DNA of 64,000 nt from Antennarius striatus (lineage: Eukaryota > Chordata > Actinopteri > Lophiiformes > Antennariidae), in contig NC_090795.1 in the NCBI RefSeq assembly GCF_040054535.1, forward strand, positions 2,579,501-2,643,500. The letters are read 5' to 3'. Below, piece by piece: positions 1-64,000 of this stretch (positions within the stretch are counted from its first letter, which is position 1; each line of letters starts with the position of its first letter). Under the pieces are notes generated by a model. That model was not told the origin of the DNA. It did not search any database and saw only the letters and a list, made by a program, of their open reading frames with translations. Both the position numbers and the translations under genes were made by a program.

Positions 1-2287
1 TACAATCTGGTACCTTGATTTTACCCAGAATGCAACTTGATTTCTGTTTTTGTCTTTTCCCGGAATCAAGTTGAAGAAAATGGGGGGAAAAAACCCGACA
101 TAACTTTTTGTGCGTTTCAGTGAAGACATCTTAAAGTTATTATTATTATCATTATCATTATTAGCGGCTTCCTGATCTTGGCTTGGGAACATGAGCGGGA
201 AACAAAACAAAAAAAAAAATGCTGAAAGGATCCAAATCGCTGTCCGCCGACGCACAATGAACTCCTTCATAGCCGGAGATGTGATGTGATCCTATGTGGT
301 TTAATCAGTGCAGGAATGTCTCTACCTGCTCTCTTTCTCACGCACACACTCACACACACTCACACACACTACTATCTCTTTATGAATGCATTTCTGTTTC
401 TTGTTTTTTTTCCTCCCTTCCTGTGATTTTCTTGATATTTTTCCAAACACAAGTGTTTGTTCGGGTGTTTTCCCGACCGGCACCCTAGATTAAAATCGAC
501 TCATGGCGTAAACATCACGCTGGACGGTTTGAAATTCTTACTCAGAGTGAAATCATACGTCTAGAGTCTAGACATGGGGTGTTCGGTTAGAATCGGAGGA
601 GGTCTGATAACTCATCCCGTCTCCCCTGCTGAGGTCCAGACGTTTAGAAACCTGCAGATAAAACGTATTTGTCTGCATTTATATAGAATAAATCTGCTTG
701 TGAACACTCCCTCTGTCATCCAGGCTGCAAAGACTGATTAATAAACTCAGAAAGGGTAGAAAATACTGTGATGACACAGAACAGCTATGAAAAACAACGC
801 AAAGAACTCTTTGTCTCTAATCATGCATTGTAAATAAATTCCTCCGAGTCCATAAAACACAACGCCCTTAAAGGGAAACCCTGCAGAGAGCCAAACAATG
901 GGAGCGCAAGTTTGAAAACAGATTGCATATTAGAAATTGTTGGCCAAAAATGCAGTTGAGAAATCGTCTTTAGCATTTTAAATAAAGTAGAAATCTGTTT
1001 GCACAAAGATACGACGTGTGGGAAATAAAGTGCCACAAACTGCTCGTTTCTAAGTTTGTACCCAGATTCCTCCGAGGCAATAAAAATGTTAACATCCTCG
1101 AAGCGGAACCGAATAAAGTTAGCGCCGTTTTAGATCGAACTGAACTCCAGAAGTGGAAACACAAACTTGTTTTGAAAAGAAATCAAGCGTGTCGTTCAAA
1201 GTTGTGTTGGACGTACGTAGCCGCAGATGTTAGCATCCGCTAGCAGAAAGATCCAGGCCTCATAAAATTTTTAAAAAAAAATCACTTTCAGGCTGAAAAA
1301 TGTTAAAATAGAGCGGATTTCTTTTTCAGTTACATATAAAAACTTCTAACTTCTTGGTCTTTCTGGTTTCTCCAAGTTCTTGCGTTTCATCCGCCGGGGG
1401 AACCGTCAATTTTTTATTTTTTTTTGGCGCCAAAAGTAACGGCAATCCTATTTGGATCCTGTTGAGACGTTTCTCTTTCAAAAAACCACAAATGTAGTCA
1501 CGGTGGAGCCAAATGAACTGTCGGGGGGGGGGGGGGTCGCGAAGTCAGTGGGACGCATCCGCTGCAAGAAAAAAAGAAAAAGAAAAACTCGCGTTTCACG
1601 ACAAACCGTCCAATAGCTGCTGAGATGTTTCTAAAACCGAGCTAAACTGAGGCTAAAAATATCCGCTGGCATCCGTTTGGGGGGGAGGCTTCAGGTGCCG
1701 TCCAGCCTCGTGGTTAGCGGTCGGGGAGATAAATTTATTCTGACATGTGCAGATTTTTTTTTTTTTATAATAGTTTCCCAGCTGATTCATCATTTCGTCA
1801 GACGATAAAGGCTGGATTTCTTCTTCTAGCAGCGCCGCTAACCTCGTACCTAACGAAACGGCTCAAACGATGATGCACGATTAATCGATGACGTTCTGGA
1901 TGCTTTCAGATCTCCTCCCTCTTTGCCATGTTTTTCTCATTTTTCCTATATGTTTCTGGACAGAAAAGAAAGTCAAATAAACACGACGTCCAGAGCCCGT
2001 TATAGTTTAGGGAATTGTTTTTGTCGGTTTGGCAGCCAGGCGCGTCTTTCTGAGCCAAGACATCAGGAAGAGGAACGTAAAAAAACCCAAAAACCCCAGA
2101 GGAAGGAGGTTGGGTCAATTAGCAGACGTAGATCTGTTACCAGCCTGAATGTGAAGTTTGATTTTTATTCGGAGGACTTCCTGAGGTAAAGGTTGGACTT
2201 GTAGGACGTCCTGCCAGCTGCGGCCTCGAGATAAAGGAGAAAGAATTTCATCGTGTTCATGTCTACTTTGTTTTTTTCTCCTTGCAG
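1..2287. other. Sequence upstream of first visible TNF-ligand exon; no exon recognised
   Basis: AT-rich sequence with homopolymer runs (a G run near 1525) and a short CA-rich stretch near 335-370. It should be intron or 5' flank of the TNF-superfamily gene that continues at 2288. I searched the plus strand for an exon encoding a type II membrane anchor and found none with convincing splice sites. The open frames here are short and lack any recognisable protein pattern. Confidence 0.5.
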
Positions 2288-4483
2288 TCTCTGTCTCAGC
2301 GCTACCAGAGGCAGCTCTCCTCAGCAGTCAGAGGTGAGAACACAAACACCTCCATGAACCTTTATGGAATCCATTCAGAAATGTTGTCTAACTCCCAGTT
2401 TCTTCAGATGAAGTGTCTCGGGTGCTGCCCTCGCTGGTGATGGTGGACAGGGCTTCGCCTCGACCCAAAGTCGCCGCCCACGTCACCGGAAGCTTCGTGC
2501 CCAAACTGGAGCAAAACGGAGGTGAGTCCAGCAAAACTGCTGCCGGAGTTGCGAAAGGCCTTTACGACTTTATCGACTGAACATCAGCAGTCGATAAAGT
2601 TTTTGAAAAGTTAAAACCGATTATCTGCTGCGTGCGGACTTGTCCTGACGCTACGATGCAGCTGCGACGGATATCACTTATTAAAACAATGTGTTTGGGA
2701 AAGAAAAGCATATTTTCTTCTCCTTTTTAAAATTTTTTATGACGAAAGAAAAGCAGAAACGACTAAAAAACGCCGAGTGAGCAGTATCTTGAGATTACAA
2801 TTCTGGTTTTTTGGAGTCAGAATTTTGGATCTCGTGTTGCAGCGTTTTTTGTTATTTTTTTAAATTCGTAACAATAGCTTATAAAATTCAGACTTGATTT
2901 ATTTTAATCTCAGGAGTATTTCTTTTATATCCTTTCACGACTTTCGCAATAAATATTAAAATGTTTTCCTGATATCCATCTGCGGTTTTTATGTTCTCGA
3001 AGGAAATTTATGGGATAAATCCTGATCTGGGTGACGAGTTAGTTGTTCGGCAGAAAATCTCCAAATCATAAATTGTTGAAACGACACAATAAGAACATCT
3101 GATGCTGAAAAAGATTTGAAGGAACTGTTCGATGTTTTTTTTTACTTCCTCAGCTCCGGCCTCCTCCGGGCGTCGAGTTCAGGGTCAGAAGATCTCCTGG
3201 TGGGAGGGCCAGAAGGGTCTGGCGTTCCTCCAGGACGTCCGGCTGGTGGACGGGGAGCTGGTGGTGCCTCAGCCGGGCCTCTACTACGTCTACGCCCAGA
3301 CCTACTTCAGACACACCCACGCGCTGGAGGAGGAGGGCGAAGACGGCGAGGACTCGGGAGACCGGGGGAGACCCCTCCTGCAGTACGTCTACAAAAAGGT
3401 GAGGGTTCCTGTCTCGGTGCCCCCCCCCCCCTCACAGACGTGGAAAAAGGTGGGAATCCCAGACAGGAAATGCAAGCCTGATGTCATCAGCATATGTTCG
3501 CGTTCCTCGCAGCGTTCAGCCGCAGACGGGTGATGCACAACAGATGAGAAGCCGGACGGTGGTCTCCGCAAAAACAATGGGGGGGGGGGGTGTTCCATCC
3601 CAGCGTGGCACAAATCGATTTTAATGTTGAATTTATTCAGTTCAGCGTCGAGTCAAAGCGTTTGCACTCAGATATTAACGTGATAAACGTCTTTCAAGCA
3701 CCTCACCGACATTCTCACCCAATTTATGGTGAATCAAATCTTTTTTTTTTCTTTTTTTTTTCTTTTTAACTCAAAATAATCCCAGACTCAATCCCAGATG
3801 TTTCTATTTGGTGCTTTCAATGACCCTTTGCATTTGGAGAACAGATGTGTGCCTTCCAGGAATCGCCTTATGTCCAAACATGGAACAAATGTTGTGTTTT
3901 TATAAAACGGATTCAAATTCTACGGTACGGAGCAAAACATCCGACCGGCCTGTGTTGATTGATGATTTTTTCACAGTAAAGATGTTGAGAATTATGACAG
4001 AAAAATAAAATGAACTGTTGCGAAAGACTGTTTTGCAGATTGTTCTGTTTGTTTCCGCTCTTGGGTCGTAAATAATACTGATAAATACTGCAGCAGGACG
4101 TTCACAAAAGATTTGGAGGGAAGTTTTTGATGATCAAACATCTGCCTGGTTTTGAATTTAAACGATACCAGGTAGAGATGTGGTAGAGCTGTAAATTCCC
4201 ACGTTTTTATCCGACCCCCAACGCACCACTGACCTCCTGTGACTCACCTTCTCCTCGTCTTCCTCCCCTACAGGTGAGCTCCTACCCGGTGCCCATCCTC
4301 CTGATGAAGACGAGCCGGACCTCCTGCTGGTCCCGGGGTTCTCAGTTCTCTCTGCACTCCGCCCACCAGGGGGGGCTGTTCCCTCTGAGCAGCGGCGACC
4401 GCCTGTTTGTGACGGTGACCAACGCCACCGCCGTGGACATGGACGAGAAGAGCAGCTTCTTCGGCGCCTTTCTCATCAGCTAG
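2288..4483 (+). CDS. tnfsf10: TNF superfamily ligand, TRAIL (TNFSF10)-like, 5'-partial
   Basis: A death-ligand cytokine that would act as a trimer on the cell surface or in shed form. Four coding exons are visible: 2288-2333, 2408-2521, 3154-3398 and 4274-4483, all with AG/GT borders and matching phases. The joined product reads ...RPKVAAHVTGSF..., ISWWEGQKGLAFL, GLYYVYAQTYFR, YPVPILLMKTSRTSCWS and ends SSFFGAFLIS. These match the TNF homology domain of TRAIL, including the Cys in the SCWS motif, which in TRAIL binds the trimer's central zinc. The cytoplasmic and transmembrane exon lies outside the window, so this is the 3' portion. An acidic stretch (EEEGEDGEDSGD) occupies a loop between beta strands. 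Assignment to TRAIL rather than another TNF ligand rests on the C-terminal motif run; paralogue identity is uncertain. Confidence 0.85.
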
Positions 4484-5293
4484 AGGAGCAGAGGAAGGAC
4501 GTGGGTTCGCGTCCCGGTCCGGGGGGGAAAAATCTGCAGCTTTGTTTCTTCTTTTCTTTTAAAAAATCCAGGATCTGATGACACTGGTTCGGAAACGGGG
4601 CTGGGTTCCATTCCCCTTTCAGTGAAAACATGGACCCCACTGGTTCTGGAACAGAGAACCCATGACTTGTCTGCTCTGAAGCTGACACGTTGAGGTTAGC
4701 TGTGGTTCCATGCTTCATCTGACCTTCATCCCCAGCTGGATCTCATCCACAAGTAATGTGTTCCTGGATGTGTTGTGTTCAAGGTCATCAGAAATGTTTG
4801 TAAATGTGGACATTTACCCGTGTAAATGTGGAGCGATGTGCGTGTGTGTAAAGATGTAAATATTCTACAAAATATTCTTATTTTTCCCAAACGGTAAATT
4901 GTGGAGCTCCAACCTGAACTCCCTCCGTGAGATGATGAATGTATGACCCCTGAACTCACCATCCTGCCTCCTGGGTCTCAGTAAACGTGGAGGGACGGAC
5001 GCGTCATGAACGTCATTACTGGTGTCTTTATTTAAACCTTATTTTGTCGTGACTCTGAACTGACTGGATGATTAAGACCAGAGTCACAGATTCATTCAAA
5101 AAAAACCCAACAACCTGCCATTTCTAAACTGTATAGACTATTTGAAAAGACTTAAATGTGTGGAAATATTTTCATCCACAGCTGAGGGACGGATGTAAAA
5201 AGGATTCGAACAAATAACATGTTTTTTCACTTTGACCAAAACTGAATGTTCATGTAAATAACTGAGTTTTTGTCTGTAAATATGTGAAATAAA
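4484..5293 (+). other. Probable 3'UTR of the TRAIL-like gene
   Basis: The non-coding tail after the stop codon ends near an AATAAA signal at 5288-5293. No other gene is seen here. The transcript end is inferred from the polyadenylation signal only. Confidence 0.55.
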
Positions 5294-5456
5294 AGACAAT
5301 CTTATGCCTCCTTTGACAGTGTTTGGATTCTTCATGCATTATGTGTCTAATTTAGTTTTTACTTTTTAAAAATCAACATTAACTAAATCCGTCAAATGAA
5401 ATATGGAAAAGTGGAAAAGACAAACCCCATGAAATGATCTGATAATGCATCTATCA

Positions 5457-5512
5457 AGCATTCAAGTGCAGTACTTTGAGTAAAAGTACTTAGTTACATT
5501 CCACTAGTGTTA
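5457..5512. repeat. Fragment of a common fish interspersed repeat
   Basis: The phrase 'gagtaaaagtacttagttac' followed by 'attccac' resembles a terminal sequence that recurs in very many fish genomes. Only about 56 bp is recognisable here. The family name cannot be assigned from sequence alone. Confidence 0.4.
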
Positions 5513-6114
5513 CACAAATGATCCAGGGACCTCAATCAATCACCAACAGATCTTATATTTTAAATATTTGTGAGTATTACCTGTGGAATTGCTTCATATG
5601 GAACAAACAATCATTTTTATGGCTCACATTTTTCTATTCCCTCAGAGTGATCTGGTATCATGTAAAAAAATTAAAGAAGTATGTTTTATAAGGTGACGTA
5701 AAATCCACCACTGATAAATGGACTGTTTAAAAGAATCCAGATCCGGCCTCCTCTGGCTGGGTAATGAAACACATTTGGTAAATTAATCTTTGTGTGTGCT
5801 TGCCTTTTTTTTTTCCAGTTTGTATGAAACCACGAAATAATCCGATTCAGCCTTTTGTATTTATATGAAAGCTTTCACGCTGGGTCTGCGACGTTTTCAC
5901 CATAAATCAGAGGAGAGGTTTAAGTGGTAGCGGATGTACTGGTGGTCGTTTAGCCAGGGGTCACTGACTTCGCTGCAAACAAACGCCGCTTGAAGAGGGG
6001 GCTGATGGGAAAACACAAACAGAGTGGAAGCAGCCTGAGCAGATGAACTAACCCTTGGATTAATCATCATGATCACATCGATCATGAGGATTCTGGCTGG
6101 AATGAAACTCCATG

Positions 6115-6130
6115 CTGCCACCTAGTGGCG
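6115..6130 (-). promoter_or_regulatory. Candidate CTCF site between convergent genes
   Basis: On the minus strand this reads CGCCACTAGGTGGCAG, a full match to the CTCF core (CCASYAGRKGGCRS). It sits between the 3' ends of the TRAIL-like gene and msl2, where an insulator would be plausible. This is a motif match only. Confidence 0.45.
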
Positions 6131-7509
6131 ATTTTTGGCACAACACGTCCAAACAAGACAACACAACACTTCATAAGTGTTTGATTTTCTTTCTTTTTTG
6201 TGGAAATATGTTACATTTATATTACAGGTATTTAAATGCCCAGAGGGGAGAACAAAAACCGTTTGGACGCACCAGAAACGAATACGAAGGAGGAGGAGGA
6301 GACGGCCTATTAACCGAGATGAGAAAGTCCAGATTGGGTCAACAGACTCGAAGGGGCAGAGGGCGGAACCGACGCCCCCACGCGTAACCTGTTAGGACAC
6401 ATCCAATAAATACTGCAAATCTTATTATAACAAAAAAAGAAAAAAGTCAAGGAAAACGGGCGTGTTCTCCTTCTCAAGAACGTTGTCGTCTTTAGCAGCA
6501 CGTGTGTGGCTTCCAGAAAACAAAAATGTGAAAAACAATGTGAAGGGCCTGCAATCAACCAGAGATTTTAAACACAAGTGAGAACTGTGTGAAACCACGG
6601 GGGGGGAAAGTGCTAAAGATAAATAAACGAGAAGAAGTTCATTTGTGGATTTGACAGCGTTAAATTAAAAGAAAAAAAAAAAAGAAAAAAAAGGGAACAG
6701 TTCCCACCAGCGAGTAAAGCTCGGTTAAAAAACGTCTAACGGGTCGGTTGAGGGTTCGTTTCTTAGCTTACAATCACATCTCAGATTAACGTTCGCTTCT
6801 AAACATTCAACTCGCATTTAAGCTGGTGGCGTTTTAAGTCACATCCCAGTTCTCGCAGCAGAAGTTATCAAAAATAACCGAGCTTCCCGTTTTTGATTCG
6901 TCCTCGAGTTTAAAAAATACAATCTGACTTTAACCTGTGTGCAAATGTTCTGGTTGAGTGCAGGTCTGCCCCTGCACCAGCTTCCATTGATCTTTTCTGA
7001 ACGTAACTTATAAAATATAGAATAAAATGTCCTCTTAAATGGAAACCGATGAGTACATGTACAAAAAGTTGTCTGATATAAATTACACCAGTCTCTGATG
7101 ATGATGATGTCGTCTCTCGTCCTGTTCCCCTCCCGAGCCGAAACGTTCCCCTCATCCACACACACACACTCTCACATGCACGCAAACACAACTTAGCTAC
7201 ACGACGTACTCTACACGTTACCCGTCGTAGAGAAACGGGAAAAGAAAACCGAAATTAAATCTCTGCACATACTGGAAAGGCTACACCCCCTCTTTTGCGC
7301 CGCGTCGGTACGCAAACGCCACCGAGCGTGGAGCACTTTTCCTTGGTGGCGACTTGAAGTTTACCCTCGCCGTCGCGTGTCACTGTAGCTGCCTTGTTCT
7401 GGCTCCGCCTCCGCGGGTCACACCCAACCGACAGGAGGGGCGGGGGGTGTCGAGGGTTGGGGGGTGGGGGAGGTGAATGTGCGTGACTGACTGGAGGAGA
7501 GGCGGGACT

Positions 7510-10500
7510 TCAGCAGTCGAAGCGCATCTCCAGCGAATCGTCGAAGCCCCGGGAGTCCTGTCCCGACCCGGACAGGAAGGTGGCGGTGACGGGGGCGCCG
7601 GTCGCCGTGGTGACGTTGAGGAGGGTGCTGGCGGGGGAGCTGGTGGCCGGGCTGCGGAGCGCCGCGGCGGTGATACTGGTGAGGTTGATGCCCAGCGTGA
7701 GGCGGGTCTGCTCCAGAGCTTTCTCCGGCACGGCGAACGCCTCCAGCTTCTTCTCGCCGTTGGCCATGTAGGAGTTCTGGCAGCCGCGGCAGATGCAGTC
7801 CAGACACGCCTGAGGACAACAACCATCAGTAAACAACAACAACAACAACATGCAATACGTGAAGTTAAAGCCTCATTCCCACCTTGCGGTTGGAGTAGCA
7901 GGGGCAGCGCTGCCCCCTACAGGTCAACACGGAGGGGTTCTGAGTGGCTCGGCCGCATTTGCAGCCCTTCTTCTCCACCGGTTTCTTATATAGGGGCTTC
8001 GAGGGGCTGGGGGGGTGTGTCAGGGGGTGCGCGTGGGGATGCGGGGGTATTCTGTCGCGTGGTTGTGCTCTGGGTTTGGGGGGCCCCTGCCTAGCCTTGG
8101 TGTAAGCCTTCTTGGGGCCCCCGTGGTGCTCCACAGTCTTTTTCAGCGCCTTGTTGGAGACCACCAGGGTCTTGCCCACCTTGGGGGGGCCGCCGTTGGG
8201 CACGGGGGCCAGGTGCGGGTGGGACATCGCCGCGGGGAACTTGGGCTCTTGTTTGGTGGTAGGGTTGGGGTGATGGGGGGAGCTGTTGGCACCGAGGAGA
8301 GGCCCCCGTAGGAGACTGGAGATGGGGAGGGGCTGCACCTTCTCGCTGTCGCTTTCCGAGCGGGAGCGCTTGCGGTTGCACCGGGGGAGGACGTGGGGGA
8401 TCGCCGCGGAGGGCTGAGGGGGAGGCTGCAACGAGGGCTGCGGGTGAGGCGGGAGGGTCCGAGGGCCGTTCTCGGGGGGTAACGAGGGGATGAGGCGGGA
8501 GGAGTTGTGCCCGGACGGGCAGTGGGGCCCGTTGAGGCTCTGGTGATGGACCGGGTGGGGGCAGTCCGGCTGGGGGAGCGGTTCCGGGTCGGGGTCTGTC
8601 TCCAGAGTCCTGAGCACCTCCTCCACGCTCAACAACAAGGCCCCCCCTCCGTGTTTCAGGTCATCCCCGAAAGGACTGATGTCACACAGCGCTGCCTCCC
8701 CCGTCCCCGTGACGCTCACACACACCGGGATCTCCTCCGAAAAGCTCTCCTGCTTCGCGACCCCTCCGCCCGTTTCTACGGTGACGGGCTGCAGAGCGTC
8801 CAAACTCACCAGGCCGTTACAGTCGTGCAAACCGTTCACGCTCACGGGACTCGGCTCCTCCACCTTCAGCTCCTTCGTCAGAGGAGCTTCATCCGGTTGG
8901 ATCAGGTTGGAGGTGGAGGCCACCTGCGAGAGGCAGAAGGAATCAGAAACGTTTTCCACCTCCGGCTCGCTCTCAGCCACCGTCAGGCCTTCGTTGAGCA
9001 CGGCCTGGAGGTCCGGCGAGTCGCTGGCGGCGCTGGCTATGTGCGAGGCGAGCGGCGACTGAGTGATGTAGAGGCAAAGCTTCCTGTAACAGTGGACGAG
9101 CAAGGAGAGCTGCTTGTTTTCCTCGAAGCGGGAATAGTCCTTACACCAACTGCAGGACGGCTTCAGCTGCATCCTCTGGCCTCTGCAGCCTCGGCAGACG
9201 TAATGCTGGCATGACGAGTTGGTGGGAGCGATGGGGTCTTGCAGCAGGTTACCTGAAGGTGTGAGAAGACAAATATCCCACATGAGAACCCAAACATGCC
9301 ATACATTCAGACGTGCAAACATTTTTCAGTAAATGAAGTTGGAATATTTGCATTTCAAAAAGACTGCTTTCCACTTTGCGTCATTCCAACAGCTTCCTCC
9401 ACTGATTATCTATTTGTAAACCTGAGTGGTGGATGGCAACTCGCCAGCGCGGCTGACAACTGCTCTTTGAGTGGGGCTTCCTTAGCAACACTGGTTACTA
9501 GGGAGTGCAGCTGCAGATTGGAAAAAAAAAAGAACCAAGGTGCATTCATGAGGATCAACCAACCTTAGAAACACTGCGCCTACTGAAAACAAGGAAGTCT
9601 ATATTTAACTTGATGTATGGTCTGCTTTCATATGGATCTATTATTCATAGGGTGGACGTGGAGGTGCAATAGATATGAGTGGAACGAAGCAGCTGCTCTT
9701 TTCAATACTCGAGCAATCACAAGACAAATACCTCCTTTATCAACAGTCGGTTTTCCTTTCACAAGGACGCGCATTTCCAGTTAAGATGGGGTTGATGCAT
9801 CATGCATGAGCAGTTAGAAGAGTGCATTAAATAATCCTGCAAAATTAATCAAAGTTGAGGTTTAATTACTTGAGAAAACTAGCCGGAGCAGCCTGCGTGA
9901 TTTACAACCTCTTTTATACGGAAGGCATAAAAAGCATTCCCTCCTTTTATCGATTTCTTTTATTCCGTCCATATATTTTCTTGTGTTGTGTATCATGGGA
10001 TGGGGAGGGGGGGGGGGTTAGGAGCACAATATCCAGCACGAGGAGGGGCTGTTATTCAACACGACAAAACAGAGAAACGCCCCGTTGCAACCAAACGCCA
10101 CACAGAGGGGGGTGTGTCACGATGGGTGTAGCTGTACGCAGTGAGGCGTTCAAACCCCTCGGATTTTTTAAAGGTTGTTATTTGTAGGCGATTTGAATTT
10201 CATTCAATCAGAATTTTAAAGTTGCAGCTAATAGACGCGGATGGTAATTTAAATTCTTTATATAAAACACTGGTCTAGCTATAAAGATGTAAGGCTAAAC
10301 ATGATTAAATCTCCAATTCATACTTAAAAAGTTGGATTCTTCAGGTTAAACTTACTCCTTACATTGATGAAATGCTTTTTTAATAATACGTCACATTTCT
10401 TATAATAAATGCACAGTATGCAGGTTCTTTGTCATAAAAAAAAATCCAGCAATAAAATTATTTTTCACAGCAATTTCCGTGTAAAAGCTTCCTCTAAATA

Positions 10501-10919
10501 ATTGTGCTGTTGCAGAAAGTGCTGCATGAATGTCAAAAATTCAATGGGAGTAAAACTACATCAAAACCACAAAGCTGCAACACTCGGTCACTCGTCATTA
10601 CTTCCGATTCCTGTATTTCCGACTGTCAGTGAAGGCATCATTTTTTCCGAAGCCTCATTGCCAGGTTTAGCACAGCTGACAACTGAGCACAGCACGGAAA
10701 GCGTCTTCCAACACATGCAATCGCAGAATCACATTAAAAACCAATTAAAAACATTATGCACACACACACACACTCACCACAGACCAAGCAGGACAGGGAC
10801 TGGCGGAAGAACGGCAGTAGCTTGCAGAGCTCCGCCAGGGCCCGGGGGTCTCTGGGGTCGCACTGCAGCACCGAACGACTCGCGGACAGGTAGAGAGAGG
10901 TCGCATTCACCGGGTTCAT
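7510..10919 (-). CDS. msl2: MSL2, male-specific-lethal complex E3 ubiquitin ligase
   Basis: A nuclear RING E3 ligase of the MSL histone H4K16 acetyltransferase complex; in vertebrates it also ubiquitinates histone H2B. Three coding exons on the minus strand (10778-10919, 7883-9252, 7510-7809) join in frame to about 603 aa; human MSL2 is 577. The start reads MNPVNATSLYLSASRS, as in the human protein. The RING spans the first intron: CLVCG, then NLLQDPIAPTNSSCQHYVC and PSCSWC (about residues 44-85). A long Pro/Ser/His-rich middle follows. The C-terminal CXC domain (GCKCGRATQNPSVL...CPCYSNRK|ACLDCICRGC, from about residue 477) crosses the second intron, and the protein ends MRFDC, the vertebrate ending. 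As I recall, human MSL2 has a two-exon coding structure, so the intron inside the CXC domain may be a fish gain. No defects seen. Confidence 0.96.
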
Positions 10920-12120
10920 GTCAGCTGCCTGTCCCGGTGCTCCAGTCCGGTCCGGTGAACTTGTATGAATGTGTTAAAACACCAAAGTGTCACAATAACA
11001 AAAGCAGCCGTGCACCATATACTCCAGCGGAATCACTTGCTTGCCCAAAGGCGTCTTTGAAGCGGGCATAGACGACAGAAACGCTCCCCCGTCGGTGAAT
11101 CCCACAGCTTTAACCGTCTGTGCAGGGAGCCGTCGAGGCTACTCATCCCAGTCACATCCAACCCATCGCTAATGCGAAGCTCCAAAAAGCGCGGTTGCCT
11201 CCGATGGTGTGGGATGATATGATTAGTGCATCACAAAGTCAACCACGCATTAAAAATGTAGCTTTCACCCAAGTCGGTTGTGTTTGTTTCCAGAAAATCC
11301 GTAACTTATGACCGGACAAAGCATCCTGTGGGCGCCTCGTCCTCCGCCTTATAACCTCACTTACAGCTGGTTAGCTAGCGACCGCTCCGACGTTCACGCT
11401 TTCCGTGCTTCGATTTGCAGCGGTTTCCCCAAAAACACATCCATAATCCAAATGCTCGTCCCAGGTTTTCACGTCCATACCAGAACCGGTATCGTAAATG
11501 CCGGTGATCCCCAGGCCGGGACTGTCTGATCGCCAGCAGCGCAGTCCCGGCAGGCTGGTTCGGGGTTGTGTTATTGTTCGTGGCGGCTTGAAAACAAAAC
11601 AGGCCGCGCCAGCTCCGAAAGGTCCTCCTTCAGAAGCGGAACGTCAACAGCTATGCAAATATGACAGGAAAAACAAGTGACGGGTGTTGTGTGTTTACTC
11701 GAATAAAAAAAAAATAAAGATTTTAAGCTTCGACGTTGCTGATGGGGTAAACAAAAAAATAAACCATCTTAAGCACCGGGCTCTCGTGATTCCGCTAGCC
11801 GTCTGAGATGCACCCGGATGTGGGCTACAAAACCAGGCCGCTTCGCTCTTCTCGGGTTTAGCGGGACTCTTTCGTTCCCGTCTCGGTGAGAATGTAGCAA
11901 GAAAATCAAGAAATTATGTGAAAATATATTCCTGTGCAGCTACTGGTAGTGGTCTAGTGCGGCGGGGAAGACCCAAAGTGAATTAAATCCCAATTTGTGT
12001 ACCTTGCTATCGTTAGCCGCAGAGCATTCCTCATTCTTCCTGTCGCTTTTCCACACACGTAAACAAGGGGGCGCTGTTGGCCCAAATCTCGCGAGAAATC
12101 ACGTGACGCGGTTTGTTCAA
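10920..12120 (-). promoter_or_regulatory. msl2 5'UTR/promoter region, GC-rich
   Basis: The kilobase upstream of the msl2 start is richer in CpG than its surroundings. It contains an octamer (ATGCAAAT, 11653-11660) and a cluster of promoter-type motifs at 12064-12107. No open frame here resembles a protein. Start site and 5'UTR extent are not determined. Confidence 0.4.
12064..12107. promoter_or_regulatory. Motif cluster: CTCF-like, TCTCGCGAGA and E-box
   Basis: Three elements occur within 44 bp. A CTCF-like core (ACAAGGGGGCGCT) ends at 12078, the palindrome TCTCGCGAGA lies at 12087-12096, and an E-box CACGTG lies at 12100-12105. TCTCGCGAGA and CACGTG are typical of ubiquitously active CpG-island promoters. 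They lie about 1.2 kb upstream of the msl2 start codon, so they may mark a distal msl2 start or an unannotated transcript. Confidence 0.45.
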
Positions 12121-13895
12121 AATGACAATGGAGGGGCTGTCTATCGTGGGAATTTAAGGGGATTTACACAAATTATACAGCAAAGATAGAAAAATAATTT
12201 CATATATAGCACAAAAAATGTCTAAAAATAATCCATTTCATTTTTAAAGCTAAAAGGATCATAAATACATTATAATTCAGAAAAGATAAACTACTCACCC
12301 ACGCAAGTGACCCTTTTATGATGTAAACACAAATATTTATCACTGCTCCTGCTTCAATTCAACTATTTTCTCTTCCTCTTTTTTTTATTCTGCTTGTTCT
12401 GCAGCTTCTCTGAACACGCCTTGACTCGTATCTGCACATACACTCAAAATATTTCCTTAGCTACAGTGCTGACCACTGGGGACTTTCCACATATTTTAGG
12501 GATAAAAATACCTCATGCGTTCAAATATATGTTAGTTTTTTCATTCATTTACAACTTCCATAAGTCAAGACTAATAGAAAATAATCAGTCAATAGTCAAA
12601 TTCTGTCAGGGTTTCTTTTTTAAGTTAAGCCACCTTGAGGTTTTAGTCTAACCATAAAGAGCTTGATGACAACTGCAAATAACATTCTCCAAGTTCCTGA
12701 ACTGCCATCAGGTGTTGGGATGCAACGTTTTTTTATATAATTTTGACCATTACAGAAAAGCAAAGTGGAACAAATAACCGTGAAACCCCATTTGCCTATG
12801 AACACCATTAAATGTGGAGTAAGTTTAATGATGTGACCAGGATGCATTCCATTCATGTGAGTAATTCCTCCTTTAGGGTTTTCAGTGCTGTCTTATGCCA
12901 TCATGACTGGTTTTGAGGTTATTCTGGTAACACTGAATGCTAAGAATACTTTTCTGTCAGCCTGTGAGGGTTATTCTTAGTGCGTCTGTAAACAGGGAGT
13001 TTCCCTTTGCTTGTTCACCCACAATACAGATTAAAACTTGAAATGTTTTAATGGCTGACTAATTAAAATAATAAATGTGATCAGCCGTGATAATGAGGTC
13101 ATGAGTTCATTCATTCAGTAGAAATAATTTAAATAGTGTAAATTTCTTTATATACTAAAGGCTGTGGTGTTACGTATATGGAACTTTATGTATTGATATA
13201 AGACGTAGCTGCATGGAAGCTTTTTAGCAAGTGAGGGACAGAATTTTAATTAACAATTATAGCCTTTTGTTTGTGTTGGTTTTGCATGACATTTTCAGTT
13301 TTTTAGAACACCTTTACAATTCGAGGCAAACTGAATAAAAAGAGTTTTAATGATGTATGCTTGCGCTAAAGCTTTCTCGTATTCGTACAAATAAAGTGTG
13401 GCTGGATTGAGCAGAAGTCCTTTAAAATCGATTGAATTATTTGTAACTTTGTGGGAACCTGGCTTGGAGTCTGATCTTCTGTGATTATGGAAAACAGAGT
13501 TGGAAAAACCTTCAGCAAATAAAATAAAAAAGAAACAATATCTGCACTGATCACTGTAGTTCTCATTGGAAACATGGGAACCCAAACCAGCGCTAACAGG
13601 TGAAAAATGTTCTCTTTGTATTCAAGCATAAGACAAAATATGACATCATCATCATCATCATGAGTGAAGAAGGTGAATCCCTTTACAGACACACATCTGT
13701 ACATATATGGACACGCTGGACAAATCTGTGTGTGATTCTCAGCATGTGTCTCGTCGTGACTCCAGCATGAGTTTTTCCATCAATGCTGCTCATAACAGCG
13801 GTGGTTCCTCTTTTCCTCATATAAGACGACACCTCCCAGCTTCATTCATCACAAACCGTCAGCGAGGTTGAGCTGCAACTCACCGAGGAACAAAG
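12121..13895. other. Intergenic stretch before the chemokine cluster
   Basis: AT-rich sequence with no recognisable exon or long repeat. A TATA-like ATATAAG at 13819-13825 lies about 70 bp before the first chemokine start codon and is a plausible core promoter for it. Confidence 0.5.
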
Positions 13896-14863
13896 ATGAA
13901 GACGTGGACCGTTCTATCTGCAGGCCGCCGTGTGGGTCTGCTCCTCCTGGCTGTGATGCTGCTCTTCTCTGCGTCACAAGGTAAATTAAACTAAGATATG
14001 AATTGTCTGAATTTTGTCCTGTGAAACTTTAAAACCGTGCAAAACCGGGATAAACTTTATGTAACAATGAAAGAAGTTTAATCCATTTAGAACTTCAGTG
14101 AGCACAGATGTCAAATATTTGATGTTTCTGGTGCTTAAATAGAAAAATGTCATACTTTTCTTCATCATTATTACCCTCAAATCAATCAGTTATTACTATT
14201 ATTATTATTATTGAATAACTATCACCCCTAAAACACAGTCAGATGGTTTTCAGTTAAAACAAATCCTGAACCTAAATGAAGAACGACGTGGCTGCAGGTC
14301 GTTCCAACTCCATCGACATGATGCTGACCGCTCCTCGTGTGTGCTTCTTGCAGTGGATTCCTACATTCCAATCGTAAGTCTCCCCTGCTGTCGCAAAGTC
14401 AGCTCCATGAGGTTAACCGGAATCAGAGAGTGTTACGAGCAGAAGCCACGGGAGGGCTGCCACCACCACACTTTCCTGTAAGAGAAACACATCTGAACCT
14501 GAATACCACACAACATCAGGACCGCGTGTGACCGATTTGTGTCTGTTAATAGGGTTAAAACCTCCAACGAAAAACAGTGGTGTATCCATCCTGATGCGGC
14601 GTGGCTCAAGAAGGAGATTCAGCAGGTGGGAATCATTTCTCCTGGAACAGATCAGATAAAGCTTCATCAGACTGTATCTGCACGTCCTTAGCTACAGTTT
14701 ACTTTATTTATGCAATCCCACACGTGAATTAATTTGTAGTATTATTAATGCTACTTAAATGACAGCGTTGTCTCCTATCCTATATCTCATTCTACTGTCC
14801 CTCCCTTCCTCTCCGCTGTAGGGCAGACTGGCATGTCCTCCTGATCTGACGTTAGGTCGTTGA
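13896..14863 (+). CDS. CC-type chemokine with six cysteines
   Basis: A small secreted chemoattractant. Four exons (13896-13980, 14354-14477, 14553-14625, 14822-14863) join in frame to 107 aa. A hydrophobic signal peptide (LLLLAVMLLFSAS) is followed by an N-terminus ending in adjacent cysteines (SLPCCRKVSS, Cys40-Cys41). Further cysteines are at 55, 64, 80 and 99. The core WCIHPDAAWLKKEI matches the C-terminal strand and helix of CC chemokines (C-x-x-P...W). The two extra cysteines (55 and 99) are placed as in six-cysteine CC members that form a third disulfide. The four-exon structure is unlike the usual three exons, with the last exon supplying only 13 residues including Cys99. Exon 2 contains a consensus donor GTAAGT at 14374-14379. 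Which mammalian CCL it corresponds to is not clear. A polyadenylation signal lies at 15075-15080. Confidence 0.85.
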
Positions 14864-15316
14864 CCAGGCCTGTGAAACGCTACAGCAGAGCAGCAGCTGA
14901 TTTACTATTTATTCATTTTACACAGCACTCTATTTAAAATAAATTAAATATTTAAAGTTATTTTTATTATTATTATTATATTATTTTTTAAATTTATATT
15001 TTATGGCTGTTTTTTTTTTTATAGCTGTGAATAACAGATTGAACCGATTTCTTCTTACTGACCCTGGAGCCAAAAATAAATCTTATTTAAAATGGATTAA
15101 AAGGTGACTGACTCTTTGTTTTCTACCCGTGTGATGCCTAAAGATGGAAATAGTAGTGAAAAAAATATCACGTTAGTTACACCTTTACCAGGTCAATAAT
15201 CAAACTGGTAAACATACACCTTTTCTGGAAGCATTAAAACCATTTTACAGCAAATTTTTTTTAGCCGCAACCTTTCTTTTCCCCACTTGATGGCGATAAA
15301 ATACTGATCAAGCAGC

Positions 15317-15319
15317 TGT

Positions 15320-15383
<64 letters not shown>
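15317..15383. repeat. (TG)n microsatellite
   Basis: Nearly uninterrupted TG dinucleotides over about 65 bp, abutting the 56-bp tandem duplication that follows. Confidence 0.95.
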
Positions 15384-15385
<2 letters not shown>

Positions 15386-15495
15386 CTGATATATCATATT
15401 AAATTACAGAATAGTAGAGACAACACAACAAATGGATGTAGCTGATATATCATATTAAATTACAGAATAGTAGAGACAACACAACAAATGGATGT
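15381..15495. repeat. 56-bp direct tandem duplication
   Basis: Two identical 56-bp copies, beginning at 15381 and 15437, start 'tgtagctgatatatcatatt'. The duplication begins at the end of the TG array, which suggests replication slippage or repair from that array. Confidence 0.95.
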
Positions 15496-16356
15496 TTGGA
15501 CATGGATATTTCTAAAAGCACAAATGAGAATTTTGGTGTTTACATCCTGAACAAAGTTGGTACCAACAGATTAAATAAATCTTTAAGGATGAACTTTTCC
15601 TTCTAAAGGTCACGCATGAAAATTCATCTGGTTTAATAAGAACAAACCTAAACCAGCGGTTTACCAGTAACCCTGCTGCCTTCAGTCACATCAGACGATC
15701 CTCCCAGTTTCACCTGTCGTCACATGCCATCCTGGAAATCCACACACCTGTTTCTATGACAACCGTGTGCTGCTACAGACCACGTGATGTGACTGTTAGC
15801 TCTGACAAAAGCCAATCAGGTGGATGGACACTCCAGGGACTTGACAATCAACGTTTAAAATGCGCTGACGATGCAGATCATTCCAACCCCTTGCCAGTAT
15901 TTCCCAAGTCCCAGCAGCAGCAGACAGCAGCTGATTCTGGTGGTGAATCAGTGACATCTGGTGAAAGAGAAACTGACCATCAGTTCATCACTTCCCATCG
16001 GTTTAATGACAGAGACGACATCCGCTCTGCTGTGGTGAATGAAAATGTCTTCTCTCTCAGAAAAAGACTGAATAACATCAACTTCTAGGAAAACACGCGG
16101 TTTGATCGGCGAAGCACATGAAGGCGTCCTCCCAGTCATACATGATGGCGACACTTCCTCAAAAGCTACTCATTAATGTAGTGACGACTTAGTTATCAGT
16201 AATACTGACATGGGCTAAAATATGTTGTACATACAGAAAACGTGGTTCAGAATTGTCGCAATCCAGATCCAGCTGAGGTCAAAAGTCTTCACTAAGTAGA
16301 TAAACTAAAATATGGCTCTCACTAAATTAAATTCCTACTAGCTTCACTTTTCAATA

Positions 16357-16714
16357 CAGTAACCCCTCGTTACTCGCAGTTAATGCGTTACAGGAACCAC
16401 CCCCAAAAACGAAATTCCGCAATATAGCGACAAACTATTTTATTATTTACGGTAATTAACATAAAATGTTTCTGAACCCTCCACGTACTGATACTAAACC
16501 ACCTTCTGTCTGTATCACCATTTTTGATAGACTGTTTAAAGCACTTTTGTGTCTCACGGAAGTGCGCTGCGATCCGAGACTTAACGGAACGCAGCGCACT
16601 TCCGGATGCAGTCAGCCAATAGCATGCGCGTACGGTATCACGTGACTACCTACTAAAAATCAGAGATGTAGTGAAGCTGTGTGTGTTGATGTGCGAATGC
16701 GCGAGGGATTACTG
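16357..16714. mobile_element. Non-autonomous DNA transposon (MITE), pogo/Tigger-like ends
   Basis: A 358-bp element flanked by TA on both sides (16355-16356 and 16715-16716). It begins CAGTAACCCCTCG and ends CGAGGGATTACTG, which are imperfect inverted repeats of each other. CAGT ends with a TA target duplication are typical of the Tc1/mariner superfamily, pogo/Tigger type. No transposase frame is present. An internal perfect 15-bp inverted repeat (16557-16571 with 16590-16604) would form a strong hairpin. Confidence 0.8.
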
Positions 16715-17785
16715 TATGATTTATCACTTTCCAGAGGTCGTGACCGCAGGTGAGGCCTGGTATGTATTTGTATTGGTGAAGTAAGGTCTTGTGACGATTG
16801 AACTTGTCATTAAAGTCCACACGAACACTAAATTGGTCAAATTTTAATTTCTTGCGTTCTTTTTAAATGTGACTTTGAGATGCTAACAGTTCCAGATATT
16901 CACTCCGTGTCGATTGCAAACAGGATATGGTTTAAGGGGGATGTGGTTACTTGAAAAGAGAAAAGATTAACTTAAGCAAATAAGCTGATGTCTTACAGCT
17001 GATGCAGCACATTTTAATATTATTCTATAACTGTTTCCAGCAAATACTGAGAGTTTGATTTTAAATATACCTGATTCTACAACTTATTAAATGTATTTTC
17101 CTTTAAAGTGATTTCCTGTAAATGGAGAAACTCTGACAGTAAAAACAAAACATTCTACTGTGGATCTGAAGCCCCGTCAAAAACACCCCACATGTCACAA
17201 CTCCAAATGAGAAGTGGGGAAAAAAACGAAATCAGGAAGGAAGTTTCATTTATTTTAATATTCCTACCATCAACACTGAGATCAGTCATTCAGATTCTTG
17301 TCTTATGTCTGAACACAAAAGAAATACATGCTCGACAAAATGCACAAACATTTGAGGTATCTATGAAGTATTTTTACATCTCTGATCTGCATGATTCCGT
17401 GTTTTATTTCTTCCTTCACTCCTTCTGCTCTCAAATCCTCCTTCTGTATCTTTATAACTCAGATAAAATCAGATAATCCTTTATTAGTCCTACAAGGGAA
17501 AGTTCTAAACTCATGCTTACTCTAAACCAGCTGTTCCATCAACGTGTCAATACAATGTGTGCAAGTTTATGAAGATGTTAACTTCAGCACTGTCAACCCC
17601 TGTAACCCCACCCCCACCCCACCCCACCCGGGGTTATTTCTCAGGAAGTCCCGTCTGCAACATCACATGCTGCCCTGCTACCTTCTGCAGACATGATGAT
17701 GATGATGATAAATCTTTTGTTCAAATGCGACTGGAGAAAGGGAGGAAGAAGTGCTGTTGACAGGAAATTAATCATTTACGGATAG

Positions 17786-17787
<2 letters not shown>

Positions 17788-17822
<35 letters not shown>
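17788..17822. repeat. (CA)n microsatellite
   Basis: About 17 uninterrupted CA units in the intergenic stretch. Confidence 0.95.
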
Positions 17823-17823
<1 letters not shown>

Positions 17824-18690
17824 TAAAAAAGGGGACAGTCAGCAGGATTACAAACCGGATCGTGGAGCCATCGTGTCGCTGAGACCAACCGTCCAGTTCC
17901 TCTTCTACAAAATCAAAAATGAGGCAACTTGAAGGATATTTAATAAGTAATTGTTGTTAGAAAGAGATTTAGATGATTTCCCAGAAAAAAAATCATTAAA
18001 AAGTTGTTCTTACTTTCACATTAAGATCTTAAAAGTGCAACAAAGTCCTGATTCTGCTCTCAATCTGACGCGGTTCCGTCTCCCTTCATATAATCTTTTC
18101 ATTTTAGATAAAGCAGCACGTTTCCTCTGCCATCAGTGTTCCTGATGACCGCTGGGTTTCTGTACATGTGGTAAATATCTTTGCTTGCTGTTCTGCTCAA
18201 AGACAAAGATGAAAACTTTTTTTTTTAAAGGCAGAATTCATCCTCAAAAGTTCAATATGCAACCCCGCTGGCGTGTCATTCGCTGGGATTGGGTGGCGAC
18301 TCGGAGGAACATGTTGGGACACGACCGTGACATCATGACCTCGTCCTGCCCCGCTCGACAAGATCATCGTGACATGAATTTCACAAAACTTCCTCATCGT
18401 CATTTTCAGAAAATTCACACATGGAAAGAAAACATGCAGATTTACAATAAATTACCAGTTTAGTTGTATTTCAATTAAAGTTTTTGTGAATTAATAAACG
18501 CACCGATAGATTTGACATGGAGGAAGCAGCATTTCTGACACCTGACTTTGGAATGAAGAGATGAAAGTGCTTCCTGTTTAAAAGCTGCCAGTATCTTCAC
18601 CCACTAAAAAAAAATAAAATCAATGGTTCATTCATTGAGAAGAAGTGTGAGGAGAGAAAAACAACCCCCAAAAAAATGGGAAGATGCCTG

Positions 18691-18725
18691 ACCGGAGGGA
18701 CCGCTTCTTCTTTTTCAGGCCTGAA
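18691..18725 (+). promoter_or_regulatory. Copy 1 of the repeated chemokine upstream module
   Basis: This reads accggagggaccgcttc then ttctttttcaggcctgaa. It closely matches the blocks upstream of the two intact chemokine genes at 19787-19830 and 22809-22852. Here no intact first exon follows, so it appears left behind by a decayed copy. Confidence 0.6.
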
Positions 18726-18950
18726 CGACCAGATGCCTCCAGCATGCTGCAGCATGACGGGTCTGACATGAGATTATTTTGCATGTAAATTCAAGGGAGT
18801 TTATTTTTTTGCTTCCAACTTGCAAAATTTTGTCTTTCAATTCCTAATCTGCACCCTAATTCTTTGTCTCTTATTTCTTTTCACACAGGAAAAGCTACCC
18901 CCAAAGATCCTTCATCCTCCTCTCCTCCTTCTTTTACCTCTTCATCTTAG
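18691..18950 (+). pseudogene. Relic of a CC/XC-type chemokine gene
   Basis: The upstream module at 18691-18725 is followed within about 160 bp by a sequence resembling the last exon of the neighbouring chemokines. After an acceptor ending at 18888, one frame reads KATPKDPSSSSPPSFTSSS and stops at 18948-18950. This resembles the Ser/Thr/Pro tails encoded at 20475 and 23547. Compared with those exons, there is one extra A after the acceptor, so the tail is out of phase with a normal exon 3. No exons 1-3 lie between the two pieces. I read this as a third tandem copy that lost its middle by deletion. The tail match is low complexity, so the upstream module carries most of the weight. Confidence 0.5.
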
Positions 18951-18972
18951 CCGCCTGCTGCCTGCATGCTAC

Positions 18973-19023
18973 CATTCATTCATTCATTCATTCATTCATT
19001 CATTCATTCATTCATTCATTCAA
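18973..19023. repeat. (ATTC)n tetranucleotide repeat
   Basis: About 12 CATT units just downstream of the chemokine relic. Confidence 0.95.
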
Positions 19024-19037
19024 TCATCGTCAGCTGT

Positions 19038-19141
19038 TTACCCAGAACACAGGCTGAGGGTTCTGCTGAAGCAGGCCACTGGTGAGAGGCGGGGTACACC
19101 CTGAATGAGTCGCCAGTTCATCGCAGGGCCACACAGGAAGA

Positions 19142-19203
<62 letters not shown>

Positions 19204-19275
19204 GAGGACATTCAAACTCTGTACACAAAGGCCTTCAGGTGGAATAGAACTCACGACAGCTCCATTGTGCTGACT
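19038..19275. repeat. Degraded fish dispersed repeat containing a (CA)n expansion
   Basis: The segments 'gaggcggggtacaccctg', 'tcgccagttcatcgcagggc' and later 'ggacattcaaactctgtaca' follow the order of a dispersed repeat that is very common in fish genomes. Its central short tandem region is replaced here by (CA)n at 19144-19200. Family assignment is from memory. Confidence 0.5.
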
Positions 19276-19786
19276 CGGGCTTAAAATCAAATATTGAATT
19301 TGTAATCATGAAATCACTGATCAATAAATAAATAAAATAAAAATAAATAAACTACCTGAGGTGATTAAATAAAATTATGTTCAATAAAGTATGATGGAAG
19401 TGAATTCTGGCTTTATAGATTCTGAGATTTGAGTCCAAATTTTGAGAGTGAAGTCAGAATTATGAGGATAATGTAATGAGTTTGAGATCAAAGTCAGAAT
19501 CCTGATGTTAAAGGGATTATTCTAAAGGGATTATTCAGTGAATCAAGTCAGATTTCTGACTTTGATGTCAAAATTCTTTGGGACAAAAAGTGACAATCCT
19601 CAGATTCCTGAATGAATGATGCAACATTCTGTATGTAGTCGTATCAGGAAATTAGGAAAACCCATGACCAAATGTTCCAAACCATACATTATGATGAAAG
19701 TTCTTCCCGTTTGCTAGCTTTCAGTAACTCCACGGCGTTCCCCGGAAGAACGAGGGGGGGGGGGTGAAAGAAAGAAAGAGGAGCAT

Positions 19787-19830
19787 GACGAACCGGAGGG
19801 ACCGCTTCTGCTTTTCAGGCCTTAAGTATC
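19787..19830 (+). promoter_or_regulatory. Copy 2 of the chemokine upstream module
   Basis: Reads gacgaaccggagggaccgct followed by tctgcttttcaggccttaag. It starts 140 bp before the start codon at 19927. It matches the block at 22809-22852 at nearly every base, at almost the same distance from the start (146 bp there). Such conservation in otherwise diverged flanks suggests a core promoter or immune-response element. Confidence 0.6.
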
Positions 19831-19926
19831 CCTCGTCTCCGTCAGCCTCAGCACTCCGAGCTCCTGAAGAGGAAGACGACCATCCTCCATCCATCCCTCT
19901 CACAATCCTCTCATCCTCTCTCCGAC

Positions 19927-20574
19927 ATGAACGCTGGAACCCTGATGAAGAGCGCGCTGGTCGCCGTCGTCCTCCTGGCTCTGATTGGCTCTGGATCAGC
20001 AGGTGAGACCCGGGTTTGGACCAATCGGCCTTAAATCCTGACAGGAAGTGGTTTTTTGTTGGTGTTGAAGAACTTTCTCTCCTCTCCTCAGTCAACAAGC
20101 TGTCCTCCTGCTGCAAGACGGTGAGCAGCCAGCCAATCAGCGGGCCCATCACCGGCTACATGGTGCAGAAGGCCAGCCCCCCATGTGTGCGAGCCATCAT
20201 GTGAGTCCCATCTTCATTCCTTTGAATCGATTCTGATCAGAAGAAATCCTTTCCATTCATTTCCCGGCTCAGAGAGAAACAGTTCATTCATTTCTCTGTC
20301 CTTCCTGCAGCTTCCAAACAGAACAGGGTCTTTTCTGCAGTCAGGTCAACGCTCCCTGGGTTCGCCGCAAGATCATCGCCTTCGAGTGAGTTTGTTTCCA
20401 CCCGTTGTTTTGCTCGCACTCGTTTTCTTTTCTCCATTGTTAACATTTTTCTCGTTTTTCTCTTTTTCTCACAGGAAAGCCAAAGCTCTGGCCACGCCTT
20501 CGTCCACCGCCTCCCTCCTCTCCATCATCACATCCACCGCCTCACCTCCTTCAGCCTCCTCTCCCTCCCTCTGA
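19927..20574 (+). CDS. CC chemokine, four-cysteine type with Ser/Thr/Pro tail
   Basis: A secreted chemoattractant. Four exons (19927-20002, 20092-20200, 20311-20385, 20475-20574) join in frame to 119 aa. The signal peptide is MNAGTLMKSALVAVVLLALI, with cleavage likely near GSGSA. The mature part begins VNKLSSCCKTVSS and has the canonical set Cys32-Cys33, Cys57, Cys71, with PWVRRKIIAFEKAK as the C-terminal helix. A short tail rich in Ser, Thr and Pro follows, encoded by its own exon. The gene is a tandem duplicate of the one at 22955: signal peptide, exon phases, upstream module and 3'UTR all match. The 3'UTR has AU-rich motifs (near 20761-20779), expected to give a short-lived mRNA, and AATAAA at 20818-20823. 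It resembles fish-specific CCL families; I cannot name the member. Confidence 0.88.
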
Positions 20575-21697
20575 TCGCCCTCTCCTCCCCTCTCCTCCTT
20601 CCTTCTCACTCCCTCCTTTAACTTAAGATGACTATTAATTTCTGTTAATTCATTTTGAACGCAAATATTTATGAGTTTAATTTAACTGACCAGTGCTGGG
20701 AGAAGATTTAAATTTTTATCATGCATCTTAACTTGAAATTGTCCTGAGAAAGTATTTTGAGGTATTTATATATTTATTAAATTCATTTTTGAAGCTTGTG
20801 AAAACTTGTTGCTCATGAATAAACGTTGCATCAAAAGACGTTCCGAGTGTTTATCTTCATCTGTTGTGACAGTTTCATTTCTTGCAAAAGCAGGAAGCTC
20901 TAAAGTTTCTGGTAGTTTCATCCGAACATGAATCAAACATGAAAAACGTGATTCATTCTTATTTACTTCCTCTAATTGAGTTCATTCAACAACCACAATC
21001 ATTACTCAATAACGGAAAACTGAACTCCCGTGTGGACAGGAAGCTTTGAAATATGCCAGTTCCAGTCAATTTCCGTGAACAATCTCTACTTGATTGCTGT
21101 AAAGGAAAGAAGAGAGAATCCTCCTGCGTTGTCGATTTGTGCATCCGTGTGCATATGTTAGTCAGACAAACGTCATGCAGACGATACACACTTCAGAAGA
21201 AGAAAGGACTAATTCCAATTCCAATCCGCCCCTCAGCCCTACCCTTCCGTTTTGCATGTAGGATATCGTTTCTGTCCTGCTTTGCAAACAGAGGCAGCAA
21301 ATATTAAAGACGACGAGCTTTCTGGTAGAGGAGGTGTTTAAATGTTCTTTACCTTTACATATCAGCATCATGGCTGTAATCAAAGGGCCTGATGTAACTA
21401 ATAAATGTAACTAAATGTAACTCAATATAATTTAAAATAAATATAACTACCCCTTAATGTTGAATTACCCTGAATTTATTACTTATTCAAGTTACAAACA
21501 TTACAGTTACACAGAAAACACATGTTTGTTTGTTTCTCTGTTCTAACATTAATCCTTTTAATTTATCAGGTTATTAAACCCACAGAACTCCATCAATCAA
21601 GGATCAAACTATCAATCAATAAAGAAAAATAACATCAAACACAAATCAAGACCTTAAAACGTTTTTGTCCATGTTAAAATGGACTTACTGTAAGTAC

Positions 21698-21717
21698 TGC
21701 ATTGTGGGAAATGTAGT
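21698..21717 (-). promoter_or_regulatory. Candidate ZNF143/THAP11 (SBS-type) site
   Basis: On the minus strand this reads ACTACATTTCCCACAATGCA. It fits the composite ACTACAnnTCCCAnnATGC motif bound by ZNF143 and THAP11 at many vertebrate promoters. It lies just beyond the body of the tRNA-like repeat. Confidence 0.5.
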
Positions 21718-21750
21718 TTACATGGGGAGGTAGAGTGGCAGGCAGACCGT

Positions 21751-21969
21751 TTGTGGAGCGCCTCTAATGAGCGACTTGTGAAGGGGGGGGGGGCGCGCCT
21801 TGCTCAAGGGTTTCTCGGCAGTAATCTGGAGGGTGGGCTGACACCTCCCATTGTTAGCTCACACTACAGGTGTTTTTTTTTTTTGGGGGGGGGGGGCGTG
21901 AGCGGGAATCGAACCGCCGATCTCCGGAGCATTGGACGACCCGTTCTACCGCTGAGCCACTGCCCTCCC
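21751..21969 (-). mobile_element. tRNA-derived SINE-like element
   Basis: Read on the minus strand from 21969, the head carries a tRNA-like A box (GTGGCTCAGCGGTAGAA) and B box (GGTTCGATTCC) at tRNA spacing. A body follows that includes CCCTTGAGCAAGGCGCG. This resembles a dispersed fish element. The T stem has mismatches and poly-T/poly-G runs interrupt the body, so it is not a functional tRNA gene. Boundaries are approximate. Confidence 0.6.
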
Positions 21970-22808
21970 CAAAAAGAAAAGGAAAGGAAAAGGAAAAATA
22001 AATGTGTAATAGGATTGTTTAAATGCTGTTTAGGACAAAAAACTATAAATATCCTGTGAACGAGATCAGATTTATCGACTTTTGTTCCTTATTTGGTCAT
22101 CGACTCACCTGATTTAACTCATCTTTGTACCACCAGCCTGAAAAAAGTCTCAAAAGCCTTCCAGAATTTTGAGACTTCTACAACATAAATTTGTTATTTG
22201 TTTCCTGACGTAGACAATCAGACACATGCCTCTGCATTTTACATATGATAAAATTCCAGGTTTAGCAAACATTATACTAATTTTTTACAAATTTATGTGA
22301 AGAAGTTTTTTTGGACAAAGTCGTCAGACGGTTCCATTGAAACCTTATTTTCCAAAAAATCTTATTATTTTTTTTCTGGTAATTCTTTAATAGTTCAGGC
22401 TTAAGAGGGTTAAAGGACATCACATCCTCTCATTTCCAGATGTAATCTATTACTTCACCCTCCACCAGCCCTCCCACTGTGTGTGTGACTAAACGTGTGT
22501 GTTTAGTCATTCTGTGTGACAGCGACAGGCGACCGATTGATTCCAACCATCACCTTTAATAAAACCTGAACTTCTTCAGAACTTTAATAAAGCTGTATTT
22601 AAAATAATCTCCACCAGTTTTCTGCTTATTTGACCCTTTAATCCAAAGTGACCCCCTGACTGTGGATTCCCTCAAACCAGACGTACATTTTCCAAATGAA
22701 ACGTCGTGATGAAAGCGTTTCCTGTCCGTGACTTCATGGAAATCCCTTGTGATCTCAGGGTTCATTCATTCTGATGCAGACGAGGTGGATGAAGAAAAAC
22801 CGTGGGTC

Positions 22809-22852
22809 ATGACTAACCGGAGGTGCCGCTTCTGCTTTTACGGCCTCAAGTA
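22809..22852 (+). promoter_or_regulatory. Copy 3 of the chemokine upstream module
   Basis: Reads atgactaaccggaggtgccg followed by cttctgcttttacggcctca. It starts 146 bp before the start codon of the XC-like gene at 22955. It differs from copy 2 at only a few positions while the bases around it have diverged. Confidence 0.6.
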
Positions 22853-22954
22853 CGGATCCTCAAGCCGGCCGTCTGCACACCGAGATCTCTGAAGAGGAAG
22901 CGACAGGAAGCACCAGCAGCGATCCCTTCTTTCATTCATCCTTTTTCTTCTAAG

Positions 22955-23760
22955 ATGGAACGTGGAACCCTGATGAAGAGCGCGCTGGTCGCCGTCGTCC
23001 TCTTGGCGCTGGTTCGCTCTGGATCAGCGGGTAAGGATATTTGGATGCGGATAAATGAAGTGGTTTGAAATATTTTTCCATTTATTTTAAAAGCTTTTTG
23101 TCCGTTTCTTGACTTCCAGTCGATAAGCTGACCTCCTACTGCAGCGTGACCAGCAGACAGGAGATCACCGACGCCATCCTGGGATATAGGGTCCAGAGAG
23201 TTCACCCCCCAGCTGTCATGTAAGTACAGCACGACTACACGGATTTAGATCTAGTTTCACCAGCTCCATCCTACATCTGATGGTGTAAATGCTAAAAAAA
23301 CTACTCAAAAGAAGAATTCTTTTCATTTCCACATGATGTGTCTGAATTACGATGGTTTTTAATCTCCCGTCACGTTTGTTTTTCCTTCAGCTTTCAAACA
23401 GCAAAAGGTTTTTTCTGCAGCTACCCCGGCGCTCGCTGGGTTCGCCGCAAGATCGAGGCGTTTCGGTGAGTTTGTTAAAATTTTATATGTTAAAAAAAAT
23501 ATTGATTTTATTCAATCTCTAATCTCAAACGATCTTTTCCTCGCAGGAATGCAAAAGCTGTGACCGCTACTGCTTCTGCCCCGCCTTCGTCCACCGTCTC
23601 CCTCCTCGCCATCATCACATCCGCCGCCTCACCTTCACCTTCATCTCTTCCACCCTCCTCATCCTCGATTCCTCCTTCATCCTCCTCCTCCTCTGCTCCC
23701 TTCTACCCTTCCTCGTCCGAGGCGACCACCCACGAGACGCCCTCCTCTTCCAGCCAATGA
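22955..23760 (+). CDS. XC-type (lymphotactin-like) chemokine with long mucin-like tail
   Basis: A secreted chemokine. Four exons (22955-23030, 23120-23219, 23391-23465, 23547-23760) join in frame to 154 aa. The signal peptide MERGTLMKSALVAVVLLALV is nearly that of the CC gene at 19927. The mature start VDKLTSYCSVTS has Tyr32 where the sister has Cys32, and a three-codon deletion (HPPAVIF against PPCVRAIIF) removes Cys57. Only Cys33 and Cys68 remain, equal to Cys2 and Cys4 of a CC chemokine. This is the defining pattern of XCL1 (lymphotactin). Like XCL1 it also has a long Ser/Thr/Pro tail, about 67 residues after the helix RWVRRKIEAFRNAK. Frame and splice sites are intact, so it looks functional. 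XC chemokines are known in fish; whether this is their orthologue or a separate conversion needs a tree. AATAAA lies at 24070-24075. Confidence 0.88.
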
Positions 23761-24824
23761 GAACGGAGAACGAGTGCGTCAAGACGCTAACAATCAGACT
23801 GACGCTTTAGATCGTACTCGAACAAAATGATCGTGTTAAATTGTTAACTCTAGATGAATATTTAGTTTCTTTTAAAACCTTTTCATTGTAAGGATTTATT
23901 AGTTTATTTTAATTGACCAAAGCTGACCGAAGTGTTGTTTACTAAATGTGTTTACTGATGTTTACAAAACTTTATCATGGATTTAATTCAACTTGACTTG
24001 AACTGCTCTAAGAAAGTATTTTAAGATATTTATTGATATTTAAACTTGTAAAAATTTATTAGGGTAATTAATAAATGCTGCATCTGAGAGTCTGCATATG
24101 TGTTTGTTTGTTTGTTTGTTTGTGTTTATCTTCATCTTGTCCGACAAAATCAAGATTCTCAGTTGAGGCGTCCTCTGGTGAAACGTTCACGTGATTCCAT
24201 CCACTAGTTTCTCCTGAATCCTTTAAACCCAGAGTCTGGATGGGCGGAGCTAAAAGGTGGCTGAAGGTCAAGAGGTCATTTAACCCCTACCAGACCAGGA
24301 AGTCCGGCTTCCTTACACACACCTGTTCATTCGAGTGAAGGCTGAGGGTCTTCATCACCATCGTCACATTAATCACCAGCTTCATCGCGTCACTCTGCAT
24401 GTGACTGAGGTCCAATAAACGCTGACATCACTTTGCTGAATCACTGCTGAGTCACTTCTATCACTATCTGAAAACATGTGATTCCCGGGAAATCGGAGGG
24501 AAGTGGTGAGGAGCTGATTTGAAGCTGTTCATCAGGGTAACTCCAGCCATCGTGAAGCTTCAGCTTCATCTGCTGACGGGTTCAGATTCGCCTGATTGAA
24601 ACTTCTCCTCACGCATCGAGTGACAAAAGCATCTAAATATAATTGTACCTTTAAACGTCAGTGAGAAAACCTACGCTCATATCACGAAAGTGATGCATTG
24701 TGGGTGTTGCTCACACCCCAAACCCACCCAACCTCTGTGAAACTAGCAGGAAATATCAGCATCCATTACCTTTAGTAGTTTCAAGCCAACCTCTTAAATG
24801 CTCAGTCCACCAGGGAGTCCAGCG
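23761..24824. other. 3'UTR of the XC-like gene and intergenic sequence
   Basis: The first 300 bp resembles the 3'UTR of the CC sister gene, sharing 'gaaagtatttt', AU-rich motifs and AATAAA. After that no exon or repeat family was recognised, apart from a short (GTTT)n run near 24102-24121. Confidence 0.5.
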
Positions 24825-24911
24825 ATGAAGATGCAAACGAGGGTTCTGTCCATCCTCCTCCTCCTCTTGGCCTGCCGTGCAGCGTCTGCAGGCAACTGTA
24901 ATACAGAATAA
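24825..24911 (+). pseudogene. Orphan chemokine-like signal-peptide exon
   Basis: The frame MKMQTRVLSILLLLLACRAA followed by SAG looks like a chemokine first exon and then runs into a stop at 24909-24911. A GC-type donor is possible after TCTGCA at 24890 (GCA|GGCAACT region), but there is no GT donor at the expected place. No CC/CXC exon was found in the 1.6 kb downstream. The likely explanation is a dead copy of another chemokine gene. A 28-residue secreted peptide is possible but unsupported. Confidence 0.4.
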
Positions 24912-25390
24912 TTAGAATTACAATTATTAAATATGCCACTAGAAGGAAAAACTCCACCTTCTCAAAAAAAACTTTCAGTTATCTTTAAATCAAATATGAC
25001 CGTAAACTGGAACGAGAGAATTTTTTATTTTACTTTATGTCAACACTTTCATTTCCATTTTTCTTTCGACTTTCAGTTGGAGAAAACTCAAGCTCCACTT
25101 TTAACAGTTTCTTCTCAAGAGGCCAAAATGCTGGATATAATTCCAGCATTTTAAGACTTCTCGGAAAGATAATAAGAAATATATCTAAAAAAAAAAAGTT
25201 AAATATATAAAAACTAAGAATTAATTGCTAGCCAAACAGCTTCCCTGACATTAGAATTTATTTAGATTATTAAGAATATTTAGGTCACACTGCGAATCCA
25301 CTTCCAAATCAATTGAACCTGAATAATATTTATACTGTACAGTATTGGACAGTACAGTACTTGTTAATTTTGAGTTTTAATCTCGTCTTT

Positions 25391-25407
25391 GCTGCCATCT
25401 AGTGGAC
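25391..25407 (-). promoter_or_regulatory. Candidate CTCF site at the end of the chemokine cluster
   Basis: On the minus strand this reads TCCACTAGATGGCAGC, a full match to the CTCF core. It lies between the last chemokine relic and vipr2. Motif match only. Confidence 0.45.
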
Positions 25408-26933
25408 AAAGGCTGAGCCTGCGTCATTCCGTTGAACCGTTCAGCACTTTTGGAGTTTAATCATGTTAGCAATGACATACTCACGTAAACCGGAGTAACG
25501 CAAAAGGACATTTTAAAATATTAATAATAAATGACTTCTGACGTCAGACTGCAGCCACTGACGTCAATTCTTACCACAACACTCACAGAATTCCCATAAT
25601 TGACGCTGAACTCCACCGGGTTGAAATGAAAAGAACGTACGGATAGTTAAGCACGACGGGTTCGTCCAGTCACGTGATTGAGTTTGTCCAATCATGCACT
25701 TTGTGGGCGGGATCTCTGGAAATTAACCAATTATATTATAATTATCTACTAGATTTCCGGATTTCAATGTGTTTTTGAAAGTAAAGATTGGAGTTTCTTT
25801 CGGTTTATATTAGATAATCAAACATTTATTTTAAAACCAAAGTTTATTGCCATAAAGTTCAATAGAATAACATTTATCAGCTGGTGGATCAAACTCAACT
25901 CCTTTAAAGGAGATCCAGTAAAACATGAGACTCACTTTCAGGTAAACACAGAGAATATTCTCAGGTCAGGGCAAACATGACCCCTAGGAGAAAAATAATG
26001 TTTTTTTATTTATTATTTATTTTCAGAATTGGGTTTATTTTGTTATTTACCAACAGAACAACACCGGTGACCTCTGACAGGATGGGTCAGGGTGAGCTGT
26101 CAAGATCAGATAAACGCCTCGCATCAGCGAATTAACTGTCAGCCAATGGAAACAAACATAAAAAGATGTGGAAGTTTTCTGAGAAACACAGTTTATTTTC
26201 ATCGAAAAACATTTAAAATATTTACTTTATTCAATCTCAACTAAAACCAAGCTGATGAATATTCTGGTCAAATATTCAAACAGGGAAAGAACAAACTGAT
26301 GAATTAGAGTATAAAGTACTCGACAACTACATGAATTTAAAATTTTAGGATGTGTAGGAGGTTATTGCATTATTATTACAGCATTTATGTTTTATTTATA
26401 CATATTTCCTTCTCTTTTCAATATATTGGACACTATTGCTGACAGAGTACACCCTTAATAAAAAATGTAGTTTATATGCATCTGTGCATAAAAAACAAGC
26501 ATGACTCAAGTTTGATAAAAGATGTAATAGAAAAACAGTTTCACAGGTTTACATCTGAACCCAGTCAACATCAATACAACTGTTAATAAAGACAATAAAA
26601 AAAACACAATCAAGGCAAGAATGGTTTTTGGCTTTCCTTTGGGCATCTCTGCATTAAAGCACAAACATCCATAAACATCCTTTTTAAATTCTGATTTCAG
26701 ATCATAGATTGTCAAATTCTGGATGAAGACCTCAAAGTTTGGGGGGGAAAAAGGCACAAAAGCACCTTTACAAAAAAATTCAAACCTGAATGGGACCCCT
26801 TGTTTTAAGTGAGCTGCAGTAACAGTTTACTTCCTGACCTTTGACCTCAGGTTCAGATGGAGATCCTACAACGAAAGACGGATGAAGGTAGTGAGATGAA
26901 TGACCAGAGGAATAATCCGTGTGTCCTGTAACA

Positions 26934-27005
26934 TGAGGGACCAGTGAGGTCACATGGTGAGGGACCAGAGGTCACATGGTGAGGGACCAGAGGTCACATG
27001 GTGAG
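26934..27005. repeat. 22-24-bp tandem repeat, three copies
   Basis: The unit TGAGGGACCAGAGGTCACAT (plus GG) occurs three times, the first with a 2-bp insertion. It lies in intergenic or 3'UTR sequence of vipr2. Confidence 0.9.
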
Positions 27006-27546
27006 TCAGCTAATCAGGCTACAACTAAATTAAACTCTATAATATCTAGTTTCCTTGGACCCACTCTAGAAAGTTAAAAAGTCATAAAATTGAGCGTCGC
27101 TCAATGGGGAACTTGGATGGCTGGGAGGCGTAACCCTATTGGCTAGAATAACAGCCAATCAAACAGGTCAACTAACTTCCTCTAAAGTGGACTTTAGAGC
27201 TGTTGGTAAATCTGTTTGAAAACCTCTCCAACAGCTTTAAGACCAATAAAAAAAAAGAAAAGAAAAATCAAAGCAAACAATTCTATTACTAGTGTAAAAA
27301 ATCTAAACTATTAAAAATTCAAAGATAATTGAAAAAAAAAAAAAGTTGGAAAAGCATCCAACCACTGAACATATGGTTTCAAATGACGAATGATTTCAGC
27401 AGGCACTGTTCTGACACACGTGTTGAACTGAAGACACAGCTTCGGTCTCTGGAGCAGCGAACGATATGTCCACAAAAGGTTTGTCTGAGTCTTTAAAAAG
27501 GTGAACTGGTTCTGAATGTCCTCCCAAATATAAAAACCAGGGCCGG

Positions 27547-29137
27547 TCAGAGTGTGGTGGTTTCCGTCTGCAGGATGGACTGGGCTCTGGCGTGCCTGGC
27601 AGACGGCGCGCAGGTTTCGGTGCCGTTCCTGCTGACGGACAAGGTGTGCATCCTGTAGTCCCGCCCCCGGAAGCCCCTGAAGGACAGGTGTCTCCACATC
27701 CTCCTCAGCTCGATCTGGACCTTTTCAAACAAAACCGACTTTAAGTTGAAGCAGAGAATCTAGAAAACGTGAGATTGAGCTGCGACTCACCTCGCTGTTG
27801 AGGAAACAATAGAGGACGGCCACGATCAGACCCTATAAAACACACCCACAAACGACACGCAAGTTAAAAAAAAACACTGCAAAGAAAAGTTCCTCCAGAG
27901 GCGGGGAGAGAAACCGGTGACGCGTTCCTGACCTGGAAAGACCCCAGCCCCAGTTCGAAGAAGATCTTGATGTAGTTCAAGGTCTTGTTGGTCGGCTCCA
28001 TCAGGTAGACGAACACCACGTAGTTGATCCCGAACAGAGGGATCAGAAGGAGGGTGGACTTAGCCAGACGCCTGGAGAACACACACACACACACACACAC
28101 AATGCATTTTAAAGCTGTTAAACATTTCATCACTGGGATGTAATCTTTATATAAATCAAAAAAGTGCGAGGTTAAATACTTGTACTGCGATTGCTCGTTT
28201 CCTCCCACGTCGGTGCATCGCACCTTCTGCACCAGGATGCGGATGATGCTGATGAAGAGGATGAAGTTGATCTTAATAGACAAAAAAAAAAAAGAAAAAA
28301 GCAGGAAGTCAGAATTTAGTTTAAAAACAAAAAGAAGTAATGACTCGACTTCACAAAAAAAAAAAAAGACGTTGTAGGACACACTCACGATGACCGACGC
28401 CATGATGGGCCAGTTGATGAGTCTTCTGGGGACGGGGTTCTCGTTCATCTCCCAGCACCTGTAAACACAAACAGGAAATGTTAAGTTCTACCGGATCTCC
28501 TTTTGTCGCTTCGCCCTGCAGCGCCGACGGGTCGCTCACCTGGTGTCCTCCAGCTTCACCCGACAGACGATCCACGCCACCATGAAGACCAGAGGGATTC
28601 CTGAGAGACAGGGGGGGGGGTAACAGAGAGTCTGCTTAGCTTCACCAGGAAACGCAAGTGGCGCTAAAACGCGTTAAAGGAGGAAGAGCTGCTGGAAACC
28701 CCCCCAACCCCCCCACCCCTGGTCGCGTACCCCAGCCGATGAGCAGGTAGACGGGGAAGCGGATGGAGTAGTTGTGGATGACGAGCAGCAGCGTGTGGAG
28801 GTAGAGACCCTCCACCAGCAGCCAGAAGAAGTTGGCCATGATGAAGTAGTTGGAGAACACCAGGCTGGCCTTACAGTCCACCTGGAGGACCACACACACA
28901 CACACACACACACACACATGCAACACACACGTTAGCCCTACAGCTAGGATTGGCATCAAAAAAAGGAGTCCACGGCCGTATTTTGGGGCGCTCACCAGCG
29001 ACGGCTGCGTGCTGCAGTCGACGGTTTCGTCGTCGGAGAAGAGCAGCGCGTCTTTGATGAGAACGGCCACGGCGCGCAGGATGAACGACACAAACAAGTT
29101 GAGATGGATGTAGTTCCTGGTGCAGTAGAGCCTCCTG

Positions 29138-29179
<42 letters not shown>

Positions 29180-29803
29180 AATGTTAAGAAGCGTGTTTAC
29201 AGAGGGTGTCGGTGCGCGGAGCCGCTGGAGGACGTCGGATCTAAACACGGCGATAGCGGCGAGTGAACGGCTGGAGCGCGTCCAGACGGGGATGGAGATC
29301 CCGTCACGGCTCGGCGTGTTGGGAAACGTTTTGAGTTAGAGTGTGTTTAAGTGTGCAGCGTGTGTGTGTTTATGTATTGTATATCCTGAATAATCCTTCA
29401 TGCATCCTGTGTAGAAACCAGCTGGAGTTAAAGGTCAAGACCTTTGCACATGAATGATTTCAGTTTGGTGTTTGAGCTAAAATTAGATTAAACGCCAGAT
29501 TAAATCCATGAGATTAAGAATTTAATGTTCTTTAAATTCCTTCCAGCAGCATCTCTGAGGCTAAACCGGAGCGATTTTTAACGAAGCCTAGAATAAAACA
29601 GCAAATATAAATCAACGGGTCAAGAATGGTGCAAGACGACGATATTCAGACGTGAAAAAACAAACAAAAAGGGCGACGCAAATAAACGTCCGTGTTTGTG
29701 TTTACCTGAAGGAACAGATGATGGCGATGCTGGTGAGCAGAGACACGAGGGACAGGCTGTGGCCCAGAGTGGTCAGGATCTTCACCACCCTGTAGAACAC
29801 CAG

Positions 29804-29839
<36 letters not shown>

Positions 29840-30180
29840 ACGACACGTTAGACGTGCAAAAACGCAAAGGAAAGCTGCTTCGATTAATTTAACCGTTATT
29901 TGTCTCATTTATCTGTGTTTGGACAACATGACCTCATGCCCTCAGTTAATTTCCACCTTTATGGAACAACAAGCTTCCTTATCGTAATAATAAATAAATA
30001 AAATCTGATGTTGCCAAAACATGGCATCCTTATCTCCGTGGCGACGACACATGGCGGCGATGACATACAGGCCTGTAGTCGACGTGGAAACGTCAACACA
30101 ACCCACGAGCTTCAAGTCCCAGCTGTGTTTTCACAGACAGGAGAGGCTCTTTCACAATAAGAGCATGATTAGGATCAGCA

Positions 30181-30220
<40 letters not shown>

Positions 30221-30954
30221 TGGTGCCTGGCACTCATCGCTGTCATTTCTAAACAACATTCCCCACTTGTGAGACACTATCTGGCGATGAACCACACACA
30301 CACACACACACACACGATGTACAGTATGCATATTTGGACTTTCATGAGCAGAAGCACTTTAACAAGAAAAGGATGATCCATCGGGACAGAACTGTTTCTG
30401 ACACATCGCGGTTGGACTTTTCTATCAACACAGGGAGCGGGTTCTCGTCTTGCAATCAGCAACCTCACCAGTAGAGGTCACCAAAGCCTACACGCTTCAG
30501 AAAATTACCTCGGCTTAAAATATTACTAGTCCAAACCAGTTAACGTTTAAACCATGGGGATTAAGAAGCACACACACACAGGAAACATCCTGTCCATCTT
30601 TACGGTACATGCAGCTCCATCACCATAGCAACACTCCTGCTCTAAAGACTTCCACTTGTGGATTCGCTCTTCCTCCCATCCACCGTACCGTTTTCTTTTG
30701 TTTGACCCTCATCCTTACTTCCCGCCTTTCATCCTTTCCCACTTTATTACACTCGACCCTCACTTCCCTTTTCTGCATGCGTTCACCACATCTTCCTTTG
30801 TGTTTATCCTCCTCCGTGATTCAATCAACACTGAAACATTTCAGAATAAAAGTCATTGTATTTTCACTTTAAAATCCAGACTCTCTAGGAAACATTTTTC
30901 CGTCACATCATTAGTACTTTAAGTTAAAGGCTTCTGCACTTCTTCCACCTCAGT

Positions 30955-30990
<36 letters not shown>

Positions 30991-32559
30991 TCCTGAGCCC
31001 GATTCTCAGGCCTTCTGGCTGGGAGCTGATGACCTGCTGGCCCAGACTCACTGCCTTCTATGTCCAAACACGACTCCCATCCATCAACCCCGTCTCTCCT
31101 CCCGTCTCCTGCTCCGACAGCAGAGAGTCACGCTGAACCTCCTGGTCAGGACAGCGCTCCAAATCTGGTGGGTCATCTACTGAGGAAACCTGGAGATGCT
31201 TAAAATACGGATAGACGTTCAACATTTCTATTCACATCTGATCGGACTGGAATAAATCGATCGTCCCCGGAGCGCTGCGATCTGGACGGAGACTATTTTG
31301 ATCCTGCGCAGGCCCCAGTTTTATGTCTGCTCTAAACGGTTTAAGAATAGAAAATTAGATTAGATGTATTTGAAAAAGACAGGAAATGAGAAAGAGACAA
31401 AACAGTTCGGTGAATCGGAAACATCGTAGAGTGCGTTCGGGGGTGGGGGGGGGGGGTTGAAAAGTGACGCCGTGACACGATTTCGAAGAGCCGTCGCTGC
31501 AGCCGGAGAGAAGGAATTGGAGCGAGTCGCATGAAATATTCAACAAAACCATCTCGCAGACGCCGTGCATGTTGGATTCAAGCCAACGCTCCTTCCTACA
31601 GATACTTTTCATTTCCTGAGCGAAGCGTTTCTGCACCTTGATTCCTCAAAATCAAGTCAGCTTCATGGTTATTAAGTAAAACCTGCTCATCCGATGACGT
31701 CTGGGTATGTTAGTGCATTATTTTTAAAAAAAACGGGAGTCCGTCCCGTCTGGCGGGCGAAGAGCGATCCGAGGACACGTCTGAAGTGTCTCGACGAGCG
31801 CCGGCGGTGACGTCTGGACTCGGCTGAATGTTTTCCAGACGGAAAACCTCCGTCCTCTTCAACAGGAAACAAATAGAAGACAGTCAAAGAGCGAGGATCC
31901 CACACCTGAGGGCTCTGGACTGGATCAGCAGGCAGCTGTGTGTGCTGTTCCACTGCTTCCTGTCACACAGTGTACAGTACCCGACTTATTGGATTCTCCC
32001 TCTATTTATTAGATTACACCTCAAAAACTTGTTCAGATTTAGATTTTGTAAAGAGTTTTGATATCAGGATTGTTTCAAAATGCCACATTCAAACTCCCTC
32101 GTTTTTCTAAACAAAATCTGTAATGGAGCTGGCCTCCGAAAAAGGATCTTAACTAGTTTTTTTTCTTTAAAGCTAAATAGTAATAATATTTCAAGCAAAA
32201 ATGTCAACTTTCCTACTTTCTGCTTTGCAAATGAAAGCATTTCCTATTAATTGAAGGCTTTGGCAAAAACGCAAAAAAGAGGAAGTCACAGCGGCCGTCA
32301 ACATCCGCTTCGTATTAATCGCTATGGGAACTGACAGATGAGATCAAACAATCCCATCAGATGTAAACACTCGGTGACGTAGCGACAGCTGCCGCCGCGC
32401 TGAAGTGGTGAACATAAACCTGGCGACGGCGATCCGCCCCAATATTTATTTGACCTCTGGTGGTTTCACCCAATCCTGAGCCACACGTAAATCACTCACT
32501 GTAGTTTATACAAGACGGCCCGTTCGGAACGCTGGTGTGTTTCTGCATGCATTGCAACA

Positions 32560-32604
<45 letters not shown>

Positions 32605-34178
32605 TTATCTCCTCGTGAGCCTCTGATACGTTTATCTGAATTTATGCGCCGTAATCAGATTTACAGCGATCGTAAACCAGATTATAAGAGCGTTGGAACT
32701 TTTGCAAGTTTGCACAACGAGGCAGCGGCGCAGCGCGAGTCACGGCGCAGATCGGACACAAGATTCTCGTAAACCTGGATGTTCCTCGCTGGTTTAAGGC
32801 CCGCTCTTAGGGGGGGGGATGCAGCTGCGACTACAAGCAATAACTGGTGAGGTCAGAGAATTAAATCGGTGACGTCACAGGGGACGCCCCGAGGCGGCGC
32901 CGGGACGTTAAACACAGGTGGTGTGTTTTTTTTATTTCATTCCTACAACCACCTGCAACTTCCAGGAGGGTTGAAATCCTCGGAGGAGTCGTCTGTAGAA
33001 GGGAAGGAATTCCTGCCGTTTTTCTTTCCATTTGTAGAGAAACAGGAATGGGAACAAACGAGGAGGATTAGAGGAGAGAGAGAGGAACCGAACCCCACGA
33101 CTCGGCTGGGGGTGGGGGTGGGGAGTCTAAGCCCGTGTCTCGCCACAAGTCTCAGCTGCTCCGCGCAGGATCACGGAGGGTTAAAATGCTCAGAGTTGGG
33201 TCATGCAAACTGGAAGAACACCCCCACTTCCAGGTTGGGAAACGTCTTGTGTTCCAGAATATGAGATAAAAATGGGCGACAAGTGAAGAGAAAAGGAAAA
33301 ATTCTACTAAAAATTAAGAAGGTGTGGAAACAAAGTCCACCGATCCTGAGTGCATCCATCCATCTGGGATTTAACTAGTTCTTCCCAGGTGAAAACAGAC
33401 CTGATGAACCCGACGGGGGTCCTACAGGGAGAGTCTGAGCCCAGCCATCGACCGGAGGTCAAAGATCTGTCAGCCAAAACCCCCCCCTTCCCCTCCTTCC
33501 TCACGTCCGATCTGCTCCCTCAACCCCGACCTTCCTCAGCATCGATCTCTGTCAGCGTGGGCTTTGATCGGATAAACACGCGTGCAGAGATGCCTGCATG
33601 AAATCTTTTTTTTTAATACTTACAAGAAGTTACGAAACAAAGAGATGAAACCTAGAAGATCAAGTTTGTAAAATCTCATTTTGGACGTTTTTTTAAAAAA
33701 ACGTACAGCTAAAAAAAAAAAAAAAGGACAGTGAACGCACCTCTCTGGCTCCATCCTTGTTGTCGGACCAGCAGGCGATGGTGATGACGGGGTATACGCG
33801 TGACCAGCCCCTCGCCGTGCAGGTCCTGCTCAGGTTCCCTGAGACACACAAACAGATTTCAGAACCGTCAGCGACAATTAAGAGGATTTTATTTCTCACT
33901 TTTTTTTTTTTTGCTCCTTTTTTCAGAAATTTTGTTCTTCATTTAATTTGCAGATCCTGCACTCAATAGATCCAATCGATTTGAAAATGGAACGCCCTCA
34001 TCGGCGCAAAAAATAAGGGTGAAAAATAAGTTTCTGAAATCTTAAAAAGGTAAGAAAATTAAAAAATTTGAGTAAGAACGACTGATAGAAACAGAATCAG
34101 AAGCTGAAGAGGGACAGGAAGTGAATAATTTGAGGAAGGGCTGATGGGGCGGAAAGGGAAGCAGGGGGGAAACAGAAG

Positions 34179-34223
<45 letters not shown>

Positions 34224-34678
34224 TGCACATCAAGGTCCGTCTTTCTGGATCAGCACCAAAACTCAAGCAGCTCTGCTTCTAAAACTGGATAAACCCCCCC
34301 CCCCCAAAACAAGATCTGACGGTGACGGCCGATGGAGCGCCAGGGGACTCACCGTTCTTTCCAAACAGGTGCACGATGGCGGAGGGACAGGGGAGGGTCA
34401 TCACCTCGCCCACGGCGGCGCTCTGCCAGCAGGACACATTGTCCCACTCACCACGACATCCTGGACACACACAGAGGGAAGACGCATCACTCACGCCGCA
34501 CGCCACTTCCTGTTTGGCGTTTCAGCGCCGTGACCCTGCACCTGAGGCGATCAATCAATAATCAGTTACTTTTCACCTCTGAAACACTTTTTCTGGTGTG
34601 AAAAGTCACTGGAATATTTAGTGGAAATGAAAATGGATCAAAAAATGTGACCCAATGACGAATGTCACGGTTTGGATT

Positions 34679-34718
<40 letters not shown>

Positions 34719-37443
34719 TTATCACTCTGGCAAAACATTCAAACACAGGACCTTTAAGAAAACACAAGTGTGTGTGTGTGTGTGTATTGTTACACACACA
34801 CACACCTGTGCACAGGTACTTCCTGCAGTCCAGATTAATGATTAACAGAGTGTGTGTTGAAACGGCATCTGGACACACCCACCCCCCCCAACATTACACA
34901 CACTGCATTTGTAAAGAATTCTTTGTGTGTGTGTGTGTGTACCTGTGCTACCAGGCGTCTGCTGCTGGAGCTGCGTCATACACTCGCTCATGGATCTCTG
35001 CATCTCCCACAAGAAGTGGCAGTGAGGAAACTTTCCATCAATCTGTCAGGAAGTAAAGAGAAAGATTATCTCCAGCGTGAACAAAACCAGCGTCTGTCGG
35101 TCCGTCGGCTGTTTAACAAACGTGCTTCTGCACTAAAGTTTACGCTCCTGTGTCTGGAATTTTATCCAGAACGTCTTAAGAGAGGAATTTTAGATAAATT
35201 GTTTCCCAGATTAGAAATTCCTGCCTGTTTTGCAACCGATTCACTTCATTTCTTCCTAAAATCTCAAGCAAGTCTCATTTTTCCGACACGTCAGCATCGT
35301 ACCTGAAGTACACACATCTACAGCTCACTTTGTCTGGAAATAATTCAGCATCAATAGAAGAGAGAGACCGAATCGCTTCCATCCAATCAGAAGTCTCCGA
35401 AGCAAGACGATTAAAATGTTAAATATCGTAATTATTTGCGTCACATGACGACAGCAGACTCCGCCCCTCATTAGCAGCTCTGGTATCGACCACAACCCAT
35501 GACGTTTCTGACATCAGACCAGCAGCGTGAGGGTGTCCTGGTACGGCTGATGGTTACCATGGATACACACAAACACATCCTGCCTGTCGACCAATCAAAA
35601 CATCACTTCACAGCTCCCCATCCATCCTTTATTCTCTGCTTAGCATCCATTTGTCAGAGAACTATCCTATGGAGTGGTTTGGTAATAATCTGAGGGGGGC
35701 TGAGGCGCATCAGGCGACCGACTCAGTCAGGCTTCAGAGAAGGAAATTGATTTCCTGACTTCTAAACTCCCGATGAGTCACTCTTCTGGCAGAAACCGCT
35801 GGAGAAAACAAGAAGAGCTGGAGGATTTTAGTCCCAGGCTGCAGCTTTTTGGAGCCGTTTTCAGAACATTTTATCCTTCGGAGAGATGGATTTGAAAGAA
35901 GGGATCCCAAATCTGAAGGTGAAACTTTGTTTTTAGCATAAAGGCTTCATAAATGACACCAGGTTGAAGACTGACAAATGACATTAATGACGTGAACTCC
36001 AGGTGTTCCTCAGGGAGGACTCTTTGCTCCGCTCCGCTTTTAAATCTTTCTGATCTTGATTCAAGTCTTTTCCCATTTCCAGTTTATTTGCTTCTCAAAA
36101 CAGAAGCTATAAATAGGAGAAGGCAAACGGGTGGAGGACAAAGCGTTTGACCTGATTTAATCCGCTGCTGTCTAACAAATCTAATTCATCCAGTCAACTC
36201 ACACACACAAACACACAGATCCATTACAGATGAAACTTCAGACTGAATTTAAGGTCATTTTTAAATCCAGTTTCTAATCCTGAACCTCATCATCTGGAAT
36301 GTTCTGCTTATACGGAATGTCTTTTCATGCCAAGGTGGATTTATAGAAGTTTTCGAGATGACATCATCGCTCTACTAAAAACACGTCTGTTCAGCTTCTT
36401 AAGAGATTTATAGATGATTAATTAAAGTTAAGGAGGTGATATTCTGTGATTGATACTCTGCCACACAAAAAAAAGAATTAGCATTTAAAAAATTTTTTTT
36501 TTAGTTTTTTGTGTTTGGAGATAAATTCAAAAATAGAAGGAAAACTGGATTTAAAATGTGATAAATCAGCTTTTTATCTCCAAAAGAATGTTTAAATGTT
36601 AAAAAGATTTATTAAAATTGACAAAAAAAAGAGAACAAGTGACATTCCAGCTGTGTCGACACACAAACTGAACCGAATTAAAGCTTTAAATCAAACCTTC
36701 ATTTGCTAAATGGAATTCAGCCCAGAGGCGAATCGAGCTTCACTCTTTAAATACCTTTAAAACACAACAGATCAGCAACTTCCTGCTGATGTCACTGAAG
36801 TTCATTTAGTCCAGGGTCAAAACATGAAAAGCCTTCATTTAAACCTTTAAATTAAATTTTTATCTATAGAGAAAAGCCTTGACTCCATATCAGTCCAAAA
36901 AATTTATTTTTTTCCAACTCCAATTGAATTTTTCCTGATTTGCTGAAAAGTTACTCACCCCGTGATGTCACTTTTATAACATTTCTACAGACATAACTGC
37001 AGACTTAATCATCCACTTGAATGGTTTATCTAAAAGTCTACGAGAACCAGACAAGAACATTAAAAATTAACCCACAGCAGACAGAGTCTGATGACCCTGA
37101 AGGCAGCACGACGTCAGTTTTGACCAAAAAAAAAAAGGTAAATTCCAGAGTAAAAGAAACGTTAAAATGCGGTTTCAGCAGAAATATTAGAGGAAGTACA
37201 AATAAATCCATGGATGAAGTTATTTTATTGACCACTTTTACCTTTTAATGCCGATTTGGGTTAAAAAAAAAAAAAAAAAAAAAAAAGCTCAGAATGATAA
37301 AGCGCGAGTCACGTGACTAATAAACGTGAGTAATTATCTTCACTTTTAAACAGGTATTATTAATGATGCGTTCACGGACTGACCGTGTGGCTCAGAGCGG
37401 CGCCGAGCAGCAGCAGCGTGACGAGGTGCGGGGGGGTCATCAT
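27547..37443 (-). CDS. vipr2: Class B GPCR, VIP/PACAP receptor 2 (VPAC2)-like
   Basis: A plasma-membrane receptor for VIP and PACAP that signals through Gs and cAMP. Thirteen exons join in frame to 443 aa (human VIPR2 is 438): 37384-37443, 34943-35042, 34353-34460, 33741-33838, 29706-29803, 28996-29134, 28731-28881, 28540-28600, 28389-28458, 28180-28271, 27933-28071, 27791-27832, 27547-27720. A signal peptide ([12 protein letters not shown]) precedes an extracellular domain with the class B cysteine set and motif [11 protein letters not shown]. Seven membrane segments follow, with [49 protein letters not shown] and [11 protein letters not shown]. The tail GRDYRMH...SRNGTE...AQSILQTET follows human VIPR2 closely, which separates it from VIPR1, PACAP and secretin receptors. 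Which fish duplicate it is cannot be told. Intron 29804-33740 is by far the largest. Confidence 0.92.
28890..29175 (-). repeat. (GT)n arrays directly before vipr2 acceptors
   Basis: Plus-strand CA arrays at 28890-28918 and 29141-29175 read as (GT)n in the vipr2 transcript. They end 9 and 7 bp before the exons that begin at 28881 and 29134. Similar arrays precede the exons beginning at 28071 (28081-28100) and 29803 (29806-29838). They occupy the place of the polypyrimidine tract. Confidence 0.9.
29839..33740 (-). other. Large vipr2 intron, body
   Basis: No exon of another gene is supported on either strand. It contains (TG)n at 30185-30220, CA arrays near 30293-30315, 30959-30990 and 32562-32600, and G/C homopolymer runs. 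Confidence 0.5.
34184..34222. repeat. (TG)n microsatellite in vipr2 intron
   Basis: Uninterrupted TG units; (AC)n in the sense transcript, on the donor side of intron 33839-34352. Confidence 0.9.
35043..37383 (-). other. vipr2 first intron
   Basis: AT-rich sequence with long A and T runs (for example 37263-37286). No exon or named element recognised. Confidence 0.5.
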
Positions 37444-39017
37444 GGTCGCATCCCGTCCAGCAGAGGGTCCAGTCCCCGAACAGCTGCTCCCCGCTCATTT
37501 AACGCCAACCAACAGGAAACACGTGCGCCGAAACCACACCGATCAGCAGCCTGTCAACTCAGGTTGGTGACGTCAGCGCGCCGAGACGTCACCCGCTTTG
37601 TTTGTAAACAAAAAAAACAAACAAAAAAAACAAAAAAAAACACGAATAAAATAATCCCCAAACAGTAAACGTCCAAGGAGAAGACGCGAACTTGAACGCC
37701 TCAGTTCTGGAGTTGTGATGCGTTCAGAGTCCGGAGTTAATGTGAGACCCGCCCGCACTCTCCTGGTCCATTTCAAACAATTGCGCGTCCTCGACACGCG
37801 CGTCTCGATGCCGCGCGCTCCTGACCCGACGGAGGCGCTTGAGCGTGAGCTAATGAGAAGACCGACAGCGACGCCAAGCGGCCAAAGGCTGCCACTACAG
37901 TTTAATTATGACCTATTAATTAGTTTGAGTTTAAGTAGATTTCAGATTTTATTAATGACGTCACAGGGCTTCTGCCACTTAGATTTTATCAGCAAGTATA
38001 TTTAATAGGCCACACCTCCCAGGTCCAGGTCCTCTGATTGGGTTAAATTTGTCCCAAACAAGGAAACTTACAGTTGATCTGATAACACCTGACTGTCTGT
38101 TTTTAATTACATTTACATTTACAGGGTGACACTTGTGTTTCTGTTCAAATTAAGACTCTGAACTGCTTCTATGACATCATCCTTCTTCTTCTTTTTGCCT
38201 GTTTCTGTAACTATTGACTGAAATAAACCAGGGCCTTCTGGAGAATTTAACGATGGCGTCTGAGGCAGATGAAAGCATGAAGGATTGGGAAGCAAACACA
38301 TGACCCACAGATCATTCAGTCATTTATGACTCCAGATAAATAAATCATTCAGGAATGCTTTTACTGCAGAGCGCCGGTCCGATCAGAGACGAGAGGGAAT
38401 TACAAAGCAGAGGGAACGAGATAGGAAGTTTCACCAAGCCGGAGTTTGTTTCTCATTAACCAGCAGCTGCAACATCTCTGTGTTGTTGTTTGTTTGTCCT
38501 TGTAAACATGTCATATGTACACGACAAATACTCAGAGGATGCTGAATGTGAAGCCCATAAAGATGTCTGGGAAACTCGGAGTGGTAAAAGCAGGAGAAAT
38601 GGAAAGGAAGTTTTTATGGTGTTTATTTATCTTCGCTGAGGTTTTTTATTATAATAAACTTTATAAAATACTCAATTATTTCTAATTGTAATTTTTATTC
38701 AGATAAATAAAAGTTTGATTTTCACAAATCAGCTGCTCATATGTCATAACCTGATTTTATGTATTTCTGTGTAAAAATTCCTGAACATTTAAGATAAATC
38801 AATCTGAAAACAAACACAACAACAACAATAAGGCCGTGTTTTAGCCAATCAAAGCACTTTATTGCACTGTATAGTGTGACGGTGAGCCAATAGCAGGCTC
38901 TTATAAAAGTGTCATTTAATCTTTTTATCATGTGTACAAAACAAGTCACACACACTTTTACCGTACAAAATCAACACTATTTACATACAATATACACACA
39001 CCTAACACACACACACC

Positions 39018-39064
<47 letters not shown>

Positions 39065-39143
39065 GCATTCTGTCTCCCACTCAGGCCTGAATGAACAGAC
39101 GTTTCCTCTGGGATTCCCTTCTCCTGGAGCATCTCACCTCACA

Positions 39144-39219
<76 letters not shown>

Positions 39220-41320
39220 GACTGAAACATGACCACTACGCTGCTTCCTGTTAGCCAAATGAGCGCTAAGCAACTTCTGATATGCATAAAGTTTTTCTTT
39301 TCCTCAGATGGAAGATGAGACACGATGATGGCGATGATGAAGAAGATGAGGTCAGCCACACATTAACAGTACATTAAAGTTGAATATTCATCTGTAATCT
39401 TATGCATACTCATCATATGTGTTGCTTCACACCAGCTGGTCGCTGCGGTACCAAAGCCCAGAGGACGTTCTTCACTGACCAGAACCATAAAATAAAAGAT
39501 CTGATCTGGGTTTGTTCAAAAAGGATGAAGCCTCTCCTGCACTAACAAGCTGCTGATTGCTTCCTGCTATCACTTTATTCTACATTTCCATATATAGACG
39601 TCTGCTGAGGTGAACATGGTCAGCTACAGACATAGATCTAACCGCCCAGACGGATTTACGATGCACTTAATAACATCTCCTCTCTCCGGATGGTCAAACT
39701 AAATAAAAATAAACGGACTATTTATGACCGTGTGACATTTACAGCGACCTCAGACATACAGTTTTTATAAGGTCTTGGTAGCTGGAAACTTTTCTCTTTC
39801 AGAATCACCGATGAGAACAGAGTCTGATCTATAGATCCAGTTTGAAGCAGCTTGTGTTAAAAAGGATTAAACGTTAAACCAGCAATAATAAATATAAAAA
39901 AACAACAACAACTGATGACCTGTTTGATTTCATCCTGCAGCTTTTCTGCAGTTCAGCTTTTTCCCAACTTCTCAGAGCTGTTTGCACCTTTAGATGAACA
40001 AATTTAGATGAAATATGCATTTTTATTTTTTATTTTTTTTACAAAAAAAACTTGATTCTCAGCAGTGAAGAAAGTCCTTTTTGGGCGTTTATTGCTACAA
40101 TATGAGCTTCCTCCTGTAAACGTCACCCACAGATCACTTCTGTCTCAACAGCCTTCAGGTGTCGCTGCACCGAAGTTCCATTAGAGATGCAAACTACAAA
40201 TAAATAAACGGCTGTCGAGTCTCCAGTTTCCTTTGATTCTCCCATAAACTCTCTTTAAATATTCATATTCTTTCTCTTCTATTCACACAGTGCACTTCGA
40301 CTTGACGACGATGCGTTTAGGGGCCTGATTTTCACAGGATGATGGCGTGTGCACGATGAAGGCGAGGCGCACTTTAGTCAAAAACATTGCACTTTAAATG
40401 TGTTTTTTGTTTGTTTGTTTGTCTTAAAATAGTTCAGAAAGGTCAAAAAACATAAAGCTTGAATCGATGCATCGCTTACACTGAAAGCAGTATTTTTCAG
40501 TGTTTTTTTTTTTTTTAATTATTTTTTTTAACTTTCATTTAGATTAAACTCTTTTTCTGTTTTTTACTCTTTATAAAAATGTGTTATCTGTTTCATCTAG
40601 GGATAAAATCTGTCGCCTGAATCACATTAAAACTATTAGAAACGTCCCTGTCGCACATAAACACAGACGGATGAACACACACACATGCACGCGCACACAC
40701 ACACACACACACACACACAGGGTGCAGGTGGAGAGAGCTGCATATAGGGGCTACTATACCTCTGTGTTTTCGGTACCTCTCCATATAGATTATTATATCT
40801 ATGTACAATATTTATATTTTTACACTAAACTGGCTGCCCCTGTTCGAATCGAAATAATTCCACAGATCTGTGATTTCTGATTGGACCAGGAAAACGTGAC
40901 GCCGGATACAGTCTCTAGTCTCTTTCTCCTCTTGGACCCCCTAAACCGAACCTTGGAGCCGCCGCCCCCTACACAGTGTCGTCCCCCCCCCCCCCTAAGG
41001 CGTTCTGCAGTGTGACGAGCTCCTGGGAAGGGTCACGAGATTGGACGGGGGCGCCAAAAAACAAAAGAAAAAGAAACCATCCAATCACCGCTCAGCAATC
41101 CATCTATCAATCGACCAATCAACCGGCACGAAACGACGCCAAAGAAAACAGACGAGTTCAGACCACACCACACGCAGGGTCGAAAATACAGTACATCCTG
41201 ATTTTGTGGGGGGGGGATAAATGAACAACAACGGCGATATGCATGGCATACAAACGCATGCTAGCTCTCTCACGCACACACACACACACACACACAGACA
41301 CACACACACACACACTCAAG
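37444..41320. other. Region between vipr2 start and dip2c end
   Basis: The first 450 bp is GC-rich and should include the vipr2 promoter. Two long CA arrays lie at 39020-39062 and 39140-39217. The part from about 40.0 to 41.3 kb is probably dip2c 3'UTR; a minus-strand AATAAA lies at 40022-40027. No separate gene is supported. Confidence 0.45.
39140..39217. repeat. (CA)n microsatellite
   Basis: About 38 CA units with one CAT interruption. A second array lies nearby at 39020-39062. Confidence 0.95.
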
Positions 41321-44300
41321 CTACATGTTGTAGGCCACGTAGATGGGGTCCAGCTGGTCTTGTAAGAAGCCGTCGCGGAGGTGCATGCGCTGTTTCTCGC
41401 CGCGGGAGTTGATGGGAATGACGCCGATGTCCGTCACCACCACCACGCCCACGATCAGGTAGTGCTCCTCCAGCACCGCCTTGGTCACCATGGGAACCAG
41501 GTCCAGAGCTTCCTGCTCGGAGCCCTCCAGCTCCACCACCACCACCAGCAGGTTGGTCCAGGGGAAGACGGCGCTGAGGAGGGAAGACAGGTTTGGTTTG
41601 AGGAGGACGCTGCTGTCGTTTCCTCTCTGGACCAGCAGGGGGCAGCAGAGTATTTTACTCACTATGTCAGGACTAGAAACAAAAACCTCTTGTGTTATTT
41701 CCCTCTAACTGACACCCACCACTCCATGATGCTCTTGTGGGCTCGGATGACGGAGGTCTCGATGTCGATGGGATGGTACCTCATCCCCCGCAGCTCCATG
41801 GCCTCCTCCAGAGCCCCCACCACAAACAGAGCATCGTGCCTCTCTGGGGTGAGAAACGGAGACGGTGTCGGTAAAGAGGAAACGGCCGAGGGGAACGTAT
41901 TTTGGGCGGGACACTGACCTCCGTTGGCGTCGGTGAGCTCGGTGCGGCGGAGGAAGCCCAGGTAGCCCGTCCTGGCCCAGACCGTCTGGGTGTCCCCGAA
42001 ACTCAGCCTGGAGTTGAAGTGATCGGACTGGAGGACCTCCTCGCCGTAACCGCTGTAGTAGCCGCTGCCGTTGTGAGCGCTGTGCACCCAGATCTGGAGG
42101 AAGAGAAGCAAAACCAGGTGAGATAAAGAGAAAGAGAAGAGATGATCTTAAAGAAGGAAACAACTGGAAGAACAGGAGAAAAGAAAAAGAGTAGATAAAA
42201 ACACCACCTCTCCGAGGTGCGAGTCTCCCAGCGGTCCTTTGGTCTCCGGGTTGGCGATGATGATACGAACTCCAGGTAGGATCTGGAACGCAAAATACAT
42301 CAGTTTCCATGGTTACGTTCCTTTGACACTGGCTGGAACACAACTCAGCGACCTCCTCCAGCTGGAATCATTTAACACGGTATCACTGAAATCACGTCTG
42401 AAATCAGCTTCATGTCACACATGAAAAGACGCAACGCAGAGACCAGTGGACGCGCCCAGACGTTCTGTTCATGACAAGATGGACCGACCGGCGCACAGAC
42501 GTGCTTTTTTCTTTCTTCCTCCCACAGAGTGAGTCAAAATAAACAGCAGGCTGATCAATGAGCAGCCCTGAAACATCGTGTTCCCTCTTTGTGTGTCGGC
42601 GTGGAGGACGAAGACATTCAAACGTTTCATCCGGCGCCGTGAAAGGACCCGTTCAACCAGTTTGATGTCGCCCCCCGCGGACCAACGCTTTAGTCGCTGG
42701 TTTCAGCCCCGGTTAAGCAGGAGCATCGGCCGTCACCGCCTGAAAGTCAAGTTCACTGAGTTCTAGTCAGTTATTTTAGTGGTGCTGGATTATACAGACG
42801 TTTATCTGGTATACACTGAGACGTTTATCTGGTATACACTGAGACGTTTATCTGGTATACACTGAGACGTTTATCTGGTATACACTGAGACGTTTATCTG
42901 GTATACACTGAGGCGTTTATCTGGTATACACTGAGACGATTATCTGGTATATACTGAGACATTTTTCTGGTATATGCTGGCGTTTATCTGGTATAAACTG
43001 ACATTTATCTGCATATACTGAGATGTTTCTCTGGTATACACTGAGATGTTTATCTGGTATATACTGAGATGTTTATCTGTTTATATACTGATGTTTATCT
43101 GGTATACACTGAGACGTTTATGTGGTGTATGCTGACGTTTATCTGTATATACGGAGATGTTTATCTGGATATATGCTGAGATGTTTATCTGGTATATACT
43201 GAGACATTTTTCGGGTATATACTGTCGTTTATCTGGTATAAACTGATGTTTATCTGTATATACTGACACGTTTATCTGTATGTATGCTGAGATGTTTATC
43301 AGGTATACACTGAGACGTTTATCTGGTATATACTGAGGCGTTAATCTGGTATATACTGACGTTTATCTGGTATATACTGAGGCGTTTATCTGGTATATAC
43401 TGAGCTGTTTCAGGTACAGTATGTACTGAGGTTAGCCGTGTGTTAGCTCTGTTAGCGGCCTCACTGACGGAGTTCTGGTAGTTGCTAAGAGATCTGGAAT
43501 GAAACTGAAATAAGCGCTGCTCAGCAATCAGCAGAGAACAACACAATTAACTCCTGGATGAAAGCAGGAGGACTCACAGCGATGCATGAGTCCTTTCTTC
43601 TACTACAAAAAATGATTGGGGGAAAAAAGAAGCTTTTTAGGGGACATTCTTCATGTTTATCTGGGGATATGATTAAAAATATCCAGGATATTTTCCGAAC
43701 ACCTCTTTTACTTTACTGTCATTTCGACTCAAGTAAAATTTAGGGAAAAAAAGCTTGTTACGTTAACTATAATTTGTCTCCAATAAACATTAAAGTCAGC
43801 AGGAGATAAACAGGTCAGTTTGAAGTCTGTTCCCAGCTTTTATTCCACTTTTATTTGACCTTCTATTATTAGTTTTCTTCTCCATCAGCAACAACCAACA
43901 TGTCATTTACATGTCAATCAATATCAGGAACAATTCTAAGAAGTTGCAATCAAACCGGCCAAACATTTGTCGTCTATAATTAAACTGGGTGGAATCAGCG
44001 CTCATTGAGTCATAAACTGCAGGATATTTTCCTCCTCACCATCTGCCGGGACTCATGAGTGGCTGCGGGATTTATTTTTTTAATTTATTTTAAAAATCTT
44101 GTCATCTTCAGTTCGGGATCAAGAATGTTTTTTTCAAGCCAGCAAAAAATGGAATCACCTTTCACCTTTGTTGGTTTAGCTGTGCTTTTCATCATCAGAA
44201 GGACAAGGAGATGGATGCTTTTTTTTTGGGGGGGGGGGGACATGGTGAACACAAACCTGCTGTCTGCTTTGACTCACTGAATGTGGGAGGATGTAGAAAC

Positions 44301-46239
44301 GGTCCAAAATATCTGAGTGTGTTTTGGTGAAATCAAAGTTCAATGAGGTAAAAAAACGGGAACATTCAACCGAATCGGTTTGGAAGTTGTTTTTTAAAAC
44401 ATTCCAGATGATTTCTTGGTAATCCTGACTCCAACTCACCTTTCCGGACTCCATTAAGGGCAGACTGTGAGGAGAACCTCTCTCAACCAACCGAACCCTG
44501 AAACACACACACACACACACACGTGAAAACGTCACCGTCGCGCCATCGACGCGAAAGACGTCAGCTGTCAAGACGGAGCGGTCGGTTACCTGTCGTGTCG
44601 CAGCGCCCTCATGTCCACGTACACGGTAGTGGGGTCCGGCCCCGACGTGCCCTGCAGCCAATCAGAACACAGGAGCGGTGAGCAGAGTGACGTGCAGCCC
44701 GATGCAAAGAGCGTTTGAACTGCGGAGCGTCTGACCTGCAGGCAGATGGCCAGGTTGACCCGGCAGCCGAAGGCCGTGCTGACGGAGCGCGGGTGGAGGC
44801 CCAGGTCCTTGAACAGCTTGGAGAAGGAGTGTGTCAGCGACATCCTGGGCCTCTCCTCCGCCACCACCACGCAAGCACGAACCCGCGACAGATCCAGACC
44901 CCGAGCCTGGAAAGGAAAGGAATTCTGGAATGAAGATTTTTGGGGCTAGAGAGGATTTCTTTAAGTGGATGAAAGCAACGAAACACAAAGGTGTGTGTGG
45001 GGGGGGAAAGAGCCCAGGAACTAGAGAACATTTATACTTTTTCACTCTGTCTTCCACCTTCAGTCTCCATGGAGACTTAAAGAATGATAATCACTAAAAT
45101 TAACTCTGCAGCTTCCGCGGGTGACCAATCAGAGGCGGCGGTGACTCGTCGGCTCAGACTCGGCCTCGGGCGCCGCAGACAGAGACGGAGCGCGAGTTGA
45201 TTATCGCTGAGCCGGAGCGCTGGAGTCACGCCGCTTTGCTAGAACTACTGTTCCTCTGGTTCACATAAGAGTTACAGGAAGCGGGTCGAGTCCGATGCTG
45301 ACCAATCAGGATCGGATTACGAGGAGAAGTGACGGTTTGGCAGTTTCACTGTTATAATTTGCCCTAAAAAGTCAAAAACTTCCTGCGATTGAAAAACAAT
45401 TTAAAAAAACTCGAGTCTCGCTGACCTTGAGCGCCTCGGTCTGCAGGCCGAGCCCTTTGGTGCAGAGCTCCATGACGCTGTAGGAGCAGAAGGTGTCTCG
45501 CACCCTCAGCTGGCTGACGGCCAGCAGCCACAGCGCCGGGTTGGACTCCAGCTCCACCGGGGGGATCAGGATGGACTGGTGGCCCGAGTACACACTGAAA
45601 CACACACACACACACAGTGACGAACCGAGGAGAGACGTTCTCGTAACGAAGGCGATTCGCTGTCGGTTTTATTTATAAGACGTGCAGAAATTTGCTCTCA
45701 CCAAGTTCACGATTTATGAGCTGAAGATTTGAGACTAAACAGACCCGAGATCTGTAAAAACGACTCGCGGCTGTAATTTTTAAACAGAAACGACGACGTT
45801 TGATTCTCCTGGTAATTTTAAGGACGATTTTATGGCATTAAATAAATAAATAAGTGCTGGTGTAAAACGTGAATCAAACCTTTTATATATAAAACAGCTC
45901 CAGAACAACCACCATTACTTCCTGGTGAAAGAATGTGGCTCTCCGGACATGTGAAGACGATTACTGTGAGGAGTCTGACGCTTCTAGTGAGTTTTTAAAG
46001 ACTCTTTCTCCCGTTGCTACGGGAAACGGCGTTACGCGAGCGACGGAAGCGATCCAGGAAGCTGATGGCAGAAGACGGAGACGCCGACCTGCAGAGACAC
46101 CAGAGGACGAAGCCGAGGCCGCAGTACGGATCCAGACAGATGGCCACTTCCCTGGACGGGTACAGCTCACACTGCAGCTTCACCGACCGACAGAAGGCTC
46201 CCACTGCATTATGGGACATCTGGAGAGAGGAGGAAGGAG

Positions 46240-46280
<41 letters not shown>

Positions 46281-46639
46281 TAATTTTTTCTCTTTATTTA
46301 TTTATTTTTGGTAAGAACACCAGAAGTCCTGCGTATCCTGAGAGTTAAAAAACAAATTTCTGTCTTTCCAAAGCGATTCCTGAGGCTTTTTTTTTTTTTT
46401 CTGTTGCAGCTGACAGTCGAATTTCCCTCCGGGATGAAAATAAAGTGATGAATAAAAGAAAGAAAGAAAGAAAGAAAGAGAAAGAGAGAGAGAGTGGGGA
46501 TGGATCAACGCCGCGCTGACCTGAACTCCGGCCAGCATGCCGGTCGTCGACACGCTGAAGTCCAGATAGGCCAGACCGTCAGGGTTGGTGGGCTTATAGA
46601 GAGCTGGAGGCTTCTTCTTTGGCAGGTCGTCTGCAGCGT

Positions 46640-46715
<76 letters not shown>

Positions 46716-47113
46716 GTGATGTGAATCTGCTATTTTATTCCCAGGGTGAGGTTGGGATCCGATCCCGTGTCCTACCGGTGTCGAGGACGGGGGGCCAGTT
46801 CCTGATGTCCACCGTTGCCGTGGCCTCTTTGGAGCGCAGCAGCTTACAGATGACCGCCGTCGTCATGACGCAGGCCGAGTGGCTGACCTGCAGAGAGACA
46901 CGCGGCGTCACGTCCAGTCAGACCTGAGCTCAAAAGTGTGTGTTTTTAGTTCGGGCTAAAGACGTCCCTGCGGTGTGACCCCTGACCTCTACGATCATCT
47001 TGACGGTGGGCAGCGTGGTGGAGATGTTCTGAGGGTGGGGCGGTCGCACCGTGATGGGGACGCAGCCGGCGTAGAGGCTGCCGTAGAACGCCGCGATCAG
47101 GTCGATGCCTGCA

Positions 47114-47188
<75 letters not shown>

Positions 47189-47410
47189 TGAATGATCACC
47201 TTCAAACGAACACCTGAACACCCAACTCTCCCCTCTCTTACCTGGGGGGTACACCAGAGCCACGTGGTCTCCTTCCTGCAGACCTCCTCTCTCCATCAGC
47301 AGCGCCGCCACTCGCTCCGCCCTCTTATGCAGCTGCAGGCAGGTGAGGGAGCTGGACACCGCCCCCTGGAGGACGGGAGGAAGGATGAGAGCGTAATCTA
47401 GTGTAATCTA

Positions 47411-47473
<63 letters not shown>

Positions 47474-49007
47474 ACCCGCGAGCTGAGCAGCGTGTAGAGG
47501 ATGTGGTCGGGCGTGGTCTGAGCTCTCCACTGCAAAACCTCCGACAGGAACAGGAACTAGAAAGCAACGGATTAACCCTTCAGAATCTGAACGTCTGGTC
47601 TCGATCACAGGTGGGGGTTCTACCTGGGTGTGTGCGTGTGTGTGTGGGGGGGTCCTACCTGGTCATTATCGTCCGTCTGTCCTAAATCCCTCCCGCTGGC
47701 CTGGGCGATCCTCTTCCCCGACACCAGGTTCCCCACCATCACGGAGGCGGGGCCGATCTCTGCAGCACAAACACACATTCACATTCACAAACCGGGGGGG
47801 TGGTGGGGGGCAGTCACGGTGACACCAAAATGGGTCGCCCTCCCTCCCCTACCTGGTTGCTTCTGCCGCGGTTTGGGCAGGTTAGTGACGCAGGTGTGGG
47901 GGCACATGAGGACGTTGCACGGGTGCAGCCCCCCTTCCAGATACAGCTGCTTGATCTCTGATAGGTGGATGCCCCCCAGCGGGGTTTTGGGCAGGGTGTT
48001 AGCCGGGACAAGGGCCAAACAGAACACACCCACCCCGTGGATGCTGTCGATGGCCTGTGGCGGAGGGGGGGGGAGGAGGAAAAAGGGGAGGAGTCAACAC
48101 TTTACGATTGCGCGATGGGGAGGGTCAAACGCTGGCGCGTGATTGGTCACCTGCAGCACGCGGCTCATCCACTGGAAGCTGTCTTCCTCCGTGGAGTCGG
48201 GTCTCTGCTCCGCCACCACCACGATCCGCTCGTCTCGCAGGACCGTCACGGAAAACACCGCTATCCTGCACGGGGGGGGGGGGGGGCGGGGCATCAGTGC
48301 TAAGAACACGCCCTCAAATTAGAATAAATCTGAGATCAGTCAAGTTTGATCGTTAGGATTAATGCTGGTTAGCGTGCGGCTAGCCTTTCAAAATAAAATG
48401 TGCTTCAAGGAAAATAAGAACAAACATAAATACATGAAAAAAATGAAGTCAAGTTAAACTTTAAACACTTTAAACTTTCCTCCTTCAGGTTCCGGTCCTA
48501 CATTTGATGTTTTTTTTGGGTTTCTGCAGCTCAAGCCTTAAATAGCTCGGAGGAAACATCGTTCGCTGTCAGCTGGAAGATGAATTTCCTGCCCGCCGGC
48601 CGTGGACACAATTAAACTTCACTCTATTACAGTTCCTGGATTCGTCCATGATTGCTCTACTTTATGAGATCTATTATATGTGGGGGGGGGGGTTGTGCTC
48701 ATTTATCAGTCTGACAGAAATCCCCCCCCCCCCCCCAAACCGTGACTTCACTCACCGGCCTCTGTACACGAATTTCATTGGCTCCACCGCCAGCGCCGTG
48801 GCGACGATGTCGTCGGCGTTGTGCCGCCGCCCGCTCACCATGATCAGCCCGTCCATCTTCCCCGTGATGAAGACGAGGCCGCCGGGGCCGACGAAGCCCA
48901 GCAATCCGGTCCGCACGAAGGCGTACTCGCTGATCAGCCCCCCGCCGGAGCTCACCGGGAAAACCTGCGGGGGAGGGAAAAAACACAACCACAGGCTCGC
49001 AAATAGG

Positions 49008-49042
<35 letters not shown>

Positions 49043-50077
49043 CTTCCTGTTTGAAGGACGCGCACCTCAAACGTGTTCTTGGTCATGCCGGTGAGGCCGT
49101 AGTAGGAGGTGCCGGTGGCGATGGAGCACACGCACAGCTCCCCAATCTCATCCGTCTGACACAGCTGAGGGACCCCTTCTGGTTTCACCACGCACGCCAG
49201 GCCTGGAGGGGGCGGAGCCAACAGGTAAAGGATGATGGGTCACACCTGAGTCCACAGGCACGCTAAAGTAGGCGGTTCTGACCTAGATGTGAGGTTTATG
49301 TCGACCCAAAAACCAAGTTAGTCGTCTAAAGAAGGAACCATAAGAACAGCATCAGCTGAATATTTCCAACGATGCTGCTGGTTGGAAAAATTTATTAAAA
49401 AATAGAGACTCTTTGTCCCAGGAAACATTGGAGAAGAAAGAGTTTAATGGTTTCCTCCTTTAAGTCACGGTCTCAAAGGGAACCGAATCTTTAAAGGATT
49501 GTTCTTTAGATGAAAATAATAAAAATAATCTCAAACTTAAAACAGGGTCAGTTCAGGGGTCAACATTCTGGCCCCGAACAGACGATGAATTCCTCCCTGA
49601 GAGTTCTTTTAACGACGAGTTTTACCTTCGTTCGACCGTCTGTCCGACTTTTTCCTGAGAGACAAAACTCAGGGGAAAACGACAGATTGAAGGCGTATTG
49701 AAAACGCCGCGGGCGCCCGGCCCTGCCTACAGCTGGATGTAAAAAAAAAGAGGGGCGGCGCATTTACAAAGCCTTTAAAGCAGTTTGAGGATTTAATGGA
49801 TTAAATCGGTTTTTTGACATTCGGTGCGAAAATGGCACTCGAGGTCGATGCTTTAACGTTACACACACACACACACACTCACACACACACACTCGTTTAG
49901 AATCTAAACGATCTCCTGAGAACACACGCACTTACCTCCTGGAGCGACGGTCCCTACGTCCTGGACGGTGAGTACCGACAGGCGCTCCTCCGTGTCGACC
50001 CGGACGACCCCGTAGGTCAGACCCTGCATGGACAGGACGCCCCGCCCGGGAGGCTGGCTGCTGTCCTCCACGGGCCT

Positions 50078-50137
<60 letters not shown>

Positions 50138-51352
50138 AAAACAGTTCAATTAAACGTCTCAGTCGCTGTCCATTACCAGGAATTAACAGAGAGTCTGCAG
50201 CCAATCACAATCAAGCATTCACCCACATGATTACTTACTTCCTGTCGGCGCCACAGAATAGGGCTTCTCTGGTTTGTGTGAATTTGCATTTCTGTTGATC
50301 GGTGTGTTTGCATAGGTGTGTGTGTGTGTGTGTGTCTTTGCATGGCGGTGCTTCTTCGCCGAGGCGGCGTGGGGGCGGGCCTACCTCCTGATGGCGACCG
50401 TCAGCGCCTCGGGGGAGCTGGCGCAGGGACAGATGACGTCGGCCCGCAGCCCTTTGGTCTGAAAGACGTTCAGGAAGGCGTCGCAGGAGGAGATGGACCC
50501 TGAAGGAACCAAGAACCCCCCCCCCCCCAACGGTCAGGAGAAAAACAGAACCTTTGAGCCCGTTTTACCTTGTTTCTACAGGAAGTTTTCAGATTTAATC
50601 CACCTTAAATCCCTGTTGGTGCTCATTTGAACCAAAACACCCCAGATATTCTCTGTGGTCTGGAGGGGAAATGAAGTATTTTCAAAATAAAAGCTTGACA
50701 TTTAACTGAAGACAAAGTCAATGCTGCTGTTTAGAACAGAATCAGTCGTTTGGGAACGCTCCTAGTTCACACCTTTGGTCCTGTTCATGATAACACATCG
50801 CCATGACGACAGGTAAACTATTTTAGAATAACATATTAGAGACGGATCTAACCGTCAGTGTTGTTACTTTATTTGTTTCTATAATGTTATAGACCGTATT
50901 TATAAATTTCTTTGTAATTTCTAATAACACCAACACGGAACATGTAGCCAGTGCGCTAACAGATGCTAAGCTACCCTAAAAGCCACTTCCTGTCCCACTT
51001 CCTGTTCCACTTCCTCCTGCTGAAACCCATTCATTCTGCTAAACAAACGCTTCCAGACATCCTGCTCTACTCCTCGCGAGGTGACCCAGATTCACTGCGT
51101 CCCGGGAGAGTTTTCCCGCCTCCCCGGCATCACTCGGATTAAAGTGCACCTCTCTGAACTCCACTTAGCGGTGTGTGTGTGTGGGGGGGGGGGTGGGGGG
51201 GGTAGGGTGGCCTTACAAGGGTTGGATCCGTCGGCCACCAGCAGCATGCGCAGCGAGCTCAGGTTGATGTCCTTCTGCTCTTTGTGGGCCACCAGAGCCC
51301 AGTGCATGTCCCTGGACTTCACACACGCTACCTTGGCTGCAGGAGAAAGAAC

Positions 51353-51420
<68 letters not shown>

Positions 51421-51488
51421 GGAAGAGAAAGACAGACGGATCATGTTAGCGTGTCATCCACCTGACTCAACCCGTTTGAGTGAGGTGG

Positions 51489-51543
<55 letters not shown>

Positions 51544-51653
51544 CCGACCTTTGTACTGGCACACTTTCTGGATCCAGGACAGCGGGTTGACCTTCATCAG
51601 CGAGTAGGGCACGCTGATCACGTGCATCATGTTCATCACACTCTGCACAACAC

Positions 51654-51718
<65 letters not shown>

Positions 51719-52149
51719 TTTACTCCTCAGGTGTTTCATTAGTCGATTTTTTTTTAAAAGTGCATTTAACTTTTCAAATTGAACCAACTTGTGTTTTATG
51801 ATGATTATCATCTGGATCTGTTCATGAAATATTCAAACAGAGGCTGCGGGTCTGAAATAGCAGCTGGGGGGCTTCCAGGAGGAATTTAAACGTCTTTCTT
51901 TAACGATAGCGATCTAATCGTCGTCTGTGCAGACCGACTAATCTCCTCTTTATTTCTCTTACACCCCTGATAAGAGAGGTGATGAAGCAAACAGGAAATG
52001 AAGGTGGTGACCTCTGACCTTTAAAAGAGGGGGGGGCGGGGCTTACCGTCAGGATGCCGTGCCACAGACCGACGTCCTTCTTAAAGTCCAGGACGTTGAC
52101 GATGGTCTCCGCTGCAGGAAGAGGGAAGGGGTTAAACGATGATCTGGAG

Positions 52150-52187
<38 letters not shown>

Positions 52188-54826
52188 CCTACCCTCCGTG
52201 TAGCTGCAGGACTGGGTCAGAGCCTGGCAGTGTGTGAGCAGAGCGATCCGCGTCACCGTGACGCCCAGCACGCTGCCGTCCTTGCAGGTTTTATACTGAG
52301 AAACAACAGATGGTGGCATCAGTGACGAGCAGAGACGCCTCTCGGCTCCGCGTGAGAAGGTCGGCCGTTGATTTTAAAATGTCACGAAGATATCAAAGTT
52401 AATCTTTTTATTTTTTTTTAAAAATGCGTCACTTCTGGATAAAACGAAGCGCTTAAAAAAAAAAGCTGCTCTTTGATTAAATTTGGTTTGATTTTCGCCG
52501 TCGTGAGAAGAGTTCACCGCCTTTAAACCGGATTACGATTGGATTTATTTTGTCTCGCTGCGAACGCAGACCCGGACCCGGACCCGGACCTGGACCTGGA
52601 CCTGGACCCGGACCCGGACCCGGACCCGGACCCGGACCCGGTTTCACGTGGAGATCCAGGAAACTGCGAGGCGAATCTGAGAGGAAGTTGACGTCGAGAG
52701 TCGCTGAGCTCACCTCGATGTACGCCGTGTCGTTGTTGGCGTCCTTGATATGGGGGAACCAGTCCCGGGGGGGCTTGGAGAGATGCTTCGACTCGGTGAC
52801 GAACCACAGTAACTTCGGCCACCCTGGAAAAGACGTTTATTTAGCGACCATCAAATTATAAAGAGCAAAAAAACCTTTAAAAAAAACGTGTTTTTAGGCC
52901 GTTCTCATCCTGCTCTTCCTCTAACACTGCTGGTATTGTCTTCATGTGACCCCCACCTCCCCAACCCCCCTCCCATAGAGACCAATCAGGCCTTTTCAAC
53001 CCACTGATGACTGATGACTTTCGCCCTGACCTTTGAACTGTGGGATCTCTCCTGTTGCGCTCTTCGGGAGGCCCTTGTGGCAGGCGTCGCTGGTCAGCGC
53101 CACGGTAACGCCGCAGCTACCCAACAGGAATCCGATCTGTTGACTGCCGGCATCCTATTGGACGAAATGAGAAGGCGGGGAGGGGGGAGCGTTGGTATTC
53201 TTTCTCATCCACACTAATTATAACACAATGAACGGGTTTAAATGGAGACGCAGGACGGACGTGACCGGAGCGCCGCGCCGCTCGCCTGTTCTCCGGACAA
53301 ACGTGACTTTTATGGAAAATCCTGCAGCACAAACGTAGAATTAGGGGGTGGTGGTGGTGGGGGGGGTGGGGGTTCAAGAGAGGACGGCAACATGCAGCAA
53401 AAAAAAAGGTGCTTTCTGCTGCAGCGGTAATCAGAGTGTAACCATGACGACCCCATGCTGACGATGCTGCAGAGCGGACGCGTCCGACAGACGCTCCAAT
53501 CAGGAGGGAGAAGAAAAGTCATAAAATTCTAGCTTTCAGCTGCAGACGCTCCCTAAATAAACCCTTTCTTTTAAAAGCCTGTCGGCTCCCAGAGGGGACC
53601 AGAAAAAAAATGTAAAAAATCCATGACGGCATTTCTGCGCGTGGGGCGGGGGCAGCGGGAGCACTCGTTTCTTATCTCTCCACCTCCTTTTGTTTTCCTC
53701 AGACGCACCGGTGGCGAGCAAACAGCTGCAGACGGGAGAACCAAAAGCCTCGTCCACATGAAGACATCCGCAAAAAAAAAATAAAAATAAAAAAAAAGAA
53801 ATAACCTGAAAAAACTGAAAAACTAAAGCAAAAAGGGACGAGAGAGCCGCGGCGACGGCGACAAATCGCCCCCCGCCGTGACGTTTAGAGAGTAAAACGA
53901 GGAGGTTGTGAAGCACCTTGCGACTCAGGGGGACCTCGATGGGGACGGGGACCACCTCGGCCAGCAGACAGCCGTAGAACGCCACCATGAACGCCACGGG
54001 GTCGTTGTTGGGAAACACCAATGCCACCTGGGGGAGGGAGCACAGAGAGAAACGTCGGTGAAAATAAGTTTACCCCTGATTTAAAGGAATAGTTCCACTT
54101 TTTCTGGCTGTTTTTTTTTTTTTTTGTTCTGAGGGGTAAAGATTTCATAATAAAAAACGTATTCGTCACATCGACTTTATTTCAAAATAAAACTCTCTAA
54201 TCATTCCTGAGTGATTCTCACCCGGTCACCCGGTCGCACCATGGGCTCCTGCTTGCTGCCCAGCTTGTGGAGGATGTTATAGGCCAGCTTGATGCTGCGA
54301 GACCACAGCTTTCCTGCAGGGGGGGGGGGGGGCACAGGATACGAGGGAGGGAGTGAAGGAGGATATGAGTGTGTGTTCTTGAGACTTCCATTTCGAGGAC
54401 ACAAAAATCGATTTCAGAAAAAAAAAAGGAAAAAAGCCCAAAGTGAGACCTCATAGAGTTCTAAGCATTCCGGAGCGTTCCTGAGAGAATCCATTTCATT
54501 TTATCCTGGATTACGTTTAAAATAACTAACGCGCTCCTGGAGCACAGGAAGGAGGCTTAAAAAAATAAGAGCGTCTCTGTTGACGCGACGCAGGAAGTCT
54601 GTCTGAGTGGTGTCATGTTCCTGCACACCTACTGCCAGTTCGTTTGCTTGTATATTAAAATATACGCATGCATAATTCAAACTGAGGCTTTCAATTCCAA
54701 AAAGCTTTTATTTTGAAACATCTACATGCAGCAGCTACAAAATAAAAGCACAAAAATCCGCCAATCCTGTTCATAAAAGCGACCAGGTGGACTTGGATTG
54801 GGCGTGACACACTCCCTTCATTACGT

Positions 54827-54863
<37 letters not shown>

Positions 54864-57800
54864 GGGTGTGGTTACCGTATGTGAGGACGTAGAGGGGCTT
54901 CCCCGCCGTGTCCAGGCTGGTGAGGCAGGGCGCTTTGGGCGAGATGGTCCCCCAGCGCTGCAGCGCCGCCTCCAGCGACGGAGGCCAGTTGGTCACCACC
55001 CCCAGGGCCTCCCCCCGCACCGGCATCATCTCGGCCCCCTCCGGCCGCGGCTGGTTGGGGTCCGGCTGCTGGACTGGAGACGGGGAGACGGATGAGTCCA
55101 TCGCTTCAGCTCCATAATAATTAACAGTTTGTTTGCTTTTATTGGGAGACGAAAGGTTGCAGGCGGCGTAAAGGAGGCGGGGTCACACCTCCACACACAC
55201 ACGATTAATTAGGAGCACTTGTTATTAACACAGATGAAATGTGAGAGGGTGTAAAAAACGCTTCATAACGGAGGGAGGCTGAGAGGCGCCGAGGGGATCG
55301 ACCTCGATCCGGATCGACCTTCAAGTTTCCACAAAAACACGCGCAGAAGAGAACAATTAAAGATTAAACGCGATCGGAAGCAGATGTTTCAGATTCCACA
55401 CCAAATAAATCTCCCAACGCTCGCTTCGGAGAACGTTTCGTTCCGATTCCTCATCTGGCGCCCGTTATCGGTTCCATACGCGCCCCCGGAGGGCGTTTCT
55501 TCACCCCCGACGCCGACGCGTGTCCGTCAGGACGTTACCTCATCCTCCTCTTCTTCACACCCTCTGAATGACTTTTCAGAATTTTCAATCTGACATCTCA
55601 AAAGAGTTTTTTTTCTTTTTCTATCACGGATAATAAAGACGTGATTGGTTTAACGGAGAGACTTTTCTGACTTTTCAATTTGTCGCTGAAGCGTTCCAGC
55701 TCTGCTCCCACCTTTCTGATATAAAGATCTCGATGGAATGAGGTGAAATGAAGCATTAAAAAAATAAATAAAATCAACTAAAGGACATCTTCTTATACGG
55801 GGTGTTTGGACGGATCGAACGACGCGGGTTTGAAACAGAAGGAAGGGGAACTGAAGACGATTCCTGACCCTCCAGAAGTTCATCGAAGTCGTCGACGAAG
55901 AACTCCCTGAGAGGAGGTCGGCGGGGCTGCTTCAGCGTGTTGACGAGCTGCTGGATTTTAGCCGACACCCGACTGCTGACTGGGACACCTGGAACACACA
56001 CACACACACACACACACACATATGGGTTGAGGATGATATTTTGGGCCTTAACATTTTATTTATTTCTCAGCTCAACTGTTTTCCTGTTTCCTGACTGATG
56101 GCGAGGCGCGCTGGAAGAGAGGCCAGCTGCTCTAAAAACACATTTTTAAGCCCCATCTGTTCATCCAGGGGTGTGACACCAACACAAAGTGTGTAATTGG
56201 TCAGTTCTCTAAGGCGGTGGTCCAGTTTGAGTGGCCTCCTGATTAAGGACTTTCTATTTTTACCCCACCGTCTTCAGCATCTCTCCTCCACATCCTCACC
56301 GTCGCCCGTCTCCATGCGCTCCGCGTTGCCGTACTTCTGCGTGTTCCGGGCGATGGTTCCCATATTAGACATGTGGTGACGCTCCGTGTGGGAGTGGGGC
56401 GAGTCTGACGAGTAGCCCGTCACATCCGGGGGGGCCGAGTGATTTTCTGAAGTGGGGAGAAAGACAGACGATCAGCCAAAGTGACTCATTGTTCTCGTTC
56501 ATTCTTTAATGGCTCTTATGAACGATTAAAGGCGACGAGAGGATTGCTTTTGTTTGTGCGTCACATTCAGGAGCGAATGAGGTCAAAGCATGCTGGGATG
56601 CGTCTTCCATACCAAACAATGCTTCCTTTGTTCGCCCACAATTAAAGCAAAAGCACATTTTATTTGATGCAAAGTGTGAAACCATGACGTTTCCAGACCT
56701 GCGTTTCCAGACATGAGCAGATAAATATTTATTTAACTGAACCCTTCAACGGAAATGTTCCCCAAAAAAAAGCAGCAAAAGCAAAATGATTTGACCGTAA
56801 GAGTGTCGATAACTTTTAAAATCCTTCACAAAAAAGCAAAAAAGAGGATTTGACAGATGTGGGATGAAAGAATGAAAGACATTCTTTCATCCTTTTATCC
56901 TTTCTGCCCCTAAAAATAAGAGAAATATTCTAATAATTTAAGTTTCTGCAGTAGAACCGAGAAAAGAGCTGCTGGACGTACGAGTTCTTTGAGATACGAG
57001 TTGTGTTTTGGGACAATACTCGTAATTGGCGGATGGATACGACATCAGTGAGACCGGATCTCCTTCTTTACCACGTGTTGGCTGATGGATACGACATCAG
57101 TGAGACCGGATCTCGTTCTCGTTGGTGGAATAAAGACGTAGCTCGTGTGTTCTCGTGACTTTTGTGTTTCTTTTCATTGTATATCATTATTTACGTAACT
57201 TATATATAATTAATTATACACAGGTCAAGTCTGCGTGTTTATTGGATGATAATTTTTTTTTAAATAAAAGTCAATAAATAAATAAAATAAATGAAAAAAT
57301 AAAATAAATGTTTAAAAATGTTTTTTCAAAATTTAAGGGCTTTGAATCTTTTTTACAAGGTTGTAATGGATTAAAATAATTCTAGTCATTCTTATATATT
57401 GAAACGTTTGATGGAACAATTTAAACTCGTATCTCAAGGTTCTACTTTTTTTGTAACTTATGTTGACGTTTGATTAAAACACAGATCAATGCGCTTGGGT
57501 CCCGGACCTACCATCTGACTCTAGCGGCGGGGGCCACAGCATGTCGGACCCGAACTCGCAGGACCGCCGCAGGGAGCCCCCGTTCTCCGCGATGCTCAGA
57601 GCTCCTTTCCTCTTTAGGGACAGGTGACCGATACCTGCAAGGAAAACCAGTAAATAAATAAATGAATTCTATTTCATTTCATATTTAACACGGTAAACAA
57701 ACAAACAAGCAGACGCTGCGGTCTCACCGTGGTGCGACTGCGACAGGTGGCTCTGCTGGTGGTGCGACTGGCCCAGGTGCGTGTGCGCCAGGTGCGTGTG

Positions 57801-59008
57801 CGCCAGGTGCGAGATGTGCGTGTGCGCCAGCGAGTCGGCCAGCCGCCCGGCGTTGCCGCTGCCGCCGCTCTGCGTGGACGAGGACGAGGAGGAGGTGGAG
57901 CCCAGGTGGGTGGGGCCTAACTGGGAAGGGCGGCTCATCCAGTGCTCCATGCCCGACATGTCGTCGCCGGGGCCCGCCTCCTCCTCGGAGCCCGACGACG
58001 AGTCGGAGCAAAGAGGTGACAAACCTGATCGGGATTAAAAAAAACAAAAAAATTTTTTTTAATTTTTTTTAGAAAACGTCGTTTCCGTTTAAGAATTTAG
58101 TCAAGTGTTGAAAAGTAAATTACAGGCGAGCAAAGTTATTAGCTTTCGTCCGTCACAATTCTATTAACACCCAAATTATGCTATCAAACGTAATTATACT
58201 CAATCTAAGGAGCTCACATTTGAGGTAAAGGTCAAATTTGCTTTTCCACTTCCTGTGATTACATCTGTGCCAAAACATTAAAAAACATCTAATAATTATA
58301 ATTCCTCTCTTTTTGCATGGAAGCCAGCGTTGGCAGCCCGTCGTTGCCGGCTGCAGCCTCTCGGCGGTCTGTGGTTTGTTGTGACTGTAAATCTGTCGGT
58401 GGTTTTTTTTTGCATGCCTTGGGAAAATGTGTGTGTTTGCAGTTTTTTTTGGTAAAATGAGCGCGTTTCTCTTCCAGCATTGAAACCATGTGAGAAGCCG
58501 AGACGCAGACGTTAAAAGATAATCCTGTCTCTGGGGTCACATTCTAGGTCTGAGTGCAATCTGATTCAACTAAAGGACAGAAGGAAGGCGATGATGATGA
58601 TGATGATGATGATGGATGTGTGTGTGTGTGTGTGTGTGGTCACCTGGAGGCGTGTATGCATCCATGGAGGTCTGCACCACCAGCGAACGCCTCTTGGATG
58701 GCATCGGCACCGCCACCTTCCTCTCCACGTGTCGCGCCAACACGGCCTGGACCGCCTCGGTGTGGACGTCTAACAGCGAGAGAGAGAGAAAAGGATTCTG
58801 GGAATGGATCCTAATCGATCGATACGTTTCCGATCGGCTGCGGCTTCTCTAACCTGATCTGTAGCGTTCGTCTCTGGTGCCGGACGTCCGTCGTCGGTGG
58901 AAACGGGCGGCGGACGGGGGTCCGAGCGGGGCCCGGTGAGACAGGGGTCCCTCCATACCTGAAGAGGCAAGACAGGCGACACGCAGGCGGACGGACGCAC
59001 ACATATAT

Positions 59009-59044
<36 letters not shown>

Positions 59045-59541
59045 TGCACAGACATGTTTCACAGTAGCAATAAAAAAGAACCAGAGTGAAAGAAAGAAAC
59101 ACAAACATGAGGATGATTTGATTTGGCAGAAATTTTTTTTTTTTTTTCTGACTTCATAAAGCAAAAAAAAATAATTGAAAAATAACAACAGAAGGAATCA
59201 AATTATAATAATAATGTGTGTGTGTGCAGGTGTGTGTGTGTGTGTGTGTGGCAGCATGTTCAGATTCAGAGGAGCAGGCCCAAGCTGAGCTCTGGGGAGT
59301 CTTAACGTACATCCACTAATGGCGGCGGCGGAGGCGGCTGGAGACTGAATCGATCGGTGCAACTGTATTCGTCATGATACCGGATCGATACTCGAGTTGT
59401 GTGATGGGGACGTGTGTGTGTGTGTGTGTGTGTATGTAGGGGAGTTGGGGTCAGAGGTCGCTAAATTACCTCCAGCATGTGGAACATATGCCCTGATCAG
59501 CTTGAGCCTCTTCTTCTCATAACCCTTCTGAGTGATGTCCC
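41321..59541 (-). CDS. dip2c: DIP2C, disco-interacting protein 2 homolog C (exon 1 outside window)
   Basis: An intracellular protein with an N-terminal DMAP1-binding region and two AMP-binding (adenylate-forming, FAAL-like) domains; the family acts in lipid metabolism and neuronal development. Thirty-seven exons, all phase-matched, give 1596 aa. Exon starts in transcript order: 59541, 58958, 58769, 58024, 57634, 56446, 55988, 55073, 54313, 54027, 53154, 52823, 52295, 52111, 51642, 51336, 50499, 50075, 49202, 48964, 48265, 48054, 47759, 47556, 47365, 47108, 46887, 46630, 46219, 45594, 44906, 44651, 44497, 42282, 42093, 41843, 41573. First residues are GDITQKGYEKKR; the end is DQLDPIYVAYNM. First AMP-binding domain: VALVFPNNDPVAFMVAFYGC onward; second: GIDLIAAFYGSLYAGCVPIT onward. 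VSSRVSAKIQQLVNTL and REFFVDDFDELLE fit DIP2C better than A or B. The product is longer than human DIP2C (1556) through a His-rich insert and a 41-residue exon. Exon 1 must lie beyond 64 kb. Confidence 0.95.
41632..41646 (+). promoter_or_regulatory. Candidate CTCF site in last dip2c intron
   Basis: Reads CCAGCAGGGGGCAGC, a full match to the CTCF core, in the intron between the last two dip2c exons. Motif match only. Confidence 0.45.
42283..44439 (-). other. dip2c intron carrying a large minisatellite
   Basis: The largest internal intron in the 3' half of dip2c. Besides the 23-bp minisatellite at 42795-43408, no exon or named repeat is seen. Confidence 0.6.
42795..43408. repeat. 23-bp minisatellite, about 27 copies
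   Basis: The unit GGTATACACTGAGACGTTTA plus TCT repeats with substitutions (ACACT/ATACT, GAGACG/GAGATG/GAGGCG) and some shortened units. The first five or six copies are almost identical; later ones are more varied. Confidence 0.95.
46641..46713. repeat. (CA)n microsatellite before a dip2c acceptor
   Basis: About 36 CA units; (GT)n in sense, ending 11 bp before the exon that begins at 46630. Confidence 0.95.
47116..47184. repeat. (CA)n microsatellite before a dip2c acceptor
   Basis: About 34 CA units filling over half of intron 47109-47241; (GT)n in sense, 8 bp before the exon that begins at 47108. Confidence 0.95.
47412..47470. repeat. (TG)n microsatellite after a dip2c donor
   Basis: About 29 TG units; (AC)n in sense, starting 5 bp after the donor of the exon ending at 47476. 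Confidence 0.95.
50079..50335. repeat. Paired (GT)n/(AC)n arrays in one dip2c intron
   Basis: In intron 50076-50384, plus-strand CA at 50079-50134 is (GT)28 in sense next to the acceptor. Plus-strand TG at 50316-50335 is (AC)10 in sense, about 50 nt from the donor. Confidence 0.9.
51354..51542. repeat. Paired (GT)n/(AC)n arrays in one dip2c intron
   Basis: Intron 51337-51548 is 212 nt. Plus-strand TG at 51490-51542 is (AC)26 in sense, 6 nt after the donor. Plus-strand CA at 51354-51419 is (GT)33 in sense, 17 nt before the acceptor. Together they make up over half of the intron and are complementary. Confidence 0.95.
51655..51717. repeat. (CA)n microsatellite before a dip2c acceptor
   Basis: About 31 CA units; (GT)n in sense, about 12 bp before the exon that begins at 51642. 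Confidence 0.95.
52569..52641. repeat. (GGACCC)n hexanucleotide repeat in dip2c intron
   Basis: Twelve hexamer units, three of which are GGACCT. In the dip2c transcript the array reads (GGGTCC)n, so it supplies repeated G triplets with 3-nt loops. It lies in the intron between exons 52714-52823 and 52193-52295. Confidence 0.95.
56949..57447. mobile_element. Putative non-autonomous DNA transposon in dip2c intron
   Basis: The left side carries CAGTAGAACC and then TTGAGATACGAGTT. The right side carries AACTCGTATCTCAA and then GGTTCTACT, the inverted complement in the right order. The left end has an extra 30 bp between the two blocks. Inside, a 31-bp phrase (GATGGATACGACATCAGTGA...) occurs twice about 51 bp apart. 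No coding capacity. Confidence 0.5.
57512..57634 (-). other. dip2c: dip2c in-frame cassette-like exon
   Basis: A 123-nt exon with clean AG/GT borders and the same phase on both sides, so it could be skipped without shifting the frame. It encodes IGHLSLKRKGALSIAENGGS followed by LRRSCEFGSDMLWPPPLESD. I do not recall a counterpart in the main human DIP2C protein between the His-rich exon and NHSAPPDVT. It may be alternatively spliced. Confidence 0.65.
59010..59433. repeat. (CA)n and (TG)n arrays in the second visible dip2c intron
   Basis: Intron 58959-59469 has plus-strand CA at 59010-59043 (acceptor side) and TG at 59215-59250 and 59412-59433 (donor side). In sense this is (AC)n near the donor and (GT)n near the acceptor. 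Confidence 0.9.
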
Positions 59542-60785
59542 CTGCGAACAAATAAAAAATAGATAGAGTGAGAGAGCCAGCGATGGCGGCGTGGGCTGCT
59601 GTTCTCAATTTAGTCTCTAAGGTTGCTTAAATAGCGGAATTAAGTAATAATTAGCGCCTACAAATATATATATCGATGGATTATTATTTTATTCCATCAT
59701 CGGATCGTCCAGGAAGAAATTTAAGACGTGTTTTGTTTTTCTTTTGTTTTTTTCAGAAGGATTACAAAAAAATATTTTATTTCTAAGGTAATAATTTTTG
59801 GATTTTAATGGAAAAAGCTCTCACATTTAGGGGGCTGGTGTGTGTGAGTGTGGACCTAGAATGTCTGATGGCTTCTGGAGGCTTGAAACTTGATCCTGTC
59901 GGGAAATGCTCTTCTAGTTTCCTATGAATTCATTTTTCTATTTGCTGTAACCCTTTAAATAAGCCGTATTATTCACTAACTAACATCTGAACTTCATGTT
60001 AATCATATATAAGGATGTAAAACTCAACTAAAACAACAAAACATAAATAGTGGGATGAAGAATGATGGAAATTAAGATAAAAAAACATTTTATTCCTTTA
60101 TTTCCTTCCATGTTTTGGGGTTATTTCCAGACTCCTCCACACAAATGATCGCGTAGAGAATAAAAAATGACCCCATGATGGACGAACCGGGCAGGATGAC
60201 AGCTCGGGGTGAGGCTCAACATGCTGTGAAAGATAAGCAACAATTGGAGGAGCTCGCCCAGAACCCACAGGAGGTGAAGAGGAGCCATTATGTAAAAATG
60301 GCGTCATGGCTGCGCCGTGTTTTTTAAAGACTCCACATTTAAATACAGCCAGAAACCCAGACGTGTTTCTCACACAAAAGGCCAAAGAACGCTGAAGACA
60401 AAGTGTTTGTCAGACCGGAGCAGCACACGCCTGATTAATCGCTCTAGAAGTGAGCCAGAGATACCGTCACGGACAAAATATCCATCATCACCACAGCAAA
60501 GTTCTTCCAGAGCCGTGTGATGTCATCACCGCCGTAGCCAATCACAGCGTCAGATTCAGCATCTCGAAAAGGCACTGGAGGGAACTTTTTGTCAGATTTA
60601 AATGATCACAAAGACGACGCGCAATGACGTCACAGATACAGTTTTATCACGATGGAGTGGAAAGAGTTCAGTTGTTACCCATCAGCCACTTGTCTAACTT
60701 TTAAACTTTTAAGGTGACTGATGAAGTCCATCGATGGTGGAGGGGCAGCCGTGATGAAGCTAGTTACAATGCCTGAAGGGCTTTT

Positions 60786-60799
60786 GCTGCCTTGGCAAC
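60786..60799. promoter_or_regulatory. Candidate RFX X-box
   Basis: Reads GCTGCCTTGGCAAC, close to the X-box consensus (GTNRCC-N-RGYAAC). Motif match only, in dip2c intron 1. Confidence 0.35.
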
Positions 60800-61167
60800 C
60801 ATTGACGACCTCCATCCTCCCCCCACAAAACACACACACACACATTTAAACTACTGCCACCACCATCTGTCAATCACAGAACCCCCGGCGCCTCACAGCA
60901 GGACTAATGCGAACTAATACCTTGTTGTTTGCAGCCGTTAAATGACGTTAAACTCTGATTATTGATCCTAACCTGATTGCCACTGAAATGTTTAACCAGC
61001 CAACGACAGGAAGACGAACGCCGATGGGGGAGATTCAACAAGACTGAACGCCGGTGGGACATCCGACACCCCCCGAAGTAAATCAGTGACAATAACACAG
61101 ACATAGACGGAACCCCCCAGGAACAAAACCAACACTATGACCACAGACAGATAGACAGGCAGATATA

Positions 61168-61251
61168 TGGGTGGGTGGGTGGGTGGATGGATGGATGGAT
61201 GGATGGATGGATGGATGGATGGATGGATGGATAGATAGATAGATAGATAGA
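61168..61251. repeat. (GGGT)n(GGAT)n(GATA)n compound microsatellite
   Basis: Tetranucleotide array passing from GGGT through GGAT to GATA units in dip2c intron 1. Confidence 0.95.
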
Positions 61252-61310
61252 CTGAGTGACAGGGAACGAGTCTTCCCCGTGGAGGATGGTCAGAACATCT
61301 GGGTCCAATC

Positions 61311-61412
<102 letters not shown>

Positions 61413-61483
61413 AGCTGAGGCCTTTTCTCAGATCCACCACTGCATAACAACATTCCTGCTTTCCCTCTTTCTCTCTCTCTCTC

Positions 61484-61534
<51 letters not shown>

Positions 61535-61545
61535 GTCCATGGGGA

Positions 61546-61635
61546 GACGCCATCTTCCACTTGCAGCGCTGCAGAGCAGGGAGGGAGTTGCCTGGCAACG
61601 GTTCTCCGGGAGCAGGCTGGAGACAGCCATCTTGG
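61546..61635. promoter_or_regulatory. RFX X-box between two YY1-like sites
   Basis: GTTGCCTGGCAAC at 61587-61599 is a full X-box. It is flanked by GCCATCTTCC (61549-61558) and GCCATCTTGG (61626-61635), both YY1-type cores. The three motifs within 90 bp, in sequence free of simple repeats between two microsatellites, suggest an intronic enhancer or alternative promoter of dip2c. Confidence 0.45.
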
Positions 61636-61695
61636 ATTTGGAGCTTGAGATGCGAGAAGTGGGCTAATGATACCTGCTAGGGTGAGTGCATATGT

Positions 61696-61740
<45 letters not shown>

Positions 61741-62379
61741 ATACCAGTCTGTATTGGCAGACTAATTACTTCCCTCTCCTCCCTGCTCCCTCTCCTCCCT
61801 GCTCTCCGACACTCGGCTGTTTTAATGGCACACAGCTGAGAGAGAATCGATAGCGGCCGAGTGCAGACCAGAGTTTTTCCTCTGGCTGAGGTTGTGTATC
61901 CAAAAAGGTCTGCGCCTTCAGTGCGCAAACGCACAACAAGAACAAAAAAAAAAAACAACAACTAATTTTCTTCTTTCACAAACTACTTCCTGTCATATTT
62001 AAAATGTTTGGGGTTTTTTTAAAGCTGAATGCCAGTGTACCCATCCTCCATCTCTCTCTCCATCGCATCCATCCATGCATCTCTCTTTTCATCTCCCTGC
62101 TCTCTTCCTCCTCCATCCTGCTTCCATTTGATCTCCCTCTCTTCCTTATCGCATCAGGAAAAAAAAAACGGGCAGTCCACCCACAAAGCCACCATGGTAA
62201 CCGAATCTACATCCAGCAGGCACACACACACACACACACATACACACACACACACACATAAGCCTGAAGCATGCGTCATGCGTTGGGACCTTGGGTTCCT
62301 CACACTCACATGCAAGAACCCGTGTGGACCGCAGGGGGTCCACTGGCTCAACAACGAGTCCAAAGCAGAGCCAGAGGCA

Positions 62380-62411
<32 letters not shown>

Positions 62412-64000
62412 CCACACACAGATGCGCGCACACACACACGGATATACACACAGTTGGCAGTAGCAGCCAAGTGTCACGTCCGCCACACCAGAGCAGAAAA
62501 GCTTTGTCAGCGGGTTAAAAAACCCACCAGTGGGAACGACTTTGGTCACATTGAACGATCACCTTCACATTCTGTTATCAATTAATCGTCAATTAATGCT
62601 TCAGATCTTGATTTTGTTCCGTGTGTTTTGTCTGCAGATGATCTCGATCAGTTAATCTATAAAATGACAGGAAGAAGCCATAATGTCCATCCAGTTCAAG
62701 AGTTAACGCAGGGTTAAATGTGTTATTTTTAAAGTTTAAAATCCAAATTTATGTAAATTTAAGTAAAACGTGAAATACATTGAAGGAAATTCTTACTTTT
62801 AGATTTGAAACCCCCCACCCCCCCCCAAAAAAAGAATCAGAAACAAACCAAAAACAGCATTTGTTCCTCCGTCCTACAACGCTGGTCCAACTGGTTAGCT
62901 GAATGCTAACTAGCCTAGCACGGCCCAAAAAAACTGGTTCATTTGCTGTGTCTGCCTCTGGGAGCCCCGGGGCCCAGTCCGCTAATGGGGCCGCTAACGA
63001 TGGATGAGTGTCGACCAGCTACCTGTCAATCAGAGGAGGAACCGCGCCGACAAGCGTTAGCGGTTACTCCAGAGAGAAAACCGAGCCAATCACAACCACG
63101 TCCAGCTGGACCACATCAGGAACCACAACATTAAAAGTCCTTTTTTATCAATAAATAATCCAATTTCACAAAAATCATTGAGTAAACTGAGAATAAAGTT
63201 CCATGTTCCATCCTTGAAAGTCACTCTCAGATAATGTTTGGTGTTTTCACTCAATAAATGCCACCAATTGTTCGTCAATTATCACAATGAGATTCAATTT
63301 TCAGTGGAGTGGCTCCTCTATTCACCACTGGAGCACCGGGGGCCCCTCAGCGCCTCCACCTCGCCCTGAACCCTTCACTCCTAATTACAGACCGAAACGG
63401 TAAAATTCAAACCGACAGAAAAAGAGAAAAACACTTCCTGACTTTTTACAACTTTCTTGAAATAAAACTCTAGGTTTTTTCCGCTTTAACACGTCATTGA
63501 TAGGCCGTCGTCGTCATCTAGCCTTTTTCTGTATTTTTTATTTCATCCCCTTGGATTTAATTTATATCTTTAACTGAATATATTTTGGTTCAGGATGACT
63601 AGTTAGATATTATTCATCAGGAGCTCCTATTGGCTCTAATTGTCACTTTTTCTTCTATATTTCGCAGATTGGAAGGCTAACAGCTGTTAGCCACAGTCTG
63701 AAATAGCATAATACACATTTCATATTGACGAAAATGAAATCTCAAGTTATCAAAAAAAATCTGCTTTTTCATATTTATAAATTTTCCAACAGGTGACCTC
63801 GACTTTTCAAATGAAAGCTTAAATGTTCTGTATTTTATGTTTTGCCATTCATGAATATTGCAAAATTAATTTTTCAGTTTCTCGTGTTGAGTGTCACATG
63901 ACATCACACCCACAGTTTGCTCGTGTGGGTGATGGAGCTCAGCGGGAATCTGATGGATGCGGACGTCACTAATGAAAGACTGGCCAACACACCCCTCATT

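Follow-up and report, generated by a model that had tools for sequence, protein, structure and literature searches.

Two Chemokine Genes in Tandem

The window, the whole 64,000-nucleotide stretch of Antennarius striatus DNA analysed here, contains two chemokine genes side by side (Table 1). Each gene has an open frame across four exons separated by GT-AG introns, with exon end phases of 1, 2, and 2. Gene 1 is a CC chemokine. It has the adjacent Cys1 and Cys2, Cys3, and Cys4 at the CC, PPC, and FC positions of an IL8-type domain, and matches Pfam PF00048 (IL8) at E 1.4e-9 (38.4 bits; cut-off 21.3).

In gene 2, the corresponding motifs are YC, PPA, and FC. The Cys1 codon TGC of gene 1 is replaced by TAC (Tyr) in gene 2, and gene 1 codons 57–59 (Cys-Val-Arg) are missing from gene 2 by a clean 9-nt in-frame deletion that removes Cys3. 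The cysteines left are Cys2 and Cys4 (Cys33 and Cys68 of the precursor), as stated in a preliminary description of this DNA. Gene 2 thus lacks the four conserved cysteines of CC chemokines, and the retention of Cys2 and Cys4 only is the XC (XCL) pattern. The assignment to CX chemokines, in which one N-terminal Cys is lost and Cys3 and Cys4 are kept, is ruled out by the deletion of Cys3. The core of gene 2 is basic (pI 10.1), and its match to PF00048 (E 0.0051, 17.4 bits) is below the cut-off of 21.3.

A single assembly lies behind the sequence, and misassembly or an incorrect exon model might generate such a pattern. However, the deletion keeps the frame, and Cys1 was changed by a transition separate from it; the coding sequence around both changes is coherent and diverged, and its exon ends agree with gene 1. 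An artefact is very improbable.

Table 1. Features at the chemokine locus and their positions in the window.
Feature	Position	Strand	Basis
MSL2 exons, left neighbour used for synteny	7513-9325	-	Pfam MSL2 RING E 4e-30 and MSL2-CXC; PDB MSL2 homolog E 4.4e-33
Third-copy relic: upstream module (18670-18754); exon-4-like piece, frameshifted, with acceptor (18863-18956)	18670-18956	+	Local alignment
Gene 1 upstream module, 24 nt	19792-19815	+	Pattern match, 0 in 100 shuffles
Gene 1, CC chemokine, CDS	19927-20574	+	Splice sites, phases, open frame; Pfam IL8
Gene 1 exons	19927-20002, 20092-20200, 20311-20385, 20475-20574	+	119 aa product
Gene 1 3′ UTR as taken here; 5 ATTTA; AATAAA at 20818	20575-20845	+	P 0.007 vs. 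mononucleotide shuffles
Gene 2 upstream module, 24 nt	22816-22839	+	Pattern match, 0 in 100 shuffles
Gene 2, XC-pattern duplicate, CDS	22955-23760	+	Splice sites, phases, open frame; sister of gene 1 at 99/99
Gene 2 exons	22955-23030, 23120-23219, 23391-23465, 23547-23760	+	154 aa product
Gene 2 exon 2, carrying Tyr for Cys1 and the 9-nt deletion of Cys3	23120-23219	+	Codon comparison with gene 1; 100 vs. 109 bases
Gene 2 3′ UTR as taken here; 6 ATTTA; AATAAA at 24070	23761-24090	+	P 0.008 vs. mononucleotide shuffles
VIP-receptor-like class B GPCR exons, right neighbour	28645-29196	-	Pfam 7tm_2 E 2.1e-28; best PDB match VIPR2 E 2.4e-31

Duplication and Decay at the Locus

Gene 2 is a tandem duplicate of gene 1; the phases of the exons agree, and so do the promoter module and the 3′ end. 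Against 200 mononucleotide shuffles, the similarity between the two genes reached z scores of 18.3, 8.2, 12.5, and 11.4 for the four exons, 11.9 for the 160-base 5′ flank, and 9.0 for the 3′ UTR. The introns were less similar (3.7, 2.4, and 3.4). The 24-nt upstream module, searched for with a pattern derived from the copies themselves, was found at three places in the window. These comparisons bear out the tandem homology proposed in the preliminary description. Its dating of the duplication as recent has to be given up; synonymous divergence (dS) in the mature core is about 0.55, and the genes are old duplicates. The dS of exon 1 is lower (p 0.047), which hints at gene conversion.

The third match of the module, at 18691, lies within a decayed partial copy missed before. 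The two parts of this relic scored 68 and 46 in local alignment, against null maxima of 33 and 32 (60 shuffles each). The third copy is frameshifted; thus, chemokine copies at this locus do decay. Three intergenic stretches were aligned as DNA with 12 gene parts; of these 36 comparisons, each with 60 shuffles, eight were flagged. Five of them are at 18.6–18.96 kb and involve both modules, both exon 4s, and exon 2 of gene 2 (18726–18774; 34 vs. 29). Elsewhere, flagged alignments were seen for gene 1 exon 2 at 14304 (30 vs. 27), the gene 1 module at 26741 (35 vs. 29), and gene 2 exon 4 at 24851 (37 vs. 31). A search of six-frame ORFs of at least 15 aa in the window with a profile of the two proteins indicated no further chemokine exons: all eight significant ORFs overlap gene 1 or gene 2, and the piece at 18.8–18.9 kb matched below the threshold (E 0.53).

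Comparison of the Gene 2 Product with XCL1

The 9-nt deletion shortens the β1–β2 loop of gene 2 to eight residues. The loop also has 8 residues in human XCL1 and 10–12 in the 14 other chemokines measured, when the most N-terminal aromatic is used where several qualify; with the other choice of aromatic, it is 8 for CCL5 and CCL22 and 9 for CCL3, CCL4, and CCL17. The distance from Cys2 to β2 shows a smaller contrast (24 in gene 2, 25 in XCL1, and 26–31 in the other 14).

Two further parallels with XCL1 had been drawn. The long Ser/Thr/Pro tail of gene 2 was dropped as evidence, because the CC sibling carries a tail of the same kind. Metamorphic XCL1 converts back and forth between a chemokine fold and a β-sheet dimer. 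The idea that the loss of the Cys1-Cys3 disulfide is what lets XCL1 switch folds is too simple; a figure legend in a review (PMC12288660) places the rise of the second fold after both the disulfide loss and the build-up of further mutations, and disulfide loss alone is not considered sufficient.

Origin of the XC Pattern

In a tree of 18 rows, which included human XCL1 and no fish rows, gene 1 and gene 2 grouped together at 99/99, apart from human XCL1. The closest relative of gene 2 in this tree is the CC gene 1, not an XCL gene, and the two genes are sisters, not members of distant families. This grouping suggests that the XC pattern probably arose within the gene pair. It favors the earlier proposal of a CC-to-XC change independent of mammalian XCL1, but forcing gene 2 together with XCL1 in the same tree costs 16.4 lnL and is not formally rejected (p-AU 0.105).

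Alternatively, gene 2 could be a true orthologue of tetrapod XCL1 that inherited the XC pattern, its sisterhood with gene 1 being mimicked by gene conversion with the CC neighbour. The p-AU value, the lower dS of exon 1, and the loop length equal to that of XCL1 are consistent with this. In a phmmer search with gene 2, XCL1 was the first of 12 PDB matches, at a non-significant E of 0.13, and among 49 matches to a profile of the two genes, the XCL1 ancestor ranked top (E 5e-5), with XCL1 itself at rank six. When gene 1 was edited to the XC pattern as a control, XCL1 rose from rank 10 among 17 matches to rank 4 among 9; thus, the pattern itself accounts for part of the ranking. Due to this control and the lack of significance, the top XCL1 match was discarded as evidence for orthology. 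Exons 2–3 alone, without the similar exon 1, still group gene 1 and gene 2 at 99/99, and gene 2 has four coding exons, against three in the zebrafish XC gene as published. Relatives were found neither in a viral contig collection (gene 1 and gene 2) nor in a genome contig collection (gene 1).

The neighbourhood bears on the same question. MSL2 lies beside the pair, human PPP2R3A and MSL2 are reported to be about 1 kb apart (PMC7187337), and Xenopus xcl1, xcl2, ccl34, and ccl20 are described as one cluster, with ppp2r3a flanking ccl20a (PMC8811506). From these published gene orders, the locus may be an ancestral XCL/CCL20 neighbourhood, which would also suit orthology with XCL1. The suggestion that this is the fish XCL locus itself can be kept as far as this indirect synteny goes, but PPP2R3A was not seen in a six-frame Pfam scan of 9.3–19 kb, where the sole match was DUF806, below its cut-off. 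No Pfam matches were obtained on the plus strand of 24.1–31 kb, and none came from Rfam and tRNA scans of the window; a promoter/terminator scan of bacterial type did not exceed its shuffles. Taken together, orthology with XCL1 is improbable, and an origin of the pattern within the pair is preferred.

Possible Maintenance of Gene 2

The dN/dS of gene 2 is 0.61, with an interval of 0.27–1.26 that includes 1. Mature residues are identical between the two genes at 33 of 58 aligned positions, which is above the neutral simulation at the observed dS (P 0.0003, t 0.554); neutrality accounts for this identity at smaller assumed distances (P 0.17 at t 0.35 and 0.71 at t 0.25). Of 19 hydrophobic positions, 15 are kept, which falls short of significance (P 0.09 at best). 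These comparisons suggest purifying selection on gene 2 only weakly.

Gene 2 could be a relaxed, decaying duplicate on its way to becoming a pseudogene, with Cys1 and Cys3 lost in the process and the XC pattern a by-product. The dN/dS interval, the hydrophobic retention, the Pfam score below the cut-off, and the decayed third copy next door are all compatible with such decay, and when two of four cysteines are lost, they are a bonded pair in one of three cases by chance. Gene 2, however, has no stop or frameshift across 154 codons; 15% of the neutral simulations (t 0.25, substitutions alone) left 119 codons open. All its splice sites are intact, the polyadenylation signal and AU-rich elements are retained, and core identity exceeds the neutral expectation at the observed dS. 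Decay, which would be the ordinary loss of a tandem duplicate, is rather unlikely.

Proposed Role

We favor, with some reservation, the view that gene 2 is a tandem CC-chemokine duplicate that acquired its XC pattern by itself and most likely encodes a secreted single-disulfide leukocyte attractant. In favor of this view are the intact four-exon frame, the consensus splice sites, the conserved 5′ module, the AU-rich 3′ end with AATAAA, the 99/99 sisterhood with a CC gene, the core identity, the XCL1-like 8-residue loop, and the basic core. Against it are the dN/dS interval, the fit of neutrality at small distances, the non-significant hydrophobic retention, the Pfam score, the decayed third copy, and the p-AU of the forced XCL1 grouping.

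We infer that gene 2 is expressed and that its product folds, signals, and pairs the kept cysteines. Gene 2 would give an inducible cytokine with an AU-rich mRNA; the product is most likely a secreted chemokine with a single Cys2-Cys4 disulfide and a mucin-like tail. It would attract leukocytes via a chemokine receptor, for which fish XCR1-type receptors are the first candidates. XCL1 is described as missing in fish although XCR1 is kept (Nomiyama et al. 2012, PMC3568907); 2 to 6 XCR1 genes are tabulated there for each of four teleosts, and the fish ligand was given as unknown in 2012. Judged from sequence, gene 2 is a concrete candidate for this missing ligand.

It is quite unlikely that gene 2 represents both a second, independent emergence of fold switching in an XC chemokine and a ligand of fish XCR1. 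In a 2025 review, fold switching in XCL1 is regarded as having arisen once (PMC12288660). If a second origin were true, CC chemokines could become metamorphic repeatedly by the same disulfide loss and loop contraction, and the unconverted CC sibling next door would serve as a control. The CC gene and its adjacent XC-pattern duplicate are a natural matched pair for relating Cys1-Cys3 loss and a shorter loop to fold and receptor use.

Comparison with Known Chemokines

In titles and the beginnings of abstracts, no second fish XC gene was noticed, which is not a claim of its absence from print. A published precedent, an XC-pattern gene within a CC cluster, comes from zebrafish (PMC2416438). XCL-chr2a (xcl32a.1) is, like gene 2, a fish XC-pattern gene in a CC mini-cluster, but the published description sets it apart, in that it has three coding exons instead of four and encodes 126 aa instead of 154 aa. 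CCL-chr2d (138 aa) and CCL-chr2e (111 aa), in the same mini-cluster, resemble the genes in the window in having four coding exons and a predicted O-glycosylated C-terminal part; unlike gene 2, they have the CC pattern. The zebrafish CX chemokines (CXL) share with gene 2 the loss of a cysteine after tandem duplication of fish CC genes, but they retain Cys3 along with Cys4 and carry additional cysteines, whereas gene 2 is without Cys3. Mammalian XCL1 (lymphotactin) is similar to gene 2 in keeping only Cys2 and Cys4, in the 8-residue β1–β2 loop, in the basic core, and in the C-terminal tail. Gene 2 differs from it in grouping with its CC sibling at 99/99, in a tail common to the CC gene, and in its four coding exons.

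Gene Structure, Age, and Selection

Gene 1, a four-cysteine CC chemokine gene, and gene 2, its tandem duplicate, have the same exon end phases (1, 2, and 2). Alignment of the two against 200 mononucleotide shuffles gave z of 18.3, 8.2, 12.5, and 11.4 for the exons, 11.9 for the 160-base 5' flank, 9.0 for the 3' UTR, and just 3.7, 2.4, and 3.4 for the introns. A 24-base upstream module is observed at 18691, 19792, and 22816 and in none of 100 shuffles, the search pattern being derived from these same three copies. Both 3' UTRs have AATAAA close to the end and contain multiple ATTTA copies (five in gene 1, P 0.007; six in gene 2, P 0.008; mononucleotide shuffles). Inducible cytokine mRNAs usually have AU-rich ends. 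The exon phases, upstream module, and 3' UTR are all common to the two genes, as the preliminary description stated for tandem copies; its dating of them as recent does not hold, since the mature-core dS is ~0.55.

Coordinates of the chemokine copies and neighbouring genes
Feature	Position	Strand	Remarks
TRAIL/TNFSF10-like TNF-domain exons	3120-4480 (about 3.1-4.5 kb)	+	closest to TRAIL/TNFSF10
MSL2	7.5-9.3 kb	-	left neighbour
Third copy, decayed	18670-18956	+	upstream module 18670-18754; acceptor and exon-4-like piece, exon starting at 18889
Gene 1	19927-20002, 20092-20200, 20311-20385, 20475-20574	+	GT-AG introns; open frame 119 residues
Gene 2	22955-23030, 23120-23219, 23391-23465, 23547-23760	+	GT-AG introns; open frame 154 residues
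VIP-receptor-like class B GPCR exons	28354-29196 (about 28-29 kb)	-	closest to VIPR2 and VIPR1 in 28645-29196
AMP-binding exons, DIP2-like	45375-54069	-	Pfam matches below cut-off; name DIP2 by eye

The mature-core dN/dS is 0.61 (bootstrap 0.27-1.26, 89.9% of 2000 under 1). Identity of at least 33/58, the number of identical aligned mature residues, occurred in 0.03% of the neutral runs staying open at t 0.554, 1.2% at t 0.45, 17% at t 0.35, and 71% at t 0.25. Overall, gene 2 looks maintained. Hydrophobic residues are kept at 15 of 19 positions (P 0.09 at t 0.554, larger at shorter distances). In exon 1, which encodes the signal peptide, dS is 0.15 against 0.55 in the core, and synonymous changes are fewer than in the core (Fisher p 0.047, rounded counts). 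This may be due to gene conversion or to constraint on the 5' end.

Gene 2 could instead be a relaxed, decaying duplicate with an incidental XC pattern, a reading kept alive by the gain and loss of copies at this locus. Such turnover is seen in the third copy, a partial one 5' of gene 1. Its module is ~135 bases from the exon-4-like piece, compared with ~660 from module to exon 4 in gene 1. Relative to gene 1 the piece carries a frameshift, and exon 2 of gene 2 is weakly matched in the stretch between piece and module (34 vs. null maximum 29). Exons 1 and 3 were not recognisable in 18670-18956.

Cysteine Pattern and Loop Length

Gene 1 shows the CC pattern and matches Pfam IL8 (E 1.4e-9, 38.4 bits, cut-off 21.3); gene 2 scores 17.4 bits, below the cut-off. 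Compared with gene 1, gene 2 has Tyr for Cys1 through a single transition and lacks three codons including Cys3, while Cys2 and Cys4 are kept, exactly as first described. Chemokine disulfides are Cys1-Cys3 and Cys2-Cys4 (PMC2416438); thus, one complete bond is gone in gene 2 and the other can persist. As two cysteines lost out of four are a bonded pair with a chance of 1/3, this loss by itself is mild evidence.

From the beta1 aromatic to the beta2 start, gene 2 has 8 residues, the same as human XCL1, compared with 10 to 12 in 14 further sequences, namely gene 1, the 7jh1 XCL1 ancestor, 11 human CC chemokines, and CX3CL1; the human sequences were entered by hand, and in some of them the length depends on which aromatic is picked. 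The ancestor has 11, and human XCL1 is therefore also three residues shorter than it. The gap is smaller by the Cys2-to-beta2 distance (gene 2 24, XCL1 25, others 26-31).

Relationship to XCL1

In the tree of mature domains (18 rows, all retained, and 73 of 82 columns), whose fish rows are the window genes only and whose bootstrap is not fully settled, genes 1 and 2 are sisters at 99/99, the sole starred branch of 15. Constraining gene 2 to group with XCL1 in this tree cost 16.4 lnL (p-AU 0.105), and constraining both genes to group with XCL1 plus the ancestor cost 6.65 lnL (p-AU 0.24).

With phmmer, XCL1 tops 12 PDB sequences for gene 2, not significantly (E 0.13). For gene 1 the best hit was CCL19 (E 0.0011); the XCL1 ancestor ranked third and XCL1 tenth among 17 hits. 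The two-gene profile found the ancestor first (E 5e-5), fractalkine entries next, and XCL1 sixth of 49. When gene 1 was edited to the XC pattern as a control, CCL19 was still first and XCL1 rose to fourth of 9; thus, the XCL1 ranking of gene 2 is owed in part to the XC pattern.

Neighbourhood

In human, the end of PPP2R3A (chr3:136147891) is followed by the start of MSL2 at 136148922 (PMC7187337). In Xenopus, a single cluster contains xcl1, xcl2, ccl34a/b, and ccl20a/b, with ppp2r3a flanking ccl20a; ccl34 and xcl constitute one clade (PMC8811506). Because MSL2 adjoins the pair, these gene orders suggest that the pair may lie in the ancestral XCL/CCL34/CCL20 neighbourhood. Pfam revealed no PPP2R3A in the interval between MSL2 and the pair, and no match for the ORF at 28354-28635 (-) adjoining the GPCR exons.

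A signal-peptide-like first exon, MKMQTRVLSILLLLLACRAASA..., at 24825-24897 (+) is spliceable in phase to a piece from 25077. The spliced reading has a short cationic end, ...SILRLLGKIIRNISKKKKLNI, and no Pfam match; the product may be a small secreted peptide, or the reading may be due to chance.

Comparison with Known XC Chemokines

The pair is a CC chemokine gene and an old tandem duplicate that probably gained the XC pattern independently. Gene 2 probably encodes a working secreted chemokine and may be considered a candidate for fold switching and XCR1 use, both directly testable. A 2025 review describes the second fold of XCL1 as arising after disulfide loss and further mutations, and depicts a single origin (PMC12288660). 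According to Nomiyama et al. 2012, fish lack XCL1; the authors list XCR1 genes of fish and propose CC groups as the ligands (PMC3568907).

A single XC-pattern gene, XCL-chr2a, is described in zebrafish, where its homology to mammalian XC is low; the zebrafish CX genes are described as tandem-duplication products of CC genes (PMC2416438). The present name of XCL-chr2a is xcl32a.1, matched by chromosome and length (PMC7720500). A 2015 review states that further C chemokines had not been identified in fish other than zebrafish (PMC4690017). XCL-chr2a lies inside a CC mini-cluster on chromosome 2 (PMC2416438), just as gene 2 lies beside the CC gene 1.
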